Below, in pieces: positions 1-64,000 of a DNA stretch of 64,000 nt. How positions within the stretch are numbered: the first letter of the stretch is position 1; each line of letters opens with the position of its first letter. Where the stretch lies: NCBI GenBank assembly GCA_025998675.1, contig AP024673.1, positions 1,763,221-1,827,220 of the forward strand, given 5' to 3'. Below the pieces are notes generated by a model. That model did no database searches. It was not told the origin of the DNA and worked only from the letters and a program-made list of their open reading frames with translations. This DNA comes from Fimbriimonadales bacterium. Its GTDB lineage: Bacteria; Armatimonadota; Fimbriimonadia; Fimbriimonadales; GBS-DC. A program made the position numbers and the translations under genes.

Positions 1-2
1 CG

Positions 3-137
3 GCGTTCCTGCTCAATCCGCCCCCGCTGCGCGCGCTGCAGCAAATCGCCAGCACGGGCGGCAAGATGCCCCACAAGTCCACCTACTTCCATCCCAAAGT
101 GCTGTCGGGGCTGATTCTCTGGCAGGTGGGCGCATGA
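3..137 (+). CDS. C-terminal fragment of an unidentified gene (5' end outside window)
   Basis: An open frame enters from the left edge and stops at TGA 135-137, encoding 44 residues with motifs NPPPLRALQQIA and MPHKSTYFHP. The stop overlaps the kdsB start in an ATGA arrangement, so the two genes are almost certainly co-transcribed and translationally coupled. I do not recognise the family from this tail. The coupling to kdsB suggests a role in surface polysaccharide or nucleotide-sugar metabolism, but that is inference from position only. Confidence 0.6.
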   Translation, partial: AFLLNPPPLRALQQIASTGGKMPHKSTYFHPKVLSGLILWQVGA

Positions 138-865
138 AAGTCATCGGCGTTATTCCTGCGCGCCTGGCGGCGACGCGCTTGCCCAACAAGCCCCTGCTGG
201 ACATCGCGGGCAAACCGATGATTCAGTGGGTGTGGGAACGCGCGTCGCAGGCGCGCACCCTGCACGAACTCTACATCGCCACGCCCGACCCCGAAATCGT
301 GGCGGCGGCGCAGGCGTTCGGCGCACAGGCGAGGCTCACCAGCCACGCGCACCGCTCGGGCACCGACCGCATGGCGGAGGTCGCCCGCAACACCGACGGC
401 GAGATTTATGTGAACATCCAGGGCGACGAGCCGCTGGTGAACCCCGACGCGATTGACCGCGCCGTGCAGCCCCTGCTGGACGACCCGCAGGTGATGATGA
501 GCAGCCTCTACTGTCACGCCCAGCCCGAAGACTACGAGGCGCCCAGCGTGGTGAAGGTGGTCATCGACCGCAACGGCGACGCGCTCTACTTCTCCCGCTC
601 GCGAATTCCGTACCCGCGCGAGGCGACGGAAGCGCCTGTGCTGCGCCATATCGGGCTGTATGTGTTTCGCAAGCCCCTGCTGCTGCAATACGCCCAGTGG
701 GCGCCGACGCCGCTGGAACGCACCGAGATGCTGGAGCAGTTGCGCGTGCTGGAACACGGCTACAGGATTCGGATGGTCTATTTCCCCAAGCCGTCCATCG
801 CGGTGGATACGGAGACGGACCTGCAGCGGGTGCGCACGATACTCTCCAGCGCGGGTTCGATGTAG
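134..865 (+). CDS. kdsB: 3-deoxy-manno-octulosonate cytidylyltransferase
   Basis: KdsB activates Kdo with CTP to give CMP-Kdo for the lipid A inner core, in the cytoplasm. The 243-residue protein has the usual length and the family hallmarks: PARLAATRLPNKPL at residues 8-21 (nucleotide-binding loop with R10, R15, K19), NIQGDEP at 94-100 with D98 as a metal ligand, and VDTETDL near the end with D225 as the second metal ligand. The ATG overlaps the stop of the upstream fragment by four bases. Its presence supports a Gram-negative envelope with Kdo-containing LPS. The 3' end overlaps the convergent apbE-like gene by 88 bases. Confidence 0.95.
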   Translation: MKVIGVIPARLAATRLPNKPLLDIAGKPMIQWVWERASQARTLHELYIATPDPEIVAAAQAFGAQARLTSHAHRSGTDRMAEVARNTDGEIYVNIQGDEPLVNPDAIDRAVQPLLDDPQVMMSSLYCHAQPEDYEAPSVVKVVIDRNGDALYFSRSRIPYPREATEAPVLRHIGLYVFRKPLLLQYAQWAPTPLERTEMLEQLRVLEHGYRIRMVYFPKPSIAVDTETDLQRVRTILSSAGSM

Positions 866-1644
866 AGCGCGGTGCTGAGCGCGTCGCACAGGGTCGGGTC
901 GTCGCCAATCACCGCCACGGGCGGGCGCGACGGCGCAGGGTAGCCCGTGCGCGGGTCGAGAATGTGCCCGTAGCGGACGCCGTTCACCTCGAAAAACTGC
1001 TCGGCGTCGCCGGATACCCCCAGCGCGGCGTCGCGCAGTAGGATTTCGCTCCCGTCGGGCAGGCGCGTGCGCCAGCCGTCGGCGCCCATCGGCGCGCCCA
1101 GCGCGTAGAGCGTGCTGCCGCCCGCGTCTACGAGGGCGCTGGGAACTCCCAGCTGCCGCAGTATCCGCACGCACTGCGCGACCGCCCAGCCCTTGCCAAT
1201 CGCGCCGAAACTCAACTCAACGCCCCGCAGCGCGTAATAGACCCAGCAGCCGTTCGGCTCCAGCAGCACCAGCTCCATGCCCACGCGCTCCAGCGTCTCG
1301 GCAATAGTGTCGGGGTCGGGCGCGCGGTACTGTTTGTCCACAAAGCCCCACAGGCGTAGCAGGGGCGTAATGGTCGGGTCGAACGCGCCTTGCGTGAGCG
1401 CGTGCAACGACTGGCAGGTCTGCAGGAGCTGAAACAGTTCAGGCTCCACGCGCACGGGATGCAGGTGCGCGTGGGCGTTCAGGTAGCACAGGTCGCTGTC
1501 GGGCAGGTAGAGGCTGAGCTGGCGTTCGAGGCGGCGCGTCTCCTCCTGTAGCTCGCCAGCGACGCCCGCCGCCCAGTGCGCCTCGCCCTCAGGCAGGTAG
1601 AGTGTGAACTCTGTGCCCATCGCGCGCCAGCGGAAGTGGTGCAT
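778..1644 (-). CDS. ApbE-like FAD:protein FMN transferase
   Basis: This family moves FMN from FAD onto a Thr of a target protein such as Rnf/Nqr subunits. The 288-residue product begins MHHFRWRAMGTEF, the usual ApbE opening. It has ELSFGAIGKGWAVAQ, VDAGGSTLYALG, the HILDPRTGYP metal/FAD site and LCDALSTALY. I see no lipoprotein signal, so it may act in the cytoplasm. The last ~30 residues are read antisense to kdsB and look unlike family C-termini, so the C-terminus may be altered. The start at 1644 is preferred over upstream in-frame starts because homology begins at once. Confidence 0.88.
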   Translation of the reverse strand: MHHFRWRAMGTEFTLYLPEGEAHWAAGVAGELQEETRRLERQLSLYLPDSDLCYLNAHAHLHPVRVEPELFQLLQTCQSLHALTQGAFDPTITPLLRLWGFVDKQYRAPDPDTIAETLERVGMELVLLEPNGCWVYYALRGVELSFGAIGKGWAVAQCVRILRQLGVPSALVDAGGSTLYALGAPMGADGWRTRLPDGSEILLRDAALGVSGDAEQFFEVNGVRYGHILDPRTGYPAPSRPPVAVIGDDPTLCDALSTALYIEPALESIVRTRCRSVSVSTAMDGLGK

Positions 1645-1700
1645 CGCGGGGATTGTACCCTGCTTCTGGGCTATCGGGTATCCTGTCGGGGGAGGCGACG

Positions 1701-2672
1701 ATGCGTGTCTGGGTACTGTTGGGGGCGTGCTGGCTGCTGATTGCATGCCAGCCGAGGCAGGTGGAGAATGGGAGCGGCGAATGGGTTCCCCGTCTGCGTG
1801 TGGTCGAGCGGGCGCCCACGCATGAGACCGTGCGCTACGAACGCGACCGAGTGCCCCTGTACGCCGAGATTTATCGCCCTGCAGGCAAGCGTCGCGCGCC
1901 GTCGGTGGTGTTGCTGCCCGGGGGCTTTGTGGGCGTGAACGCCAGTCATCGGGCGACGGCGCGGCGACTGGCGCAGGCGGGCTACCTGGTCGCGCTGCCC
2001 CACATGCGCGGGCAGGGCAAAAGCGGAGGCGTCATCGACTTCGGGCTGGAGGACGCGGTGGATGTGCGCGGACTTGCCCGTGCGCTCGCGCAGGTCGGCG
2101 GCGACGGCAGGTACGCCTATGTGGGCGTCTCGCTCGGCGGGGCAATCGCGATTAACGCCGCCCGCAACGACTCGCAGGCGCGCGGAATCGTGTGCGTGCT
2201 GTCGCCCGTGGACTTCCGCGAACAGCGACAGATGCTGGTCAACTACGGACGCACTGAGCGTGCGGAGCGCTGGGACGCATGGAAGGGTGGCTCGCCCGAA
2301 TCGTGCCCCGAATGCTGGGACGCGCGCGACCCTCTGAAGCATGTGCGTGAGGTGCAGGCGCCCATCGTGTTCATTCAGGCAGGCGAGGATGTGCTGATTC
2401 CCGTGTCGCAGGCGTGCCGCTGGCGCGCGACCCGTCAGGAGATGGGGCGCAGGGTCCACACCGTCGCGCTCACCGACGATGGCAAACCCTGGCGCGGCAG
2501 CCTCAAGGAGCGCCAGCAGTGCGCCCTGCCGTTCACAGGCTGGGGCGACCTGCGCGAAGACCATCTGGTCTTTTTCCCCAGCCTCCCCCACCGCGCCAAC
2601 GACGCCATCTGGGAGGTTGCGCTGAAAGCGCTCGCGCGCTGGTTCGAGCAGGAGGCGGCGCGTGATTCGTGA
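1701..2672 (+). CDS. Lipoprotein alpha/beta hydrolase (dienelactone hydrolase/peptidase-like)
   Basis: The 323-residue protein starts with a lipoprotein signal (MRVWVLLGACWLLIAC; lipobox LIAC), so it should be membrane-anchored outside the cytoplasm. The mature part is an alpha/beta hydrolase: LLPGGFVG as oxyanion-hole loop, GVSLGGA with the nucleophile Ser, AGEDVLIP as likely acid, and a late EDHLVFF His. The PHMRGQGKSGG segment is typical of dienelactone hydrolase and S9-like folds. Start 1701 follows GGAGG at good spacing. It overlaps the next gene by 11 bases, implying an operon. Substrate unknown. Confidence 0.8.
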   Translation: MRVWVLLGACWLLIACQPRQVENGSGEWVPRLRVVERAPTHETVRYERDRVPLYAEIYRPAGKRRAPSVVLLPGGFVGVNASHRATARRLAQAGYLVALPHMRGQGKSGGVIDFGLEDAVDVRGLARALAQVGGDGRYAYVGVSLGGAIAINAARNDSQARGIVCVLSPVDFREQRQMLVNYGRTERAERWDAWKGGSPESCPECWDARDPLKHVREVQAPIVFIQAGEDVLIPVSQACRWRATRQEMGRRVHTVALTDDGKPWRGSLKERQQCALPFTGWGDLREDHLVFFPSLPHRANDAIWEVALKALARWFEQEAARDS

Positions 2673-3750
2673 AACGCACCAGCAGCGCGCGCTCGTGGCG
2701 CACGCTCCACGCGAGTCGGACGAACGGTTCCGCTGGGTGGAGGTGTTCCGCGGGCTGGCGATTCTGGAGGTGGTGTTTCATCACACTTCGGGGCGATTTC
2801 TGGGCATGCTGGATCGCGAGGGGCTTGCGTGGCTAATTCTGGCAGTGCTGAACCGCACGCTCCACTATGCCGTGCCCGCCTTCCTGATGATGACCGCGCT
2901 GGTGCTGATGGCGGCGCTCCTGCGCCAGTTTCGCCTGAAACGGTATGCGACCAACCGCGCCCTGCGCGCGCTGCTGCCCTACCTGCTCTGGAGCGGGGTC
3001 TATCTGGCGTATCGGTACTTCGCGTTCGGCGCGCCGCCCGACTGGTCGCGCTGGGCGGACTACCTCTTCTGGGGCAAGGCGTACTTCCACCTCTACTTTC
3101 TGGCGGTGGCGATGCAACTCTACCTGCTGTTGCCGCTGGTGTTGCCTCTGGCGCGCAGGCGTCCGCCGTTCTGGGCAACGCTGATAGCCATCGTCGCGCT
3201 CACGATGGGCGTCTACTGGTTCAATCGGCTGGGGTATCGCCTGCCCTACACGGGCAGCTTTGTGCTGTGGTACACGCCTGTCATCCTGCTGGGCGTGTGG
3301 TTGGCGACGCAGGTGGATCGAATGGAAATAGTGCTGCGTCGGGGCTGGCTGCTGGCGCTGGGGGCGACGATCGGGGGGCTGTGGCTCTATCTACCGCTCG
3401 CACTGGACGCGCTCCGGGGGCAGGCGGTGAACACTTTTCAGTATCAGGTGGGCAACTGGCTCTTCACGGCAGGGGTGAGCTTCCTACTGTTGGCGGTCGC
3501 GTACTGGCTGAGTCGTCGGGAGGGGCGGCTTGTGGCGGTCGTGGGGACGCTGGGGCGCTACTCGCTGCAGATTTACCTGCTGCACCCGCTGGTGCTGGCG
3601 GAGCTGGCGCGCTGGGGGCTGGCGAGCGCGTTTCAGGCGCGTTTCGGGCTGCCGCTGTTTTTCCTGTTGGGGCTGCTGGTGCCGTTCGCGCTGGGGTGGC
3701 TCATCGCGCGTGCGCCGCGCGTGTCTACAGCGATTTTCGGACGCGCCTAA
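2662..3750 (+). CDS. Acyltransferase 3 family integral membrane protein
   Basis: A 362-residue, strongly hydrophobic protein with about ten predicted membrane segments. The N-terminal FRGLAILEVVFHHTSGRF matches the acyltransferase 3 (OafA/NodX-type) signature, in which the His is catalytic. Such proteins acylate sugars of exopolysaccharide, O-antigen or peptidoglycan. It starts with GTG inside the end of the hydrolase gene, and the GGAGG at 2651-2655 serves it. Pairing with a lipoprotein hydrolase suggests envelope modification, which is inference. Confidence 0.8.
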   Translation: MIRETHQQRALVAHAPRESDERFRWVEVFRGLAILEVVFHHTSGRFLGMLDREGLAWLILAVLNRTLHYAVPAFLMMTALVLMAALLRQFRLKRYATNRALRALLPYLLWSGVYLAYRYFAFGAPPDWSRWADYLFWGKAYFHLYFLAVAMQLYLLLPLVLPLARRRPPFWATLIAIVALTMGVYWFNRLGYRLPYTGSFVLWYTPVILLGVWLATQVDRMEIVLRRGWLLALGATIGGLWLYLPLALDALRGQAVNTFQYQVGNWLFTAGVSFLLLAVAYWLSRREGRLVAVVGTLGRYSLQIYLLHPLVLAELARWGLASAFQARFGLPLFFLLGLLVPFALGWLIARAPRVSTAIFGRA

Positions 3751-4727
3751 CCCAGCAGCAGCGCGAGCAACGCCTTCTGCGTGTGCAGGCGGTTCTCTGC
3801 CTGATCCCACACCGCCGATTGCGCGCCATCCAGCACTGCATCGGTAATCTCCTCGCCCCGTCGCGCGGGCAGACAGTGCAGCACGATGGCGTCGGGTTTG
3901 GCAAGGCGCAACAGCGACTCGTTGACCTGATACGGCAAGAACTTGCGCATGCGCGCCTCGCGCTCCGTCTCGAAGCCCATCGAGACCCACACATCGGTGT
4001 AGATGGCGTCGGCGTCGGCGACCGCCTCGCACGGGTCGTGCGTTAGCAGGACAGCGCCGCCCGACTCGGCGGCGAACGCCTGCGCCTGCTGCAGAATCTC
4101 CGCACGCGGCTCGTACCCCTCAGGCGCGGCGATACGCACCGTATGCCCCAGCAGTGCCGCAAGCAGGGTGAAACTGTGGCACACATTGTTGCCGTCGCCC
4201 ACCCACGCCAGCGTCAGCGGCGCGTCGCCCTTGCGCTCCTGAATCGTCATCAGGTCCGCCAGCGCTTGGCAGGGATGCTCGCGGTCGCTGAGCGCGTTCA
4301 CAACGGGCGTCTCCGCAAAGCGCGCAAGTTCCTCCAGCGCGGTATGCAGGAACACCCGCGCAATTACGCCCTGCACCCAGCGCCCCAGATTGCGGGCGAT
4401 GTCCATCACCGCCTCGCGCGTGCCCATCTGGATGTCGCTCTGGGTCAGGTAGACGCCGTGCGCGCCCATCTGATACAGCCCCACCTCCAGCGTCACGCGC
4501 GTGCGCAGCGACGGCTTCTCGAAAATCAGCGCAACAGCGGTCGGACGCGCGAAGCGGAACAGCTCCTGCCCCTGTCGGGTCGCGCGTTTCATCGCGTGCG
4601 CCAGCGCCAGCACCGTCTGCGCCGTCTCGCGGTTCAAATCGCCTATCGATAAGGAATTGCGCGGCGGGTTCGCCGCCTGCCACCGCGCTTTCGCCTGCTC
4701 GTAAGTCATCGCTTCACGCATCAGCAC
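3747..4727 (-). CDS. argF: Ornithine carbamoyltransferase
   Basis: Transfers the carbamoyl group from carbamoyl phosphate to ornithine to give citrulline in arginine synthesis. Visible motifs: FEKPSLRTR (carbamoyl-phosphate loop), HPCQALADL, DVWVSMGFE (ornithine-binding SMG loop) and HCLPARRGEE with the catalytic Cys. That is the full OTCase set rather than aspartate carbamoyltransferase. A TACACT box lies six bases upstream of GTG 4727, predicting a leaderless message starting there; ATG codons at 4721 and 4709 are alternatives. The 3' end overlaps the convergent acyltransferase by four bases. Confidence 0.95.
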   Translation of the reverse strand: MLMREAMTYEQAKARWQAANPPRNSLSIGDLNRETAQTVLALAHAMKRATRQGQELFRFARPTAVALIFEKPSLRTRVTLEVGLYQMGAHGVYLTQSDIQMGTREAVMDIARNLGRWVQGVIARVFLHTALEELARFAETPVVNALSDREHPCQALADLMTIQERKGDAPLTLAWVGDGNNVCHSFTLLAALLGHTVRIAAPEGYEPRAEILQQAQAFAAESGGAVLLTHDPCEAVADADAIYTDVWVSMGFETEREARMRKFLPYQVNESLLRLAKPDAIVLHCLPARRGEEITDAVLDGAQSAVWDQAENRLHTQKALLALLLG

Positions 4728-4733
4728 CCGATG

Positions 4734-4739
4734 AGTGTA
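4734..4739 (-). promoter_or_regulatory. Predicted -10 box of leaderless argF
   Basis: On the minus strand TACACT is followed by six bases and then GTG. Transcription about seven bases downstream of the box would begin at the start codon. The same spacing recurs at several other genes in the window. Confidence 0.55.
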
Positions 4740-4772
4740 CCTGAGGGCGTTCGAAGACCGCCGCGTCTGCGC

Positions 4773-5924
4773 CTACGAGCCAGTCTGCGCCATCTCGCGG
4801 ATCTGTTGCACAATCTCTACCGCGTTCCGACGCAGGTTGCTTGCCGACAGCGCCTGTCCCTCCGCGCGCCCGAACCCGCAGTGCGCCAGGTCGTTGCGCA
4901 CATCACGCACCCTGCTCCAGAGCTTTGTCAGGGGGTCGCTCGCATGGCGCTTTGCCCGCTCGTTTAGCGCGTCCTCTGCCGCCTGACGCTGATCCGGGGG
5001 TAGCATCTGCTGATGCAGATAGTAGCTGATGACCCACTCGCGCGCCAGCAGCACCGCCTGCGCCACATGGTTGTTCTCGAAGTACCACTGTATCAGCGCA
5101 GCGTGTGTGGCTAAGGCGTTTTCCTGAAACGGCTGGTAGGCTGCTGCCATCCTGTCGAGCAGGGGCGCGAGCGGCCGCGCCCACTGCTGCACCTCTGCCT
5201 GCGCCTGTTGCTTCTGTTCCGTGAAATTGCGGATGGTCTCTGGAAGTCTCGGAATGCGCGTCAGCAGCAGGCTCTCGGAGACTTCCCCCGCTGCGTTACC
5301 GAAGTTTTTGAGCGTGCGCGGCAGGTTCTCGGAGCCGCCCCCTTGCTCGCGGTACGCGATGTTCTGCACCTGCTCCGAGAGTCGTCCCAACTCGCGCGCG
5401 TCGCCCGTCGCGATGAACATCTTCGCGGCGGCGAGCCAGTCCAGCAACGCGGCGAAGGGCGTCAGGTCGAACACGGGCGCCACATTGTTAGCATCCCGCG
5501 CCTCGTATGCCCCATACAGCACATAGCGCACCTGCACGCCCTTGACCTGCTTCAAATACGCTATCGTGAGCATCGCAATCATCGGCAGTGAGCGGAACCC
5601 ATGCGTGATGTCGAACGCGATTTCGTCCCCCTCCTGCACAACCTCGCAGATGGCGTCGAAAATATCCCACAGCTCGGCTTCACTGCGTCCATCAGGGATG
5701 TCGACTGCGCGGACTTGCGTGCACGGCTCCAGACGCAGGCGCAGGGCATCCCAGTGTTTCGCGCGTGCGCCCTGAGTCAGTACAATACAGGTCTCCTCGG
5801 GCTGCAGCCAGTGCGCAAACGCCTCCTGAACATATTCTGTGTCGTAGTCGCTGCCGTTCCAGCGGTAGATTGCGCGCTGATAGCCTTGCAAGCCGCCAGT
5901 GCCCAGAAACGCCAGTAGTTTCAT
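4773..5924 (-). CDS. csx2: CARF-HEPN protein, Csx2/Csx1/Csm6-like ancillary ribonuclease
   Basis: A 383-residue protein with an N-terminal Rossmann-like CARF domain (LAFLGTGGLQGYQRA; DITHGFRSLP at 105-114, the DxTHG motif of the TIGR02221/TIGR02549 families) and a C-terminal helical HEPN domain with RNDLAH at 343-348 (R-X4-H nuclease motif). In type III CRISPR systems such proteins are RNases switched on by cyclic oligoadenylate. No Cas10, Cas effector or CRISPR array is visible within the window. The start follows GGGGAGG. It lies 46 bases upstream of argF on the same strand, but argF has its own promoter. Confidence 0.87.
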   Translation of the reverse strand: MKLLAFLGTGGLQGYQRAIYRWNGSDYDTEYVQEAFAHWLQPEETCIVLTQGARAKHWDALRLRLEPCTQVRAVDIPDGRSEAELWDIFDAICEVVQEGDEIAFDITHGFRSLPMIAMLTIAYLKQVKGVQVRYVLYGAYEARDANNVAPVFDLTPFAALLDWLAAAKMFIATGDARELGRLSEQVQNIAYREQGGGSENLPRTLKNFGNAAGEVSESLLLTRIPRLPETIRNFTEQKQQAQAEVQQWARPLAPLLDRMAAAYQPFQENALATHAALIQWYFENNHVAQAVLLAREWVISYYLHQQMLPPDQRQAAEDALNERAKRHASDPLTKLWSRVRDVRNDLAHCGFGRAEGQALSASNLRRNAVEIVQQIREMAQTGS

Positions 5925-6252
5925 GCCAGTTGCCTCCCCATCATGAAATGAGTACCTGATGGATTCTGTGTGCAGTAGCCGCCTCCTGCCAGTGAATTGC
6001 CCCCTAATCCGCGTAAGAGTTGTCAGTTATTTTCGGCGCGCGCAACTTTCGAAACGAGTCCGCAGATACGCACGGTGGAGCAGCTGCTGCGCGGCGAGGA
6101 ATTTGCGATTCCCAGCGCGGCGCTACCTTGGAGGATTCAGGCGGCGAAGCGGACAGCGCTTGCCAACCACCAGCCGAAGCTGGAACTATCAATCCATTCT
6201 AACCTCTGGCGTGCGGAAGCGGGGCTTTCGCACGCCAGAATCACACGCCGCC
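5925..6252. other. Intergenic stretch with a possible methylase remnant and a hairpin
   Basis: No intact gene is seen. In one plus-strand frame about 6059-6195 encodes IRTVEQLLRGEEFAIP and LPWRIQAAKR, resembling tails of some adenine-specific DNA methylases. It has no upstream body and looks like a relic, but this is weak. A near-perfect palindrome (about 6206-6238, CTGGCGTGCG/CGCACGCCAG) lies just beyond the end of the next gene. It resembles the GTGCGGAAGC hairpins elsewhere in the window. Confidence 0.35.
6206..6238. repeat. Palindromic hairpin (GTGCGGAAGC family variant)
   Basis: The arms CTGGCGTGCG and CGCACGCCAG enclose GAAGCG-type sequence. It is a diverged relative of the hairpins at 14611-14717, 50033-50064 and 57092-57144. 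It may also act as a transcription terminator for the leftward dockerin-like gene. Confidence 0.5.
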
Positions 6253-7050
6253 TTACGGGCAGGTCGAGCCGAACGCAAACAGCACCGTGAGCAGGTCGGC
6301 GTCGTCCACCACCCCGTCGCCGTTGGCGTCCGCGTCGGGGTCATCCGAGCCGAAGGCGAACAACACCTGCAGCAGGTCGGCGTCGTCCACCACCCCGTCG
6401 CCGTTCACATTGCCGAACACACCCGTGAAGCCGCCGCCATACGCTTCCCAGTCCATCGAGTCGACAACCGCTACAGCATTGAGTCCCTGAGCGCAAAACA
6501 GAAGTCCCTCCACGCGCAGGAAGTTGTTCGCGTCGCCGCCGTTCTCCTCGAACTGCAGGGTGACCTCCTGCCAGTTCGGGTCGTAGGGGTTGTTCTGGCA
6601 CTGAATGGGCGTTACGCGCGCCTGCAGCGTGCCCGCAAGGCGGGTAATCAGCACCTGAATTTCAGTGCCATTCAGATTGACCGTAATACACTGGTTCGGG
6701 TTCGTATCCGCAGACCAGCGGATAATCGCTTCGCTGGCGTTTTGGGAGACAACCGTACCGACAAGTGGTAGGTCGTAATTAATGCCCAAGTCGGGGAAAA
6801 GTTCCTGGACACTCAAGAGGAGATCTATCGCCAGTCCGTCGTTGTTCAGGTCTTGCAGGGTGAACTCAATCGGGTCAGACGCCGAGATATCGCCGCTCAA
6901 GCTAAGTGAGCCTGTGATGTTGTATTGTCCGCTGTTAAACTTCCAGTAGATTTTGCCGCCCTGTTCGAGGTTGGTGATAATCTGGGCGTTCGCGAGCGCG
7001 ATCAGCGCGCTCAGCGCTCCAAAAGCCAGTACCTTTCGTAGCATCCTCAT
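6253..7050 (-). CDS. Secreted protein with C-terminal dockerin-like Ca-binding pair
   Basis: The 265-residue product has a signal peptide (RKVLAFGALSALIALANA, likely cut after ANA) and a beta-rich, cysteine-poor middle of unknown function. Its tail holds two dockerin-like repeats, VNGDGVVDDADLLQVLFAFG and ANGDGVVDDADLLTVLFAFG. The D-x-N-x-D-G loops should bind calcium. Near-identical tails occur in the genes at 27460 and 45568. Start 7050 is set by an upstream GGAGG; a second in-frame ATG two codons later is possible. No cohesin was seen in the window, so the tail's partner is unknown. Confidence 0.8.
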   Translation of the reverse strand: MRMLRKVLAFGALSALIALANAQIITNLEQGGKIYWKFNSGQYNITGSLSLSGDISASDPIEFTLQDLNNDGLAIDLLLSVQELFPDLGINYDLPLVGTVVSQNASEAIIRWSADTNPNQCITVNLNGTEIQVLITRLAGTLQARVTPIQCQNNPYDPNWQEVTLQFEENGGDANNFLRVEGLLFCAQGLNAVAVVDSMDWEAYGGGFTGVFGNVNGDGVVDDADLLQVLFAFGSDDPDADANGDGVVDDADLLTVLFAFGSTCP

Positions 7051-7181
7051 TGACCTCCGTAGAAGATTGGCTGCATCCGCAGCGCTCCTATTATACTCCA
7101 GTTTTGGGAGAGTCCTGCCGAATCTGGCTAACTGGTGGGTTAAATTCACTCCGATTGGGGGCGTGGAATCCGCGTCGTGCG

Positions 7182-8003
7182 CTATCCCGACGAGCGCGGC
7201 GCGAGCGCATAGCGGCGCGCCGTTCTGAAAACCATCGCCGCCACCAGCATCGCTCCCAGCAGCCACAGCGCGGTCGCAATCGGACGCTGAATCCAGAACG
7301 CCAGCCCTGCCATCGCGCCACCCTGCACCAGCCAGACGCCCAGCGGCGTGAGCGCGTGCGACTCGCGCCAGTCGGGCATCACGCGCAGGTAGACCCAGCT
7401 CAGCAGCGCGCCCGTTGCGAACCAGCCCAGCCAGTTCTGCAGCGGCATCCCGTAGAAGGCGCCGTCCACCTCCCAGAACCAGTAGACAAACGCCGCCGCG
7501 CCCGGATTGATTTTGGAGGTAGAGACCGCCGCGTCCATCGCCACATCCCACAAAGTCAACAGCGCCGCTGCGCTAAACGGAACCCACCGCCGCGACACGC
7601 CCAGCATAAAACTGATGTGCAACGCGGGATAGAGCATCATAAACCAAGAGGGCGGAATCAGGTACGGCACATGCCCCAGAAACTTCGGTCCCATGCGGTC
7701 GGTGTAGGTGTAGGGTCCGAAGGGGAAGCCCGTGAGCGTGCCGATGAGTTCAATCCCGCCCGCCAGCACGACGCAGATACCCAGCAGCCACCCCGTCGCC
7801 CGCCAGCCTTGCGTGTGCGCCATGTGCAGTAGCGATGCGCCAATCCCCAGCACCACCAGCGCAATCCCCAGCTGCGTCGAGAGGCGATTGTAGTCCAGCG
7901 GGGGCAGGTTCTGCACCCCACTGAACAGCAGCCCGCTGCCAATCACCGTCGCCATGGCGACCAGCAGGCTCAGCCACAGAAAGCCGTGCGCCGCGCGTCG
8001 CAT
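7182..8003 (-). CDS. Carotenoid biosynthesis protein, CruF-like (DUF422) hydratase
   Basis: A polytopic membrane protein of about 273 residues with the DUF422 hallmarks GFPFGPYTYTDRMGP, the VPYLIPPSWFMM segment and LTLWDVAMDAAVS. Characterised relatives add water across the 1,2 double bond of acyclic carotenoid ends. ATG 8003 overlaps the pdhC stop as TGATG, so it is translationally coupled to the dehydrogenase genes; a GTG directly before it is an alternative. The association with pyruvate dehydrogenase genes is odd, since no other carotenoid gene is in the window. Confidence 0.8.
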   Translation of the reverse strand: MRRAAHGFLWLSLLVAMATVIGSGLLFSGVQNLPPLDYNRLSTQLGIALVVLGIGASLLHMAHTQGWRATGWLLGICVVLAGGIELIGTLTGFPFGPYTYTDRMGPKFLGHVPYLIPPSWFMMLYPALHISFMLGVSRRWVPFSAAALLTLWDVAMDAAVSTSKINPGAAAFVYWFWEVDGAFYGMPLQNWLGWFATGALLSWVYLRVMPDWRESHALTPLGVWLVQGGAMAGLAFWIQRPIATALWLLGAMLVAAMVFRTARRYALAPRSSG

Positions 8004-9253
8004 CACAGCATCCAGAGCGGGTTTTCCAGCACTTGCTTAAGCGTCTGCAGGAACTGCGCGCCGACCGCGCCGTCCAGCACGCGATGGTCGCACGACAGCG
8101 TGACCCGCATCCGCTGCCGCGCCACGATAGAGCCGTCCTCCTGCACGACGGGCACGCGCTTCGTCGCGCCCACCGCCAGAATCGCGCTCGCAGGCGGGTT
8201 GATAATCGCCGTGAACTGCTCAATCCCAAACATGCCGAGATTGGAGACCGTGAAGGTGTTGCCCGTCATCTCGTCGGGCAGCAGCTTGCCCTCGCGCGCT
8301 TTCTGAATCAGCGTTTGCGACTCCTGCGCTATCCGCCGCAGCGATTTGCCTTCGCAGTGTTTCAACACCGCCACCAGCAGCCCCTGCTCCACCGCGACGG
8401 CGACGCCGATATGGATGCCTTCTGGGTGGACGATTTGCCCGTTCTGGTAGCTGGCGTTGACGATGGGGTGCTGTTCCAGCGCGACGGCGCACGCCTTGAC
8501 GATGAGGTCGTTCACGCTCACGCGCAGGTCGGCGTCCAGCTGGTTCAGTTGCTGACGCAGGGCGACCGCCGCCTCCATGTCGATCTCCATCGTGAGGTAG
8601 AAATGGGGGATGGTCTGATGCGCTTCGGTGGTGCGCTGGGCGGTTATCTGGCGCAGGCGGCTGGGCGTCTCGGCGCGTGCGGGCGCGGCGGCGACGGCGG
8701 GCGCAGGCGCGGGCGCTGGTTGCGGCATGGCGACTGTCGGCGCAGGCGCAGGAGTAGCCTTTCGCGACTCCAGATACGCCAGCACATCGCGCTCCACGAT
8801 ACGCCCTTTGGGACCCGTGCCCTGCACCTGGCGCAGGTCAACGCCGTGTTCGGCGGCGATTTTACGCGCCAGCGGCGACGCCAGCACGCGCGCCTCGCCG
8901 TCGGTAGCGACCGGCGCGGGCTGGGGCGCGGCGGCAACGGTTGGAGCAGGCGCAGGCGTTTCAAGCGCTGCCGCGGGCGCGGGCGTCTTACCGTCGCTTT
9001 CCTCTGGCAGGCGCTCGCCCTCCTGCAGAATGTACGCCAGCGGCGTGTTCACAGGCACGACAGCGTTCTCCGCGACGCGAATCCCGCGCAGCACGCCCGA
9101 TGCGGGGGCTTCTATCTCCACCGTCGCCTTGTCGGTCGCAATCTCCGCAATCGGCTCGCCTTCGTTGACCGTATCGCCCTCTTGCTTGAGCCAGCGTACC
9201 AGCGTGCCCTCTTCCATCGCGTCGCCCATCTTGGGCATGATAATCGTCTGCAT
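8003..9253 (-). CDS. pdhC: Dihydrolipoyl acyltransferase, E2 of a 2-oxoacid dehydrogenase complex
   Basis: E2 carries acyl groups on a lipoyl-lysine and transfers them to CoA. Domains of the 416-residue protein: lipoyl domain 1-75 with the lipoylated Lys in ATDKATVE (K42), an Ala-Pro linker, a peripheral-subunit-binding domain near 130-170 (LASPLARKIAAEHGV), a second Ala-Pro linker, and a catalytic domain ending with CDHRVLDGA (H390, D394). The start follows AAGGAGG six bases upstream. It is ten bases downstream of pdhB, and lipA about 2 kb away supplies the lipoyl group. Acetyl versus branched-chain substrate cannot be fixed by eye. Confidence 0.92.
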   Translation of the reverse strand: MQTIIMPKMGDAMEEGTLVRWLKQEGDTVNEGEPIAEIATDKATVEIEAPASGVLRGIRVAENAVVPVNTPLAYILQEGERLPEESDGKTPAPAAALETPAPAPTVAAAPQPAPVATDGEARVLASPLARKIAAEHGVDLRQVQGTGPKGRIVERDVLAYLESRKATPAPAPTVAMPQPAPAPAPAVAAAPARAETPSRLRQITAQRTTEAHQTIPHFYLTMEIDMEAAVALRQQLNQLDADLRVSVNDLIVKACAVALEQHPIVNASYQNGQIVHPEGIHIGVAVAVEQGLLVAVLKHCEGKSLRRIAQESQTLIQKAREGKLLPDEMTGNTFTVSNLGMFGIEQFTAIINPPASAILAVGATKRVPVVQEDGSIVARQRMRVTLSCDHRVLDGAVGAQFLQTLKQVLENPLWML

Positions 9254-9263
9254 AGTCGCCTCC

Positions 9264-10238
9264 TTACGCCACAACCTGCCGAACTGCCTCGATGACGCTC
9301 TGCTCGTTGGGCACGGCGAGCGCCTCGAGGTGCTTGTTGTAGGGCATTGGCACATCCGCGCCCGCCACGCGCAGCACGGGCGCGTCCAGATAATCAAAAG
9401 TATGCTCCTGAATCTGCGCGGCGATTTCCGCGCCGAACCCTGCGAACCGCCAGTCGTCGTGCAGGGCAATCGCGCGATGGGTTTTGCGCACCGAGCGGAA
9501 GACCGTCTCCCAGTCGCACGGGATGAGCGTGCGCAGGTCAATCACCTCCACCTCGATGCCCTCCTCTGCGAGTTGCTGTGCGGCGTTGAGCGCAAGTTGC
9601 ACCCCGCGCGAGTAGGTGATAATGCTCACATCGCGTCCCGTGCGCTTCACATCCGCCACACCGAAGGGAAGGGTGTAGTCGCCTTCGGGCACTTCGCCTT
9701 TGGTCAGGTACAGGCGCGGGTGTTCAATCACCATCACGGGGTTGTTGTCGCGGATGGCGGTCTTGAGCAAGCCCTTCGCGTCAGCAGGCGTGCTGGGCAG
9801 CACGACTTTCAGTCCGGGCGAGTGCGCCAGCCACGCCTCCAGACTGTGAGAGTGCTGCGCCGCGAGCTGCTTGCCCGGTCCCGCAGGACCGCGGATGACC
9901 ATCGGCACGGCGCACGCCCCACCCGACTTGTAGAGAATCTTCGCCGCGTGATTGATAATCTGGTCGAACGCCAGCAGCGCGAAGCTCCAGGTCATCACCT
10001 CCACCACGGGCTTGAGCCCCTCAATCGCCGCGCCGATGGCGATGGAGATGAAGCCCGGCTCCGAGATGGGCGTATCCCACACGCGCTTGGGACCATACTT
10101 CTGGAACAGCCCTTCCGTCACGCGGAAAGTGCCCTGATAGCGCCCGATGTCCTCGCCCATCAGGAACATGCGGGGATTGCGGTCTAACTCCTCTATGAGT
10201 GCTTCACGAATCGCTTCCCTGTAGAGTTTGGTCGCCAT
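9264..10238 (-). CDS. pdhB: 2-oxoacid (pyruvate) dehydrogenase E1 beta subunit
   Basis: The 324-residue protein begins MATKLYREAIREAL and has FLMGEDIGRYQG, TPISEPGFISIAIGAA and VEVIDLRTLIPCD, the standard E1-beta features for the thiamine-diphosphate enzyme. The start follows GAGGAG, and a TACAAT box lies at 10258-10263, so transcription begins here. The E1-alpha gene that normally sits just upstream is missing; the neighbour is the divergent MNT gene. E1-alpha must be encoded elsewhere. The operon continues into pdhC and the cruF-like gene. Confidence 0.92.
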   Translation of the reverse strand: MATKLYREAIREALIEELDRNPRMFLMGEDIGRYQGTFRVTEGLFQKYGPKRVWDTPISEPGFISIAIGAAIEGLKPVVEVMTWSFALLAFDQIINHAAKILYKSGGACAVPMVIRGPAGPGKQLAAQHSHSLEAWLAHSPGLKVVLPSTPADAKGLLKTAIRDNNPVMVIEHPRLYLTKGEVPEGDYTLPFGVADVKRTGRDVSIITYSRGVQLALNAAQQLAEEGIEVEVIDLRTLIPCDWETVFRSVRKTHRAIALHDDWRFAGFGAEIAAQIQEHTFDYLDAPVLRVAGADVPMPYNKHLEALAVPNEQSVIEAVRQVVA

Positions 10239-10257
10239 ACGGTACTCCTCGCGCCGT

Positions 10258-10263
10258 ATTGTA
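10258..10263 (-). promoter_or_regulatory. Predicted -10 box of the pdhB operon
   Basis: TACAAT on the minus strand about 20 bases before the pdhB ATG, with a Shine-Dalgarno GAGGAG between them. This is a conventional leadered promoter, in contrast to the divergent leaderless one at 10354. Confidence 0.45.
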
Positions 10264-10353
10264 CCTGAAAATGACGCAGAGGGTGCAGGGAATGGGGTGT
10301 TTTGGGGCTGCAGTCGGGCAAAATCGGATTGCAAGTGGGTATTTGTTAAGGGG

Positions 10354-10359
10354 TATACT
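10354..10359 (+). promoter_or_regulatory. Predicted -10 box of leaderless MNT gene
   Basis: TATACT followed by exactly six bases and GTG 10366. A start site seven bases after the box would coincide with the G of the start codon. No Shine-Dalgarno is visible. Confidence 0.55.
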
Positions 10360-10365
10360 GAACGC

Positions 10366-10863
10366 GTGGAGTCTGTCCCTGAGCTGCGCTACTTCAATGC
10401 TTCTGCAGAGGCGCGCGCGGCGATTATCGCCCGGTTGCGCGACGCGCTTGCCGAGCGTCCCGAAATTCGGCTGGCGTACCTGCTGGGGTCGTTCGCGCAG
10501 GCGCGCCCATTCCGCGATATCGACATCGCCGTCTACCTTGAGCCCGCCTTTCTGCAGCAGGTAGACCCTCTGCGCTACTGCTTCCAGCTGGCGGACGCGC
10601 TGGAGCGCACGGTGGGCTACCCCGTCGATGTGCATCGGCTCAACGATGCGCCCTGCGGGTTCCGTTTTAGCGCAACCTGCGGACAGATGCTGCTCAGCCG
10701 CGACGAGGCGTTCCGCCGCGAATGGACGGAGCGCACCTGGCATGAGTACGCCGACTTCGAGCCGTACCGACGGATGTACCTGCGCGAATGGTTGCGCCCC
10801 TTCCGAGACACCTATGAGCGATACACAACGACTGGCGACCCGCATCGGCGCACTGCGGGATAA
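10366..10863 (+). CDS. mntA: MNT-type nucleotidyltransferase antitoxin
   Basis: A 165-residue minimal nucleotidyltransferase with the signature LLGSFAQARPFRDIDIAVYL (G-S-x9-D-x-D, two metal-binding Asp). Characterised MntA antitoxins neutralise HepT by AMPylating a Tyr near its HEPN motif. The product of the next gene, whose start lies 50 bases inside this one, is a HEPN protein, so this is a type VII-like HEPN/MNT toxin-antitoxin pair. I chose GTG 10366 because it follows a TATACT box with leaderless spacing; upstream in-frame codons lack homology. Confidence 0.85.
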   Translation: MESVPELRYFNASAEARAAIIARLRDALAERPEIRLAYLLGSFAQARPFRDIDIAVYLEPAFLQQVDPLRYCFQLADALERTVGYPVDVHRLNDAPCGFRFSATCGQMLLSRDEAFRREWTERTWHEYADFEPYRRMYLREWLRPFRDTYERYTTTGDPHRRTAG

Positions 10864-11242
10864 CCTCCAGCGCGTGCGCGAAGTGTTGCAGGAAGGGGAC
10901 GATGCAACGCTCCTGAACGATTCGCGGCGACTGGCAGTCATCAAGTGGCACATGCTGCTGGCAATCGAGGATGCGTTCGCGCTCTGCAATCAGGTGGTTG
11001 CGATGCTGGGCGGCGAGCCGCCGACCGCCTACGCCGAGTGCTTTGAAAGGCTCATGGCACACGGTATTGTGGAGCAAGAATTAGCCGACCGATTGCGTGC
11101 GATGGCGCGGTTCCGCAACCTGCTGCTGCATCGCTACTGGGAGGTGGACGACCAGCGGGTGTTGACCATCGCTCGCAACGACCTGAGCGACCTGGAGCGC
11201 TTCGTGGGGGCGCTGAGCGTCGCCTTCAATCTCGGATTGTGA
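10814..11242 (+). CDS. hepT: HepT-like HEPN toxin (DUF86)
   Basis: The 142-residue helical protein carries ARFRNLLLHRYWEVD, the HEPN R-X4-H motif followed by Tyr, the residue modified by partner MNT enzymes in studied systems. Such toxins are RNases. The ATG lies inside the 3' end of the MNT gene, enforcing co-expression. Neighbours are housekeeping genes (lipA downstream, pdhB divergent), so the pair looks like a small mobile module between core genes. Confidence 0.85.
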   Translation: MSDTQRLATRIGALRDNLQRVREVLQEGDDATLLNDSRRLAVIKWHMLLAIEDAFALCNQVVAMLGGEPPTAYAECFERLMAHGIVEQELADRLRAMARFRNLLLHRYWEVDDQRVLTIARNDLSDLERFVGALSVAFNLGL

Positions 11243-11255
11243 ACATCGCGCGGGG

Positions 11256-11261
11256 TATAAT
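11256..11261 (+). promoter_or_regulatory. Predicted -10 box of leaderless lipA
   Basis: A perfect TATAAT followed by seven bases and ATG 11269. There is no Shine-Dalgarno, consistent with a leaderless transcript. Confidence 0.6.
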
Positions 11262-11268
11262 CTGCCCG

Positions 11269-12183
11269 ATGGCAAAGATCGAGCTGGTCAACCGCAAGTT
11301 CCCCGACTGGCTGAAGGTGCGCCTGCCCAAGCCAGAGAAGGTGCAACAGGTGGAGCAGATGATGCGCGACGCGCGCCTGCACACCGTCTGCGAAAGCGCC
11401 CGCTGTCCGAACCTGCCCGAATGCTGGTCAAAAGGCTCCGCGACCTTTATGATTCTGGGCGACATCTGCACGCGGCACTGCGGCTTCTGCGCCATCAAGA
11501 CGGGCAAGCCGCTGGCGTTAGACCCTCAGGAGCCGCAGCGACTGGCGGAGGCGGCGCAGCGCATGGGGCTGAAGCATATCGTGGTGACCTCCGTCGCGCG
11601 AGACGACTTGCCCGACGAGGGGGCAGGGCAGTTCGCGGCGACCATCCGCGCCCTGCACGCGACCATCCCCAACGCGATTGTGGAGGTGCTGACCCCTGAT
11701 TTCAAAGCCAAAAGCTGGTGCATCCGCCGCGTGGTGGACGCCGAGCCGGAGATTTTCAATCACAACATCGAGACCGTCGCCCGTCTGCACACCATCGTGC
11801 GCCCGCAGGCGCGCTACGACCGCTCCCTGAAAGTGCTGGAGATGGTCAAGCAGATGAACCCCGCGATTTACACCAAGTCGGGCATCATGCTGGGACTGGG
11901 CGAGACGCGCGAGGAGGTGCTGCAGACCATGCGCGATTTGCGCAGCGTGGGTGTGGACGCGCTCACCATCGGGCAGTACCTGCGCCCAACCCAGCGCCAT
12001 CTGCCCGTGCAGGAGTATATCCATCCCGATCAGTTTGAGGAGTATCGCGTTCTGGGGGAGGAGATGGGCTTCCTGTTCGTCGCGTCGGGACCGTTCATTC
12101 GCAGTTCGTACAATGCGATTGCGTTCTCCCAGCGCGTGATGGCGGAGAGGCTCGCGAAAGTCGGTGCGGTGGAGCGCGCGTAG
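11269..12183 (+). CDS. lipA: Lipoyl synthase
   Basis: LipA inserts two sulfurs into octanoyl chains on lipoyl domains such as that of the nearby PdhC. The 304-residue radical-SAM protein has the auxiliary cluster motif CESARCPNLPEC, the SAM-cluster motif CTRHCGFC and FNHNIETV. A C-terminal RSSYNA supplies the final Ser ligand. The start at 11269 follows TATAAT by seven bases, and homology begins a few residues later. It overlaps the start of the TamB-like gene by 20 bases. Confidence 0.96.
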   Translation: MAKIELVNRKFPDWLKVRLPKPEKVQQVEQMMRDARLHTVCESARCPNLPECWSKGSATFMILGDICTRHCGFCAIKTGKPLALDPQEPQRLAEAAQRMGLKHIVVTSVARDDLPDEGAGQFAATIRALHATIPNAIVEVLTPDFKAKSWCIRRVVDAEPEIFNHNIETVARLHTIVRPQARYDRSLKVLEMVKQMNPAIYTKSGIMLGLGETREEVLQTMRDLRSVGVDALTIGQYLRPTQRHLPVQEYIHPDQFEEYRVLGEEMGFLFVASGPFIRSSYNAIAFSQRVMAERLAKVGAVERA

Positions 12184-15100
12184 CCTGCTCTGGCGCGGGG
12201 GGCAGCTGCTGCTGATTGGGCTGCCCGTCGCGATTCTGGGGCTGGCGGGGCTGATGTACCTGTGGCAGGTGAAGCTGGCGGTCGAGGAGAGCCTGCCGCC
12301 CGCGTTGCGTCAGTACGCCCGCCGACAGGCGCAGCTGGATGTCCAGATGGAGCGCGTCTCCCTGCGCTGGAACGGCGTGCTGCTGACCCATCCCGAAGTG
12401 CGCACGCTCACGGGCGAGCGGCTGCTCCGCGCGCGGTATCTGGAGGTGCGTCTGCCTGCGGCGCGTGCGCCGCTCACCGTCGAGCTGGATCGCCCCGAAG
12501 TGTGGCTGCAGCGCAATCGGCAGGGCGTGTGGAACATCGACCCGCTGTTGCAGCAGCCGCGCCCGCCTGAACCGACGCCCATCACCTTCCGCCTGCGCGC
12601 CCGACAGGGCGCACTCTATTTTGACGATTTCCTGCCCGATGCGCCTGTGCGCGCGACGCTCTGGGCAGACGAGTTCACGCTCAGCCAGCCGCGCGTGGGG
12701 CAGGCAACCACCCTGCGCGGGGTAAGCGATGCGCTGGGCGCGGTGCGGGCGCGCGCGCTCTCCGACGGCAAGCGATGGCTGATCGAACTGGACGCTGAGC
12801 AGGTACAGGGCGCGCGCCTGAAACCCTACCTGCCCCGCAGCGACTTCGATCTCGCAGCGGCGACAGGGCGTGTGCAGGCGCAGGTGGTGTACGCGCCCGA
12901 TGAACCGCTGCGCATCGCAGGCACGGCTCAGGGCACAGCCCAGAATATAACTTTTCGCCAAAAACCGCTACCGTGGCGCACTGCCGAATTCCAGCTGGCG
13001 TTCACCGAGTCGCACATTGGCGGTACGCTCAAGGCGCGCGGCGGCAGCCTGCAGGCGCAGGGCAAGGTAGACTGGTCGGGACGCACGCCAGCGGTCGCAG
13101 TGCAGGCGTCTGTATCGGGACGCGACGCCGCCGCGCTCTGGCGACTGCTCCGCGACGATGCGCCGCTGATTGGCGGGCGGTATCAGGCGCAAGTTCGGGT
13201 GCAGGGCGCGCTGGACGACCTGCAGGCGCAGGGGGTCCTCTCGCTCGAGCGTGTGCGCACACCGCAGGGCGAGGTGCGCGCGATTCGTAGCCCGCTCGCT
13301 TTCGCGCAGGGACAACTACTGCTGCCCGACCTGCGGGCGCAGTACGCCGGGCGCACAGTGCAGGGCAAGCTCTGGCTGGACACCCGCCCAGAAACCCCGG
13401 AGATGCGCCTGTACGCCGTTGCCCGACAACTGCCGCTCCAGCGTATCCCTGCCCTGCGCGAGCAGCGACTGGACGGCGCGGCTGACCTTGCCCTGCTTGC
13501 CTACGGACGAACCGACGCGCCGACGATTGAGGCGAACCTGCGCATGGACGCGCTGCGCTACGCCGACCAGCGCGTCGGCGGGCTGCGCGCGCGCGTGCAG
13601 TATGCGAACGGCGCGCTCACCATCCCGCTGGCGACCCTGCAGGGCGCGCTCGGACTGGTGCAGGTTTCGGGCGAAATCCTTAAGATTAACGAGGAGAACC
13701 CCCAGCTCGACCTGAGCATCGACGCGAATGAGGTAGACCTGAACCTGCTGGCGTCGCTGCTGGGGTACGAGAACGGCGCGAATGAGTCGATTCGGGTGGA
13801 CGGCGTGGGCTACCTGACGGCGCAGGTGCGTGGGACGCTTCAATCGCCCGAGGCGGTCGCCGAGGCGGTCGTGTTCGATGGGCGTGCGGGCGACATCGGC
13901 GCGGAGATTGCCGTCGTGAACATGAACCTGCTGGAACGCGAGCTGCGCATCACGCAACTGCAGGTGCTGCGGCGTGCGGCGCAACTGATTGCGTCGGGCG
14001 CGGTGCAACTGCCCGAAACGCCTGAACAGCCCCCGCGTTTCCAGCTGGAGGGCGACCTGTACGAGTTCGACCTCGCGAGCGTGCCCGACTGGCTGCGCCG
14101 TGAGCTGCCGCTCACGGGGCTGGCGTCGGGCAGGTTCCAGCTCGCAGGCGAGCCGCAACAGTGGCAACTGCGCGCTGACCTGAACGCCGAGAGCATCCAG
14201 TACGAGCAGACCCTGCTGCGCGAGAACCGCGCGCAGGCGCTTGTGCAGGCGCGCAACGGCGCGTTTGCGGTCGATGTAGAGTCGGCGCAGGCGCAGGTCG
14301 GCGGGGGCGCACTGACCGCGCGCGGGCGGTGGCAATCTGATGGGCAGTTCGAGGCGTCTTGGCGGCTGGAGAACGCCTCGCTGGACGCGCTTGCGCCCTA
14401 CCTGCCCGTGGAATACCGCCTCACGGGACAGGCAACGCTGGAGGGCGAGGCGGCGGGCACGCTCGACGCGCCCCGCGTGAACCTGAACCTGCAGGCACAG
14501 CAGATAGCCCTCAACGACGCGCCGCTGGGCGACCTGGAGGCGCAGGCGGCGATTGGGTATCGGGATGCGAGTGTTTTGCCCTCACCCCAAGCCCGTGAAG
14601 AGCGGCTTTTTGGAGTGCTGAAGCGTCCGCTTCCGCACTCCATAGGTAGGGCGCGATACGCTTTTGGAGTGCTGAAGCGGACGCTTCAGCATGCGGAAGC
14701 TCCGCTTCCGCACTCCAGAAGTACGGCGAATCGCAACGAGAGTGCGAACACTGCACAACAACGATCAGAGGAGAAAGACGAACGGGATGCGGGCATCCAG
14801 CTCACCGCGCAACTCGCCCTGCGCACGCCCGACGGCGAAGTGCGCATCCAATTGACAGAGTGCGACCTGTCGCGCCAGCAGTTTGCGCTGTCGGCGGAGA
14901 CGACTCCGCTGCCAGTGTCGTGGCTCCAGCGTGTGGCGCGCGCGGTTCCCGATGCGCTGCCGTCTGCCGTCGCCGAGCGCATCGAGACGCTCCAAGGGCA
15001 GGTGCAGGCGTCCCTGAATGTATCGGGCGCGTTCGCCGAACCCCTCGCGCAGCTGCGCCTGAACGCCGAGCAGCTGGAGTGGCGCCAGCAGTCGCTGGGC

Positions 15101-16966
15101 AACCTGAGCCTGCAGGCGGAATGGGCGGGTATGTCGACAGGCGACGTCCGCGCCGACGCCTCCGACGCGGAACGCGCCCTCGATACCCTCCAGCGACTGC
15201 GCACTCGTCGCGCCGCGCTGCAAGCACTGCGCTGGGAAGCCGACGCGACCCGCCTCGAGGCGCAGGGCGAATACACGCCCGAACGCCTGACCGCCGACCT
15301 CGAAATCGCGCAGCTGCCCCTGCGCTGGGCGCGCCTGTGGGAGCCGAGCCTGCCTGAGTTCGACGGCGCGCTGGATCTGAGCCTGCTTGCCGAAGGCGCG
15401 CCCGAATCGCCCGAATTGACCCTCAGCGCAACAGTGAATCAGTTCACCTACGGGGATTACACCGTCGACCAGATTCTGTTCAGCCAGATCGAGGCGCGCG
15501 AGGGCGCCATCCAGACCGACGACGCGCTGATACGGATGGGCGACTATCAGGCGCGCCTGTCGGGACGCCTGCCGTTTCACTGGTCGCCGCTCGGCGTGCC
15601 CGACGATGAGCCGATTCAAATTAGCGCGCGCCTGCGCGAGCAGCCGCTGACCCTGCTGAGCCTCTTCGCGCCGATTGACCCCGCCCGTACACAGGGCACG
15701 ATTGAGGCGCTGCTGGAGATTAACGGCACGCTCGCCGAGCCGCAGCCGCGTGGACGCCTGCAAATCACCGACGGCGCGCTCGCGCTGCAGGAGCTGCGCA
15801 CTGCCTTAGAGGAAATCGGGCTGCAGGCAGTGTTCGACGGGCGTGAGGCGCGGATTGTCGAGGCGCAGGCGCGTTCGTCCGAGGGGGGGAGCCTGCGACT
15901 CGAGGGCGGCGTCGACCTGTCGGGCGAGCGACCTGTCGCGAATCTGACCCTCTACGCCGATGGGCTGACCGTCTCCGAGCCGAAACTGCCCGTGCTGGAG
16001 GGCAGCGCGCAGGCGGTGGTCTCAGGCGCGGTGCAGGTTGAAGGCGCGTTGATCGAGCCGCAGGTGCAGGGCGCGCTGCGCGTGCTGCGGGGATTCCTTT
16101 TCCTGCCGCCTGAGCTGCCCGAACGCGCGGCGGGCGAACCGCTGCCCATCAACCCGCGCTTCGACCTGCGCGTGGACATCGCCGACGACTTTACCCTGCG
16201 CAACCCGAATCTGGACACGCGGCTGGAGGGCGCGCTGCAGGTGGGCGGCGCGTTGCAGGCGCCGACTCTGTCGGGCGAGTTCAGCCTGCGCGGCGGCGCG
16301 CTCAGCCTGCCGACCGCGCGCCTGCGTATCGAGCCCGACAGCGTCGCCCGCCTCAACTACCCCTTCACCAGCGCGACAGGCGAGACCATCGCCCGCATCG
16401 AGCTGGATGTGCGCGCCAGCACGAATGTCGTCGCGCCCGACTTCACAGGCGACCCCGTGCGCTATCGCGTGGAGGTCGATGTGCGCGGACCGCTCGACGA
16501 CCCCGAACGCCTCCAGCTCAGCGCGCGCTCCGACCCGCCCGGCTTGTCCGAGCAGCGAATCCTCAGCCTGCTGGGGCGCGGGCAGGCGCTGTCCGCCATC
16601 GCGCGCGGCGCAGACCCCGCGCAGGTGTTCCGCGAGCAACTCGGCGACATCCTCACCGCGCAGGTGCTGCCCGAACTGCTCGCGCCGCTGGAGACAGGCA
16701 TCGCCGAGGCGTTCGACCTCGAACAGTTCACGCTGGACTACACGGGGCTGCGCCCGGCGAGCCTCTACCTCGTGAAAAACCTCTTCGACGGCTTCGGAAT
16801 CGCCTATCGGCGCGGGATTGGCGTCGCCAGCAACGAGTATCAGGCGCGCATCTTCTACCGCCTGCCGTTCCGCAACCGCCTGCTCCAGCGACTGCGCGTC
16901 GGCTTCGGCTTCGAACATACGGGCAACCGCTTCGTCTTTATCGAGGGAAGCGTGCTGTTTCGGTAG
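12164..16966 (+). CDS. TamB/AsmA-like giant inner-membrane protein (DUF490)
   Basis: A 1,600-residue protein with one N-terminal membrane helix (about 13-35) and a long beta-rich, repetitive periplasmic body. It ends in a DUF490/TamB-type C-terminus: SEQRILSLLGRGQALS, a VKNLFDGFGIAYRRG strand and a final Phe-rich strand. TamB-like proteins bridge inner and outer membranes and act in lipid transport or outer-membrane protein assembly. The GTG start lies inside lipA. Residues about 803-876 are low in family character and are encoded by palindromic repeats inserted in frame (14570-14790). The gene remains open throughout. Confidence 0.82.
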   Translation: MRWSARSLLWRGGQLLLIGLPVAILGLAGLMYLWQVKLAVEESLPPALRQYARRQAQLDVQMERVSLRWNGVLLTHPEVRTLTGERLLRARYLEVRLPAARAPLTVELDRPEVWLQRNRQGVWNIDPLLQQPRPPEPTPITFRLRARQGALYFDDFLPDAPVRATLWADEFTLSQPRVGQATTLRGVSDALGAVRARALSDGKRWLIELDAEQVQGARLKPYLPRSDFDLAAATGRVQAQVVYAPDEPLRIAGTAQGTAQNITFRQKPLPWRTAEFQLAFTESHIGGTLKARGGSLQAQGKVDWSGRTPAVAVQASVSGRDAAALWRLLRDDAPLIGGRYQAQVRVQGALDDLQAQGVLSLERVRTPQGEVRAIRSPLAFAQGQLLLPDLRAQYAGRTVQGKLWLDTRPETPEMRLYAVARQLPLQRIPALREQRLDGAADLALLAYGRTDAPTIEANLRMDALRYADQRVGGLRARVQYANGALTIPLATLQGALGLVQVSGEILKINEENPQLDLSIDANEVDLNLLASLLGYENGANESIRVDGVGYLTAQVRGTLQSPEAVAEAVVFDGRAGDIGAEIAVVNMNLLERELRITQLQVLRRAAQLIASGAVQLPETPEQPPRFQLEGDLYEFDLASVPDWLRRELPLTGLASGRFQLAGEPQQWQLRADLNAESIQYEQTLLRENRAQALVQARNGAFAVDVESAQAQVGGGALTARGRWQSDGQFEASWRLENASLDALAPYLPVEYRLTGQATLEGEAAGTLDAPRVNLNLQAQQIALNDAPLGDLEAQAAIGYRDASVLPSPQAREERLFGVLKRPLPHSIGRARYAFGVLKRTLQHAEAPLPHSRSTANRNESANTAQQRSEEKDERDAGIQLTAQLALRTPDGEVRIQLTECDLSRQQFALSAETTPLPVSWLQRVARAVPDALPSAVAERIETLQGQVQASLNVSGAFAEPLAQLRLNAEQLEWRQQSLGNLSLQAEWAGMSTGDVRADASDAERALDTLQRLRTRRAALQALRWEADATRLEAQGEYTPERLTADLEIAQLPLRWARLWEPSLPEFDGALDLSLLAEGAPESPELTLSATVNQFTYGDYTVDQILFSQIEAREGAIQTDDALIRMGDYQARLSGRLPFHWSPLGVPDDEPIQISARLREQPLTLLSLFAPIDPARTQGTIEALLEINGTLAEPQPRGRLQITDGALALQELRTALEEIGLQAVFDGREARIVEAQARSSEGGSLRLEGGVDLSGERPVANLTLYADGLTVSEPKLPVLEGSAQAVVSGAVQVEGALIEPQVQGALRVLRGFLFLPPELPERAAGEPLPINPRFDLRVDIADDFTLRNPNLDTRLEGALQVGGALQAPTLSGEFSLRGGALSLPTARLRIEPDSVARLNYPFTSATGETIARIELDVRASTNVVAPDFTGDPVRYRVEVDVRGPLDDPERLQLSARSDPPGLSEQRILSLLGRGQALSAIARGADPAQVFREQLGDILTAQVLPELLAPLETGIAEAFDLEQFTLDYTGLRPASLYLVKNLFDGFGIAYRRGIGVASNEYQARIFYRLPFRNRLLQRLRVGFGFEHTGNRFVFIEGSVLFR
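14570..14790. repeat. Palindromic repeat cluster inserted in frame in the TamB-like gene
   Basis: Two TGGAGTGC...GCACTCCA-type hairpins (14611-14642, 32 bp; 14665-14717, 53 bp) lie within the coding sequence, preceded by a CCCTCACCCC tract like those in intergenic elements. The reverse complement of the 53-bp unit differs from 57092-57144 by about two bases, and the 32-bp unit resembles 50033-50064. The reading frame passes through without a stop, adding FGVLKR...LPHS-type residues. Confidence 0.85.
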
Positions 16967-17020
16967 CGATTTATGGCATGAAACTTCTGGGGGCGTTTGC
17001 GCCTCTAATAGAGTAGCGCC

Positions 17021-17161
17021 ATGCGAAACTATGCACTCTGGCTCCTCTGGCTGACGGCGATACTCGCGCTGTATGCGGCGATACAGGCGCGCACGCCGCC
17101 CGCGTCCGAACCCGACGCCTGCAAATCTTACATCTACTGGGAGTCGCCCCTGCTGAAGTAG
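17021..17161 (+). CDS. Small single-span membrane protein (46 aa)
   Basis: ATG 17021 opens a 46-codon frame: MRNYALWLLWLTAILALYAA is a probable membrane helix or signal anchor, followed by a short polar tail with one Cys and ending SPLLK. It abuts the stop of the convergent transporter gene (17162) exactly. I see no family signature and no strong Shine-Dalgarno, so coding status is only moderately supported. Confidence 0.45.
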   Translation: MRNYALWLLWLTAILALYAAIQARTPPASEPDACKSYIYWESPLLK

Positions 17162-17875
17162 CTACTCCCACACGAGGAACGGGTTGAACTTCGTGTCGGT
17201 GTCGTACACATCGACGCCTTCGCGCGCCTTGAGGAAGCCGACGACCAGATAGGTAAGCGGCGTCGCGAGCGCTTCGTAGAGCGTCTTCGCGCCCCACTCA
17301 ATCAGGCTAATCTTGACCAGCTCGGCGGTGGGATAGACCCCTGCGAAGGCGACCGCTGTGAAAATCGCCGTATCGAACAGCTGGGCAATCATCGTGGAGC
17401 TGATGGTGCGCGTCCAGAGCCAGCGCCCCTGCGTGGCGATTTTGAGCTTTGCCAGCACGAACGAGTTGGTGAACTCGCCCACAAGATAGGCAATCACCGA
17501 GGCGAGCATCAGGCGCGGCGCAACGCCCAGCACCGTCGCAAACGCCTGCTGATGCTCGTAGAACGGCGCGGGAGGCATCGCAATCGCCGCGCTGATAATC
17601 AGCACCACCAGCAGGTTGCACGCGAACCCGATCCAGATGACCAGCCGTGCGCGACGGTAGCCATACACCTCCGTCAGCACATCGCCGATGATGTAGCTCA
17701 CGGGGAAAATCACAATCGCCGACGACAGCACCAGCCCGCCCACGCTGATAATCTTCGCCGCGATGATGTTCGATACCAGCAGGCTGGTCAAAAACAGCGC
17801 GACCACCATCACAAACCAGATGGAATAGCCGCGCTCTACCGAACCCGACAGCGAAACCTTTGGCAACGGACGCAC
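17162..17875 (-). CDS. yhhQ: Queuosine precursor transporter (YhhQ/VUT family)
   Basis: A 237-residue protein with six or so hydrophobic segments and the family motifs ALFLTSLLVSNIIAAKI, FPVSYIIGDVLTEVYGYR and YLVGEFTNSFVLAKLK. Members import queuine or preQ precursors for tRNA modification. GTG 17875 follows a perfect TATAAT by six bases (17882-17887), predicting a leaderless message. Divergent from the ABC ATPase gene with only 62 bases between starts. Confidence 0.88.
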   Translation of the reverse strand: MRPLPKVSLSGSVERGYSIWFVMVVALFLTSLLVSNIIAAKIISVGGLVLSSAIVIFPVSYIIGDVLTEVYGYRRARLVIWIGFACNLLVVLIISAAIAMPPAPFYEHQQAFATVLGVAPRLMLASVIAYLVGEFTNSFVLAKLKIATQGRWLWTRTISSTMIAQLFDTAIFTAVAFAGVYPTAELVKISLIEWGAKTLYEALATPLTYLVVGFLKAREGVDVYDTDTKFNPFLVWE

Positions 17876-17881
17876 GCGCCA

Positions 17882-17887
17882 ATTATA
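17882..17887 (-). promoter_or_regulatory. Predicted -10 box of leaderless yhhQ
   Basis: TATAAT on the minus strand, then six bases (TGGCGC), then GTG. This is one of the clearest examples of the leaderless pattern in the window. Confidence 0.6.
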
Positions 17888-17937
17888 CCGCGCGGTAGCA
17901 GGAATCGCCCGCAGGCGCGTCGAATCTACGCCCTACG

Positions 17938-18720
17938 ATGACGCAATCGCAACTGGAGACGCAGCCGACCGTGAGCGACGGCGCCGCCACGGAGTTCGTC
18001 GTGCGCGTGCGCGATGTGGTCAAGGAGTACCAGATGGGCAAACTGACCGTGCGCGCACTCGACGGCGTGAGCCTCGACATCTACCGCGGGGAGTACCTGT
18101 CGATTATGGGACCCTCCGGGTCGGGCAAAAGCACGCTGTTTAACATGATTGGCGGGCTGGACAAGCCGACCGCAGGCTCCGTGTTCATCGACGATGTGGA
18201 CATGGCGCAGCTCGACCCGCAGGAGCTGGCGTTTTTGCGCTGCCATCGGATTGGCTACATCTTTCAGACCTTCAACCTGATACCTGTGATGACCGCGCTG
18301 GAGAATGTGACGCTGCCGATGGTGTTCGCGGGTGTGAACGCCGACGAGGCGCGCGAGCGCGGCGTGGAGCTGCTCACGCTGGTCGGGCTGGGCGGACGCC
18401 TGCACCATAAACCCACCGAGCTGTCGGGCGGACAGCAGCAGCGCGTCGCCATCGCACGCTCGCTGGCGAACAACCCCTCCATCATCCTTGCCGATGAGCC
18501 AACAGGCAACCTTGACCTCAAAACGGGCAAGGAGATTATTGAGCTGCTCAAGCGGCTCAACAAGGAGCGCGGCGTGACGATTATTTCCGCCACGCACGAC
18601 CTCAAGATGCTCGACATCTCCGACCGAATCGTGTGGATACGCGACGGCAAGATCGAGCGTCTGGAGAAGCGCAGCGAACTCCAGCTCAAGGTCGGCGAGG
18701 TGGAAGGCGAAGCGGGCTGA
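17938..18720 (+). CDS. ABC transporter ATP-binding protein, LolD/MacB type
   Basis: A 260-residue ATPase with Walker A GPSGSGKST, Q-loop YIFQTFNLIP, signature LSGGQQQRVAIARS, Walker B IILADEPTGNLD and H-loop ATHD. The sequence is of the MacB/LolD/FtsE subclass, which works with FtsX-like permeases on lipoproteins, peptides or envelope remodelling. No permease is adjacent. An FtsX-like permease at 52194 could be a partner, but that is a guess. The stop overlaps the xerD start as TGATG. Confidence 0.9.
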   Translation: MTQSQLETQPTVSDGAATEFVVRVRDVVKEYQMGKLTVRALDGVSLDIYRGEYLSIMGPSGSGKSTLFNMIGGLDKPTAGSVFIDDVDMAQLDPQELAFLRCHRIGYIFQTFNLIPVMTALENVTLPMVFAGVNADEARERGVELLTLVGLGGRLHHKPTELSGGQQQRVAIARSLANNPSIILADEPTGNLDLKTGKEIIELLKRLNKERGVTIISATHDLKMLDISDRIVWIRDGKIERLEKRSELQLKVGEVEGEAG

Positions 18721-19610
18721 TGGACGCCTATATCGACGGGTTTCTACACTATCTGGCGCAGGAGCGGCAGGTCTCGCCCCACACCCTGAACGCCTACGCC
18801 GTCGACCTGCGCCAGTTTTGCGACTACCTGCGGCAGGCGGAGCGCACCGACCCTGCCGTGTGGGACGCGACGCTCTGGGATGGGTTTCTTCACTACCTGC
18901 GCCGCCGTTCGATGAGCGAGTCGAGCATCGCGCGCAAGCTCAGCGCGGCGCGGGCGTTCCTGAAGCACCTCTATCGGCGCGGCGTGCTGGATCAGGAGCC
19001 GCCCGACGCGCTGGAGGCGCCCCGCGTGCATCGCGCCCTGCCCACCACGCTCACCCCCCACGAACTGCGCCGCCTGCTGCTCCAGCCGCCACTGGACACC
19101 CCGCACGGACTGCGCGACCGCACGATGCTGGAGATGATGTATACCACAGGCATGCGCGTCTCGGAGCTGCTGGGGCTGACTCTGGAGCAGCTGAAACTCA
19201 GCGAGGGGCTGGCGCGTGTAGAGGGCAAGCGCGGACGCGAACGCTGGCTGCCCCTCACCGACGGCGCGGTCTACTGGCTGCAGCGCTACCTCAGCGAGGC
19301 GCGCCCCAAACTTGTCCGCGCCAAACGCCCCTGCAACACGCTCTTTCTGAACGACCGCGGCGCGCCGCTCAGCCGAATCGCCTTCTGGGGCAAACTCAAG
19401 GAATACGCCGCCTGCGCGGGAATCGAGAAAAACATCTCGCCGCACACCCTGCGCCATTCGTTCGCCGTGCATCTGCTCAGTGGCGGGGCAGACCTGCGCG
19501 CCGTGCAGGAACTGCTCGGACACGAGGACATCAGCACCACCCAGATTTACACGCAGGTCAGCCTCGACCGCCTCAAAGAGGTCTACAAAAAGTCGCATCC
19601 GCGGGGTTGA
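18720..19610 (+). CDS. xerD: Tyrosine recombinase XerC/XerD
   Basis: A 296-residue site-specific recombinase. The N-terminal SAM-like core-binding domain starts DAYIDGFLHYLAQERQVS. The catalytic domain shows the R-K-H-R-H-Y set: TGMRVSELLGL, GKRGRERWLPL, SPHTLRHSFAVHLL, LGHEDISTTQIYTQVS. Length and N-terminus match chromosome-dimer-resolving Xer proteins rather than phage integrases. The start overlaps the ABC ATPase stop. XerC versus XerD cannot be settled by eye; I favour XerD. Confidence 0.9.
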   Translation: MDAYIDGFLHYLAQERQVSPHTLNAYAVDLRQFCDYLRQAERTDPAVWDATLWDGFLHYLRRRSMSESSIARKLSAARAFLKHLYRRGVLDQEPPDALEAPRVHRALPTTLTPHELRRLLLQPPLDTPHGLRDRTMLEMMYTTGMRVSELLGLTLEQLKLSEGLARVEGKRGRERWLPLTDGAVYWLQRYLSEARPKLVRAKRPCNTLFLNDRGAPLSRIAFWGKLKEYAACAGIEKNISPHTLRHSFAVHLLSGGADLRAVQELLGHEDISTTQIYTQVSLDRLKEVYKKSHPRG

Positions 19611-19622
19611 TTGTGCGCCCTC

Positions 19623-19788
19623 ATACCAAACGCGCAGTCATAATTCGTAAATCAGCGCTGTCTTTTGCCCTCACCCCCTTGTCCCCCTCTCCCGTCGTGC
19701 GGGAGAGGGGCTGGGGGTGAGGGCAAAACGCGCGTGGCTCTGGCTGTAGACGCACGGCAATTACGAAGTTTGACACGCGGATTGGTAT
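19623..19788. repeat. Dispersed inverted-end element, copy A (166 bp)
   Basis: The left end ATACCAAACGCGCAGTCATA and the right end (reading in to ATTGGTAT) are imperfect inverted repeats of about 28 bases. The core has a CCCTCACCCCC...GGGGGTGAGGG palindrome with GGGAGAGGGG. The same ends bound copies at 29019, 49993 and 54380. It sits directly before a VapC fragment that has lost its N-terminus. Confidence 0.75.
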
Positions 19789-19795
19789 TACTATT

Positions 19796-19987
19796 GTGCC
19801 CTTTGACAATCAGGCAGCCCATTTTGGTGTGAAGGTTCGAGCTGAGCTGGAACGCAAGGGGATGGCGATTGGCACGCTCGACACACTAATTGCGGGAGTT
19901 GCGCTCTCGCGCGGGCTAACGCTGGTGACCCACAATCGGGCAGAGTTTCAGCGCATTCCTGGGTTGTCAGTAGAGGATTGGTATTAG
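19796..19987 (+). pseudogene. Truncated VapC-like PIN-domain toxin
   Basis: The frame encodes about 63 residues matching the C-terminal half of VapC RNases: GMAIGTLDTLIAGVALS with a catalytic Asp, LVTHNRAEFQRIPGL and a VEDW end. The N-terminal half with the first catalytic Asp residues is absent. The break coincides with repeat copy A. No VapB antitoxin is visible upstream, so this is a relic. Confidence 0.8.
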
Positions 19988-20161
19988 ACAGCGCAGCACG
20001 CCAGCTCCAGTTGCTCTGTTGCAAAGATACCTGTTCCGTCCTCGACACAGCCCGTTTCGCCGAGTGAGGCGCGGCGACCGCGCTCCTACCCCTGCTTGAA
20101 TCTCCATTCTTTGCAATAGAGCAGCTTTCCCCCACTACTCTGGAGTACTGTTGCGATATAG

Positions 20162-20413
20162 TCAAAGTTCATCATGATAGGAGCGATGAGCCAGGTACGC
20201 AAACCCCAAACCCACGAAAAATAAAAATGCTGGCGCGGAAAACGCCACAAAGTGTGCTGGGTATTCTGCTTCACCTCCCCTATATCGAGCCCTTACCATG
20301 CCCTCTTCGTTCGCTTTACTAAAGGTATCAAGCGAGCTGATAGCCGCCACTATTGAGCCAATCGTAATCATTGCAGACAGTGTCATGGCGAGTATGTATT
20401 GTGCCTTGCTCAT
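20162..20413 (-). CDS. Small two-span membrane protein (83 aa)
   Basis: AGGAGG precedes ATG 20413 and a TACAAT box lies further upstream, so the frame is probably real. The product has an N-terminal helix (ILAMTLSAMITIGSIVAAIS) and a second near the end (FLFFVGLGFAYLA) flanking a short charged loop. No family recognised. Lies 56 bases downstream of another small membrane protein gene on the same strand. Confidence 0.6.
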   Translation of the reverse strand: MSKAQYILAMTLSAMITIGSIVAAISSLDTFSKANEEGMVRARYRGGEAEYPAHFVAFSAPAFLFFVGLGFAYLAHRSYHDEL

Positions 20414-20469
20414 AGCCGCCTCCTATCTACTGTATATTGTACCCCTCTTGTCTGTCCCCCTCGAGGGTA

Positions 20470-20757
20470 TCACTTGCGAAGCCAGCGACCGTGCTTCGCG
20501 CCGAACAACCCAAAACTAAAAAACAACAGAAACAAGAAAATTTTGAGAACAGATTCGAGTTTCTCGTCATTCAGAACCAGATCACTCTCTATCAGAGACA
20601 GGCAACCTGCTACGACGGATATTATCCCCAGCGACAGGTCGCCGATAGTTGTCTTCAGACTGGCGCTTTTGCCAAACACATGATGCACCTGCCACACAGC
20701 GAAGGGCGCAAACACTATGAGGAATATTCCGCCGCACACCAGTATCCAATCCGCCAT
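20470..20757 (-). CDS. Small three-span membrane protein (95 aa)
   Basis: Begins six bases after the trxB stop, so it is in the trxB operon. Hydrophobic segments near residues 3-22, 38-58 and 68-85 suggest three membrane helices. Ends with a basic KHGRWLRK. Base composition is richer in A/T than neighbours, hinting at recent acquisition or weak selection. Function unknown. Confidence 0.6.
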   Translation of the reverse strand: MADWILVCGGIFLIVFAPFAVWQVHHVFGKSASLKTTIGDLSLGIISVVAGCLSLIESDLVLNDEKLESVLKIFLFLLFFSFGLFGAKHGRWLRK

Positions 20758-20763
20758 GTCTTC

Positions 20764-21699
20764 TCAGTGGAACTTCGCTGCCAGCCAGCGCTCGGCGTCC
20801 AGCGCCGCCATACAGCCCGTGCCCGCCGCCGTGACCGCCTGCCGATAGACCTTGTCCATCACATCGCCGCAGGCAAACACGCCCTCGACGCTGGTGTAAG
20901 TGCCGTTGCGCGTGAGGATATAGCCCTGCTCGTCCATCTCCAGCACGCCCTGAAAAATCTGGGTGTTGGGCGTGTGCCCAATCGCGATGAATACGCCGTC
21001 GATGGGGAAGTCGTACTCTTCGTCGGTTTTGAGATTGTGCAGGCGCACGCCCGTGACCTTGCCCGCGTTCACATCGTGGATGTCGCGCACGACGGTACTC
21101 CAGATGAACTCGATTTTGGGGTTGCGGAAGGCGCGCTCCTGCATGATTTTGGAGGCGCGCAGCTCGTCGCGGCGATGCACGACATACACTTTTTCACAGT
21201 GGTTAGTCAGGTAGGTCGCTTCTTCCATCGCAGTGTCGCCGCCGCCGACGACAATCACGCGCTTGCCCCGGAAGAAGAACCCATCGCAGGTGGCGCATGC
21301 CGACACGCCTCTGCCCTGCAGCTTCGCCTCGCTTTCCAGCCCCAGCCATTTGGCGGACGCGCCCGTCGCGAGAATCACCGCGAGCGCGCGGTACTCCTTG
21401 CCCGCGTCGCTCCAGAGGCGGAACGGATGCCCGCTGAAGTCGACCTGCGTGATGGTTTCGTACACAATCCGCGTGTCGAAGCGCTCCGCCTGCTTGCGGA
21501 ACAGCTCCATCATCTCCGGTCCCTGAATGCCGTCGGGGAAGCCGGGGTAGTTCTCGACATCGGTAGTAATCATCAGTTGCCCGCCGGGCTGGATGCCCGC
21601 GAACAGCAGGGGCTGGAGGCTGGCGCGCGCGGCGTAAATCGCCGCCGTGTAGCCCGCAGGTCCCGAACCGACGATAATCAGCTTCTCTACGCCTTCCAT
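20764..21699 (-). CDS. trxB: Thioredoxin reductase
   Basis: An NADPH-dependent flavoprotein of 311 residues. Motifs: [15 protein letters not shown] (FAD-binding), [14 protein letters not shown], the redox-active CATC in [20 protein letters not shown] (NADPH-binding) and FACGDVMDK (FAD). The length is normal for bacterial low-molecular-weight TrxB. ATG 21699 is preceded by a TACACT box ten bases upstream. Divergent from xylB. Confidence 0.95.
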
Positions 21700-21763
21700 A
21701 TCGCCGTAGAGTGTACCCGAATCGGGCAGGAGAGCCTCGTGCGGGTGCGAATCGATTCGCGGT

Positions 21764-23239
21764 ATGTACCTGCTGGGCGTGGACATCGGCACTTCGGGCG
21801 TGAAGGCGCTGCTGATGGACGAATCGGGCGCGGTGGTCGCCAGCGCGGGCGAGTCGTACCCACTGTATACGCCGCAGCCGCTATGGGCAGAGCAGGAGCC
21901 CGACGACTGGTGGCGGGCGACCTGCACGGCGATTCGGCGGCTGCTTGCCGATTCGGGCGTTGCGGCGGTGCAGGTGCGCGGCGTGGGGCTGAGCGGGCAG
22001 ATGCACGGGTCGGTCTTTCTGGACGAGCGCGGCGAGTCGATACGCCCCGCGCTGCTGTGGTGCGACCAGCGCACGGCGGACGAGTGTGCGTGGATGACCG
22101 AGCGCGTCGGCGAGCAGGTGGTGCTGCAGACGACGCTCAACCCCGTGCTGACGGGCTTTCAGGCGGGCAAGATCCTCTGGCTGCGCCGCCACGAACCCAC
22201 CAACTATGCCCGCGTGCGACAGGTGCTGCTGCCGAAAGATTTCATTCGCTATCGGCTCACGGGCGAGTCGGCGACGGAGGTTTCGGATGCGTCGGGCACG
22301 GCGCTGTTCGATGTGCCGCGTCGCGACTGGGCGTATGCGATGATGGACACGCTGGAGCTGCCGCGTGAATGGTTCCCGAAGGTGTACGAGTCGCCTGAGA
22401 TTACGGGGCGCATCACGGCGCAGGCAGCGCAGGCGACAGGGCTGGCGGAGGGCACGCCTGTGGTGGGCGGCGCAGGCGATCAGGCGGCGGGGGCGGTCGG
22501 CGTCGGCGTCGTGCAGGCGGGGCGTGCATCGGTCTCCATCGGCACCAGCGGCGTCGTGTTCGCGCATCTGGAGCAGCCGCAGGTGGATTCGCAGTACCGC
22601 ACGCACACCTTCTGCCATGCCGCGCCGGGCGCGTGGCATGTGATGGGCGTGATGCTGATGGCGGGCGGCGCGTTGCAGTGGTATCGCGAGACCTTCGCGC
22701 CCGATGTGGCGTTCGACGCGCTGGTTGGCGAAGCCGAGTCGGTTCCTGCAGGCGCGGAGGGGCTGCTGTTTGCGCCGTATCTGTCGGGCGAGCGCACGCC
22801 GTACCCGGACCCGCAGGCGCGCGGCGCGTTCGTCGGGCTGACGCTGGCGCACACGCGCGCCCATTGTACGCGCGCCGTACTGGAGGGCGTCGCGTGCGGG
22901 CTGCGCGACTCGCTGGAGATTCTGCGCGGGATGGGCGTTCCGCTGCAGGAGCTGCGCCTGACGGGCGGCGGCGCGAAAAGCCCCCTCTGGCGCAGGATAC
23001 TCGCCAGCGTGTTCGGGCAAACCGTGCATACCCTGCAGGCGGAAGAGGGTCCCGCCTACGGCGTCGCGCTGCTGGCAGGGGTGGGCGTCGGCGTGTGGGA
23101 CTCCGTGCCCGAAGCGTGCGCCGCGACCGTGCAACTGGCAGGCACAACCGCGCCTGATTCCGAAGCGCAGCGTGTATACGACGCGCTCTACCCCCGCTAT
23201 CGCCAGCTCTACCCTGCGCTCAAACAATTCTGGGGATAA
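21764..23239 (+). CDS. xylB: Xylulokinase
   Basis: A 491-residue FGGY kinase: [15 protein letters not shown] at the N-terminus, [15 protein letters not shown] (typical of xylulokinases), [14 protein letters not shown] and [11 protein letters not shown]. It also has the C-terminal [15 protein letters not shown]. It phosphorylates D-xylulose for the pentose phosphate pathway. No xylose isomerase or transporter is adjacent, so the sugar supply is unclear. Gene symbol assigned from motifs; other pentulose kinases of the family remain possible. Confidence 0.9.
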
Positions 23240-23246
23240 AAGTGGG

Positions 23247-23330
23247 GTGGGGGCAACAAGCACGCATCTGCAGATGTGCGTGAGGCAAGTACGAAGTCTG
23301 ATTTGCGAAGCGCAATCAGGCGCGCACGGT
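23247..23330. repeat. Degenerate right half of the dispersed element, copy E
   Basis: The stretch GCAACAAGCACGC-TCTGCAG and the following AGTACGAAGTCTGATT parallel the right half of copy C at about 50081-50147. The terminal ATTGGTAT is not preserved. It lies between xylB and the uracil-DNA glycosylase gene. Confidence 0.5.
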
Positions 23331-23352
23331 TCAGGTATCCTTTCGCCTGAGC

Positions 23353-24105
23353 ATGAGGCATGAGACAGCGCACGAATCGCCAGCCAGCGCGCCCCCCTCT
23401 GACTGGGACGTGCTGAACGCGCAGATAGTCGCCTGCACCCAGTGCCCACGGCTGGTCGAATACCGCACGCAGATTGCCCAGCGCAAGCGCGCCAGCTTTC
23501 GCGACTGGGACTATTGGGGCAAGCCCGTGCCGAATTTTGGTGAGCCGACCGCGCGCCTGCTGATTGTCGGGCTTGCGCCCGCCGCGCATGGGGGCAACCG
23601 CACCGGACGCATCTTCACGGGCGACGCTTCGGGCGATTTCCTGTTCGACGCGCTCTATCGCACGGGATTTTGCAACCAGCCGACCTCGACAAATCGCGAC
23701 GACGGACTGCAGTTGTACGATGTCGCCATTACCGCCGCTGTTCACTGTGCGCCGCCCGACAACAAACCCACGCCCGATGAGCAGCGCGCCTGTTTCCCCT
23801 ACCTGCAGGCGACCTATCGGCAAATGCCGAACCTGCGCGGACTGCTCGCGCTCGGACAGATGGCGTTTAACGCCTGCGTGCGCCTCGCGCGTGAAGAGGG
23901 GCTACTGCCTGACAGCACGCGCCTCGAATTTCGGCACGGTGCGTTTTATCCGCTCGCGGACGGGCGCTTTCTGGCGGCGAGCTATCACCCCAGCGCGCGC
24001 AACACCTACACGAAACTACTCACTATGCCAATGATGACCGACCTGCTGCTGCAGGCGCGCGCCCGGCTGGATTCTACCGCAACGCCAGCCGATTCTGAGG
24101 CTTGA
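23353..24105 (+). CDS. Family 5 uracil-DNA glycosylase (UDGb)
   Basis: Removes uracil and related damaged bases from DNA. The 250-residue protein has CTQCPRLVEYR (iron-sulfur ligand region) and GLAPAAHGGNRTGRIFTGD, which is the UDGb active-site motif and lacks the Asp of families 1/4. It ends with ASYHPSARNTYT, the second motif. Family 5 enzymes are common in thermophiles. A TATCCT box lies 12 bases before the ATG. The 3' end overlaps the convergent glycosidase gene by 32 bases. Confidence 0.92.
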   Translation: MRHETAHESPASAPPSDWDVLNAQIVACTQCPRLVEYRTQIAQRKRASFRDWDYWGKPVPNFGEPTARLLIVGLAPAAHGGNRTGRIFTGDASGDFLFDALYRTGFCNQPTSTNRDDGLQLYDVAITAAVHCAPPDNKPTPDEQRACFPYLQATYRQMPNLRGLLALGQMAFNACVRLAREEGLLPDSTRLEFRHGAFYPLADGRFLAASYHPSARNTYTKLLTMPMMTDLLLQARARLDSTATPADSEA

Positions 24106-24907
24106 GCCGCGCAATACGGTTCTCGTAGACCGTGCGGTCTTCGTAGACCACCAGCAGGTTCGTGAGCCTGCGTTTGGGCAGCACTTTCACCTGACGGCGG
24201 TAGTAGAGACTTGTGGAGCCGCCGCCATCGAGCGCAATCGCGTCGGTCGCGCCCAGCGCGCGCATCACCCGCGCCAGCTGGCGCAGGCTAATCGGGCGCT
24301 CCACCACGACCAGCAACAGCTTGTTGTGTTTCGTGACTCCGACCGCCACGCGCTTGCCCCGCGCGTACACGCGCTTATCGCGGAACCCCTCGCCCGGGGG
24401 ATAGAGAGCGACCTGCCCATTCTGCAGCAGGCGCGGCCCCGCGCCCAGCACCAGCTGGTAGTTGCGCCAGTCATGCTGGCGGTGCAACTTCTGGCGAATG
24501 AAGCGCACCTGATTGTCGTAAGTGATGCACAGCGCCGTACCCACCCCACCGAAATGCACGCGCTCGCCCTCAATCACGATGTCGCCCACCGGGAGCTTGC
24601 TCGTAGTGCTGAAGTAGGTTCCCGTGACGGCAGCAGTCGGCTTCGACCGCGCGAGCAGCTGCCAGATCGATTCGTCCCTGCCGAGCCGCCGCGCCGTGAC
24701 GACCCCCACCCGCACCTGCGGATTATTCAAATCGGCGACCACATAGCGCACGGGAATCCCGTTCACCCGGCGATACAGCAGTTGCACGGAGTTGCCCGTC
24801 GCCTGTTTGGACGGCGCAGCGGCATGCGCAGAAAATGCAGGTTCTTGCCAGCATCCCTGATAGAGCAGCGACCCCAGAAGGCTGAGAAGCAGTATCGTCA
24901 ATCGCAC
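24074..24907 (-). CDS. Phosphodiester glycosidase (NAGPA) domain protein, exported
   Basis: The 277-residue product begins with a signal-like hydrophobic stretch ending LLYQGC, a plausible lipobox. The body is a NAGPA domain with AVTGTYFSTTSKLPVGD, VLGAGPRLLQNGQ and ATDAIALDGGGSTSLYYR, the characteristic GGGSTS. Relatives cleave GlcNAc phosphodiesters or are found with exopolysaccharide and spore wall genes. GTG start assigned by the signal peptide. Substrate unknown. Confidence 0.8.
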   Translation of the reverse strand: MRLTILLLSLLGSLLYQGCWQEPAFSAHAAAPSKQATGNSVQLLYRRVNGIPVRYVVADLNNPQVRVGVVTARRLGRDESIWQLLARSKPTAAVTGTYFSTTSKLPVGDIVIEGERVHFGGVGTALCITYDNQVRFIRQKLHRQHDWRNYQLVLGAGPRLLQNGQVALYPPGEGFRDKRVYARGKRVAVGVTKHNKLLLVVVERPISLRQLARVMRALGATDAIALDGGGSTSLYYRRQVKVLPKRRLTNLLVVYEDRTVYENRIARLKPQNRLALR

Positions 24908-25082
24908 CAGATTTCACCTACCCGATTAGACCGTGTGGGGCGTCGTGTGGTTGCGGCGCTCCCCTACTCCTATATACGCATTTGTGCGCGATTTCCTACC
25001 TGTGAATTCGGCGAGGTTTGGCGTTTTGGGTATACTGAGAGCGTATCTTAACGATGTTTTTACCGACTATGGAGGCAACCCT

Positions 25083-26561
25083 ATGGCATACCGCGACTTT
25101 CAGGACTTTCTGCTGCGCCTGGAGCAAGAGGGCGAGCTGAAGCGCATCCGCTATCCGTTAGACCCCTATCTGGAGATTACCGAGGTCGCCGACCGCGTGA
25201 TGAAGTCGGGCGGACCGGGACTGCTGATTGAACGCCCCAAAGGCTACGATATTGCCGTCGCCATCAACACGATGGGTTCGAAGCGGCGCATGAGTCTCGC
25301 GCTGGGCGTGGACGACTACGAGACCATCGCGCATGAAATCGACGCGCTGACCAAGCCGGAGCTGCCGCAAATGGAAGGCGGGCTGCTGGGCAAACTGCGC
25401 GCCCTGCCCGAAGTGATGCCCCAGCTGGGCAGGCTGCTGCAGGTCGCCCGAAGCGTGCCCCCGACCACCGTCAAAGAGGGCGTCTCGCAGGAGGTGGTCA
25501 AAACAGGCGACCAGGTAGACCTGTTCGAGTTTCCCATCCTGCACTGCTGGCCGCAGGACGGCGGGCGGTACATCACGCTGCCGCTGGTGTTCACGCACGA
25601 CCCCAACACGGGCAAGCGCAATGTGGGCATGTACCGTATTCAGGTGCTGGACAAGCGCACCACAGGCATGCACTGGCAGATTCACAAAGTGGGCGCGGAG
25701 CATTACCAGCACGCTGAGAAGCAGGGCGAGCCGATTCAGGTCGCAGTGGTGCTGGGCGACGACCCGGCGCTGACCTTCAGCGCGATTGCGCCCCTGCCCC
25801 CCGCCATCGACGAGCTGATGTTCGCGGGCTTCCTGCGCAAAAAGCCCGTCGAGCTGGTGCCCGCAAAGACCGTCGACATCAAAGTGCCCGCTAACGCCGA
25901 AATCGTGATCGAGGGCTACATCAACCCCGGCGAACGCTGTCTGGAAGGTCCCTTTGGCGACCACACGGGCTACTACAGCCTCGCCGACTACTACCCCGTG
26001 TTCCATGTCACGGCGATTACGCACCGCGCCAAGCCCGTCTACCCTGCCACCATCGTGGGCATCCCGCCGATGGAAGACGGCTGGATGGGCAAGGCGGTTG
26101 AGAGGCTCTTCCTGCCGCTGGTGCGCCTGACCGTGCCCGAAATCGTCGATATGAACCTGCCCGTGGAGGGCGTGTTCCATAACTTCTGCTTCGTGAGCAT
26201 CCGCAAGCGCTACCCCGGGCATGCGTTCAAGGTGATGAACGCCATCTGGGGGCTGGGACAGCTGATGTTCAGCAAGTTCATCGTGGTGTTCGACGCCGAT
26301 GTGAATGTGCATGATCTGGGCGAGGTCATCTGGCGGCTCGGCGCGAATGTCGACCCCGAACGCGACACGCTGATTGTCAAGGGTCCCGTCGATGTGCTGG
26401 ACCACGCCAGTCCCTATGTCGGCTACGGCAGCAAAATCGGGTTCGACGCGACCACTAAATGGAAGGAAGAGGGCTTCACGCGCGAGTGGCCCGATGTGAT
26501 TCGGATGGCGCCTGAAGTGAAAGCCAGAATCGACGCCATCTGGGACGAGCTGGGACTGTAA
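25083..26561 (+). CDS. UbiD-family (prenylated-FMN) decarboxylase
   Basis: The 492-residue protein has the UbiD architecture: MAYRDFQDFLLRLEQEGELKRI, VGMYRIQVLDKRTTGMHWQI (prFMN/metal region), GEPIQVAVVLGDDPALTFS and GPFGDHTGYYS with the catalytic Glu/Asp network. Members decarboxylate aromatic or prenyl-aromatic acids in quinone synthesis. A menaquinone (futalosine route) or ubiquinone-like role is likely but not proven. No UbiX partner is adjacent. TATACT at 25031-25036 and GGAGG at 25071 mark a conventional leader and fix the start. Confidence 0.88.
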   Translation: MAYRDFQDFLLRLEQEGELKRIRYPLDPYLEITEVADRVMKSGGPGLLIERPKGYDIAVAINTMGSKRRMSLALGVDDYETIAHEIDALTKPELPQMEGGLLGKLRALPEVMPQLGRLLQVARSVPPTTVKEGVSQEVVKTGDQVDLFEFPILHCWPQDGGRYITLPLVFTHDPNTGKRNVGMYRIQVLDKRTTGMHWQIHKVGAEHYQHAEKQGEPIQVAVVLGDDPALTFSAIAPLPPAIDELMFAGFLRKKPVELVPAKTVDIKVPANAEIVIEGYINPGERCLEGPFGDHTGYYSLADYYPVFHVTAITHRAKPVYPATIVGIPPMEDGWMGKAVERLFLPLVRLTVPEIVDMNLPVEGVFHNFCFVSIRKRYPGHAFKVMNAIWGLGQLMFSKFIVVFDADVNVHDLGEVIWRLGANVDPERDTLIVKGPVDVLDHASPYVGYGSKIGFDATTKWKEEGFTREWPDVIRMAPEVKARIDAIWDELGL

Positions 26562-26612
26562 TCGTTTGCATGGCGCGTCCAGATTGGTGTATAATCCTGC
26601 TGGAGGCGCGCC

Positions 26613-27446
26613 ATGCAAAGGAGATTCGTCTCTTGGGGATTAATGCTGCTGAGCGCGCTGGGGAGCGTCTCCCTGATGCGCGCGATTGCCGACAATTTCG
26701 ACCCTGCGGAAAAACGCTGCGCCCAGAACCTCTATCGGTTGGGGCGGGCGGCGCTGATGTATAGTCAGGACTACGACGAGCAGTTCCCGATGGCTTACGA
26801 GCGGTTTGCCAACACGCAGCCGTGGGGCTGGGACGCCCCCGTCGCCGTGCCGCGCAACTGGCAGACGGGCAGCCCGCACGGGGGCTGGACATGGGCGAAC
26901 GCGCTCCAACCGTACCTGTGGGGCAACAAGCAGTCGTATGCGTTCCTCAGCTGCCCCTCGACCCTGCCGTACAAACTGCCCGGCGCCGACTACAGCCAGC
27001 GCGTACAGTCGCCCGTGCCCGTGAGCTACACCTACAACGGCTACCTGCACAACTACTTCGAGGCGGGCGTGGACGACCCCAGCACGCTGCCGCTGTTCTG
27101 GGAGGGGCTGGGGCGCGAACACTGGCTGGGCTTCGCGCCTGTGAACCCGATTTTGCGCTGCGACCGCGCCGACCAGCCGTGCCGATTCACGCCGTGTACG
27201 AACCCCAGCACACACTATCCACGCGGCGAAGTGCGCCTGCCCCAGCAGTCTGTCTGGATTCACAAGAGCGGGATGCACTTCATCACGATGGAACTCAAGC
27301 TTCAAGTCCGACGGCTGGGCGCGCGGATTGCGCCCAACAGCACCGACCCGCGAATAGACCCGTTCGACGGCTACAACACGCAGGGTATCCCCAGCGTCGC
27401 CCGAACCGACGCCTGTGGCTACCTGCCGCTGTTTGCGCCGCGCTAA
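26613..27446 (+). CDS. DUF1559-like secreted protein (pseudopilin relative)
   Basis: The 277-residue product has an N-terminal hydrophobic segment (FVSWGLMLLSALGSVSLM) and then CAQNLYRLGRAALMYSQDYDEQFP, the block that follows the pilin helix in DUF1559/H-X9-DG proteins. The classical [10 protein letters not shown] prepilin cleavage site is missing, so it may be a signal-anchored variant. Several Cys pairs suggest disulfides outside the cytoplasm. A TATAAT box (26590-26595) and GGAGG precede the ATG. It is 13 bases ahead of the dockerin-tailed gene, probably one operon. Confidence 0.7.
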   Translation: MQRRFVSWGLMLLSALGSVSLMRAIADNFDPAEKRCAQNLYRLGRAALMYSQDYDEQFPMAYERFANTQPWGWDAPVAVPRNWQTGSPHGGWTWANALQPYLWGNKQSYAFLSCPSTLPYKLPGADYSQRVQSPVPVSYTYNGYLHNYFEAGVDDPSTLPLFWEGLGREHWLGFAPVNPILRCDRADQPCRFTPCTNPSTHYPRGEVRLPQQSVWIHKSGMHFITMELKLQVRRLGARIAPNSTDPRIDPFDGYNTQGIPSVARTDACGYLPLFAPR

Positions 27447-27459
27447 GGAGGAAACGACC

Positions 27460-28902
27460 ATGCGAACAACGATTGCATGCGGAATTGCACTGAGCGTGCT
27501 GGCGCTGGCTTCGGCGCAGGTGCGCGAAGTGTGGCGCTATGTGTATACGCCGCCGCAGAACGACTTTGCGGCGCAGATGACGCGCGCGGTGCGCCTATCA
27601 GACGGCGGGCTGATGCTGCTGGGCTGGGTGGAGACGCCGCTGAATGGGCGCGACGCGCTGGCTATCCGCCTGCTGCCCGACGGAACCCAGGCGTGGGTCT
27701 ACCAGCTCGACGGCGCGGGCTTCGACGACGCATTTGTGGACGCCGTGGAGCGTGCGAACGAGCTGCGCCTGCTGGGGCAGTTCACAGACGCCGATGGCTA
27801 CCTCTTCGCGCAGGTGCATCACCTCACGCCTGCGGGTCAGCCCAGCGCCGTCTTCACGCTTGCCCGCACCCCGAACGCACACCTGCGCCCGCTGCGGTTT
27901 TTGTACTTTGACGGGCTCTTCGTCGCCGCTGAAGAAGTCGCCTCAGGCGTCAGCCGCGCCATCTTCTACGAGGACAACTTCACCAACTACATTCTGTTCA
28001 ACCGTGTGAACATCCGACCGTGGGGCGTCATTACGAACCAGACGCCTGTATACGACTTCTTATATGGGAGCGTGGCGTCCTCAAACACTGCGATTGATAC
28101 CGCTTATATGGCGGCTGACTCTGCCATCTTCCGGTACTCTGGAGCCGCACGCGGTGTGGACATTCCCGCCGCAGGTGTGAAGAATCCCGTCTTTCCGGAA
28201 GATGTTGTGGGGATTCAATCGGAGGGCGGCTACACGGGCGAAGATGTGGTACTTATCTACCATCTGTATGGTTCGACGCTCTGGGGCTACCGCTACTCGT
28301 ACCTGTGGCACGACGACTACGCCGAGAGCCTTGCAATGGACGTGCAGGAGAATGTGTACCTGCTGGTGAAGACCGTCCTCTGGCGTGGCGATCCGTTCGA
28401 GCGCTACACCTTGCGGCTGGCGCGCTTCTCCAACAACGGCAGACTGCTTTCGGACGCCGAGCTGGTGGACGGGGGGCAGCCCTCCCTATCGGGAATAGTA
28501 CGCGTGAACCCTGCAGGGCAGCGGTATGTCGCCGTGTCGGGTGCATTTCATCCCGCAAGATTCCTGATGCGGGTGAACGCCAGCGGACAGCCTCTGTGGC
28601 GGTTCCCGATAACAATCGAGCCAGAGGCGCTGTTTGCTGAGCCAGACGGCAGCCTGCTCGTCGCAGGCACGCTGACCACTGAAGTGGACTACTACAATCG
28701 CTTCCAGCAGATGGCGGCAGTCAAGTACGCGCCCAGCGGCGACATTGACGGCAACGGCTGCGTGGACGACGCCGACCTGCTGCAGGCGCTATTCGTCTTT
28801 GGGCAGCAGGGCGCGGACCTCGCCGCCGACCTCAACGGCGACGGCGTCGTCGACGACGCCGACCTGCTGCAGGTGCTGTTCGCCTTCGGGCAGGGATGCT
28901 GA
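27460..28902 (+). CDS. Secreted beta-propeller-like protein with dockerin-like tail
   Basis: A 480-residue protein with signal peptide (IACGIALSVLALASA). It has a repetitive body rich in GGLMLLGWVET-like strands, as in WD/PQQ-type propeller proteins. The C-terminal pair IDGNGCVDDADLLQALFVFG and LNGDGVVDDADLLQVLFAFG resembles type I dockerin loops. Cys residues in the tail (GNGC and the final QGC) may pair. AAGGAGG precedes the ATG. Function unknown; the tail is shared with genes at 6253 and 45568. Confidence 0.75.
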   Translation: MRTTIACGIALSVLALASAQVREVWRYVYTPPQNDFAAQMTRAVRLSDGGLMLLGWVETPLNGRDALAIRLLPDGTQAWVYQLDGAGFDDAFVDAVERANELRLLGQFTDADGYLFAQVHHLTPAGQPSAVFTLARTPNAHLRPLRFLYFDGLFVAAEEVASGVSRAIFYEDNFTNYILFNRVNIRPWGVITNQTPVYDFLYGSVASSNTAIDTAYMAADSAIFRYSGAARGVDIPAAGVKNPVFPEDVVGIQSEGGYTGEDVVLIYHLYGSTLWGYRYSYLWHDDYAESLAMDVQENVYLLVKTVLWRGDPFERYTLRLARFSNNGRLLSDAELVDGGQPSLSGIVRVNPAGQRYVAVSGAFHPARFLMRVNASGQPLWRFPITIEPEALFAEPDGSLLVAGTLTTEVDYYNRFQQMAAVKYAPSGDIDGNGCVDDADLLQALFVFGQQGADLAADLNGDGVVDDADLLQVLFAFGQGC

Positions 28903-29344
28903 ATCCCATGCGTCGGTACGGGCGCGGCAATCGCGCCCGTACTGCTGCATACTAAAAGCGCCGATGCAATCAGTTTTCAGCAGTCGCGCTATCCGCGCAT
29001 GGAGTGCCAAAGCGCAGCTTACACCAAATGCGCCGTCAGAGTTCGTTAATTACCGACGCCTGTAGCCCTCACCCCCTTTGTCCCCCTCTCCCAAGGGGTT
29101 GGGAGAGGGGGATAGCGCGTCGCGCAAGGCTTGCGCGGCTCCCCTCTCCCGCGCGGCGGGAGAGGGGCTGGGGGTGAGGGCAACAAAGCGTTCCTGTGTT
29201 GCTGCCCGCGCAGGATAATTACGAACTCTGACGCGCCGATTGGCATAACGTAAAGACACTTCACACACCCTGCATCGTACCAGCTGTGAATCTCAGCAGG
29301 ATATCCGACCCACGAATTATGGAATAACGCCGTCGGGGATTGGT
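28903..29344. other. Intergenic region holding repeat copy B
   Basis: No gene is evident. Most of it is the 230-bp element described separately. Outside it, 28913-28945 has a weak CGGGCGCGGCAATCGCGCCCG hairpin that could terminate the dockerin gene transcript. Confidence 0.5.
29019..29248. repeat. Dispersed inverted-end element, copy B (about 230 bp)
   Basis: The ends ACACCAAATGCGCCGTCAGA and the matching right end to ATTGGCAT are inverted. The core holds CCCTCACCCCCTTTGTCCCC and its complement GGGGGTGAGGG, with an additional nested hairpin (CCCAAGGGGTTGGGAGAGG). It is longer than copy A but built on the same plan. Confidence 0.75.
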
Positions 29345-29821
29345 ATGGCTGGTAAGGCGAAGAAATCCGAAGGCGACGGCGGCGGGGGCGGCAAGGGCAA
29401 AAGCCCCATGCTGATGATGATTGTGGTGCTGGTCGCGGGACTGGCGGGCGGCGTGTTCGCGGGCAAGAACTTCCTTGCGCCCAAAGCGCCCCCACCCCCC
29501 AAACCGCCCACCGTCGGCAAAACGCTCGATCTGGGCGAGTTCATCGTCAATCTGGGCGATGAGAGCTACCTGAAGGCGGGAGTCGCGCTCGGTCTCAAAG
29601 AGGGCATCGACCCCAAAAAGCTGGAGGAAGAGACCGCGCCCCTGCGCGACGCCGCGCTGATGGCGTTCGCAGGCAAGACGCGCTCGCAACTGAACTCGCT
29701 GGAGGGCAAACACAAAGTCAAAGAGGAAATCCGCGAGCGCGTGAACGAGGTGCTGGAACACAAAACGCACGAGAAAGAGAGCGTGCTGGAAGTCTACTTC
29801 ACCGCGTTCACGACGCAGTAG
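29345..29821 (+). CDS. fliL: FliL-like protein
   Basis: The 158-residue protein has a short Gly/Lys-rich cytoplasmic head, one membrane helix (LMMIVVLVAGLAGGVFA), a Pro-rich linker and a FliL domain: LGEFIVNLGDESYLKAGVALG and the final KESVLEVYFTAFTTQ strand. FliL surrounds the flagellar stator and aids torque. No other flagellar gene is in the window, so it is either a stray flagellar gene or a FliL-like protein with another task. Confidence 0.75.
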   Translation: MAGKAKKSEGDGGGGGKGKSPMLMMIVVLVAGLAGGVFAGKNFLAPKAPPPPKPPTVGKTLDLGEFIVNLGDESYLKAGVALGLKEGIDPKKLEEETAPLRDAALMAFAGKTRSQLNSLEGKHKVKEEIRERVNEVLEHKTHEKESVLEVYFTAFTTQ

Positions 29822-31125
29822 CGCGCCCGCGCATGAGGTAGGCGACCTCCGCAATCGCCGCCAGCTGGAACGCGGCGACGCCCACCAGCAACGACGCCTG
29901 CACCGACTGCGCGCCCTGCGCACGCGCGAGCCAGACGCCGAGCGCCAGCCCCAGCGCGTTCACCAGCAGGTTGAGCGCCATGCCCCAGTAGACGGCGGCG
30001 GGCTGCTTCTGATGGATACGCACGCCGCGCAGGGTGGATCCATACGCTGTGAGCGCGGGCAACAGCAAACACGCCTGAAAGCCGAACACCGCGGGCAACG
30101 CCAGCTCCGCCCGCAGCGCCAGCAGTCGCTCGGTGAATAGCCCTGCCAGCGGCGTGAACGCCAGCAGCGCAAGCGCGAGCGTCGTGCCCAGCGCAACCTG
30201 ATGCGTGAACGCGAACAGCGCGCTTGTCGGAACGCCCTGTTGCAGCACGGCGACGCTCGGCCTCCTGCAGCGCGAAGCCCCAACTGCGCAACGCCAGCAG
30301 CGAGCCGAACACCACCTGCCACGAGGCGATTGCCAGCTCAGGCTGGGGCAACCGCGCCAGCGCCGCAGCGGTCAACGGATGCACCAGCAAGCGTCAAGCA
30401 GCGTCGTGCCCGCCAGCGGCAGGTGGAACTTCCAGATGGCGCGTTGAGTGAGCAGCGCGCCTCCCTCAGTGTGGCTCAGCACGCGCTCGCGCAGAATCGG
30501 CAGCGCGAACAGCGTCGCCACGAGCGCCTCCACGATGCACCCCCGCCATCACCATGCACGCGCCCACCACCGCGCCGGGCAACCCGTTCCACCAGAGTAG
30601 CCCCACACCCACCGCACGATGCTGTGCCAGCCGTATCGCCGTGCCCCAAGCTCACGAACCGCGCCCCGCCATAGCGCACCAGCACGCCCTGCAGAAACCG
30701 TCGCCAGCCAATCGCCGCCGTCCATAAGCAACATCACCTGCATCGCGACGCGCCCCGCCTCCGCCACCCGTTCGGCAACCCCAATACGTGCAGCGCAATC
30801 ATGTCATACAGAGCGGGTGAAGGCAATCAGGCGGTCAGCAGCGTGAGGCTCGACCATCAGCGTCAACACGAAGCGCAGCACCGCGATAAAACGACTCCCG
30901 CCCCTGCACCAGCGCAATCGCCGTCGCCAACAGCATAATCACGGGGCTTTCAATCAGCAGCGACAGCCCCAGCGCCACGCCGAACCCCGCTATCTGAATC
31001 GAAGGGTCTGAAAACCGCGCCAGCACCGCGTTCGTGGTGGGCGATTCCAGCATCATCAGGGTAAAACTCAACGCCAACGGAAACCAGACAGCAAAAATAG
31101 TGCGCTGGAGAACGCTCGCTTTCAT
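29808..31125 (-). pseudogene. Frameshifted polytopic membrane protein (MOP/ANKH-like flippase?)
   Basis: Starting at ATG 31125 the frame encodes membrane helices (FAVWFPLALSFTLMMLESP; LLIESPVIMLLATAIALVQG), then breaks. Continuing in alternating frames gives IAVLRFVLTLMV, RFLQGVLVRYG, LPGAVVGAC and, in an intact stretch 30248-29808, QACLLLPALTAYGSTLRGVR and QASLLVGVAAFQLAAIAEV. The pieces look like one multidrug/oligosaccharide-lipid/polysaccharide exporter-type protein, possibly of the ANKH branch. Several single-base indels separate them, for example an extra T near 30885. Whether these are real or consensus errors is discussed in the findings. Confidence 0.55.
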
Positions 31126-31145
31126 ACGCGCAGAATAGGATACCT

Positions 31146-32882
31146 CTAAGGCACCCCTTCCTGCTTGTACGCGGGGCGTGGAAAGCGTATCTTTATCGGC
31201 TGTCGGAACGGGGAATGCGCCAGCAGCATCTCCCCTTTCTCCAATCGCGTGAGGCTCATGCGGACATCGGCATCCAGCATGCGATACGCGGCGTCGGAGA
31301 GTTCCGTAGAGCCTGTGCGCCCGAATACATGGGTCGCGCAGTTGCCCACCACGCGCGGGTGAACCGCACTGCGAAACTGCTCAGCGCCAAACAGCACCAC
31401 GCCCAGCGACCGCCCGCGCTCCGCAATATCGAGAACCTGCTCTATAATCGGCGAGGCGCTCTCGCGAGGAGGAGCGTACTTATTCAGCTCGTCGACAAAG
31501 ATAATCACCTTCTCAGGAATCGTATCGCCAATCTCGGTTTCATCTGATTCGGCGTAGAGTGCGTAGATAGTGCGGAGAATATCGCCAAACACCAAGGTCT
31601 GCTCATCGTCGGTAAGCTTGGCGATGTCGACCACCACCACCTCACCGCCTCTGATTTTGGCAACCTCTTCCGACAGATTCACGGCGTTGCGGCTGCGCTG
31701 CTCCACAAAGATGCCCGATTGCCGCGTCTTCACGATGCGTCGCAGGAGGCGACGAAAACGCCCCACTGAAACGGCTCGAACATCTCCGATTTGCTGCGGT
31801 TGCCCGTTCTTAACCAGAGGCTCGCCGTTGAGAAGGTTATTCCATGTTGTTGCACGTTTGCCCATTTTCCCGATGGGTTGCCATGCTGGACACCGCCTAA
31901 GCCCTCGCGAATTTCGCCTATCAGCGAACCGATTGTATCGTGGGGGTCAGGGATTTGCGACATCAGCAGGTCGAGTTTGTCATAAGTATCTTGCAGGGAA
32001 TAGGCGTACATCCGCCAGTTCTGATTGGGAATGCTGAAACTGTTGGGCTTGCCATCACGGTCGGAGTGCTTCCCCCAAGGCAATAGGTAGCGCACCTCAG
32101 GGAAGGGTTCCGCCGTGCAGCCCCATCACTTCCCACATTTGGCGTGTCTCTGCATCGAGGTGTCGCCCGGCTCGTCGATGTGGAGCAAGTCGCCATGTTT
32201 GACATTCAACAGGATAACGGCTATCTTATCGCGGTCGGGGGCGGTCTGCAGGAGCGACTGGATTAAAAACATCGCATACGAGGTCTTGGTCGCCAGCCCA
32301 CTGATGCCCGAGATGTTCAGATGCGCGCCCTTCGGGTCCGAGCAGGTAGCGACGGTCTAAGTACACCACCGCCTGCTCGCCGTTGGACATTTGGATTATG
32401 CCTGCGGGCCACGCGGTGCCCCTCAGGGATGCTGTCGATGCCCAACGCGCGGTGGATCCCTGCAGCGATCGGCGAATCGCACAGGGGAGTCGTTCGGCGC
32501 GGGCATGTAGATGTCCTCGCTGTTGGAAAGCACCACCGCGCGTGCGACCGTTGTCCCCTGACGCGGCGTGTTCGCCTCGACATCCACCGAGCCAAAGTCG
32601 TTGGCAATAAAGTTCGATAGGTGCGACGCGGCGTCGGTGCTATGCTCCAGCGTAATCACGATGCCGTAAGTCTGACTCCTGCGATCGCGTGTTGCGCTAA
32701 CTTGATCGGTCTCCACGATGTCAAACGGGTTCACAATCACGCTCGGCTCCAGCCAGAAATAGAACTGCTCGGAACTGCTCGGCTGGTTCGCCGTCGCCGA
32801 GACGCGCCCGATAGTCTTTTCCTGTGTCGGCTGCGTTCCGTTCGTCGAGAGCGGCTGTTGTCTGAATCGCTTGCGGTTCCAT
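31146..32882 (-). pseudogene. herA: HerA-like ATPase/translocase, multiply frameshifted
   Basis: The gene starts at ATG 32882, three bases after the nurA stop. Following the protein across frames gives TIGRVSATANQPSSSEQF, FWLEPSVIVNPFDIVET, GISGLATKTSYAMFLIQSLL (Walker A variant), ILLNVKHGDLLHID, VIIFVDELNKYAP (Walker B) and FGAEQFRSAVHPRVVGNCAT (arginine-finger region). That order is HerA. About seven single-base changes break it, mostly extra bases in short homopolymers (near 32820, 32471, 32406, 32329, 32095) plus missing bases near 32155 and 31835. HerA pumps DNA to NurA nuclease in DNA repair or defence complexes. Confidence 0.78.
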
Positions 32883-32885
32883 AGT

Positions 32886-34023
32886 TCACCTCCATCGAAG
32901 CGCTTGCCGTATCACTTCACGGCTCAAGAGATGATTTTGCACATAGCGTTCGGCGAGGAAAATCGGGTAGAGGTGGGCGTGCCAGCGCTCGGTCTACACC
33001 GTGCGGGGTCGCGTTGCGCTCCGCTATCAGCGCACCCGAGAGTTGGTCTATAAGTGCCGAATCCACTGGCTTCTTGGAAGGGTTGATCAGCTCCACTTTA
33101 ATCACGCCCATCAGGGGGTAGTCTATCTGTCCCTTGGGGGCGCAGGCGCATGATACCAGAACAGCTACCTTGCCCTCGCGTGCGCCGAATACGGTCGTGC
33201 GATGCCATGTGTCCAGCTTCGCCAGCAGGCGGTGCAGCGCTGTACCGTTCCTGCTGCGCGCACGGCGACCAACGGCGAATTGGGGATCCTTGCGGAAGTT
33301 TTTCGCCACACCAATCAGCCGCGTGGATTTCGGATCATTCGCGCTCATACTCGACTCAGCAACGTTGGCGAACATTGCAGCGAGCCGTCCACTACGAGCC
33401 ATTCGTCGCTGTTCAGGGCTGTCAATCGCTCCTGCGCCAACTGTACCTCCAACTCGTGCATTTTGTAGCGCACCTTGTTTTGCGCCAGCAGGCGCAAGTC
33501 GGGCGTGCGGCTCTGGGTCAGCTCGTCCGTTTCTTGCAAGATTGACCACCTCTACACCCTTGGCGTGCGCGGTTTGCAGTAGGGTCTCCTGGACTCCTTC
33601 CGAAACAGCGTCCATTGCCAGCAAGAGATAGGGTTTTACCTCTCTTCGCACGGGCTTGACGCTGCCGTCATCGTTCCGTTCGATTTGGCACGCGCCAATC
33701 TGGGCGAACAGCACAGGCGTTTCGCGGTCATGCTCCAGCAGGTTGCCCAAAAAGTAGCTGCGATAGGAGCCGTCCTGAAAATAGCGGTACAGATGCCATT
33801 GGGTGCGTGGAATCGGCTGCAGGGGGCGACACAGGTCTTTTGCGTTTGTTTCCCAGTTCGCTTCGAACAGTTTTTCGTTGCCCCCCAAGATTTGCTCCAC
33901 GCGCTCGTCCGCGTCGGGTCGCTCCTCCTCTTGCAGTGCCCCACCAACCGCAGGTAACACATCGACCTGCTTTGCCAGGGCGCGCATCGCTTCTCGCACC
34001 GCCTCAATCGTCGGATTGGTCAT
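32886..34023 (-). pseudogene. nurA: NurA-like nuclease, multiply frameshifted
   Basis: ATG 34023 lies 20 bases inside the upstream methylase gene. The N-terminal part is intact and has FQDGSYRSYFLG, the first metal-binding Asp of NurA. The second Asp motif DEWLVVDGSL is in another frame (33345-33539). Downstream pieces include LRPQGQIDYPLMGVIKVELI and ERWHAHLYPIFLAERYVQ, the normal NurA C-terminus, ending at TGA 32886-32888. The parts are in the correct order, so this is one gene broken by at least six single-base indels. An uninterrupted but chimeric 368-codon frame exists because two shifts cancel. Confidence 0.78.
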
Positions 34024-37000
34024 GGTTCGCCTCCGAATCGCCTGAGAGAATTTGCAACGCTTGCCGCACAGCCTTCAACTCATCTGGGGTCAGCCCCCAC
34101 AACTGCGCGGCGCATTGGTCGATTTCAGCCTCTACCTCGCGCAACTGCCGACGCGCCTGTCTCTGCGACACCCACTGCTGCAGATCCTCAGAAAGCGTTT
34201 CCGTCTGGGATTGTTGGAGCAGAAACTGTTCAATCTCCTGCTCCAACTGAGGGGTGAGTTTCACTTCATCCGCGTCATCCTCCGAGTACGCGTGAATCGC
34301 TTGCGTGCAGCGATGCGCTTCCTGCGACAACTCCGCCAAACGCCGATGCAACGCATTCTGCGGGTCATAACGCGGAATGCGGATGTGTTCAAGGATGTGA
34401 GGGTCTCCGAAACTCTTTCCTCCCTCTTGTGAATAGGCACGTGCAGTAAAGTTGGCACACTGAGAATTGATCAGTGCACAAACATAATGCGCTTCCTCTG
34501 CAGATTGACAATCGACCAAAGTGACGATATGTTGGGGAACTATAACTTTGCCATCTGATTCGCTAACTACGGCAGCGTTCAATTCCGAAGCGATGTTTGG
34601 CCACACCACCTTCCACGGGGCGAAGGTGTAGGTATTGATGTCCATCATCCCATAGAACTCGCGCTCGCGTTTACTGAGTATCTGCTTATATCCGCTGCGT
34701 TGACGCAACTCTTTTTCAAACTGCTTCAGGTAGGCATAGGCTTTGGGATAGTCCACTTGCAGTCGGTCTTCTGGGTAGGCGCGATTGGGCTGGCTGGGGT
34801 CTTGGGGCACGAGTATCCATGCGCTGGGTCGGGCGTGCCAGCGTTGCACATCGCGTCCACGCAACAGGGGATAGAGCAATTCTGGCTCCAGAGGATTCAC
34901 GACCTCTTTCACTTTTCGCTTCGCGCCCTCGGTGAGGTTGCGCATCAGCCACAGCCCATCGGGGCGCTCCATCTGCTTCTCCAGCCAATAGACCGAGTTC
35001 GCCCCACCAGAATTCACTCCTAAATGCGCCTCATAATCAGCGTTGCCCATCACCTTGCGAATGGCTTTCAGGGCATTTTGAGGCACGGTGAGCCACTGGG
35101 AAGTAGGGGCGTTGGGCTGTGCGGGTTCGGCGAACCATGGGTGGCGCGTGGTGGCGTCTTTTACCTCGCCCAGCGTGCTGGTGTAGGTGAATCGTGCGTC
35201 GCGTTTCTTGCGCCACAGCGTGTACGAGACGGGGTAGCGGGTCGGTTGCCCTTTGAGCAGCACCAGCACTGCCGTGCGGTTGCTTGCGCCCTCGAAGGGG
35301 TTCAGGTCTACCATGTCCTCTACAAGCAGCACTTTGAGCGGTGTGCCACCGGGCAGGATGAAGCGTCGGAACCCTGCGCCTGCCGCGGTTTTGAACAGGC
35401 TTTGGGTAATCACGAAGCCGAGTTTGCCATTCGGTTTGAGCAGTTTATCGGCGACGACGAGGGTCATCAGCGCGGAGAAGTCGCCTTTGACCGCGCCCAG
35501 TCGCGCCCCGCCGGACTGTGGCGGAAGTTTATATTGCTCCCAAAGTTTTCGAATCGAGTCGCGATAGTTATCGGGCAAGTGTTCCCAGTTAATCCATGGC
35601 GGGTTGCCCACGATGTAGTCGAACTGCCCGACGGTGAGCGGTGCGAAGTTATTTTTCAGGATGCGCGCCCACAGTCCGTTCAGCCCTCGTTGGTGCAGTT
35701 CGAGCATGCGCTGATAAGTTTCGCGGAGGGGTTCGTAGTCTATACCCGTCGGGGATTGACTGAGCATTTTTGACACCCGCTGGAGGAACGCCTCCGCAGG
35801 CACTTCCGATAAAACACACTCCTCCATCATATCGCACAGGCGGTTGAAATGCGTGGGGGTGCAGAGCGCGGTCGGGATCTGGAACTCCCCGACCGCGGTT
35901 CGGAACAAGTACACGCTGCCCTTGAACATATCCGTACTGAAAGCAGGCATCAGCACCGAGTCGGCTAAGTAGACAGGCACGCTCAGATCGCCTTTGCGGT
36001 ACGGCAGCAGGTCGGCAATCGCCAGCAGGTAGTTCACCCGCGCCGTAAGCACCGCCAAGGGGTTGATGTCGAACCCCACCACATTCCGCGTGATGGCTTC
36101 CAGCAACTCTCCCTCGGAGAGTGCCGGTTGCAGATTGCGTTGCAGTTGCATCAAGCGGCGCAGAATCAGCACTAAAAAGGTGCCCGAGCCGCAGGCGGGG
36201 TCTAAAAAGCGCGTCTGAAGGACTTTTTGGCGCAGAGTGCGCTCGTTGGGCTGTGAGGAATCTGTAAACAGGGTGTTGTCCATTTGCCTCAGGAGCCGTT
36301 CTGCCAGCCAGTCAGGTGTGTAGTATTCGCCCAAGTTGTGGCGCACCTCGCGTGGCAACAGGTAGTGATAAAGTTTTTTGAACAGGTCGCGTGTCTCCTC
36401 AGGCACCAGTGTCAGGGTGGTGGGGTCGTAGTGGCTCAGTTGCTGCAACAGCAGACGAATGCCTCTCTCAATATCGGCGTTCCACGCCCGTAGATACCAT
36501 GAGAAAAAGTCCCCTTCCAATAGGTTTTGGATTCCGATTTGTCGGAACAGGTCGCCCGATTCGATTTTTTGGAGTTCCTCTTGCAGCGCGTCAGAAGGCA
36601 GCGCGGCGAGTTGTTCGTAGCTGTGTACGCCCACTTTGTCCAGCAGGGCACGCATCACGGCTAACCGCGCGATGAGCTTCGCGAGCAGTGCGAAATAGGT
36701 GTGCAGTACAAAGAAAAACTGTTCCGCCTCATAGGCAGATCGGATGTCGAACCCTGCCTTTCGCGCCCATTTTTGCAATTGTTCTAATTTGCCCCCGCCG
36801 AAGGCTTCCGAGTAGTCAATGGCTTCGCTGAACAGGATGCGCCACTGCTCGAACAGCTTGCTCACCAGCGAGTCCGTATCCTGTGTTGCCTGTTGGAGTC
36901 CCGTGTAGAGTGCCTTCAGCGTCTGTTGGGTGCGATACTGTTCGATTCCGAAATCGCGGGCGAGGTTGTCGGCGGTAAGTGCAACGCCCGAAGCCAGCGC

Positions 37001-37468
37001 CGTGAGCCAAGTGAGCATGCGTTCCAGGTTCTCTATCGACACAGGCTGTGGGGCTTCCGCCGTGAAGGCGCCATCCACGAACCGCGCGAAAATAATAAAG
37101 CGCCCGTCAAACACCACGCCGGCGACACGGTGCACCTCGTGCCGCTCCTTCTGAGCCAAGTCGCTCAGGTAGTCTCGGAGTTGTTTTATGGCTTGCTGGG
37201 TGGCACTGTGATTAGAACGATCGGAGAGGACATCGGGACGCTTATATTCAATCACGAAGCGATTAAACACGGCGTCGGCGCGCCCCGAAGCGAGGGTGAC
37301 TTCTAAGCGTGGAGGGGGAAGTAGATGCGCTTCCGCGTGGAGGAACGCCTCCAGTTGCCTTTCAATTACGGCACGCAGCTCGGCTTCTTTAGGATTGTTC
37401 GGCAAAATCGCGTCGATTGCCGTTTTGAGCTTCTCCGCCGCATTGCGAATGTGAGCTTCATCATGCAT
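34004..37468 (-). CDS. Type IIG-like restriction enzyme/N6-adenine DNA methyltransferase
   Basis: A 1,154-residue fused protein. The N-terminal PD-(D/E)XK-like nuclease site is GRADAVF...VIEYKRP with D65, E74 and K76. A helical connector follows, then an Eco57I-type methylase core with FLDPACGSGTF (motif I, about residue 421) and VGNPPWINWEH (motif IV, NPPW, about 621). The rest, with LLRGRDVQRWHA, is a target-recognition-like region ending in a coiled segment. It is intact, unlike its two downstream partners. Lower GC than the housekeeping genes suggests transfer. TATTAT at 37475-37480 lies six bases before the ATG, predicting a leaderless operon message. Confidence 0.85.
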   Translation of the reverse strand: MHDEAHIRNAAEKLKTAIDAILPNNPKEAELRAVIERQLEAFLHAEAHLLPPPRLEVTLASGRADAVFNRFVIEYKRPDVLSDRSNHSATQQAIKQLRDYLSDLAQKERHEVHRVAGVVFDGRFIIFARFVDGAFTAEAPQPVSIENLERMLTWLTALASGVALTADNLARDFGIEQYRTQQTLKALYTGLQQATQDTDSLVSKLFEQWRILFSEAIDYSEAFGGGKLEQLQKWARKAGFDIRSAYEAEQFFFVLHTYFALLAKLIARLAVMRALLDKVGVHSYEQLAALPSDALQEELQKIESGDLFRQIGIQNLLEGDFFSWYLRAWNADIERGIRLLLQQLSHYDPTTLTLVPEETRDLFKKLYHYLLPREVRHNLGEYYTPDWLAERLLRQMDNTLFTDSSQPNERTLRQKVLQTRFLDPACGSGTFLVLILRRLMQLQRNLQPALSEGELLEAITRNVVGFDINPLAVLTARVNYLLAIADLLPYRKGDLSVPVYLADSVLMPAFSTDMFKGSVYLFRTAVGEFQIPTALCTPTHFNRLCDMMEECVLSEVPAEAFLQRVSKMLSQSPTGIDYEPLRETYQRMLELHQRGLNGLWARILKNNFAPLTVGQFDYIVGNPPWINWEHLPDNYRDSIRKLWEQYKLPPQSGGARLGAVKGDFSALMTLVVADKLLKPNGKLGFVITQSLFKTAAGAGFRRFILPGGTPLKVLLVEDMVDLNPFEGASNRTAVLVLLKGQPTRYPVSYTLWRKKRDARFTYTSTLGEVKDATTRHPWFAEPAQPNAPTSQWLTVPQNALKAIRKVMGNADYEAHLGVNSGGANSVYWLEKQMERPDGLWLMRNLTEGAKRKVKEVVNPLEPELLYPLLRGRDVQRWHARPSAWILVPQDPSQPNRAYPEDRLQVDYPKAYAYLKQFEKELRQRSGYKQILSKREREFYGMMDINTYTFAPWKVVWPNIASELNAAVVSESDGKVIVPQHIVTLVDCQSAEEAHYVCALINSQCANFTARAYSQEGGKSFGDPHILEHIRIPRYDPQNALHRRLAELSQEAHRCTQAIHAYSEDDADEVKLTPQLEQEIEQFLLQQSQTETLSEDLQQWVSQRQARRQLREVEAEIDQCAAQLWGLTPDELKAVRQALQILSGDSEANHDQSDD

Positions 37469-37474
37469 AACTCT

Positions 37475-37480
37475 ATAATA
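37475..37480 (-). promoter_or_regulatory. Predicted -10 box of the leaderless methylase-nurA-herA operon
   Basis: TATTAT, six bases (AGAGTT), then ATG 37468 on the minus strand. There is no Shine-Dalgarno. It matches the spacing of other leaderless starts here. Confidence 0.5.
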
Positions 37481-37576
37481 CCCTTTCTGAACATACTTTT
37501 ACTATATGCTCTCCACATCTTGGGATATCGTTGCTTCAGGGGATCGCTACGCCCCCAAAATCGCCCTCCGAATCGG

Positions 37577-37582
37577 TATAAT
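37577..37582 (+). promoter_or_regulatory. Predicted -10 box of the phosphofructokinase gene
   Basis: TATAAT about 70 bases ahead of ATG 37652. CAGGAGG before the start codon gives a conventional leadered message, so this organism uses both leader types. Confidence 0.5.
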
Positions 37583-37651
37583 TAACCTGCCAGCGACCCG
37601 TTCGCTGAGATTGCCCCGATTCGCACGGGAGATTGACAGGAGGTTCAGACG

Positions 37652-38719
37652 ATGCGTGTAGGTATTTTGACGGGCGGGGGCGACTGCCCGGGTTTGAATC
37701 CTGCGATTCGGGGCGCGACGCTGCGCCTAATCCGAGACGGGCATACCCCCATCGGCATCCTGCAGGGCTGGAAGGGGCTGATTGAGGGCTTGACCGTTCC
37801 GCTCACCGAAGAGCGCGTAGATGAGATTATTCGCGAAGGCGGCACGATTCTGGGCACTTCGCGCACGAACCCATTTAAAGACCCTGCCGATGTGCAGCGG
37901 CTGCTGGACAATATCGAAGACTTCAACTTCGGCGCGATCATCGCAATTGGCGGCGAGGACACGCTCGGCGTCGCCCGTCGCCTGTATACCGAGCATGGCG
38001 TGCGCGTGGTCGGCGTGCCCAAGACGATGGACAACGACCTGGGCGGCACGGACTTCACCTTCGGCTTTGATAGTGCGGTCTCCGTCGCGGTGGAGGCGAT
38101 GGACCGCCTGCGCGACACCGCCAAGTCCCACGCGCGTATCATCGTGCTGGAGGTGATGGGACGCCACGCGGGCTGGGTCGCGCTGTACGCGGGCATCGGC
38201 GGCGGCGCGGACTGGATTCTCATCCCCGAAGCGCCCGTTGACCTCAACGCGATGTGCCACTACCTGAAACAGGTCTACCACGGCGGCAAGCGCTACGGGC
38301 TGGTGGTCGTCTCGGAAGGCGTGGAGCTGCCTTTCGCAGGCACGGATGAGCCTGCCGCAACCGACGACTTCGGGCACAAAGTCCTCAAAGAACGCGCCGT
38401 CGGCTCGCGCGTCGCCCGCTATATTGAGGAAATCACGGGCATCGAGACGCGCGACGCAGTGATTGGGCACATCCAGCGCGGTGGTCCGCCCACTGTGTAC
38501 GACCGCGTGCTGGCGACGCGCCTGGGGCTCAAGGCAGCAGAGCTGGTCAGCACCGGGCAGTTCGGCATGCTCGCGGCGCTGCGCGGCGTGGAGATTGTCG
38601 CCGTGCCGCTGGAAGACGCCCTGCAAGCGCCCAAACTGGTACCCTACGAGCTTTATGAGGAGGCGCGGCAGATTTTCCAGCGCGTGGCGCTACAGCCACA
38701 GCGCAGCGGAGCGGGTTAA
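37652..38719 (+). CDS. pfp: Phosphofructokinase, probably pyrophosphate-dependent
   Basis: The 355-residue enzyme phosphorylates fructose 6-phosphate. TGGGDCPGLNPAIRG is the phosphoryl-donor loop. GGEDTLG at 100-106 and VPKTMDNDL at 122-130 decide donor choice: Asp at 103 and Lys at 124 are the residues of PPi-using enzymes, whereas ATP enzymes have Gly at both. MGRHAGW and IQRGGPPT bind substrate. This suggests a reversible PPi-PFK of group III. Strong SD AGGAGG fixes the start. Confidence 0.88.
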   Translation: MRVGILTGGGDCPGLNPAIRGATLRLIRDGHTPIGILQGWKGLIEGLTVPLTEERVDEIIREGGTILGTSRTNPFKDPADVQRLLDNIEDFNFGAIIAIGGEDTLGVARRLYTEHGVRVVGVPKTMDNDLGGTDFTFGFDSAVSVAVEAMDRLRDTAKSHARIIVLEVMGRHAGWVALYAGIGGGADWILIPEAPVDLNAMCHYLKQVYHGGKRYGLVVVSEGVELPFAGTDEPAATDDFGHKVLKERAVGSRVARYIEEITGIETRDAVIGHIQRGGPPTVYDRVLATRLGLKAAELVSTGQFGMLAALRGVEIVAVPLEDALQAPKLVPYELYEEARQIFQRVALQPQRSGAG

Positions 38720-39346
38720 CGCCTGCAGATTGCCCAGCGTGCGCTGGTGAATCTCGCCGAGAATCGCCTGCACCACCATCGGGTGATAACGCGCGCCGGC
38801 GCCCTGCTTGAGGACGGACGAGGCGGTATCGGCGTCGGCGCTCTCGGCGATTCGAAGCCAATCGTCGAGCGCGCTCAGAATATGGGCGCTGAGCGGCGCG
38901 TCGGACTGCTCGCTGTAGACCACATGGTGCAGACGCACAATCGGAGCGACCTGCCACAGTCCTGGAATCTGTTCTGTGATGGAGGCGCTGATTTCGGCGT
39001 GGCGGGCAATCAGCTCGCGTTCAGCAGGCGTGAACGGTGTCTGCTTGTTCAGCACCGGGTAGGGGATAGCGACCATCCCGATGTCGCGCAGGTAGACTGC
39101 CAGCTCCATTCGTCGGCGTTCGTGCAGGGGGACGCCGAGCCGCTGGGCGACGGCGCTTGCCAGCTCCGCCATTGATTCCGCGTTCGCGTAGCGTCCCTGC
39201 GTGCGCAACTCAATCAGTCGGGCAAACGCGCGCAGTCCCTCACATCGCCAGCGATGAATCCGTGCCGGCAACACCACAAACGCATAGTACGCCAGCGCTG
39301 CAATCGATGCAACCGTTATCCCGAATGCCCACCATGCGCCCTGCAT
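38690..39346 (-). CDS. Degenerate HD-GYP-like membrane protein
   Basis: The 218-residue protein starts with a membrane helix (WAFGITVASIAALAYYAFVVLP). A helical domain follows whose DIGMVAIPYPVLNKQTPF and RLHHVVY match HD-GYP phosphodiesterases. The metal-binding HD is replaced (YLRDIG in place of LLHDIG) and the GYP motif is gone, so it is probably catalytically dead. It begins two bases after the stop of an intact HD-GYP gene, suggesting a regulatory or structural partner. The 3' end overlaps the convergent pfp gene by 30 bases. Confidence 0.7.
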   Translation of the reverse strand: MQGAWWAFGITVASIAALAYYAFVVLPARIHRWRCEGLRAFARLIELRTQGRYANAESMAELASAVAQRLGVPLHERRRMELAVYLRDIGMVAIPYPVLNKQTPFTPAERELIARHAEISASITEQIPGLWQVAPIVRLHHVVYSEQSDAPLSAHILSALDDWLRIAESADADTASSVLKQGAGARYHPMVVQAILGEIHQRTLGNLQALTRSAALWL

Positions 39347-39347
39347 C

Positions 39348-40655
39348 CTATGTGTTCGCTCCCGCTTCACGCTTCCTGCGCCAGTCCTGCACCACTTTCG
39401 TAAACACCTGCACCACCTGCGCATCGAACTGCGTCCCTGCCCCACGCTCCAGTTCCGCAATCGCTTCATCAAGGGTCAGGGGACGCTTGTGCGGGCGTCG
39501 CTGATTCGGCGCTTCGCCGCCAATCATCGCATCGAACGCATCGACCACTGCAATCACACGCGCCTCCACAGGAATCTGCTCGCCTTTTAGACCGAAAGGA
39601 TACCCTGCGCCGTCTGGACGCTCATGGTGCATCGCAATCCAGGGGATAATCGGGGCGAGGAAGGGGGTATCCCGCAGAATCTCCGCGCCGAGCTGGGGAT
39701 GTTTGCGAATCTCTGCCCACTCCTCCGGGGCGAGCCGGGCGGGCTTATTGAGTATCCGCTCATCCAGCACGGTTTTGCCGAGGTCATGCAGCAGCGCGGC
39801 TTCATAGACCAGCTCGCATCGGTCGGGCGGCAGTCCCAGCTTTTCCGCGACGCGGCGCGCCCACAGGGAGACGCGCTGCAAATGCCCCCCGGTGTAGGGA
39901 TGCGCCCGTTGTACCAGAAAGCCCAGACTGCGGATCGTCTGATGGTAGAGTTCCTGCTGGCGCCGCGCGAGGACGAACGCCTGGCGCAACGCCAGATACG
40001 GCGCCAGCACGCCGAGCAGTCCAACTGCCCCATACGCCTGAAGCGCCGCCATCGCCAGAAAAGAGATCGGGGTCATCAACGCCACATCGCGGGGCAGGCT
40101 CAGAACCGTCTGCGCCAGCACCCAGCGCGCACGCACGCCTTCCGCCAGCGCCACCGTTATACTCATCAACACGGCGTTGATGAGCATGTAGGTCGCCAAC
40201 CCCAGCATTAATGCGCCCAGCGACTGAAGGCTCCACACCCCTGATTCCGGGTTGAACACCGCCGTCGTCGCTATGCCAGCGCCCGATGCGCTCAGCACGC
40301 TCTGGAAAGTGTTGATCGCGACCCAGCGCGGATGCGTCGCGCGCGACGGCACCATCACAGCGCCTGCAACGAGGGTCGTTAAAGCGTCCAGCCAGACGCC
40401 GAACTGTGCCCCATACACCAGCATGACGGCAATCACAATCGGTGTGCTGACGCTGAGCCAGACCCCCCGATCGTTGTATTCAGGGCGGAGGGGATAGCGT
40501 ATCAACAGCAACTCGGCGGCAATGGCAAGCAACGCCACCATCACAAGCGCACCCAGAAGATGCTCCCGAATCAACGGCGCGCCCGCAAGCGCCAGTGCGC
40601 CCGTGGCTGCCACGCCTGAAATGACCATCCAGACTCCGATCCGCTTCCGTCGCAT
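39348..40655 (-). CDS. Membrane HD-GYP domain phosphodiesterase
   Basis: The 435-residue protein has seven or so N-terminal hydrophobic helices (MASE-like sensor region, residues about 10-225). The HD-GYP domain shows YTGGHLQRVSLWARR, AALLHDLGKTVLDERILNK, HHERPDGAGYPFG and AVVDAFDAM. These residues bind two or three irons and hydrolyse cyclic di-GMP or related dinucleotides. ATG 40655 is chosen because MRRKRIGVW precedes the first helix; an upstream start is less likely. Followed directly by the degenerate homologue. Confidence 0.85.
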   Translation of the reverse strand: MRRKRIGVWMVISGVAATGALALAGAPLIREHLLGALVMVALLAIAAELLLIRYPLRPEYNDRGVWLSVSTPIVIAVMLVYGAQFGVWLDALTTLVAGAVMVPSRATHPRWVAINTFQSVLSASGAGIATTAVFNPESGVWSLQSLGALMLGLATYMLINAVLMSITVALAEGVRARWVLAQTVLSLPRDVALMTPISFLAMAALQAYGAVGLLGVLAPYLALRQAFVLARRQQELYHQTIRSLGFLVQRAHPYTGGHLQRVSLWARRVAEKLGLPPDRCELVYEAALLHDLGKTVLDERILNKPARLAPEEWAEIRKHPQLGAEILRDTPFLAPIIPWIAMHHERPDGAGYPFGLKGEQIPVEARVIAVVDAFDAMIGGEAPNQRRPHKRPLTLDEAIAELERGAGTQFDAQVVQVFTKVVQDWRRKREAGANT

Positions 40656-40711
40656 ACAATTCCAGAAGGGGCAAGGCAAGCGTCCCTACCCAGTGCCTCT
40701 AAGGATGATGA

Positions 40712-40843
40712 TTACGGAACCTGCACGACCTCAGGCGTGCGCTCCACAGGGTCGTCCCAGCGATGCGGATAGTACACCCGCTTCGCACTGGCGACAGACA
40801 GCATCGCCACGACCATTGCCATCAGAATGAGCCACCGTTTCAT
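40712..40843 (-). CDS. Small exported protein (43 aa)
   Basis: ATG 40843 preceded by GGAGGGAC opens 43 codons: MKRWLILMAMVVAMLSVASA is a textbook signal peptide with an AxA-like site, followed by about 22 mature residues rich in charged and aromatic groups. It lies between 13-base inverted repeats (GGGCAAGGCAAGC at 40669-40681 and its complement at 40898-40910). Unknown function. Confidence 0.6.
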   Translation of the reverse strand: MKRWLILMAMVVAMLSVASAKRVYYPHRWDDPVERTPEVVQVP

Positions 40844-40922
40844 CGACTGTCCCTCCTATAGTGAGAATGGTCAGCCGCTCGTGGTCGCTCCGCTCGTGCT
40901 TGCCTTGCCCGTGGGGTGCGTC

Positions 40923-41639
40923 TCAGACGCGCCCCAAATCGTTTTCTGTGCTTGCCGCCGTAGGTTCACTGAGCTGCGCCACGGCGGTTGCCTCCACATC
41001 GGTCGGGAACGCGGACACACGCCGATTCACGGCGTCCAGCGTCGCCAGTCCCACAGCGCGCAGGGTATCCTGGCGGATCAGCGCGCTCCCGACCAGCAGG
41101 TCTTCGCCCTGTTCGCGGACCGCGCTCACCAGCACAATCGCGACGGGATAGCTGCCGACGGTCGCTGTGGTGGACACATCCTCCAGCCCGAACCGCTCGC
41201 ACAGCCCGTGCGCCGCTTCCACAGCGCGGAGCGTCGCCGAGGCGACCAGACGCGGAATCTGCGTGCTGGCGCGCACCCCTGACGCCACGCCGCGATAGAC
41301 CGTGCCGTTGCGCTCCAACAGGACCGCAACGACTGCGCGCGTCCCTTCATGGGTAATTTGAACATCCAGCCAGCGCAGGCGATTGGGGTCAGCAAGCTTC
41401 GAGGCGCTCCCCTTCTGGGCAACACTCACCTTCCGATGATCGATATGAATCCCGAAATGCGCCAGGAGCGCAGACTCCACATCGCGCACGGCTTGCTTCG
41501 GATTGCGCTCGGCTTCCACCAGCAAATGAATCTCCTGGATCAGACCGCTCTCATCCGTGACAACCCGTGCGCCGCATACGCCGCGCAACTCCCTTAGCAC
41601 ACTCTCTACCTGTGTGGCGCTGTGTCTGCGATCCGGCAT
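40923..41639 (-). CDS. Conserved hypothetical protein (238 aa)
   Basis: A soluble mixed alpha/beta protein with a GGAGGAGGGAG ribosome site before ATG 41639. The N-terminal half contains IQEIHLLVEAERNPKQAVRD and LAHFGIHIDHRKVSVAQK, which reads like a small ferredoxin-fold domain. The second half repeats TATVGSYPVAIVLVSAV-type strands. I have seen this type of protein in other thermophile genomes as uncharacterised but cannot name a function. It may be co-transcribed with the small exported protein downstream. Confidence 0.6.
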   Translation of the reverse strand: MPDRRHSATQVESVLRELRGVCGARVVTDESGLIQEIHLLVEAERNPKQAVRDVESALLAHFGIHIDHRKVSVAQKGSASKLADPNRLRWLDVQITHEGTRAVVAVLLERNGTVYRGVASGVRASTQIPRLVASATLRAVEAAHGLCERFGLEDVSTTATVGSYPVAIVLVSAVREQGEDLLVGSALIRQDTLRAVGLATLDAVNRRVSAFPTDVEATAVAQLSEPTAASTENDLGRV

Positions 41640-41869
41640 GACTCCCTCCTCCACCGCCGAAATCCGACCTATTCCTCACCCTCGCGAGTCATGCCTTCAA
41701 GATGCTGATGAATTATACTCCCTACGCCATGCGATTCCTGCAAGAATTTCGGGGAATTTCGGGTTAAATTCCCGTAAAACTGCGTGCAGGGACGACCTTA
41801 ACCGACCGTTAATGCGCTTTTACCTCCCCTTAAACTCGCGCGCAGTAGACTTTTTCCTGGAGGCATGTG

Positions 41870-42748
41870 ATGCGCAGAGACGGTTTTACGCTTATCGAAC
41901 TGCTGGTTGTTATCGCGATAATCGCCATTCTGGCGGCGATTCTGTTCCCTGTGTTTGCTCAGGCGCGTGAGAGCGCGCGCAAGTCGTCCTGTCTGTCCAA
42001 CGCCCGTCAGATTGGATTGGCGGGGATGATGTACGCTCAGGATTGGGATGAGATTCTGCCCGAAACGGGCTGGGTCGGTCCCTGCAGCAGTCCGACGCCG
42101 AACGCCAGCGGCATTTACGCCATCGGCGACGACTACTTCAGCGGCGTGTTCTCGTTCCCCATCGCCAGCGGACCCTACATTAAGAATTGGAACATCTTCC
42201 AGTGTCCCAGCGACCCCGACAAGGGCGGGTTCAACAAGCTGAACTCGTTCTGCTACGAGGCGCAGCTGCTGGCGGTGCGAATGCCGGGCGCGTATGCGGG
42301 CATGCGCAGTGTGGTCAACGCGATGCGCGATGTGTTCCCGCTTTCCTACGCGGGCAACTACTTCCTGAGCCGCACCTACGACCCCGGTTTTGACCGCAAC
42401 AACTATCGCGGCGAGAAGATGCGCCCGCTGGCGGGCATCAACTTCCCATCAAACACCTTCTTTATCGCCGATGTGGGGAGCGTGATTACTTCTAACGGCA
42501 ACGCCTTCGCCGCGTGGTACATCGCGCCGGGCTACGGCAACAATCAGGGCGACACGCGCTGGCGCAAGGGACGCCGCCACCAGGAAGGGCGCAACTGGAC
42601 CTTCTGCGACGGACACGCCAAGTTCTACAAAGACCCTGCCTTCGAAGTTAACGGCGTGCCGCGCTCGCAACTGGAGATTACCTACGAGTATCAGGCGCGC
42701 GGCATTTACACTTTCCCCGAAACCACCGGTCCCGACTACCGTCGATAA
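41870..42748 (+). CDS. DUF1559 prepilin-type protein with H-X9-DG motif
   Basis: The 292-residue protein has a canonical type IV prepilin N-terminus: cleavage after Gly in [20 protein letters not shown], with Glu at mature position 5. Then follow [20 protein letters not shown] and the terminal [18 protein letters not shown], the H-X9-DG motif. Such pseudopilins are exported by a type II secretion/type IV pilus-like machine and abound in Planctomycetes and Armatimonadota. GGAGG lies six bases before ATG 41870; GTG 41867 is an alternative. Confidence 0.88.
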
Positions 42749-42768
42749 CCTACAGACCTCCTTTACCA

Positions 42769-42798
42769 GCGGCGTCCGTCCACACTGGCGGACGCCGC
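42769..42798. terminator. Bidirectional terminator-like hairpin
   Basis: The arms GCGGCGTCCG and CGGACGCCGC form a ten-base perfect stem in the 54-base gap between the convergent prepilin and thyX genes. There is no T tract, so factor-independent strength is uncertain. Confidence 0.55.
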
Positions 42799-42802
42799 GA
42801 CA

Positions 42803-43595
42803 CTATGCCTGCTCCCGCTCGACCAGCGCGCCCCGCTTATAGAGTTCCCACACGCGGAACACCGAGTTTTTGTGCGGGCGGATTTTGCAGTGTTCGTCCT
42901 CGTTGCGCTTCTCATCGCAGTAGCCCAGCGGCACACACTTGGGTACCAATAGCCTGCCAAAATACGGGTCTGCCGCCATCACCTCTTTGCGAATCAGCTT
43001 GAACATCTGCCGAATCTCCCACTGCGCTAAGGTACACAGGCGCAGCCCCGCCATGTGCATCAGCTGCCGCAGGTTCACCGTCATAATCAGGTTCGTGGTC
43101 ACGGCGTTGGGGAAGATGAACCGCGCGTCCTCGGCGGGGATGCCCTGCTCCAGAAAGCGGTGGTAAATCTCCTCGCTCACATCGCGGAACCGTTCGAACT
43201 CCTGCAGGGCGTCGGGGTTCGCTTCGATGCTGGGCGGGGTCACATACTGTGGTTCTTTGTATTTCACATAGCGCTGGCTCTGCTGGTCAAACGCCACCCC
43301 AATCCGATGGCGCACCAGCTGGTGGCTCAGCGCGCGGCTCACTCCCGCAATTGCGAAGGTGAAGCTGATATGCTCAATCGTGCTGTGATGCCCCGAATCG
43401 ACCACATGCTCAATCAAGCGCATCACCCGTTCTGGGGGCGTTTTTTTCGCTGACGAACTCGTCCCAGATTTGCTGGGGGGTCTTCTCGCTGTAGCAGGTG
43501 CGCGCCGCCAGATAGATTAGCCCGCGATAGTACTTGCGAATCGTCTCCGCTTCGGGGAACACCAGCGAGACCTCCATCACGCCGCGTTTTGCCAT
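42803..43595 (-). CDS. thyX: Flavin-dependent thymidylate synthase, frameshifted
   Basis: ThyX makes dTMP from dUMP with FAD and methylene-tetrahydrofolate. The N-terminal part from ATG 43595 has YRGLIYLAARTCYSEK; the rest has HHSTIEHISFTFAI and RHRIGVAFDQQSQRY, the ThyX motif, here with eight residues between RHR and S. The two parts are in different frames, joined at a run of seven A on the coding strand (43442-43448). Removing one A gives a continuous protein reading SEKTPPERVMRLIEH. The change may be a sequencing error, a mutation or a slippage site. No thyA is in the window. Confidence 0.85.
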
Positions 43596-43699
43596 AGTGC
43601 GTGTTTTCGTCGGCGGCGATGAATCTCCTGCTTCCTCATGAGTCGCAAGAGGGGTGTTGCATTTTTGCGCAAATTTTGTGCATTCGCGCGACCCCAGTG

Positions 43700-43705
43700 T
43701 ATAGT
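43700..43705 (+). promoter_or_regulatory. Predicted -10 box of the S74-tailed secreted protein gene
   Basis: TATAGT about 20 bases ahead of the start codon, with GGAGG (43714-43718) in between. Together they fix the start at ATG 43727. Confidence 0.45.
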
Positions 43706-43726
43706 ACGGGCATGGAGGTAATGCTG

Positions 43727-45472
43727 ATGAGACGCACTCTCTGGCTTGGGGTTGTGATTGCGCTGGCGATCCTACTCGCCAGCCCTGTCGTCGCGCAACC
43801 GTTCACTTATCAGGGCTTCCTCAAGCAAAACGGGCAGCCCGTGAACGGCTCAACCAGTCTCACCTTCAAACTCTTCAACGCGCTCGGCTCCCAAGTGGGA
43901 CCTACCCTCACCCAAACTGTGAATGTGCAGAACGGGCTGTTTACCGTGCAACTGGACTTCGGCGCTGTGTGGGACGGCTCCGACCGCTATCTGGAGATTA
44001 GCGTCGGCTCCACCACGCTTTCGCCTCGCGTGAAAATCAACCCCGCCCCGTATGCCAGCACCGCCTTCTTCGCCCAGCGTCCGTGGCAGACTTCGGGGAG
44101 CAACATCTTCTACGCCGCAGGAAATGTGGGCATCGGTACGAACAGCCCGCAAGGCGACCTGCATGTGCGCAGCCTCTCTGCCGAACAGCTGGATCAGGAG
44201 ACCGCTACAGCTTTTCGAACTGGCATTCCAGGTTTTACCTGGCAATCGTTCACGCCAGCCATTACGGGTGTGCTGACCAAAGTTGCGGTCTACCTGGATG
44301 CAGTAAATCCCATCAGCCTGACCATCCGCGTGTATCAGGGCGAAGGCACTGGGGGCGTGCTGCTTACCGAGCGCACAGTCACGCCTGGCAACTTCACTGG
44401 CTGGCATGAAGTGGCAATTGGCGGGGTTAACTTGACCGCGGGACAACGCTACACAGTTGAGGTAATGCCAAATGGTCTGTTTATAGCTGCAGACAATCAG
44501 AACCCTTACCCGAACGGCAGGAGTGGAGCAGGCGTTCAATTCGACCTGCTCCTGCGCACCTACATGGCGTTGCCCGTCGAGAGCGTGGTGGTGCGCCAGG
44601 GCGCCGTCGGGATTGGGACGACCGCCCCCAGCGCCCGCCTGCATCTGGTGGACGGCAACCTGCGCATAGATGAAGGCGAAATCCAGAGCTGGGGTCCGAT
44701 TACGCTCCATCCCGATGTAGATAACACGGGCGACGATGTGGTGCGCTTCGTGGACAGCACAGGCAACGAAACAGTGCGCATTCACTCGAACGGCAGAGTA
44801 GGGATTGGTACAGGCAACACCACGCCTGTAGCGCCGCTCTCGTTTGGCAACACGCTCGGTAATAAAATTGCCCTGTGGGGTTCGTCTACGACGGCGCACT
44901 ATGGCTTGGGGATTCAGACAGGTCTCCTTCAGCTCTACACCGATCAGCCCAGCAGCGATATTGCGTTCGGCGTGGGAAGCAGTATTTTCACAGAGCGCGT
45001 GCGCATCAAAGGCAGCGGTCCGTCTGTGGCGATGGTTCGGGGCAGCTTCAACCCCCCTCAAACCGACTGGCCAGCGGGTTGGGACGGAGGTTTAGCCACC
45101 TGGGACATCGTTTGTAGCGGTATTCGCTACAGCGTGCTTGAATCGCGCTCCGACGAGCGGCTCAAGCGGGACATCCAGCCTCTGGATACCAGCACGGAGT
45201 TCCAGCGCCTGATCAGCCTGCGACCCGTGTCGTACTACTGGCGTGATAAACGGCTCCCGCAAACCCTGCAGTATGGGTTCCTAGCGCAGGAACTGCGCGA
45301 AGTGTTCCCTGAACTGGTTTCCGAAGGCGTCGACGACGAGAACACACTTGCCGTGAACTACCAGGCGCTCATCCCGCTGCTGGTGAACGCCCTGCAGGTG
45401 CAGCAAGCGGAAATCCAGCAGCTGCGTGCGGAGGTGCGGCAACTGCGTATGCAACTCAATCAAAAGCCATAA
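43727..45472 (+). CDS. Secreted fibre-like protein with peptidase S74 chaperone tail
   Basis: A 581-residue exported protein. The signal peptide is GVVIALAILLASPVVAQ. An N-terminal FTYQGFLKQNGQPVNGS module follows, with repeated VGIGTNSP/VGIGTTAPSARLH strands as in phage-tail-like fibres. The C-terminal intramolecular chaperone has SDERLKRDIQPLD, YGFLAQELREVFPEL and VNYQALIPLLVNALQ, followed by a coiled coil. In known S74 proteins the tail trimerises the fibre and then cuts itself off. No phage genes surround it, so it is probably a surface fibre of the cell. Confidence 0.85.
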   Translation: MRRTLWLGVVIALAILLASPVVAQPFTYQGFLKQNGQPVNGSTSLTFKLFNALGSQVGPTLTQTVNVQNGLFTVQLDFGAVWDGSDRYLEISVGSTTLSPRVKINPAPYASTAFFAQRPWQTSGSNIFYAAGNVGIGTNSPQGDLHVRSLSAEQLDQETATAFRTGIPGFTWQSFTPAITGVLTKVAVYLDAVNPISLTIRVYQGEGTGGVLLTERTVTPGNFTGWHEVAIGGVNLTAGQRYTVEVMPNGLFIAADNQNPYPNGRSGAGVQFDLLLRTYMALPVESVVVRQGAVGIGTTAPSARLHLVDGNLRIDEGEIQSWGPITLHPDVDNTGDDVVRFVDSTGNETVRIHSNGRVGIGTGNTTPVAPLSFGNTLGNKIALWGSSTTAHYGLGIQTGLLQLYTDQPSSDIAFGVGSSIFTERVRIKGSGPSVAMVRGSFNPPQTDWPAGWDGGLATWDIVCSGIRYSVLESRSDERLKRDIQPLDTSTEFQRLISLRPVSYYWRDKRLPQTLQYGFLAQELREVFPELVSEGVDDENTLAVNYQALIPLLVNALQVQQAEIQQLRAEVRQLRMQLNQKP

Positions 45473-45488
45473 TCCACTCTGACCTCCA

Positions 45489-45518
45489 GTCCCCTCCCCA
45501 AATCGCTGGGGAGGGGAC
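45489..45518. terminator. Hairpin after the S74-tailed gene
   Basis: The arms GTCCCCTCCCC and GGGGAGGGGAC with an eight-base loop sit 17 bases beyond the stop codon. It is terminator-like although it has no T run. Confidence 0.5.
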
Positions 45519-45567
45519 GTCTCCCGAAGTGGGCTACGGCGACACTTTGACAGAAGGAGGCAAATCG

Positions 45568-45972
45568 ATGAGAACCCTGATGGTGTGTGTCATCATGACA
45601 GTGCTGATGGGCGTCGCCTGCGCCCAGTCGGGCGGCGGGTACGACCTCAGCTGGTGGACGATTGACGGCGGCGGAGTCACTTTCGCCACAGGCGGAACTT
45701 TCAACCTCGGCGGCACAGTCGGTCAGCCCGACGCGAGCAACGCCCTCACGGGGGGCAGCTACAGCCTCACGGGCGGCTTCTGGTTCGCGCCCGCCTGTGT
45801 GCCTACCAACGGCGATGTGGACGGCAGCGGCTGCGTGGACGACGCCGACCTATTGCAGGTGCTGTTCGCCTTCGGGGCGACAGGGCTGAACCCCGCCGAT
45901 GTGAACTGCGACGCCACTGTGGACGACGCCGACCTGCTGATTGTGCTGTTCAACTTCGGTAGTGGCTGTTGA
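45568..45972 (+). CDS. Small secreted protein with dockerin-like tail
   Basis: The 134-residue product has a signal peptide (MVCVIMTVLMGVACAQ). A short Gly-rich beta module of the type seen in many secreted proteins follows (WWTIDGGG...GGSYSLTGGFW). It ends with two calcium-loop repeats, VDGSGCVDDADLLQVLFAFG and CDATVDDADLLIVLFNFG. AAGGAGG precedes the ATG. It is little more than an export signal, a linker module and the tail. Its 3' end overlaps the convergent regulator by 123 bases. Confidence 0.8.
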   Translation: MRTLMVCVIMTVLMGVACAQSGGGYDLSWWTIDGGGVTFATGGTFNLGGTVGQPDASNALTGGSYSLTGGFWFAPACVPTNGDVDGSGCVDDADLLQVLFAFGATGLNPADVNCDATVDDADLLIVLFNFGSGC

Positions 45973-47262
45973 AAAGCGCCCCAGCACACGCCGGCGCCAG
46001 ACCGCCGCGTGAGTCGCCCGCGACGCGCTGAACCGCTGGAGTCGGAGCCGCCACGCCTGCGCCTCCGACTCCAGCCCACACTGGCACAGCACGCGCACCC
46101 ACACCAGCGATTTGTTGATGCACTGCTGGACGCGCTGCTCTTCGGGGTCTGCCAGCACGGGGTTGTCCTGCAGCACGCGCAGCGCCTGCTCGCTGTGTCC
46201 GAGATTCGCCAGCACCAGCGCGTCGGAGAGGAGGATGTTCGGGTCTTCTTCGAGCCATGGGCGGCTGCGTTGCTGGGCGGTGGCGTGGGCGTCGTGCGCC
46301 TCGCGTCGATAGCGCGAGAAGCTCAGGTATTCCGTGATGTTGCGCCAGAACCATGCGGCGTGTTCGGGGGCGTACCGCTCGGCGTGGGGGAGCCAGCGGC
46401 GCAGGATCTCGACGCCCTCCAGCGGCGCGAGGCGCGTCCCGCATTCCGATGCGCCTTTCGCCTGCGCGTGGATAATGTAGAACCACTGAGGCGCCATCGG
46501 CTCGGTAGAGTCCATCAGTCGCAGGGCGCGGTAGACTGACGCCTGCGCATCCTGCACACGCGCCTGCTCCACCAGGTAGCCGCAGTGGTAGGCGAAGGCG
46601 TCGATGAGCAGGCGCTTCGGCGCGCGGTTCGAACGCGCCATCTGCCACAGCCGTCCCTGAATGCCGCGATAGAGCAGGTCGATTAGCTCTGGGGCGACGG
46701 CGACCTCGTGGCGGCTGAGCGCCGTCAGCAGTTCGGCGATGTCGGCAGGCGACGAGACTTCAACAGGCAGCCACACCAGCACGCCCTGCCCGCCTTGCAG
46801 CGCCTGATGCTCTTCGGGGCGTGCACCCAGCGCCTCACAGAGCCGCGCCAGCTGCTCCGGGGAGGGCCAGCTCTCGGAACGCTCCCAGCGGCTCACCGTG
46901 CTGACCGTCACGCCCAGATGCAGCGCGACTCGCTCCTGAGTCCAGCCGCGGCGTTCCCGCAGCGCGTGCAACAGCTCGCCCCCCATCGGCGCCGTGCCCT
47001 CCAGCGGGGAGCCTCCGTGCGCAGCGCCCGCCGCCAGCGGCGCGGCGCGCGGGGCGTTCAGCAACTGCCACGCACAGGCGCGCTCGTGCTCCCGCGCCTG
47101 CAGAGCGTTCAGCACTGCCTCCAGCTCGTATACGCGCGGCAGGGTCGCGCCCGACTCCCAGCGGCTCAGAGTCGAGGCGCTCACTCTTGAAGCGCGCGCC
47201 AGCTGGCGCAACGACAGTCCCCTCGATGCACGCAGGCGACGCAAATGCTCTGCCAGACCCAT
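45850..47262 (-). CDS. Tandem-HTH XRE-family regulator with helical-repeat domain
   Basis: A 470-residue protein with two Cro/CI-type helix-turn-helix domains: residues about 1-55 (SRGLSLRQLARASRVSASTL) and about 100-150 (RRGWTQERVALHLGVTVSTV). The remainder is a helical, TPR-like effector region. The last ~41 codons run antisense through the dockerin tail gene and read EVEQHNQQVGVVHS, which looks like shadow sequence, so the native C-terminus may have been lost. ATG 47262 follows TATAAT (47282-47287) and GGGGAG. Divergent from the CAP gene. Confidence 0.72.
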   Translation of the reverse strand: MGLAEHLRRLRASRGLSLRQLARASRVSASTLSRWESGATLPRVYELEAVLNALQAREHERACAWQLLNAPRAAPLAAGAAHGGSPLEGTAPMGGELLHALRERRGWTQERVALHLGVTVSTVSRWERSESWPSPEQLARLCEALGARPEEHQALQGGQGVLVWLPVEVSSPADIAELLTALSRHEVAVAPELIDLLYRGIQGRLWQMARSNRAPKRLLIDAFAYHCGYLVEQARVQDAQASVYRALRLMDSTEPMAPQWFYIIHAQAKGASECGTRLAPLEGVEILRRWLPHAERYAPEHAAWFWRNITEYLSFSRYRREAHDAHATAQQRSRPWLEEDPNILLSDALVLANLGHSEQALRVLQDNPVLADPEEQRVQQCINKSLVWVRVLCQCGLESEAQAWRLRLQRFSASRATHAAVWRRRVLGRFSTATTEVEQHNQQVGVVHSGVAVHIGGVQPCRPEGEQHLQ

Positions 47263-47281
47263 GCGCGTACTCCCCAGTAGT

Positions 47282-47287
47282 ATTATA
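47282..47287 (-). promoter_or_regulatory. Predicted -10 box of the tandem-HTH regulator gene
   Basis: TATAAT on the minus strand, 19 bases from ATG 47262 with GGGGAG in between. The divergent leaderless box for the CAP gene is only 28 bases away, so both could be controlled together by the regulator. Confidence 0.45.
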
Positions 47288-47315
47288 ACACACTTCTGCA
47301 GAAGGCTCTATCAGG

Positions 47316-47321
47316 TACACT
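47316..47321 (+). promoter_or_regulatory. Predicted -10 box of the leaderless CAP gene
   Basis: TACACT, six bases (TCGATT), then ATG 47328. No Shine-Dalgarno is present. It fits the recurrent leaderless spacing. Confidence 0.55.
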
Positions 47322-47327
47322 TCGATT

Positions 47328-47789
47328 ATGCCACAAATACGCCGGGAAAGTCGAGAGCCAACCCCGCAACAACTGCGCCAGCTGGAACAGCGCGTCCATC
47401 AGCTGATTAACGAGCAGCGCAGGCGTGCGAAACTGCCGCCGCTGACCTGGCACGAACAGGTCGCTCAGGCGGCGCGCGACCACAGCAAAAACATGGCGGA
47501 GCGCAACTTTTTTGACCATCGTGACCCGCGCCTGGGGGAGGTTGATCAGCGGCTGAATCGGTTCCGTATCGCATGGCGCGCATGTGGCGAGAATATCTTC
47601 ATGCTGTCGGGCTACAGCAACCCTGCGCAGGTCGCCGTCGAGGGGTGGATGGAAAGTCCGGGGCATCGCGCCAACATTCTGTATCGGGAGTTCACCCATG
47701 CCGGGGTGGGAATCCACTATCGCCCGCGCGACAGGTGTTATTACCTGACTCAGATTTTTATCCGCCCGCCTGATGGAACCAGACGCTAA
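47328..47789 (+). CDS. CAP (SCP/YkwD-like) domain protein
   Basis: The 153-residue protein is almost entirely a CAP domain: LINEQRRRAKLPPLTWH, ARDHSKNMAERNFFDH, CGENIFMLSG and WMESPGHRANILYREF with the conserved His/Glu pairs. Bacterial members are usually secreted and of unclear function. Here the N-terminus is charged (MPQIRRESREPTP) and lacks a signal peptide, so it is either cytoplasmic or exported by another path. Confidence 0.85.
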   Translation: MPQIRRESREPTPQQLRQLEQRVHQLINEQRRRAKLPPLTWHEQVAQAARDHSKNMAERNFFDHRDPRLGEVDQRLNRFRIAWRACGENIFMLSGYSNPAQVAVEGWMESPGHRANILYREFTHAGVGIHYRPRDRCYYLTQIFIRPPDGTRR

Positions 47790-47873
47790 CTTATCGGGTA
47801 TCATTCTATAGAGCCTTCCCTGCTGGGGCGACACGAGCCGTGAAGCGTTCGTCGTTCTGGAGGGCAGCACGCG

Positions 47874-48338
47874 ATGCAGGAGCGTTCGGAACGCCTCTCG
47901 CAGGCAATCGCGCAGGCGTTAGGCTGGTTGCGGGTGCGCGACCTGTCGACGCATGAGCTGGCGCGCCGATTAGCCGCCAGAGGGTATACCGAGTCGGAAA
48001 TCACTGAAGCGACCGAGTGGCTCTGCGCGGAGGGCTACCTGTCGGATGAACGGCTGCAGCGACGCCTGACCGAGCGGTTCACCACCGAACAGCCCTCGGG
48101 ACGCCTGCGGATCGAGCAGGAGTTCGCCCGTCGCGGACTGGACGCGCCCGCAGTGGAGGGCGATGAAGAGAGCCGCGCCGTGCAGGCGCTGCGCCTGCGC
48201 TTTGGCGAGCCGCCTGCCGTCTGGGAGCCGCGCCAGACCGCGCGCTGGTTTCGATTCCTGCTCCAGCGCGGCTTCGAACCCGAAGTCGCCCAGAACGCGC
48301 TGCGCCGCTGGAACCCGCGCCTGAACGACGAACTGTAG
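47874..48338 (+). CDS. recX: Regulatory protein RecX
   Basis: A 154-residue helical protein of the RecX family, which binds RecA filaments and limits recombination. It shows the three-helix repeats typical of the family: VRDLSTHELARRLAARGYTE, ATEWLCAEGYLSDERLQRRL and FRFLLQRGFEPEVAQNALR. recA is not adjacent. A TATCAT box lies upstream near 47799. It precedes the RNase Y gene by 27 bases and may be co-transcribed with it. Confidence 0.82.
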   Translation: MQERSERLSQAIAQALGWLRVRDLSTHELARRLAARGYTESEITEATEWLCAEGYLSDERLQRRLTERFTTEQPSGRLRIEQEFARRGLDAPAVEGDEESRAVQALRLRFGEPPAVWEPRQTARWFRFLLQRGFEPEVAQNALRRWNPRLNDEL

Positions 48339-48365
48339 CCATCACCACGCTCAAGGAGGTTTTCT

Positions 48366-49958
48366 ATGGAAATTATCTACTGGGTTATAACGGTCGTTCT
48401 CGCGCTGGTCGCCGCAAGCGCAGGGTACTTCCTTGCGACGCGACGAGCTCAGCAATCACTCGCAACACAATCCAGCGCGGCAAATGCGGAGGCGCAACGC
48501 GCCCTGGAGGCGGCGCGCCGCGAAACCGAGCAGCTTATCCAGCAACGCACGCAACTGGAGCGCGAATGCGAGACCCTGCGCCGCGAGGCGAGCCTGCAGG
48601 CGCGTGAAGAGGCGCACAAAATCCTCGAACTCGCTGAACAGGAAGCCCGCGAAAAACGCGCCGAAATCCTCAAACTCGAACAACGCCTGCTCCAGCGTGA
48701 GGAACTGCTCGAACACCGCTTCGAACTGCTGGAGCAGAAAGAGCATACGCTGATGGAGCGCGAGGCGCTGCTCACCAAAAAGCAGGGCGAACTGCGCGAG
48801 CTGATGCACCAGCGACGGTTCGAACTGGAGCGTATCAGTGGCATGAGCGCAGAACAGGCGCGCGAAATCCTGCTCAAGGAGGTGCGCGACGAACTCGAAC
48901 ACGAGGCGGCGATTCTGGCGCGCCAGATCGAAGAAGACGCCCGACGCGACGCCGAACGCCGCGCCCGCGAGGTGATTCTGGACACCGTGCAGCGATGCGT
49001 GGTCGAGCATGTCTCACAGAACACCATCACAGTCATTCACCTGCCCAGCGAGGACATCAAGGGACGCATCATCGGGCGCGAGGGACGCAACATCCGCCAT
49101 TTCGAACACATCACGGGCGTCGATGTGATTATCGACGACACGCCCGAAGCGGTGGTGTTGTCGTCGTTTGAACCCATCCGCCGCGAGATTGCCCGCATCA
49201 CGCTGCTGAACCTGATTCACGACGGGCGCATTCACCCGACGCGCATCGAGGAAGAGTACGAACGCGCCAAAGGCGAGGTGGAGCGGCGCATCTGGCAGAC
49301 GGGCGAGGAGGCGGTGCTGCAGGTCGGGCTGACGGGCGTCCATCCCGAAATCGTGCGCACGCTCGGCAAGCTCCGCTACCGCACCAGCTACGCCCAGAAT
49401 GTGCTGGACCACTCCATCGAGGTGGCGACCTTAGCCGGGCTGCTGGCGTCGGAGCTGAAGCTGGACACGCGGGTGGTCAAACGCGCCGCGCTGTTCCATG
49501 ACATCGGCAAGGCGCTGGAGAACACCACCGAAGGACCGCACGCAATCGTCGGGATGGAGTTCCTGCGGCGCTTCGGGGAGAGCGAGATTGTGTGCAACGC
49601 GGTCGGCGCGCACCACCACGACATTATGCCCACCAGCCTCGAGGCGCATGTGGTGATTATCGCCGATTCGATCTCGGCGGCGCGCCCCGGCGCACGGCGC
49701 GAGTCGCTCCAGCAGTACCTGCGCCGCCTGCAGGAGCTGGAGCGGATCGCCATGAGCTTCGACGGCGTGGAGAAGGTGTACGCGATTCAGGCAGGGCGCG
49801 AGGTGCGCGTGCTGGTGAAGCCGAACGAGGTGGACGACCTGCGCGCACACCAGCTCGCCCGCGAAATCGCGCACAAAATCCAGTCCGAGCTGGAGTACCC
49901 GGGACAGGTCAAGGTCACGGTGATCCGCGAGGTGCGCGCCCACCATGTGGCGCACTGA
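48366..49958 (+). CDS. rny: Ribonuclease Y
   Basis: RNase Y begins bulk mRNA decay at the membrane. The 530-residue protein has an N-terminal membrane helix (VITVVLALVAASAGYFLA), a long Glu/Arg-rich coiled coil (about 30-205), a KH domain (IKGRIIGREGRNIRHFE) and an HD domain with RAALFHDIGKALE (H378, D379) and GAHHHDI. Length and order are those of the family. AAGGAGG sits before ATG 48366. Confidence 0.96.
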   Translation: MEIIYWVITVVLALVAASAGYFLATRRAQQSLATQSSAANAEAQRALEAARRETEQLIQQRTQLERECETLRREASLQAREEAHKILELAEQEAREKRAEILKLEQRLLQREELLEHRFELLEQKEHTLMEREALLTKKQGELRELMHQRRFELERISGMSAEQAREILLKEVRDELEHEAAILARQIEEDARRDAERRAREVILDTVQRCVVEHVSQNTITVIHLPSEDIKGRIIGREGRNIRHFEHITGVDVIIDDTPEAVVLSSFEPIRREIARITLLNLIHDGRIHPTRIEEEYERAKGEVERRIWQTGEEAVLQVGLTGVHPEIVRTLGKLRYRTSYAQNVLDHSIEVATLAGLLASELKLDTRVVKRAALFHDIGKALENTTEGPHAIVGMEFLRRFGESEIVCNAVGAHHHDIMPTSLEAHVVIIADSISAARPGARRESLQQYLRRLQELERIAMSFDGVEKVYAIQAGREVRVLVKPNEVDDLRAHQLAREIAHKIQSELEYPGQVKVTVIREVRAHHVAH

Positions 49959-49992
49959 AGCTCGCTATTTCGGATTGGCGCGTACGGTTATA

Positions 49993-50147
49993 ATACCAAT
50001 CTGCTGGTCATAGTGCATAAAACGGCGGTTTATGGAGTGCGGAAGCTCCCGCTTCAGCACTCCATAGTCGCAGGGTGCGGGCAACAAGCACGCTTCTGCA
50101 GGTGTGTGCGAGGCAATTAACGAACTTTGACTGCGCAGTTGGTATAA
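49993..50147. repeat. Dispersed inverted-end element, copy C (155 bp)
   Basis: The left end is ATACCAATCTGCTGGTCATA. The right end TTAACGAACTTTGACTGCGC runs to GTTGGTAT and matches the right end of copy D nearly base for base. The core holds the 32-bp GTGCGGAAGC/GCTTCAGCAC hairpin (50033-50064) that also occurs within the TamB-like gene. Confidence 0.8.
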
Positions 50148-50182
50148 GAGGCGCGGCGTAAACCCATACGCCGCGCCTGCGT

Positions 50183-51976
50183 TTATAAACTCGCGGGGAT
50201 CAGGTACGAACTCTTCGCTCTGGGGTCGTGAATTGCCAGGAAGATGTAGAACATCTCGTCGTAGGTGCCCTCGCCGTAGCGTACCTCGCGCGGCGGGTTG
50301 CTGGGGTTGTTCGGGTTGTCCGACGAGTTATCGTACCAGCCGACGCACTCCACCACCGTGCCAGGCGGCAGCTCGATGGGTTTCTCGTAGAAGTACGCCT
50401 GCTGCCAGTTGAAGTCGTAGTCCTTGATTTGCAGCAGCGGGATGGCGCGCCCGTCGGGCGTTTTGGCAATCACTTCCGCGCCGCGTGCAATCAGGTGCAT
50501 ATGCGCCATGATGCTCAGCGCGTACACGGGTCGGTCGCTCGGCGTCGTCCAGCGGGCATAGACGCGGTAGTTCTTCTCGCCGGCTGGGATGGCGATCCGC
50601 GTGTTGCCAATCACGGCGAGTTGCACGGGCTTGACCTGCTCTGTACGGTCGGCGAGATACAGCCCGATGCGCGTGCGGTCGGTCTCGCGTTTGCCGCGCT
50701 TGAAGTAATGCACCTGCATCACGAGGTCGAACTTGCGCGGCAGGACGACCGCGACTCCGTCTTCCAGTCGGATGGGGCGCATGCCCGGCACCCAGCCGCC
50801 GAGCATCATCGCGGGCACGAAGCCCGTGCCGCCGAAGTTGGCGTAGCCCGGCTTGGGGTCGGCGGCGTCCAGCTGGCGCGCCCGCCCCGAAGTGTCCACG
50901 AACATATTCGCGTGATGCACCACCTCACGGTTGCCCGGCTGGATGTCGATGCCCACAATCACCTTGTTTTCGGGCAGCTCGACGGGGATAACAAAGTAGC
51001 GGTACTCGTCGCCGCCCACGCCGTCCAGCTCGTAGGGTTCGGGCATCTCCACCACGAGGTCAGGTTCGCCATAGAACCAGCCCTTGCTGAAGGTGGGCGG
51101 CTTGGGCGCTTTGCTCAAATCGCCCGCCGGCGCGCCCGAATCGACCCAGCGGGCAATCAGCGCAATCTCCTCGTCGGTCAGATAAAACTCGTTTTTGAAC
51201 TTCGCAAAGCCCGGCGTCGGCTTCCATGGGGGCATCAGCCGCTTCTCAGTGTAATACTTAATCTCCTTTGCCCAGCGTCGGGCGTCGTTATAGGTCTGCA
51301 GCGGGAACGGACCGATGTCGCCCGGGTGATGGCAACTGGTGCATTTTGCGTACAGAATGGGCGCGATGTGTTCCGCGAAGGTGACGGGCGCCTCTTCCAG
51401 CGCTTCCTCCGATTCGGGCAGGGTCAGGAAGCACCCGACGACCTGCGTGCGGGCGTGTGCGACCCGCTTGCCCGCCAGCACCGCGTTCAGCGCGTCGCGC
51501 AGGTACTGATGCTGGGCGACCTCGCGCTTGGTCACGCTGTCGATCGCGCCGCTGTAGACCACCTCGCCCTGGCGGTTCAGCACGAACGCCTGGGGCACAT
51601 GCGTGGCGCCCACCGCACGCGCAATCGCCGCCGCCCCCTGACGCACGACGGGGAATTTGAAGCCCATCTGCTGCGCATGGGCGCGAATGCCCTCCAGCGT
51701 CTCGTCCGCTTCGGGATAGACGCCGTAGAACGCCACGCCGCGCGTGCGATAGGTCGCATACAGCGCGTTCAGGCGGGGGGCGTAGCGCGGTACCGCCGGG
51801 CAGCGCGTCGACAGCGTGATGAACACCACCGCTTTCGAATCGCGCAGGTCTCTCAGCCGCACCGTCGCGCCGTCAATCGTCCGCCACTGCAGCGAGGTCG
51901 GCGCAACCTCGGGCTGCCAGCCCGCCCACAGCAGCAGTCCACTCAAACATAAAGTCGCTATGCTCCATCGCATCAT
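50183..51976 (-). CDS. Redoxin-cytochrome c-copper monooxygenase-like fusion
   Basis: A 597-residue exported protein (signal/anchor MRWSIATLCLSGLLLWAGW). A thioredoxin/redoxin fold occupies about 28-190: VVFITLSTRCPAVPRYAP with a single Cys, THVPQAFVLNRQGEVVYSG. A mono-haem segment follows, CTSCHHPGDIGPFP (CxxCH). The rest resembles copper type II ascorbate-dependent monooxygenases (PGNREVVHHANMF; ALSIMAHMHLIARG, with HH and HMH as possible copper ligands). It may couple electron transfer to copper or peroxide chemistry in the periplasm; the substrate is unknown. Confidence 0.78.
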   Translation of the reverse strand: MMRWSIATLCLSGLLLWAGWQPEVAPTSLQWRTIDGATVRLRDLRDSKAVVFITLSTRCPAVPRYAPRLNALYATYRTRGVAFYGVYPEADETLEGIRAHAQQMGFKFPVVRQGAAAIARAVGATHVPQAFVLNRQGEVVYSGAIDSVTKREVAQHQYLRDALNAVLAGKRVAHARTQVVGCFLTLPESEEALEEAPVTFAEHIAPILYAKCTSCHHPGDIGPFPLQTYNDARRWAKEIKYYTEKRLMPPWKPTPGFAKFKNEFYLTDEEIALIARWVDSGAPAGDLSKAPKPPTFSKGWFYGEPDLVVEMPEPYELDGVGGDEYRYFVIPVELPENKVIVGIDIQPGNREVVHHANMFVDTSGRARQLDAADPKPGYANFGGTGFVPAMMLGGWVPGMRPIRLEDGVAVVLPRKFDLVMQVHYFKRGKRETDRTRIGLYLADRTEQVKPVQLAVIGNTRIAIPAGEKNYRVYARWTTPSDRPVYALSIMAHMHLIARGAEVIAKTPDGRAIPLLQIKDYDFNWQQAYFYEKPIELPPGTVVECVGWYDNSSDNPNNPSNPPREVRYGEGTYDEMFYIFLAIHDPRAKSSYLIPASL

Positions 51977-52193
51977 CGCTCTCACCTGTGATAAACATAC
52001 CCGATTTGTCAATAGATTCCTGCTAAGTGCTTTGGCGTCAGATTTTCAACCGACAGCTTCCAGGCAGGGAGCACTCAGGACATGCGACGCCGAGTGCCAA
52101 CCAGAGTTTCCTCTGGAACGCGAAGCCGACACGCAAACACCGTCCTATCGGGTATCCTCTTGAAAGTTTTGGGCTGGGTTGAGGTGAAACGCC

Positions 52194-53336
52194 ATGTCAA
52201 AGCGCCATCCGCTCTCGCCGATGTTGTTTCTGGTGCGTAATCCGGGACGCAGCCTGCCCCTAACGCTGGTGCTGGCGCTGGCGGTGCTGACCATCGCCAG
52301 CGTGGTTGCGCTGCTCAACTCCATCGATCGCACGATTCTGAAAATCTACGACTACAACCGCTATTTCGCGGCAATCACGCCGCGTGGCTCCAACCGTCTC
52401 AAGCCTGAACTGGCGGCGCGCATCGAACGCGCCCCCTATTATGCCGCCTCCTATGAGACGGTCGTGTGCTTTATGAACGCGGAGACCATTGTAGGCAAGA
52501 TGCCATTCGTGATATTCGGGCTGGAGCAGGAACAGATGGAGCCGCTGGCGGCGCGCTGCAGACTTTCGCTCCGCGAGGGGCGATACCCCTCGCCCGGTGA
52601 GGCGGGCGTCGCACTCTCGGAGCCGCTGATGCGCAACAAGAACCTCAAACTCGGCGATGTGGTGCTGTCGCCGCTAATCCCCGACCAGTACGCGCCCGTG
52701 CCCGTGCGCGTGGTGGGCGTGCTGCAAGGCGACACATGGCTGGCGATTGGCTCGCTGGAGTTTATTCGCGACAACTTTTTCCCGCCGACGCGCAACCTGC
52801 TGATTTTCGCGACCGAGCCGCGCTATCAGCCCCGCCTCGATGCGTGGCTGCGCGACGCGCTCAAGGGCGAACAGGCGCGCGTGTGGACCTACGCCGAACT
52901 GCAGGAAGAGACGCACCGCGCCTTCCGCAATCTCTACTTCATCACGGGCATCGTGGTCACGGTGGTCGCCGTAATGCTGGCGACGATGACGGGGCTGCTG
53001 GCAAATATCTACTTCCAGCAGCGGCTGGTGGAGTTCGGGCTGCTGCAGGCGATTGGCTTTACACGGCGCGGGTTGCTGATGCGTGTATCGCTGGAGACCA
53101 TCACCGTCGTCGCGCTGGGGTGGGCGCTGGGCGTGCTGTGCGCGATGGGCATCCTGCTCTGGGCGAAGGTGCGCATTATGGAGCCGCGCGGGCTCTACAT
53201 CGAACCGTTCGACCCCATCGCCTACCAATACACGCTGCCCGTGCCGTTGATGGTGCTGGCGTTCGCGCTGTTCACGATTGGCTGGCGGCTGCGCACTTTC
53301 GACCCCGTCGCGATTGTGGAGCGGCGGATTGTGTGA
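52194..53336 (+). CDS. FtsX/MacB-like ABC transporter permease
   Basis: The 380-residue protein has one N-terminal helix (LPLTLVLALAVLTIASVVALL) and a large extracytoplasmic domain (about 50-245). Three C-terminal helices follow, with FGLLQAIGFTRRGLLMRVSL, a coupling-type segment of FtsX-like permeases, and a RTFDPVAIVERRI end. Such permeases work with LolD/MacB ATPases. No ATPase gene is adjacent; the one at 17938 is the only candidate in the window. GAGGTG lies before the ATG, and a TATCCT box is at about 52149. Confidence 0.85.
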   Translation: MSKRHPLSPMLFLVRNPGRSLPLTLVLALAVLTIASVVALLNSIDRTILKIYDYNRYFAAITPRGSNRLKPELAARIERAPYYAASYETVVCFMNAETIVGKMPFVIFGLEQEQMEPLAARCRLSLREGRYPSPGEAGVALSEPLMRNKNLKLGDVVLSPLIPDQYAPVPVRVVGVLQGDTWLAIGSLEFIRDNFFPPTRNLLIFATEPRYQPRLDAWLRDALKGEQARVWTYAELQEETHRAFRNLYFITGIVVTVVAVMLATMTGLLANIYFQQRLVEFGLLQAIGFTRRGLLMRVSLETITVVALGWALGVLCAMGILLWAKVRIMEPRGLYIEPFDPIAYQYTLPVPLMVLAFALFTIGWRLRTFDPVAIVERRIV

Positions 53337-53404
53337 ATCGGCGCGCGTCTGACCGCGGTAGAATGGCGCGGACGACCTCTGAGCGGCGAAGCGTGCGCCT
53401 CTGC

Positions 53405-53445
53405 TAAAAAATGAAAACCCCTCTCTCAAAGCATTGAGAGAGGGG
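53405..53445 (-). terminator. Rho-independent terminator of the PEP-CTERM gene
   Basis: The stem CCCCTCTCTCAA/TTGAGAGAGGGG (12 bp, loop of four) is followed on the minus strand by TTTTCATTTTTT. It lies 26 bases past the stop of the PEP-CTERM gene and is the best intrinsic terminator in the window. Confidence 0.85.
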
Positions 53446-53470
53446 AGCAAAGGGGTGAAAAGTCATCCGC

Positions 53471-54100
53471 TTACTTCTTGCGGCGGCGCAGCCCCAGCAG
53501 ACCCGCCAGACCCGCGCCCAGCGCGACCATGCTCGCAGGCTCAGGAACCAGCACCTCAATCGCGAAATTCGCGACAGGGTTGCCGTTGAAGAAGAAGTAC
53601 TCGTTGGCATCGATGACGCCGCTGCCGTTCTGATCAAAGGCGAACACATCCTGGCTGGAGCCGACGGTCGGGTTCGGGTTGGGCGAGAGGAGCATGCCCG
53701 CATTCGCCGCGCTCGCTGACAGACCAATCCACAGAGTCTGCTGCCCGCCGCCAATATTCGGCGTGCCGAACTGGAGCTGGACCAGGCCGTTCGGGATGTT
53801 CTGAATGGTCGCCGTGTAGAGCAGGTTGCCCACCGCGCCGCCTGCGCCTGTCGCGTCGTACACATACAGCGTCGCGTCAACATTGAACTGGTTGGCGTTG
53901 AAAAACCCGATGTTAATCTGCTTGATGAGTGCGCCAGAAGCGTCCGCGCGGGTCACATCGTCCAGGACTCGCAGGTTCATGCCGCCAGGAACAAAGAACT
54001 GGTACCCAGCGCCAGGGTCGTTATCGAAGTCGACGATGTTCGCCTGCGCCTGCAGCGTCAGCGCGCTCAGAACGCCCAGAAGAGCCATCACTCGTTTCAT
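53471..54100 (-). CDS. PEP-CTERM sorted exported protein
   Basis: A 209-residue protein with signal peptide (MALLGVLSALTLQAQA). A beta-sandwich-like body (GYQFFVPGGMNLRVLDDV) includes a Ca-loop-like FDQNGSGVIDANEYFF. The C-terminal sorting tag is VPEPASMVALGAGLAGLLGLRRRKK in outline: VPEP, a membrane helix and a basic tail. An exosortase, not seen here, would cleave at PEP. ATG 54100 is favoured over 54106 because GGAGG then has normal spacing. Confidence 0.88.
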   Translation of the reverse strand: MKRVMALLGVLSALTLQAQANIVDFDNDPGAGYQFFVPGGMNLRVLDDVTRADASGALIKQINIGFFNANQFNVDATLYVYDATGAGGAVGNLLYTATIQNIPNGLVQLQFGTPNIGGGQQTLWIGLSASAANAGMLLSPNPNPTVGSSQDVFAFDQNGSGVIDANEYFFFNGNPVANFAIEVLVPEPASMVALGAGLAGLLGLRRRKK

Positions 54101-54106
54101 CAGCAT

Positions 54107-54595
54107 AGACCTCCTATGATTGGTTTCGCGAAGCCTCTAAGGGCTTCATGGAATTAGACTCGAAAGTCGCCCAAAAGCGGACAAGGGCACGAGAGGGTGC
54201 TTCAGGCTCCTTTCAAGTCTATTATAGCACGGAAATCGTTGCACTGACGCCAGTAAAAATGCGAGTTTTGGGAAGTGGATTGGCTGCTTCTGGGGGCAAT
54301 CTTGGTGTTCGTCAGAGGGGTAGGTTTTTTGAGGCGCGCGCCGTTTGTGCGCGTACCAGAGTATGGAGAGGCGCGCCTTATACCAATCGGCGCATCAGCG
54401 TTCGTTAATTGGGGCTGAATCGCATGAATGACCCGACCCCTCTCCTGCAGGTTCCCCCTGCACGCAGGGGGAACCGAGTCTTGGTTCTCCTCGCTTGCGG
54501 GGGGAACCTTACGGAGGGGGGTACTTAACGAACTTTGACTGCGCAATTGGTATTAGTCGACAGCTGAAGCCGCACTACCCACCAGAAACGCCCCG
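54107..54595. other. Intergenic region around repeat copy D
   Basis: No gene is supported. It holds the upstream region of the PEP-CTERM gene (AGGAGG and a low-GC stretch at about 54210-54260 that may contain its promoter) and repeat copy D. Confidence 0.5.
54380..54554. repeat. Dispersed inverted-end element, copy D (175 bp)
   Basis: The left end ATACCAATCGGCGCATCAGC, with GTTCGTTAATT, pairs with the right end TTAACGAACTTTGACTGCGC running to ATTGGTAT. The core has GGTTCCCCCTGC...GCAGGGGGAACC and a second GGTTCTCC/GGGGAACC hairpin. A relative of this core in the opposite orientation occurs at 57191-57310. Confidence 0.8.
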
Positions 54596-55579
54596 CTACG
54601 CGCTCAGTGCGAACTCCCGAATCGTGAGCAGCACTTCGGGGCTGATGTCGGTCGGCACGGAGCAGCCGGGCGCGAGGATGAATCCCTGCCTGCCGACGCT
54701 GTCCCGCGCGTCCTGCGCCTGCTGGAACACCCGCTCGCGGCACATCGTGGGCAGCTCACGCTCGTTCAGTCCGCCCATCACGCAGCGGTCGAACAGCCGC
54801 TTGCCCTCCGCAAGGCTCAGCGTCGTGCTGCGGTCGCTCCAGCACACAATCGCCGCGGGCGCATCCGCCAGCAAATCGGCGTACAGTTCGCCGTAGCCGT
54901 GCAGGTGCAGCACATTGTAGCGCCCCTCAGCGATCGACTCCAGCAGCGCGTGGTCGATCGGCGCGAAGTGTTCCGCATAGACTGCGCGCGGGGCGGCGTC
55001 CGCGCCCACGCCGTTCACCGCGTAGTAAATCCCGTCGCATACGGTCAGCGCGTACCGCGCGTACAGCTGCAGGTTCGCCTGAATTGTGCGCACGCCCGCC
55101 ATCACCGCGTCGGGCGCCAGCGCGAGATGCTCCAGCAGCTTGCCCTCACAGAGTTTGTTTGCGTAGTAGAAGGCGTTGAACACGGTCTCGATGATCGGCG
55201 TATCGTGGGGAACCATCGCGCGCAGGCGGCGCAGCATCTCAATCTGTGCGCCGAAATGTCCCCGATCGGGCGGCAGCGGGGTGAGCTTCGCCCAGTCGTC
55301 GGCGTGGCGCACACAGGACAACCCGTCGGGCGTTTCGTAGGGGATGTCGTGCATCACCTTCAGCAGGTCGGGCTGGTAGCGTCGCCAGAACTCGTAGGTC
55401 GCGTGGCTCATGCCCTCGATATAGTGCTGCAGCACGGTTTCGCTGGCGGGCGCACGGTACTCGGCGTGCAGCGCCTGCGGGAACCACGCCTCCGTGCGGA
55501 AGTGGTACCAGAAGCAGTAGGGCAGCCGATCCACCGCGCCGCCGACGATTGCCTGCTCGATGCGCTCACGCGAGGTCAT
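54596..55579 (-). CDS. Uroporphyrinogen decarboxylase-family (UroD-like) protein
   Basis: A 327-residue TIM-barrel protein: MTSRERIEQAIVGGAVDRLP is the usual UroD-like opening, with YCDGIYY-type and VLHLHGYG segments and a closing GFILAPGCSVPTDISPE (Cys/zinc region). It resembles MtaA/CmuA methyltransferase or uncharacterised UroD relatives rather than true HemE. HemE's FAGAPWT-type loop is not seen. A TACAAT box lies nine bases before the ATG (55589-55594). Confidence 0.8.
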   Translation of the reverse strand: MTSRERIEQAIVGGAVDRLPYCFWYHFRTEAWFPQALHAEYRAPASETVLQHYIEGMSHATYEFWRRYQPDLLKVMHDIPYETPDGLSCVRHADDWAKLTPLPPDRGHFGAQIEMLRRLRAMVPHDTPIIETVFNAFYYANKLCEGKLLEHLALAPDAVMAGVRTIQANLQLYARYALTVCDGIYYAVNGVGADAAPRAVYAEHFAPIDHALLESIAEGRYNVLHLHGYGELYADLLADAPAAIVCWSDRSTTLSLAEGKRLFDRCVMGGLNERELPTMCRERVFQQAQDARDSVGRQGFILAPGCSVPTDISPEVLLTIREFALSA

Positions 55580-55611
55580 AGCGAGGGTATTGTACCACAG
55601 GGGCAGGTTTT

Positions 55612-57006
55612 TTACGACGACGCCCCGCGCGCCTCCCGAAGGTACGCCTCCGCGAGACGCAGGGCATGCTCGGTATCGTCGGGCTGAAGCGCGCCCTCGA
55701 TCACCTGCTCTTCCAGATGGCGCTTAATCTGCCCCACCAGCGGACTGGGTTTCAGCCCGAAGTGGCGCATGATTTGCTCGCCCGTGAGAGGGCTGCGCCA
55801 GCGCGCGGGCGATTGCGCCGCCTGCACCTGAGCGATACGCGCGCGCAATGCGGCGATGTCGGCATGCGCCACATCGTGTCGCTGCGCCCGGATGTCCGCC
55901 TCCACCAGGCGCAGCAGCGGCTCCAGTAGCTCGCCCGCGTCGCGGATGAGCCGCCGCACCGCCGCGTCGCTCCACTGGGGCGTGTAAAAGCCCGGACGCA
56001 TGTGCATGCGCACCAGTTTGCTAACGCGCTCGAGGGTCGCCGTCGGGTAGCGGAGCGCGCGCAGCCAGTTGCGGGCAATCTCTGCGCCCACACGGTCATG
56101 TTCGTAGAAGTGCACCGCGCCGTCCGCGTCCACCGTGCGCGTGGCAGGCTTACCGACATCGTGCAAAAGCGCCGCGAGTCGCAGCTCCCACGCGGGCATC
56201 GCCAGCCCTGTCGGGTCGACGCCCTCCACCGTCTTCAGGCTGTGCCCCCACACATCGTAGAGGTGATAGTCGTTCTGCGTGCAGCCGACCATCGGCAGGA
56301 GCGGCTCGGCAAACTGCGCCAGTAGCCTCATCTCCAGCAACATCTGTAGCCCTGCCGCCGCCTGCGGCGAGTCCATCAGGCGCGTGAACTCGGTCTGAAT
56401 CCGCTCGATGCTCACGATGCGGAGCCGTTCGGCTTGCGCGCGGATGGCGTCTGCGGCGGCGGGGTCCAGCGTGAAGCCCAGTTGCACGGCGAATCGCACG
56501 GCGCGCAGCATCCGCAGCGGGTCTTCGTAGAAGGTCTCGCGCGGGTCGCGCGGGGTGCGCAGGCGTTTCGCCTGCAGGTCCTGCAGCCCGACGCCCAGCG
56601 GGTCGACAATCTCGCCCGTGTGCAGGTTCTCCAGCAGGGTGTTGACCGTGAAGTCGCGGCGCAGGGCGTCCTCATAGAGGGTGGCGGGCTGTACCTGCGC
56701 GGGTTTGCGGCTGGTATCGTGATACGACTCCGCACGGGCAGTCACCAGCTCCACCGCGAGGTCGTCGACATGCACCATTGCCGTGCCGAAGCGGGGAAAG
56801 GTCACGGGCGGGTGGCTGGCGACGCCCCGCTCATATAAAAACTGCGCGAGCGCCAGCGCGTCGCCTTCCAGCACGAGGTCAACATCGCTGGGCAGGGGGC
56901 GTCCCAGCAACTTATCGCGCACATATCCCCCCACGAGGTAGACTTTGCCTTCGTAGGGGGTGTCGGCTAATCCATCGCGCAATCGTTGCAACGCAGATTC
57001 TAACAT
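55612..57006 (-). CDS. CCA-adding/poly(A) polymerase family nucleotidyltransferase
   Basis: The 464-residue protein (from ATG 57006) has VYLVGGYVRDKLLGRPLPSD and DVDLV (catalytic DxD), RRDFTVNTLL, DPLRMLRAVRFAVQLGF and RIQTEFTRL of class II tRNA nucleotidyltransferases. An HD domain with LAALLHDVGKPAT and a C-terminal helical tail follow. It repairs tRNA 3' CCA ends or adds A tails; the fused HD may hydrolyse 2',3'-cyclic phosphates. GTG 57033 in frame is an alternative start. Confidence 0.88.
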   Translation of the reverse strand: MLESALQRLRDGLADTPYEGKVYLVGGYVRDKLLGRPLPSDVDLVLEGDALALAQFLYERGVASHPPVTFPRFGTAMVHVDDLAVELVTARAESYHDTSRKPAQVQPATLYEDALRRDFTVNTLLENLHTGEIVDPLGVGLQDLQAKRLRTPRDPRETFYEDPLRMLRAVRFAVQLGFTLDPAAADAIRAQAERLRIVSIERIQTEFTRLMDSPQAAAGLQMLLEMRLLAQFAEPLLPMVGCTQNDYHLYDVWGHSLKTVEGVDPTGLAMPAWELRLAALLHDVGKPATRTVDADGAVHFYEHDRVGAEIARNWLRALRYPTATLERVSKLVRMHMRPGFYTPQWSDAAVRRLIRDAGELLEPLLRLVEADIRAQRHDVAHADIAALRARIAQVQAAQSPARWRSPLTGEQIMRHFGLKPSPLVGQIKRHLEEQVIEGALQPDDTEHALRLAEAYLREARGASS

Positions 57007-57091
57007 GTCATGATAGAGCGGCTGCCCTCGCACTGTTCTGAAATCATGGTTATAGCAACTCCCAGCGGCACAGTGTGGATTGCCTTCTGTA

Positions 57092-57144
57092 TGGAGTGCG
57101 GAAGCGGAGCTTCCGCATGCTGAAGCTGACGCTTCAGCACTCCA
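57092..57144. repeat. 53-bp double hairpin, near-identical to one inside the TamB gene
   Basis: TGGAGTGCGGAAGCGGAGCT begins the unit, which continues through TTCCGCATGCTGAAGC to GCTTCAGCACTCCA. It is two nested palindromes back to back. The reverse complement of 14665-14717 differs at about two positions, so the two are copies in opposite orientation. Confidence 0.85.
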
Positions 57145-57190
57145 GAGGATGCGCCTGCGCGCACGCGCAGGTAAAAGGGGGGCTGAAAAC

Positions 57191-57370
57191 TTATACTAAT
57201 CAAGCTGCCGCAGTTCGCAAAATACCCTCCTCCATAAGGTTCCTTGCACAAGCGAGGGGAACCGAGCTCGGGTCCCCATGAGCGCAGGGGGAAACTGTAG
57301 GAGTCGGTGCAGGCAGATAGGAGTTTGTCAGCCCTCACCCCCAGCCCCTCTCCCGCAGGCGGGAGAGGGG
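57191..57370. repeat. Degenerate dispersed element, copy F
   Basis: It starts TTATACTAATCAAGCTGCCG, similar to the family's left end. It then carries CCTCCATAAGGTTCC, AAGCGAGGGGAACCGAG and GCAGGGGGAAAC, which align with the core of copy D read in reverse. The right end is replaced by a CCCTCACCCCCAGCCCC hairpin as in copies A and B, which makes it a mosaic. Confidence 0.6.
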
Positions 57371-57519
57371 CGCTGTGCCGCATTGAGTCCTCTGTCGTTG
57401 CGCAAAAACGCTCAATTGACTCTATCTGCATCAGTACAATTCTACCACGCATCCGAAAGACGCTCCGATTGGAGTACACACGCAGATGGGGTTCTATTTT
57501 GTGTTCCATGCAGCTCCAC

Positions 57520-57909
57520 TTAAACGAAAAATTCCAGCAGGTTCGGCTGTACGACCGTCTCTTCCAAGCGACATTGCGCCAGTTGGCAGTAGTCGGGGTT
57601 AATTTCGAAACCGATGAATCGCCGTCCCATGCGCTTGGCGACCACCGCCGTTGTGCCAGAACCGAGGAAGGGGTCTAATACAACATCGCCGACTTCGGTG
57701 GTCAGGTGCAGGAGTTCCTGCACGAGATACTCAGGATACACAGCAGGGTGATTGGGAGACTTGATGGCAATCACTGGGCACTCGATGACATCACGCTTAA
57801 TAGCACGGTCGTACATGCGGATAATTGTGAACCCCCTGTTTTTCAGGTGGCTTTTGCGTCCGCCTTCGTAGCCGCCGTAAGCCTCTGAATGGATACCGCG
57901 TATCTTCAT
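57520..57909 (-). CDS. DNA methyltransferase, C-terminal part (SAM-binding)
   Basis: The 129-residue frame has EYLVQELLHLTTEVGDVVLD and DPFLGSGTTAVVAKRMGRRF (motif I with FLGSGTT), then GFEINPDYCQLAQCRL. These are the SAM-binding parts of a beta-class DNA methyltransferase, in which motif IV comes first. Its ATG overlaps the stop of the preceding frame as ATGA, so the two halves are translated together or derive from a single split gene. Target sequence unknown. Confidence 0.8.
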   Translation of the reverse strand: MKIRGIHSEAYGGYEGGRKSHLKNRGFTIIRMYDRAIKRDVIECPVIAIKSPNHPAVYPEYLVQELLHLTTEVGDVVLDPFLGSGTTAVVAKRMGRRFIGFEINPDYCQLAQCRLEETVVQPNLLEFFV

Positions 57910-58562
57910 ACGGAACGAACGATTTCACCGCGCTGTACCTCCGCAATCGCCTGCTGCAGCGCAAGGCGCGCCTCCTGTTTCTGTTCAGGCGACAAGTCGG
58001 ACTGTTCAATAAGTTCCATATATTGCTTTCCTATATTGTTGCCAGCCTTGACACGCTGACGCACCATGTCGCGATGCGCCGTGAAACGCTCGTAGAAATA
58101 CTGATAGGCGTCCGTTTTGACAAAGTGAAAAATTGGCTCCGTGCTACTCACGAGGCGTCGACGATACTGACGCGGCTCTGGGTTCGGCTTGACCCATGTG
58201 ATAATGTTTATCAACTTGACGCCTGTATGCTGTACGGCAGCGTGCGCGAACAGGTAAGGCGCCAGTTGCAGCGAGCCATTTTCGTATTTATCGCCGATAT
58301 TGAAAAAAATACTCCCTGTAGGCTTGAGACAACGCACGCACTGCTGAAATACCTGTAAAAGGCTCTCGATATAAGCGTCCAGGTTCGGCTCATTTCCTAT
58401 ACCGCCCACGCCATAATCTCGCTGCTGATAGTAGGGCGGGCTGGTAATCACAGCGTCCAGACATTCGTCGGGCAACTGTTGCATCAGCTCCCGACAGTCG
58501 CCCTGCACAACTGAGTCGACGAAAGGCAAGTTCTCTCGCTGCGTAGTGAATTCGGCGCCCAT
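57906..58562 (-). CDS. DNA methyltransferase, N-terminal part (catalytic motif)
   Basis: The 218-residue frame has VVQGDCRELMQQLPDE and AVITSPPYYQQRDYG, the TSPPY catalytic motif of N4-cytosine/N6-adenine methylases. GSIFFNIGDKYENGS, VKLINIITWVKPNPEP and a helical tail follow. It lacks the FxGxG site, which is in the next frame. ATG 58562 follows TATAGT by seven bases (58570-58575), predicting a leaderless message; ATG 58583 upstream would contain the -10 box and is unlikely. No restriction enzyme is adjacent, so it is an orphan. Confidence 0.82.
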   Translation of the reverse strand: MGAEFTTQRENLPFVDSVVQGDCRELMQQLPDECLDAVITSPPYYQQRDYGVGGIGNEPNLDAYIESLLQVFQQCVRCLKPTGSIFFNIGDKYENGSLQLAPYLFAHAAVQHTGVKLINIITWVKPNPEPRQYRRRLVSSTEPIFHFVKTDAYQYFYERFTAHRDMVRQRVKAGNNIGKQYMELIEQSDLSPEQKQEARLALQQAIAEVQRGEIVRSV

Positions 58563-58569
58563 CGGGTTA

Positions 58570-58575
58570 ACTATA
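58570..58575 (-). promoter_or_regulatory. Predicted -10 box of the leaderless split-methylase gene
   Basis: TATAGT, seven bases (TAACCCG), then ATG on the minus strand. The box lies inside a longer possible reading frame, which argues for the shorter start. Confidence 0.5.
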
Positions 58576-58628
58576 CCCACCATCGTGGTGGATTGCGCCC
58601 CCGATGTGTGTACCGTATCTGGCTCCGC

Positions 58629-59381
58629 TCACAGCCGCTTCAGGTAGGGTTCCAGCTGGTTCTGCGGGAGCAGGCGGAATCGGTTCTCGCGCAGGGTCTG
58701 GCGTTCCAGGATGCCGACTTCCACCTGCGCCTCGCCGAGCATCTCACGCAGGCGATTGCGTGCGGCGTCTTCCGAGACGGCGTCGACATCCTCTTGCTGG
58801 GCGGCTTCGTAGGCGACGCCCCACGCGGTCAGCGCAATCGGCAGGGCGGTCTCCAGCGTCGGGATGCGCGTGAGCTGCGCCTCGAGGTAGCGCGTTGTTT
58901 GCTCTTCAGCATGCGGCGCGCCGCCAATCACGGCAAACCGCTCGTAAGGCAGGAACTCGCCGTCGTAGTTGAGCGTGTAAAACTGGTCGCCTTCGGGCGC
59001 GTCGTGTAGCTCGGCGAACAGCGCGCGCGCCACAAACGGCGTCGTGAGCGGGTCGCCGAACGCCTTTTTGAGCGCAGGCGAGAGCGCAAACCCCACCACG
59101 CGCTGAATCGTCACATCGTCGGGGCTGCGCACGAAGCCCTCCTGATGCGCGAAATCGATCGCCGCCAGACGCAGGTTCTCCACATCCGCCTGATTGCCAA
59201 TCGCGGAGAACATCAGGCGGTCATAGATTTCGTACACCTTGCGCCCGCGCCGCTTGAGCGCGAGCAGTAGCACGCCGTTGTCGTAGCTGATTCCAATCAC
59301 GGGACTGCCCGCGCGCAGGCGATTGCGGATATACTGCGCCCGCTGCTGCAAATTCTCCTGAAAGTCGTAAGGGGTCAGCAT
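58629..59381 (-). CDS. prcA: 20S proteasome alpha subunit
   Basis: A 250-residue alpha-type subunit that would form the outer rings and gate of the 20S core. The opening MLTPYDFQENLQQRAQYIRN matches bacterial PrcA, followed by SPVIGISYDNGVLLLALKR and VYEIYDRLMFSAIGNQADVE. It lacks an N-terminal Thr, as expected for alpha. ATG 59381 shares its A with the stop of prcB (TGATG), so the subunits are translationally coupled. Confidence 0.93.
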   Translation of the reverse strand: MLTPYDFQENLQQRAQYIRNRLRAGSPVIGISYDNGVLLLALKRRGRKVYEIYDRLMFSAIGNQADVENLRLAAIDFAHQEGFVRSPDDVTIQRVVGFALSPALKKAFGDPLTTPFVARALFAELHDAPEGDQFYTLNYDGEFLPYERFAVIGGAPHAEEQTTRYLEAQLTRIPTLETALPIALTAWGVAYEAAQQEDVDAVSEDAARNRLREMLGEAQVEVGILERQTLRENRFRLLPQNQLEPYLKRL

Positions 59382-60184
59382 CAGCCGTTGCCTCCACTGC
59401 GAATCGACTGCACGATGTCGCGGATGGTCGCTTCGGGCACTTCGAACACGCCCTCGCGGTTCACATAGCGCGCGGTCGGCAGCACTTTATCGATGCCGCC
59501 CGTCGCCGCGTCCAGGTCGGCGGCGATGTCGAGCAGCAGAATCGCCTCGCGCAGCGCCTCTTCCAGCGGGCGCTGGCTGAACGGTCCGCGCGTTTTGGTG
59601 ATGTAGTCGAACACGCCGCGAATGCGCTCCGAGCCAGAGCCTGCTGCGCCGTATTCGGGGGTCTCGAAGCGCGCGCCGCTCACATCGTAGAAGAAGATGC
59701 GCCCACTGTCGCGGTCGGGGTCGTAGACGCTGAGGATGGGGATAAACAGCCCGATGCCGCCCAGCGCGTTGGGCAGGTTCGCCGACAGCGCGCGCGAGAC
59801 CTCCTGCAGTTTGCCGTCGAGGCTCATGGGCTGGAGCTGGCTGCGGGCGTAGTATTTGAACGAGTGGCGCAGGTAGCGCACCACCTCCATCGCGCGTCCA
59901 TACGCGCCCGCGATGGCGACCAGCGTGTAGTCGTCGAGGGGGATGATTTTGTCGGCGCGGTCGTACATCACGGCGTTGGCGGCGGTGGCGCGTCGATCGC
60001 CCACATTCAGCACGCCGCCCTGAAACTTGAGCGCAATCACGGTCGTGCCGTGCACTTCCAGCGCGGCGTTGGGCGCGGGGTTCGGCGCGTCGATGGGACT
60101 GAGCAGCGGCACGCGCACGCCCGACTGCGCCTGATATTGCTGCAGCAGTTCGTAAAAGTCGCCCGAATAGGTCTGTATCGTCAT
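59381..60184 (-). CDS. prcB: 20S proteasome beta subunit (proteolytic)
   Basis: A 267-residue beta-type subunit. A 46-residue propeptide ends EVHG, and cleavage exposes Thr47 of TTVIALKFQGGVLNVGDRRA. Mature Thr1, Asp17 and Lys33 (residues 47, 63 and 79) fit exactly the catalytic set of N-terminal nucleophile proteasomes. It lies 84 bases downstream of the ubiquitin-like gene and is coupled to prcA. With Dop and UBact it forms a complete tag-and-core cassette except for ligase and ATPase. Confidence 0.95.
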   Translation of the reverse strand: MTIQTYSGDFYELLQQYQAQSGVRVPLLSPIDAPNPAPNAALEVHGTTVIALKFQGGVLNVGDRRATAANAVMYDRADKIIPLDDYTLVAIAGAYGRAMEVVRYLRHSFKYYARSQLQPMSLDGKLQEVSRALSANLPNALGGIGLFIPILSVYDPDRDSGRIFFYDVSGARFETPEYGAAGSGSERIRGVFDYITKTRGPFSQRPLEEALREAILLLDIAADLDAATGGIDKVLPTARYVNREGVFEVPEATIRDIVQSIRSGGNG

Positions 60185-60268
60185 AGTCGTTTGCTCAGAT
60201 TCGGTTGCTTGCGGACGCCCGCAGGCGATGCAGGCGTCCCCCTGTGTTTGGCGTGAAGCGCCGACTGC

Positions 60269-60457
60269 TTACTGCCCGCTGCGCTGTCGATAACGGCGCG
60301 CCTGCTCTGGATCGATTCGGCGCATGCGCTTGAGCAGCTCGTTCGTGTCGGGGCGCTTCACATCGGGCTTGCTGGGTCCGTCCCCGTCGCCGCCCGGTCG
60401 GGTCAGCGGCTCGGTCGGCACAGGGCGCCGAATACGCTCCTCCGCTCGTATCATCAT
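60269..60457 (-). CDS. ubact: UBact, Pup-like protein modifier
   Basis: A 62-residue, highly charged, Pro/Gly-rich protein predicted to be disordered, with helical propensity in TNELLKRMRRIDPEQARRY and ending RYRQRSGQ. Pup of Actinobacteria ends GGQ/GGE; the RQRSG(Q/E) ending is that of UBact proteins reported from Nitrospirae, Armatimonadetes and relatives. A terminal Gln would have to be deamidated to Glu by Dop before ligation. AGGAGG precedes ATG 60457, which overlaps the dop stop as ATGA. Too short for many gene finders. Confidence 0.88.
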   Translation of the reverse strand: MMIRAEERIRRPVPTEPLTRPGGDGDGPSKPDVKRPDTNELLKRMRRIDPEQARRYRQRSGQ

Positions 60458-61983
60458 TGCGATTCCTCCTGTTTGGGTTCGCTCGCCCTGTGGGGCGCAC
60501 GCAACAGTTCCACGAATTCCGTAATCGTCGCTGCCGTCGTCAGACGACGGTTCAAGTCGGTTGTCTCGTCCACCAGCTGGCTCATGTCCAGGCGCACGGT
60601 CTGGTCGTCGGTGCGCAGCACGATGCGCTCCCAGTTGATACTTTCCACCTGCGCGGCGTAGCGCTGCACACACAGCCCGCGAATGGCGGCGCGGGTATCG
60701 CGCGGCGGGTTCTGCATCGCCAGGGCGACCGCTTCGGGGCTGACCAGCGTCTGCATCCGCCCCTGCTCGACCAGTGCGTAATACAGTCCCTCCGCAGGGT
60801 CTATATCATGATACGCTAAATCGAGGGCAATCATCGCAGGGTCGTCCAGTGGCACGCCCTCCGATTCGGCGAAGAGGCTCAGCAACTGGCGTTTGGCGAC
60901 CCAGTCCAGTCGATCGCCCAGCGCGTCGGGGTCGGTCTCCAGCAGGTTCAGGGTGGTCTCCCACTCGCGCAACACCCAGTCGGTTTCGGCGTCGCGCCCT
61001 GCGAAGTGGTGAGCGGCGGCGCTGAGGTAATAGCGTTGCACATCGATCGCGCTCCAGACGCCCTCGCTGGTGTCCACAAGCCACTTGCCATCGGGGTCGC
61101 GCGAGATGCGCTGGGCTGCGGCGACGGGGTCTATAAGAAACAGGTTCGCCGCCCAGCCTGTTTCCAGCAGGTCCAGCACGAGCGCAGTCGCGCCGACCTT
61201 GAGCGCGGTCGCATACTCGCTCATGTTTGCGTCGCCGCAGATGACATGCAGGCGTCGATAGGCGCGCATCTGCGCATGCGGCTCATCGCGGGTGTTGAAA
61301 ATCGGGCGGCGGTAGAGCGTCTCTACATTCATCGTGTCCATGTAGAAATCGGCGCGCTGGCTGATTTGATAGGGCACGCGCGGGTTCGGCGCCGACTCCA
61401 CGCCGACCTTGCCCGCGCCCGCGTAAATCATGCGCGTGGTCAGAAACGGCATCATCGTGGACGCCAGCGTATCGAACGGGATGTCGCGGCGGAGCGCGTA
61501 GCTCTCGTGCGCGCCGTAGCTGCTGCCGTGATAGTCGGTGTTGTTCTTGTAGAGCTTGACCGTCGCGCCGACGCGCTTCTGGTACGCCTGCGCACACGCC
61601 AGCAGGATCCGTTCACCCGCCTTGTCGTGCGCGATGAGGTCTAACAGGCGTCGGCACTCGGGCGTGGCGTATTCGGGGTGCGCGTGGTCGTTATACAGGC
61701 GCGCGCCGTTCGCCAGCACATGGTCGCTGCGCACCTCGCGCTCGGAGAGGCTAATCGGGTGTTCGCGCTCGATTTGCGCGTCGTTGGGATCAACGGCTAA
61801 ATGGTCCACACGGAAGCCGCGCATGTCGCGCCTTGGGTCTTCGAGCCGATAGTCCCAGCAGCCTTTCACGGCGGGGAACGGGCAGCTGCGCAGCACGCCG
61901 ACGGCTTCCATCACTTGGTCTGCGACGCCACGCCCCTCCACATACAGCCCGTATTCAGTTTCTATGCCTATCAGGCGGTTCAC
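60454..61983 (-). CDS. dop: Dop: Pup/UBact deamidase-depupylase
   Basis: A 509-residue carboxylate-amine-ligase-fold protein. GIETEYG (Mg-binding Glu8, Glu10), DPRRDMRGF (Asp53), NGARLYNDHAHPEYATPE, YKNNTDYHGSSYGAHESY and IFNTRDEPHA match Dop of Mycobacterium better than PafA. It would deamidate the tag's C-terminal Gln and remove tags from substrates. PafA ligase and the Mpa/ARC ATPase are not in the window. GTG 61983 follows a perfect TATAAT by six bases; longer upstream frames cross the divergent ZIP gene and are rejected. Confidence 0.9.
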   Translation of the reverse strand: MNRLIGIETEYGLYVEGRGVADQVMEAVGVLRSCPFPAVKGCWDYRLEDPRRDMRGFRVDHLAVDPNDAQIEREHPISLSEREVRSDHVLANGARLYNDHAHPEYATPECRRLLDLIAHDKAGERILLACAQAYQKRVGATVKLYKNNTDYHGSSYGAHESYALRRDIPFDTLASTMMPFLTTRMIYAGAGKVGVESAPNPRVPYQISQRADFYMDTMNVETLYRRPIFNTRDEPHAQMRAYRRLHVICGDANMSEYATALKVGATALVLDLLETGWAANLFLIDPVAAAQRISRDPDGKWLVDTSEGVWSAIDVQRYYLSAAAHHFAGRDAETDWVLREWETTLNLLETDPDALGDRLDWVAKRQLLSLFAESEGVPLDDPAMIALDLAYHDIDPAEGLYYALVEQGRMQTLVSPEAVALAMQNPPRDTRAAIRGLCVQRYAAQVESINWERIVLRTDDQTVRLDMSQLVDETTDLNRRLTTAATITEFVELLRAPHRASEPKQEESQ

Positions 61984-61989
61984 ACGGCA

Positions 61990-61995
61990 ATTATA
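61990..61995 (-). promoter_or_regulatory. Predicted -10 box of the leaderless dop-ubact-prcBA operon
   Basis: TATAAT, six bases (TGCCGT), then GTG. The divergent ZIP gene has its own box at 62026-62031, so the two promoters lie back to back within about 40 bases. Confidence 0.6.
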
Positions 61996-62025
61996 CTCCA
62001 ATTCGCGTCCAGTGGGCGCGGCAGG

Positions 62026-62031
62026 TACAAT
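62026..62031 (+). promoter_or_regulatory. Predicted -10 box of the leaderless ZIP transporter gene
   Basis: TACAAT with GTG codons four and seven bases downstream. The second (62039) fits the spacing seen at the other leaderless genes. Confidence 0.5.
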
Positions 62032-62038
62032 TCGCGTG

Positions 62039-62818
62039 GTGGAACTCCTCGAGAGCTGGATGCCCGCGCATCCCATCGCGCAGGGGCTGGTCGCAGGCGT
62101 GTTTATCGTGGCGTTGAACATGGCGGGCGCGCTGCTGGTGCTGTTGTTGCGCCAGCCGTCGGAGCGCGTGCTGGATACGCTGCTGGGTTTTGCCGCGGGC
62201 GTGATGCTGGCGGCGAGCTTCACAAGCCTCATTTTGCCTGCGATTGAGCGGGGCGGCGTCGTGCCTGCGCTGCTGGGCGTGGCGCTGGGCGCGCTGGCGA
62301 TGGACGCCGCCGACCACTTGATCCCGCACAAGCATCGCTTTATTGGGCGTGAAGGGCTGGATGGGCGTCGCATCCGCGCGGTGCTGCTGTTCGTGATTGC
62401 GATTACCCTGCACAACGCGCCTGAGGGGCTGGCGGTCGGCGTGGCGTTCGGCGGGGGGCACTTCCGCGAGGGCGTCTCACTGATGTTTGCTATCGGCGCG
62501 CAGAACATCCCCGAGGGCATGGCGGTTGCGTTCGCGGCGCTGGCGGCGGGGTTCGGCAGACGCTTCTACGCGGCGTTCGTGGGCGTGCGCTCAGGGCTGG
62601 TCGAGTTGCCGATGGCGGCGCTGGGCGCGACGCTGGTCTACTACCTCGCGCCGCTGGTACCCTATGCGATGGGCTTTGCGGCAGGCGCGATGCTCTATAT
62701 CATCAGCGACGAAATCGTGCCCGAAACCCACCGCAAGGGACACGAACGCTGGGCGACCTTCGGACTGATAGCGGGTCTCATTGTGATGCTCTTTCTCGAT
62801 GTCGCGCTGGAGGGGTAG
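62039..62818 (+). CDS. ZIP-family metal transporter
   Basis: A 259-residue protein with about eight membrane helices. The metal path is visible as ITLHNAPEGLAVGVAFGG (TM4, HNxPEG) and IGAQNIPEGMAVAFA (TM5, NxPEG), with a His-containing loop DHLIPHKHRF. ZIP proteins import zinc, iron or manganese into the cytoplasm, and this one resembles the GufA/ZupT branch. GTG 62039 is chosen from the promoter spacing; GTG 62036 is possible. Confidence 0.9.
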   Translation: MELLESWMPAHPIAQGLVAGVFIVALNMAGALLVLLLRQPSERVLDTLLGFAAGVMLAASFTSLILPAIERGGVVPALLGVALGALAMDAADHLIPHKHRFIGREGLDGRRIRAVLLFVIAITLHNAPEGLAVGVAFGGGHFREGVSLMFAIGAQNIPEGMAVAFAALAAGFGRRFYAAFVGVRSGLVELPMAALGATLVYYLAPLVPYAMGFAAGAMLYIISDEIVPETHRKGHERWATFGLIAGLIVMLFLDVALEG

Positions 62819-62938
62819 CGCCAATCAGTCTGACGTACTGGAAGCGCAGGTCGCTCAGTACACGATATCGCGCCTGCCGCAGGCAGTCTACAAGCGTTCC
62901 ACGAGCAGATGACTCGCCTTCTGGAAGAGCAGGCGTAA

Positions 62939-62961
62939 GGGGCAAGCGGTCGCCTTGCCCC
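62939..62961. terminator. Terminator-like hairpin after the isomerase gene
   Basis: GGGGCAAG pairs with CTTGCCCC around a short loop, 12 bases past the stop of the leftward isomerase gene. No T tract follows. The 62819-62938 stretch before it has a short open end reading QAFHEQMTRLLEEQA, perhaps a relic, but too short to assign. Confidence 0.5.
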
Positions 62962-62973
62962 CTATGCAACGCC

Positions 62974-64000
62974 TTACCCGCGTTCGAAGGCGGCGTCGAA
63001 CGCCACGCGCGACGGCTCAAAGTCGAGATGGCGCACAAACTGGCACGCCTCGCGCGCCCCGTGTTCCCGATCCATGCCGCTATCTTCCCACTCCACCGAG
63101 AGCGGACCCTGATAGCCAATCTCGTTGAGGGCGCGGATAATCTCCTCGAAGTCAATCGAGCCGCGTCCGGGCGAGCGGAAGTCCCAGTAGCGGCGCGAGT
63201 CGCCGAAGTTCAGATGCCCGCCAAACACACCCGACAGGCGCGGCGTGTCCGACCACCAGACATCCTTCACATGCATATGGAAGATACGGTCGCGGAACTG
63301 GCGGATGAACGCCACATAGTCCACGCCCTGATAGCCCAGGTGGCTGGGGTCGTAGTTGAAGCCGAAGCGCGGATGCCCGTTCACGGCCTGGATGGCGCGC
63401 TCCGCCGTCACGATGTCGTAGGCGATTTCCGTCGGGTGGACCTCCAGCGCGAAGTAGACATCCTCCTGCGCGAACACATCCAGGATGGGCTTCCAGCGTG
63501 CGGCGAAATCGGCGAAACCCTTTTCCACAAGGTCCGGTGGGTTGGGCGGGAACGAATAGAGATAGTACCAGATACTGCTTCCCGTGAAGCCGTTGACCAC
63601 CACGCGCGTCAGCTGGCGTTTCACCTCGTCGGGCGCAGTGTTAAAGAACTTGCGAGCGGCGCGGGCGGTGTGTTGCATCTCCTCCGCCGCGCGCTGGCGC
63701 ACGCCTTCGGGCGAGCCGTCGCCCCACACCCGCGGCGGCAGAATCGCCTTGTGCCGTTCGTCAATCTGGTCGCAGACGGCTTGCCCCACCAGGTGGTTGC
63801 TAATCGCGAAGCACTTCAAACCGTATCGCCCCAGAATCTCCCAGCGCGATTCGCAGTAGCCGTCCTGCGTGAGGGCTTTCTCGACATCGAAGTGGTCGCC
63901 CCAGCACGCCAACTCCAGTCCGTCGTAGCCGAATTCTTTCGCTTTTTGCGCCATCGTCTCAAGGGGCAAATCTGCCCACTGTCCCGTGAACAAGGTCACT
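62974..64000 (-). CDS. Sugar phosphate isomerase/epimerase-like TIM barrel (5' end outside window)
   Basis: At least 341 residues of an AP-endonuclease-2-type TIM barrel: [31 protein letters not shown] (metal-binding Glu/His), [22 protein letters not shown] and [13 protein letters not shown] (final Glu). This metal-site pattern is that of xylose isomerase-like epimerases acting on sugars or inositol derivatives. Homologues usually have a few residues before this point, so the true start probably lies just beyond the right edge. Substrate unknown. Confidence 0.85.

Follow-up and report, generated by a model that had tools for sequence, protein, structure and literature searches.

In-frame insertion of REP-like palindromes in a TamB-like protein and in linkers of other proteins of a Fimbriimonadales bacterium

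The closest described systems to the repeats analysed here are the REP and REPIN sequences associated with RAYT genes, which are high-copy short palindromes (20-50 nt), largely arranged as inverted doublets and mostly intergenic; they adjoin a gene for a Y1 HUH transposase that carries an NPVRxG motif, and RAYT and repeat co-occur by lineage (Nunvar 2010, PMC2817692; PMC3116915). In several species, REPs of the GTAG/CGTC classes have also been found within known proteins, where they are read in frame, and different REPs occupy about the same recB site in two Xanthomonas species (PMC3733652). Another related system is that of the Rickettsia palindromic elements (RPEs). As described in PMC10969869 and PMC3733652, they measure about 150 bp, very often lie inside genes (nearly half of them in R. 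conorii, PMC10969869) and encode a conserved peptide. Our literature search retrieved no description of repetitive extragenic palindromic sequences in Armatimonadota/Armatimonadetes.

The window studied here (the whole stretch of 64,000 nucleotides that was analysed) belongs to a one-contig, 2.99-Mb genome of the Fimbriimonadales (Armatimonadota). It contains a tamB-like gene whose product carries the C-terminal TamB domain, which assigns it to the TamB family, and which has homologues in 39 of 41 relatives. The gene and its insert comprise the following features, in which REP1 and REP2 designate the two repeat families described below.

12164..16966, plus strand: tamB-like open reading frame of 1600 residues, host of the insert (PF04357, E 1e-38, residues 1235-1567)
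14566..14784, plus strand: in-frame insert of about 74 residues, with approximate limits set against the shortest congeneric homologues (protein alignment; pLDDT<50)
14578..14594, plus strand: relic of a REP2 left end (GCCCTCACCCCAAGCCC), 5' of the hairpins (sequence comparison; G008 carries a full REP2 in this loop)
14611..14642, plus strand: 32-bp single REP1 hairpin, a shortened doublet (profile E 2e-6; fold z -5.2)
14665..14717, plus strand: 53-bp REP1 doublet, REPIN-like, with two inverted hairpins (profile E 2e-16; fold z -6.8)

The original prediction held that the frame remains open through these hairpins for about 70 extra residues, and the open frame was recovered here. In the genus alignment, the loop comprises 101 residues in this protein versus 27 in the homologues of G009 and G011, so that about 74 residues (approximately 800 to 873) are extra; the absence of the segment from close homologues, which had been proposed as a check, is therefore observed in these two genomes. 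The G008 loop is also long, with a sequence that differs from that of this genome, and the remaining congeners have loops of intermediate length. The profile that detected the hairpins was built solely from REP1 copies outside the window (hit edges 14612-14642 and 14665-14717), and both fold as single-stranded DNA far beyond expectation, none of 200 shuffles being as good. The last ~60 bp of the insert, at its 3' end after the hairpins, match none of the repeats found, and a search of Rfam gave no match at gathering thresholds.

AlphaFold2, run on a 310-residue TamB segment with an alignment of six sequences, gave the insert a pLDDT below 50 (segment residues 114-184) and the strands on either side values above 90, so the insert is predicted to be a disordered loop between confident strands. 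This model agrees with the earlier suggestion that a repeat-derived insert may be tolerated in a flexible loop of TamB. A Foldseek search with the TamB segment, a partial and beta-rich query, retrieved nothing significant (best E 0.05). Because dN/dS is low on both sides of the loop (0.16-0.38, and 0.21-0.29 against G008), both flanks are under purifying selection, and tamB is thus still selected downstream of the insert.

The REP1 family, whose core is TGGAGTGCKGAAGCNNNNGCTTCNGCA, has 139 matches in this genome with at most two mismatches, versus none for a reversed-pattern control. These matches lie both between and inside genes, as expected from the proposal that the element spreads through the two kinds of DNA. 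With at most one mismatch, REP1 was otherwise found in the sister genome G008 (63 copies) and in G016 (4), and in none of 11 other congeners or the rest of the 41 genomes. Doublets, mostly of 53-55 bp, account for 81 copies and have the inverted arrangement that defines REPINs, with folding z values of -6.8 and -7.7; REP1 is thus a short, high-copy and mostly extragenic palindrome, as REPs are. In four of the six frames, 63-68 of the 81 doublets are free of stops (29-31 in the remaining two), and, since shuffled sequence is stop-free in 60% of cases overall, the family is only mildly pre-adapted to read-through. The REP2 family consists of longer composite elements (113-115 bp for the most part), and its copy number varies widely within the genus (124 here, 160 in G010 and 0 in G005), and our searches found no transposase for it. 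Within the window, and outside tamB, the following copies were identified; the first two, both inverted and both intergenic, bear out the claim that the TamB hairpins have near-identical intergenic counterparts. We found neither protein-level conservation of the insert in all close homologues nor repeats unique to this locus, two outcomes that the original prediction had named as counting against it.

50020..50064, no strand assigned: intergenic REP1 copy (91% match to the 32-bp TamB hairpin over 50031-50064, inverted; profile)
57092..57144, no strand assigned: intergenic REP1 doublet (94% match to the 53-bp TamB doublet, inverted; profile and folding)
6207..6244, no strand assigned: degenerate intergenic REP1 copy (profile E 8e-4)
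29066..29180, no strand assigned: full REP2 composite element (profile E 5e-29)
19668..19733, no strand assigned: partial REP2 element (profile E 1e-8)
57332..57378, no strand assigned: partial REP2 element (profile E 3e-8)

The window also contains a third short repeat (TTAACGAACTTTGACTGCGCAGTTGGTATAAG), which is neither REP1 nor REP2, at 50112-50148, 54520-54556 and 29213-29249, and dockerin-like coding repeats of the GDG-x-VDDADLLQVLF type at 6265-6405, 28736-28903 and 45809-45973.

A RAYT-like protein of 181 residues is encoded at G000:1509173-1509715 (G000 being this genome), with REP1 on both sides. RAYTs are characterised by a His-hydrophobic-His motif and by an NP(L/V)(R/K)xG motif close to the catalytic tyrosine, and this protein has both, as FSNHYHIIV (HYH) and YVNNNPVRHG (NPVRHG), together with a Y1_Tnp match (E 1e-7). 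The G008 orthologue, the only other full-length one within the genus, is 71% identical and likewise bracketed by REP1 arrays, and both genomes therefore possess a cognate RAYT flanked by its repeat. Among 13 genus genomes, REP1 and the RAYT occur together in two and are both missing in 11. These observations suggest that the RAYT, a Y1 HUH transposase, probably moves REP1. Strong Y1_Tnp matches are present in all 11 congeners searched, and a second Y1_Tnp gene of this genome, at 1525060 (locus G000:1523560-1526895), bears a C-terminal extension. No REP1 lies within the 3.3-kb locus of this second gene.

The 126 REP1 positions among the matches listed correspond to 120 places, and a simple codon-usage gene finder was run on the 116 of them outside the window. 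Coding signal was found on both flanks at two, within CarB and a polytopic membrane protein, and homologues confirmed both. REP1 thus lies inside genes at 3 of ~120 places (TamB, CarB and the membrane protein), ~97% being outside, and given that ~80% of the window is coding, it is strongly depleted in genes, whether from selection, targeting or both. Long open frames over REP1 at L138, L139, L142, L147, L155 and others were discarded, their start-codon side having no coding signal or domain. For REP2, 51 clusters among the matches listed were checked, and there are at least two internal in-frame cases, LpxC and IspE. Two REP2 copies are also in frame in the C-terminal tail of a Mu-type transposase ORF (G000:684687-687587).

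The in-frame repeats are therefore not confined to TamB and extend to CarB, LpxC, IspE and the membrane protein, and their comparison across the genus, in which several of the relatives are fragmented metagenome-assembled genomes, shows that the same linkers carry different repeats. In this genome, the TamB loop holds REP1 together with the REP2 relic; G008 and G010 have REP2 there, G007 and G003 an eroded REP2, and G009 and G011 a short loop. A REP2 initially placed at the same site in G013 is in fact in another loop, ~25 residues upstream. The CarB linker is located between the sites aligned to positions 476 and 482 of E. coli CarB; this genome has REP1 in it, G008 has REP2 and G012 has other repeats over ~120 residues, and the linker is empty in G004 and G006. 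LpxC aligns to a solved LpxC in two domain-length stretches, and the linker falls between these; it contains REP2 here, REP2 followed by REP1 in G008, REP2 in G010 and G007, and another repeat in G012, and is short in G009 and G011. The IspE linker, of 39 residues versus 8 in the solved 3pyd chain, contains REP2 here and REP1 nested in REP2 in G008. In G010, two loops of IspE hold REP2; the sequence is eroded in G004 and G006, and the site is empty in G001 and G014. The membrane protein contains REP1 here and a different tandem repeat in G008, and is short at this position in eight others. Across the set of ORFs for CarB, LpxC, IspE and TamB, almost all repeat-profile matches map to these loops. 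The others lie in a second LpxC loop (G010 and G007), at two further CarB sites (G010), in a first IspE loop (G010) and in a neighbouring TamB loop (G013).

In a concatenated tree, this genome and G008 are sisters with 100% support. The presence of REP1, REP2 or other repeats at one linker indicates more than one insertion event per linker, while the shared REP2 flanks indicate that some insertions were inherited and are not independent. All the listed insert-bearing CarB, LpxC, IspE and TamB matches are stop-free within the insert and continue in the same frame. This genome has a single LpxC match and a single IspE match, and the repeat-bearing copies are therefore presumably the working ones. 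Judging from the open frame, the selection on the flanks and the fact that LpxC and IspE are single-copy, the inserts would be translated.

Other repeats were also observed in these proteins. In G012, the CarB and LpxC linkers (C172 and C53) contain the palindrome-like repeats SVGVPADEQAR / VGGTPTLREG and GTDCQSVPR. In G010, whose automatic CarB alignment was unusable over the N part, the region before the CarB C-half (G010:C26:10225-12390) has an open reading frame that passes through an entire Y1 transposase with a PNHVH motif and tandem-repeat flanks; the contig ends there, so that a fusion to the N-half is only possible. In G007 (C166), the reading frame of a TetR-type regulator extends into a Y1 transposase that has GTGVPPVQ...ERDAQAT repeats on both sides.

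We consider it very probable that REPIN-like elements mobilised by the RAYT are tolerated in permissive loops and translated as disordered inserts. REP1 would be a miniature non-autonomous palindrome of the REP/REPIN type that inserts throughout the chromosome. Copies that break genes would be purged by selection, leaving survivors that are nearly all intergenic, and the stop-free, in-frame copies in flexible loops or linkers would persist as translated, disordered and presumably neutral inserts. In the tamB loop, an older REP2 may have been joined or disrupted by REP1; more generally, the same permissive linkers have been struck by palindrome families that differ between species, the inserts then eroding with the frame kept.

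The recurrence at the same linkers could also reflect insertion targeting more than selective tolerance, if single-stranded hairpin sites or repeats already present serve as landing pads. The nesting of REP1 in REP2 in the G008 IspE and its position after REP2 in the G008 LpxC fit such targeting, as does the presence of REP2 within 250 bp of 13 of 116 REP1 loci, a distance of up to 1,500 bp adding a single further locus. However, this pairing may merely reflect short intergenic spacers, the empty linkers had to take their first insertion without a resident repeat, and the struck linkers coincide with regions that vary in length among homologous proteins. We regard targeting as the main cause as rather unlikely.

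It is highly improbable that the TamB insert is a recruited functional peptide whose extra loop is useful. The frame is still open and several congeners have long loops at this site, but the loop differs in sequence in G008, is missing in G009 and G011 and is predicted to be disordered, and the same repeats occur in unrelated proteins. Moreover, TamB and CarB do not read REP1 in the same frame, so that no fixed peptide is preserved, which speaks against a selected one. Still less credence can be given to the idea that the insert is missing from the mature protein, the hairpins being bypassed by ribosomes or the segment removed, with an open frame that is accidental: the 131-nt region containing the hairpins does fold very strongly as a single strand, yet the stop-free, in-frame state of the inserts listed above for the four proteins would be needless if they were skipped. 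Finally, although repeats misassemble easily and most relatives are metagenome-assembled genomes, an assembly or frameshift artefact is hardly conceivable in a one-contig genome with an intact frame and with similar insertions in the same proteins of separately assembled genomes.

Beyond the tolerance of translated RAYT-mobilised inserts, which remains our preferred reading, we tentatively propose, as a somewhat doubtful extension, that the TamB, CarB, LpxC and IspE linkers could be lasting landing sites in which successive palindrome families, possibly including a whole RAYT gene (the G010 CarB), nest and erode. If so, disordered linkers would be continually renewed from mobile DNA.

In-frame REPs have usually been listed as isolated cases. 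Here, the members of a single genus form natural series in which the same loops are empty, inserted, nested or eroded, and the genes concerned are single-copy and likely essential. Such series allow a direct test of linker lengthening by mobile palindromes and of whether targeting or selection sets the sites of persistence, and they suggest that mobile DNA can lengthen protein linkers while leaving the gene intact. In practice, segments of the PHPxPLxxGxGE or WSAEAxL type in these proteomes should be read as repeat DNA and not as domains.

The original prediction compared the TamB hairpins to RPEs. The likeness stands for the presence of palindromic repeats in frame in unrelated genes, where they are apparently tolerated. 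Nevertheless, REP1 is 53-56 bp long, lies ~97% outside genes and is read in more than one frame, without the frequent intragenic position and conserved peptide of RPEs; as RPEs are very often intragenic and REP1 is so at only 3 of ~120 places, the RAYT-linked REP/REPIN system is the better analogue. REP1 shares with that system its copy number, its inverted doublets, its mostly intergenic location, the adjoining Y1 HUH transposase gene with the NPVRxG motif and the co-occurrence of RAYT and repeat by lineage. It differs in its host phylum, Armatimonadota, in a mobility that is putative here, and in its head. The GTAG or GTGG head usually found beside the palindrome (PMC2817692, PMC8266576) is absent from REP1, which starts with TGGAG and has the outer end T[A/T]TGGAGTGC, and this is the sole feature of the definitions in these two studies that REP1 lacks. 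REP1 therefore appears to work like a REP/REPIN but belongs to neither the GTAG nor the CGTC class. Like the intragenic GTAG/CGTC REPs (PMC3733652), it lies in frame inside known proteins, but without a GTAG or CGTC tag, and here the repeats occur in five proteins that are unrelated and include several core enzymes, the same linkers carrying different families in sister species, with nesting. Therefore, even though REPs inside genes and RPEs were already known, the lineage, which extends RAYT-linked repeats to Armatimonadota, the unusual REP1 head motif and the dense, nested recurrence of several families at identical linkers, mostly in core proteins, are new.

Follow-up and report, generated by a model that had tools for sequence, protein, structure and literature searches.

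What does a bacterium do with a restriction-modification enzyme, a nuclease and a DNA pump that are encoded side by side? The question is raised by three genes in a 64,000-nucleotide stretch of DNA (the window) from a Fimbriimonadales bacterium of the phylum Armatimonadota. They encode, in this order, a restriction-methylation enzyme of type IIG, a nuclease of the NurA kind and the ring ATPase HerA, and both the genes and their order are real. A preliminary description took them for a candidate defence system. Judged by its sequence, the trio is already known from Thermus, where it is required for passing DNA to neighbouring cells; the window copy is related to that gene-sharing machine and is not a new immune system, although it may have a role in defence.

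The Three Gene Products

All three genes are on the reverse strand. The first (34004 to 37468) is an open frame of 1154 amino acids that encodes a TspDTI-like type IIG restriction endonuclease-methyltransferase, identified with Pfam, PADLOC and motifs. The protein matches Eco57I (1.3e-11), MmeI_Mtase and N6_Mtase in Pfam, and REase_II (1485 bits) and REase_MTase_IIG (1257 bits) in PADLOC. The N-terminal nuclease has a PD-(D/E)XK-type motif, D65-x8-E74-x-K76, and the N6-adenine methylase core has DPACGSG at position 423 and NPPW at 622. The window enzyme has the signatures published for the TspDTI subfamily, namely DPACGSG, NPPW and an N-terminal D-x8-E-x-E/K (PMC3384240). An N-terminal nuclease followed by a methylase, in about 1100 residues, is common to TspDTI, Tth111II/TthHB27I and TsoI (PMC3384240, PMC3751577). 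The nuclease motif of the window enzyme is D-EXK, whereas the characterised members of the subfamily have the atypical D-EXE; other homologues in the subfamily are reported to carry D-EXK (PMC3384240). By analogy with TspDTI, a helical linker and a C-terminal target-recognition region may be assigned to the protein. Enzymes of this subfamily cut 11/9 bases downstream of an asymmetric site and place m6A on one strand.

The nurA-like gene (32886 to 34023) is interrupted in the assembly from about 33529 onwards and has an intact counterpart in HRbin15 (L017:4195-5316). Its product is assigned as a NurA nuclease by its predicted RNase H-like fold and its sequence profile. An alignment of intact relatives matches Deinococcus radiodurans NurA in the PDB (E 5.4e-4), which is also the best Foldseek match of the fold predicted for the HRbin15 protein (E 6.4e-12). 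The Pfam NurA model does not match the HRbin15 protein and gives one homologue 17 of the required 21 bits, and none of the PADLOC models matches the two intact NurA proteins at 0.01.

The herA/tdtA-like translocase ATPase gene (31146 to 32882) is likewise interrupted; its intact HRbin15 counterpart (L017:5320-7044) encodes 574 amino acids. An alignment of intact relatives matches D. radiodurans HerA (E 5.5e-57). The Walker A region of the family, NISGISGLATKTS, is close to that of D. radiodurans HerA, and Walker B reads FVDELNKYAP. The D. radiodurans NurA-HerA proteins (PDB 7f6d; PMC9960219) are the closest solved homologues, with a near-identical Walker A and the same NurA fold, but they are a repair pair with only distant sequence similarity to the pair in the window.

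The nurA gene starts at 34023 and overlaps the methylase gene by 20 bases. Three bases separate its stop codon (32888-32886) from the start of herA at 32882, and this spacing is identical in the intact HRbin15 copy. The overlap and the tight spacing would agree with co-transcription. A scan for sigma-70-type promoters upstream of 37468, a weak kind of evidence, found nothing, which does not refute the single promoter for all three genes that the preliminary description proposed. The GC content of the operon is 57.6%, against 63.6% in the remaining window, and 2 of 116 operon-sized sliding windows are equally low when those overlapping the operon are counted in. The preliminary description had named the overlap, the three-base gap and a GC content below that of the flanks, and had called the proteins type IIG-like (with a PD-(D/E)XK N-terminus and an N6-adenine methylase core), NurA-like and HerA-like. 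These readings hold, as does the idea of a functional operon.

Relation to the tdt Operon of Thermus

The preliminary description did not recognise the combination as a named system. That statement is superseded, because the trio matches the published tdt operon of the Thermus thermophilus HB27 element ICETh1, for which donation knockouts exist. The tdt operon consists of four co-transcribed genes, TTC1877 to TTC1880 (PMC5365140). TTC1877 is the type IIG enzyme Tth111II/TthHB27I of 1106 amino acids, TTC1878 is NurA-like (377 amino acids), TTC1879 is TdtA (568 amino acids) and TTC1880 is an N4/N6 methylase of 410 amino acids (PMC5365140). According to the same source, donation of DNA (transjugation) is undetectable in tdtA mutants, is reduced by 4-5 orders of magnitude in nurA mutants and by about 3 in mutants of the type IIG enzyme. 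The methylase encoded by the fourth gene has a minor effect on transfer (PMC7767461). Others have shown in Thermus that TdtA forms a hexamer and has ATPase activity.

As far as the two tdt papers describe it (PMC5365140, PMC7767461), the tdt operon has the same order of type IIG enzyme, NurA-like protein and HerA/FtsK-type ATPase on a single strand, with similar protein sizes and an enzyme of the same type IIG subfamily. Low GC is common to the window operon and the reported ICETh1. The two differ in that the window operon belongs to the Armatimonadota, has two genes that are frame-broken in the assembly, and is without the fourth gene, the integrase and the tRNA attachment repeats of the Thermus operon. 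No N4/N6 methylase gene was found behind herA in the window, no tRNA gene in the 64 kb and no integrase beside the operon; the sole integrase-like reading frame found in the window (18633-19610) is about 12 kb away.

The link to HB27 TdtA is indirect, through Thermus scotoductus and through the sizes and families reported for the tdt genes. T. scotoductus DSM 8553 is named as a carrier of a tdtA-like cluster (PMC5365140), and its locus (L010) contains the trio, with proteins of 1103, 376 and 562 amino acids. The window proteins are 57% (methylase), 41% (NurA) and 71% (C-terminal part of HerA) identical to those of T. scotoductus, whose genome has one strong HerA of the operon type and a weaker, core-like one.

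Interruption of nurA and herA

The presence and order of the three genes given in the preliminary description stand, but in the assembly neither nurA nor herA has an intact frame. The phrase 'corrected operon' in that description suggests that the frame breaks had been noticed, though they were left unstated. Comparison with relatives places an indel-rich stretch at about 30258 to 33529; it takes in the whole of herA and parts of nurA and of a membrane-protein gene next to the operon. From 33529 to 31855 the window has 19 insertions and zero deletions relative to HRbin15, and 16 of the insertions change the frame.

These 16 insertions could be taken to mean that the operon is decaying, that nurA and herA are true pseudogenes here and that a stand-alone type IIG enzyme is left. 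Stand-alone relatives of the window methylase do exist, among them a second copy in the same genome with no nurA or herA beside it, and herA is also split in Thermus altitudinis. Against this, every length change in nurA and herA is an insertion, and the substitutions relative to HRbin15 keep the third-position bias of genes under selection. The adjacent membrane-protein gene is similarly damaged, with 8-9 small insertions and two one-base deletions relative to each of four relatives, and the contig of the nearest relative, JP3_11, whose genome is 99% identical, stops where the damage starts. On these grounds true decay was rejected as the main reading and is quite unlikely. Because the neighbouring gene is also broken and the JP3_11 contig ends at this point, the indel-rich stretch is probably a local sequence fault of the assembly.

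Distribution of the Trio and the Methylase Tree

The trio was found in at least seven phyla, and intact copies exist. A scan seeded with peptide patterns of the window protein, and which for that reason favours near relatives, found 83 relatives of the methylase, of which 80 were kept. Of these 80 loci, 21 have a gene for NurA, for HerA or for both close to the methylase; among the 48 with at least 4 kb of downstream sequence, 13 have the two together. These counts are inflated by near copies (L010 and L011; likewise L020 and L023) and by two loci on the same contig (L013 and L134). Whether the order methylase-nurA-herA is conserved had been proposed as a check. It recurs in homologous loci across phyla, so it is beyond chance, and the possibility that it is unique to this contig was rejected.

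A methylase of 405-431 amino acids is encoded directly after herA in nine other trio loci; it is absent from both Thermus loci and from those Armatimonadota copies that have sequence there. Within the family, the operon HerA is found in 4 of 18 genomes, the broken copy of the window counted, versus 14 of 18 for the core HerA. Within the phylum, 7 of 291 genomes have an operon-type HerA at E 1e-150, and six of them show an adjoining nurA. In one of the seven (G081), the HerA gene adjoins type III CRISPR RAMP genes, and the 13 kb examined there contain neither a methylase nor a nurA.

In the methylase tree, which excludes reading frames of less than 900 amino acids, all 22 trio-associated methylases fall within one supported clade of 29 rows; some of the labelled rows show nurA alone or herA alone because their contigs end. 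Seven rows of the clade are unlabelled: downstream sequence is limited to about 1 kb at most in L027, L034 and L062 and to 1.7 kb in the doubtful L015; L029, L041 and the second copy from the window's own genome are without a nurA-herA pair. The tree requires at least seven gains or losses of the trio label, which indicates that the trio is not one unbroken unit.

Among 16 homologous loci, a tyrosine integrase lies near one (L018), as counted with two tyrosine-integrase queries, and a tRNA gene near one (L046, where it follows the fourth gene at a distance of 321 bases). No clean empty insertion site was found in the relatives examined; insertion cannot be demonstrated there because no single contig of these relatives spans both flanks and the gene for the membrane protein has other neighbours in them. 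Over 6438 bases, the contigs that carry the operon in G006 and G020 differ at a single base, which would reflect either recent transfer or a misbinned contig. Six plasmid records match T. scotoductus HerA, all below 31% identity, and none matches its NurA. Phage records gave two distant HerA matches, each adjoining a nurA, with no methylase beside them in the stretch examined. A scan of viral contigs gave two loci, one of which (L169) has the whole four-gene operon on a contig that IMG/VR assigns to viruses.

Inserted Genes and Defence Context

The type IIG enzyme and nurA are separated in 11 of 20 loci by 0.7-3.5 kb of other sequence. The inserted genes, often toxin- or defence-like, include those for a PemK/MazF-like toxin, an AAA_21 protein with DUF4276, a BrxD-like AAA protein and a PIN-like protein just under the cut-off; the stretch in L061 has only reading frames that may not be genes. 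Genes for toxins, AAA/DUF4276 and PIN proteins occur frequently in loci for defence or toxin-antitoxin systems. Since such cargo is found inside the operon in other lineages, the operon may have a role in defence or addiction.

The flanks of the trio homologues show no clear defence island, which is not a refutation of a defence role. Among 94 reading frames flanking 13 trio loci, 17 PADLOC families were matched at E 1e-10, each in a single frame, in a count uncorrected for background; one is an Mrr-type type IV restriction enzyme. This count omits both Thermus loci and the inserted genes, and its Pfam part represents 25 of 72 families among the matches listed. An earlier Pfam/PADLOC count (137/139 flanking and inserted frames), with 25 of 141 and 25 of 95 families among the matches listed, was swamped by Thermus UvrD-like helicases.

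Systems that combine a methylase with an ATPase, MADS and BREX, were rejected, as the profile matches to mad2/mad8 and PglX are weak and well under the curated thresholds (MAD2, 19 of 720 bits; BREX-2 PglX, 58.7 of 400). A named HerA anti-phage system was also rejected: NCBIfam HerA_antiphage (NF042943) requires 800 bits, and the C-terminal HerA fragment of the window reaches 16. A HerA ring with a nuclease, as in the window, is reported for HerA-DUF4297 (PMC11291478) and for DndH and related systems (PMC10853773). The nuclease partner in the window is the RNase H-like NurA, in contrast to DUF4297 in the former.

Possible Functions of the Operon

With about an even chance, the window operon represents in the Armatimonadota the 'cut and pump' operons of the tdt type known from Thermus, with DNA donation as its most likely role. 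What has been observed of the trio is its gene content and order, its motifs and folds, the clustering in the methylase tree and the patchy distribution; its working might be as follows. The type IIG enzyme would bind its asymmetric site, methylate it, and nick or cut at a fixed distance from a fraction of such sites. A TdtA-like HerA hexamer and a NurA dimer would load, by a presumed mechanism, onto DNA ends. The preliminary description had the methylase mark self DNA and HerA-NurA shred unmodified DNA, which is possible; more likely HerA-NurA would act on ends made by the type IIG enzyme, since the restriction enzyme has a nuclease domain of its own. HerA would use ATP hydrolysis to pump the duplex, and NurA would meanwhile trim the ends. 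The DNA is donated in Thermus to a competent neighbour by transjugation, and we infer the same destination here.

The tdt knockouts, the T. scotoductus trio, the fourth methylase in nine loci and the single tree clade count for donation, together with the patchy operon HerA, the low GC shared with ICETh1 and a competence-family (PF03772) gene in the genome. The last says little, because PF03772 is also matched in 10 of 14 control genomes, including those of E. coli and Corynebacterium. Counting against donation are the missing signs of an integrative element at the window operon (no tRNA, no adjoining integrase), the missing fourth methylase, the seven or more gains and losses on the tree, and the fact that the donation assays described in the cited tdt papers are on Thermus only. 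The toxin- and defence-like inserts fit defence or addiction as well or better. In a defence role, which is possible though less probable, the type IIG enzyme would methylate self DNA and cut unmethylated DNA, NurA-HerA would degrade it from the cut ends, the inserts of some lineages would be a backup effector cassette, and donation in Thermus would be a later use. The enzyme does come from a genuine family of restriction-modification enzymes (PADLOC REase_MTase_IIG; PMC3384240), HerA-DUF4297 is reported to protect against phage elsewhere (PMC11291478), and a four-gene copy lies on the viral-classed contig. However, no report of the trio as a defence system or of a phage-resistance test of the operon was found in the open-licence literature, the genetics on the operon in the cited papers concerns donation, the flanks and the HerA_antiphage score give no clear signal, and in TsoI the methylase activity is dominant and a role other than restriction has been suggested (PMC3751577).

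A role in double-strand-break repair or end resection, like that of the archaeal and Deinococcus NurA-HerA, with the type IIG enzyme as a passenger, is most improbable. The closest solved proteins are indeed those of D. radiodurans, but the genome has a separate core HerA (a 686-amino-acid frame, G000:C1:1737203-1738876) and a further NurA-like match elsewhere, and the core HerA is family-wide where the operon copy is patchy. For Thermus, no clear repair defect is reported in the tdtA mutant (heat, p 0.678; UV, p 0.038), in contrast to the mutant of the core-type homologue (PMC5365140). More tentatively than for donation itself, we suggest that the trio is a widely shared 'cut and pump' chassis in which the place between the type IIG enzyme and nurA can take up exchangeable effectors. 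The enzyme would make ends at its sites and the NurA-HerA ring would load on them; the cargo and setting of each lineage would then decide between export to neighbours, degradation of an invader or both.

Implications

The trio, once an 'unknown defence system', can now be placed next to a gene-transfer machine described in the literature, and the Thermus tdt module turns out to be spread over at least seven phyla. The toxin- and defence-like cargo between the halves of the operon is a lead that the cited Thermus papers, in their consulted parts, do not mention. Whether other phyla donate DNA by a transjugation-type process, and whether a restriction-modification enzyme coupled to a NurA-HerA pump serves to share DNA, to destroy it or both, are now testable questions. 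If the chassis reading is true, Armatimonadota, Chloroflexota, Aminicenantota, Bacillota and other phyla would have contact-dependent donation of the Thermus kind, or a defence system that could be converted to it.

Components of the operon

The operon lies on the minus strand and begins with an open frame of 1154 aa (34004-37468) for a type IIG restriction-methylation enzyme. The product had been described as a methylase-nuclease with an N6-adenine methylase core; it does match Pfam Eco57I (1.3e-11), N6_Mtase and PADLOC REase_MTase_IIG (1257 bits), and carries the motifs D65-x8-E74-x-K76, DPACGSG at 423 and NPPW at 622. The same arrangement is described for the TspDTI subfamily, but the nuclease motif of the window enzyme ends in K, whereas that of the characterised members ends in E in the available text of PMC3384240. 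The nurA gene (34023-32886) starts inside the methylase gene, with an overlap of 20 bases, and herA (32882-31146) starts three bases beyond the nurA end. The GC content is 57.6% in the operon versus 63.6% in the remaining window. Overlap, gap and lower GC all agree with the preliminary description. At about 29016-29261 the window has a repeat of roughly 200-230 bases that is dispersed through the genome in many more copies, at 81-87% identity.

Another type IIG enzyme, also TspDTI-like and with 61% identity, is encoded elsewhere in the genome of the window, with no nurA or herA adjoining. It sits on a 12.2-kb segment (G000:C1 about 1959900-1972200; L007:1388-13697) whose ends are copies of tRNA-Gln, two 87-base repeats that are 95% identical. 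The segment, apparently a tRNA-borne integrative element, also holds a tyrosine integrase gene adjoining the first tRNA-Gln, a primase/AAA gene and a ParB-N6/N4 methylase fusion.

HerA and NurA were correctly named. HerA matches D. radiodurans HerA with E 5.5e-57, and its family shares with that protein the Walker A region, NISGISG-ATKTSYA, and DELNKYAP. The available text of PMC9960219 places the Walker A lysine and threonine of D. radiodurans HerA at the nucleotide and reports a low ATPase activity, raised by manganese. Since that protein binds nucleotide there and has ATPase activity, the unusual Walker A region is, by analogy, not a sign of inactivity. For NurA the resemblance to its D. 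radiodurans counterpart is weak in sequence (E 5.4e-4) and clear in the predicted fold: the model of the HRbin15 protein (pLDDT 83) has D. radiodurans NurA, 7f6d_G, as its best PDB match (E 6.4e-12). With the Pfam NurA model the HRbin15 protein gives no match, and one homologue scores 17 bits against a cut-off of 21.

Interrupted frames

The three genes are present in the order first described, but the nurA and herA frames are not open as assembled. Intact operons are present in relatives, among them the reference HRbin15 (L017; methylase 216-4214, nurA 4195-5316, herA 5320-7044). Compared with HRbin15, the stretch 33529-31855 has 19 insertions, 16 of which shift the frame, and no deletions. 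The substitutions are still in third-position excess (27 of 39 changes in the 3' part of herA). The adjoining membrane-protein gene, open in four relatives (437-454 aa), has eight or nine small insertions and two one-base deletions between 30887 and 30258 relative to each of them, and the contig of JP3_11, a 99% identical assembly, stops at about 33535, the onset of the damage. Because of these three features we read the indel-rich stretch as a probable local sequence fault, not decay. Another interrupted copy is the herA of Thermus altitudinis (L012:12470-14162), split into two overlapping frames of 344 and 221 aa. The HRbin15 type IIG gene has an in-frame 229-aa insert (L017:1935-2621), a DUF559 endonuclease-like domain (2.7e-34) with a low-complexity tail; the window gene is without it, and in the KatS3mg016 copy (L016:8001-10215) the insert begins and then the contig stops.

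Relationship to the Thermus tdt operon

The combination had been taken for an unnamed one, a claim superseded by the tdt operon of the element ICETh1 in T. thermophilus HB27. As described in the available part of PMC5365140, its genes are co-transcribed in the order TTC1877 (type IIG Tth111II, 1106 aa), TTC1878 (NurA-like, 377 aa), TTC1879 (TdtA, 568 aa) and TTC1880 (N4/N6 methylase, 410 aa). The same text attributes a tdtA-like cluster to T. scotoductus DSM 8553, and the corresponding locus has genes of 1103, 376 and 562 aa in tdt order, its herA being the only strong HerA of operon type in that genome. Judged by gene order, by the published HB27 gene sizes and families and by the T. scotoductus cluster, the window trio belongs with the tdt operon. 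A methylase of 405-431 aa follows herA at nine homologous loci.

Distribution

With each species represented by one genome, a scan found 83 methylase relatives, of which 80 were kept. With profiles built in this analysis, nurA and/or herA were found at 21 of these 80 loci, and both at 13 of the 48 with at least 4 kb downstream of the methylase. Loci with the pair span seven phyla: Deinococcota (Thermus), Armatimonadota, Chloroflexota, Bacteroidota (Kapaibacterium), Aminicenantota, Caldifarciminota (WOR-3) and Bacillota; on one deltaproteobacterial contig herA lies ahead of the methylase. In the methylase tree all 22 trio-labelled rows fall inside one supported clade of 29, and the label changes 8 times (at least 7 by starred branches) versus a mean of 17 in shuffles, none of 500 being as low.

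The operon is accessory, not housekeeping, in its distribution. In the family of the window 14 of 18 genomes have a core HerA and 4 have the operon HerA, counting the broken copy; of 291 genomes across the phylum, 7 encode the operon type (E 1e-150, the window's own left out). It adjoins nurA and methylase sequence in six of these seven. The exception (G081; L135:348-8134) scores 727 bits on a portion of the profile and lies directly behind type III CRISPR RAMP genes, three of which match Pfam RAMPs and one Cmr3; the 13 kb fetched contain neither methylase nor nurA.

Genomes assigned to two genera of the family (L129 and L131) have the same operon, 6438 bases identical bar one; either it was transferred recently or a contig was misbinned. 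A 42.6-kb contig that IMG/VR classes as viral carries a full tdt-type operon of four genes (L169:1349-8997; type IIG enzyme, nurA, herA, second methylase). Phage-classed contigs carry a different set (L168:454-6730): besides nurA and herA it comprises an Hsp90/gyrase-type ATPase (HATPase_c_3, 2.3e-10) and, last, a protein with weak similarity to radical-SAM proteins that stays below the cut-off. By eye L170:3811-10580 resembles it, and in Marinitoga camini virus 1 (L167, part) nurA-herA is accompanied by a protein on the other strand that is similar to the last of the set.

Possible functions

In Thermus, according to the available part of PMC5365140, tdtA mutants show no detectable donation of DNA, and donation falls by 4-5 orders of magnitude in nurA mutants and by about 3 in type IIG mutants. 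TdtA forms a hexamer with ATPase activity, occurs in part in the envelope fraction and is required for donation; in the published model the type IIG enzyme cuts or nicks, and TdtA and NurA start from the cuts. In the present bacterium, the type IIG enzyme would make ends at its sites, NurA-HerA would load on them and pump the DNA, and the DNA would leave the cell. Gene content, order, motifs, folds and clustering are established by this analysis; the scheme itself is inferred and has about an even chance of being correct.

The same cutting and loading might instead serve defence, which we consider rather doubtful. Where nurA follows the methylase (20 loci), the two are separated by 732-3527 bases in 11, versus nine with no such gap (eight by locus comparison, L026 by tblastn). 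This cargo is in keeping with defence: it includes a PemK/MazF-like toxin (L013, 3.8e-32), an AAA_21 ATPase with DUF4276 (L049; also L024, with DUF4276 below its cut-off; L022 and L025 similar by eye), DUF3800 (L024), a BrxD-like AAA protein (L018) and, scoring just under its cut-off, a PIN-like protein (L019; L020 and L023 similar by eye). The surroundings, on the other hand, show no clear defence island. PADLOC matched 17 families, one ORF each (raw counts), in 94 ORFs flanking 13 trio loci, and the best match (1.6e-90) is to a type IV restriction enzyme of Mrr type; among the 25 of 72 flanking Pfam families listed, most are metabolic, transport and tRNA-synthetase genes, and the two Thermus loci are surrounded by YidC-, GltX- and UvrD-type genes. 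A tyrosine integrase was found at one of 16 loci and a tRNA likewise at one, L046, where it lies 321 bases past the fourth gene (raw counts). The cargo keeps defence open as a reading, defence itself being unproven, and the wide spread and the cargo of the trio deserve a test.
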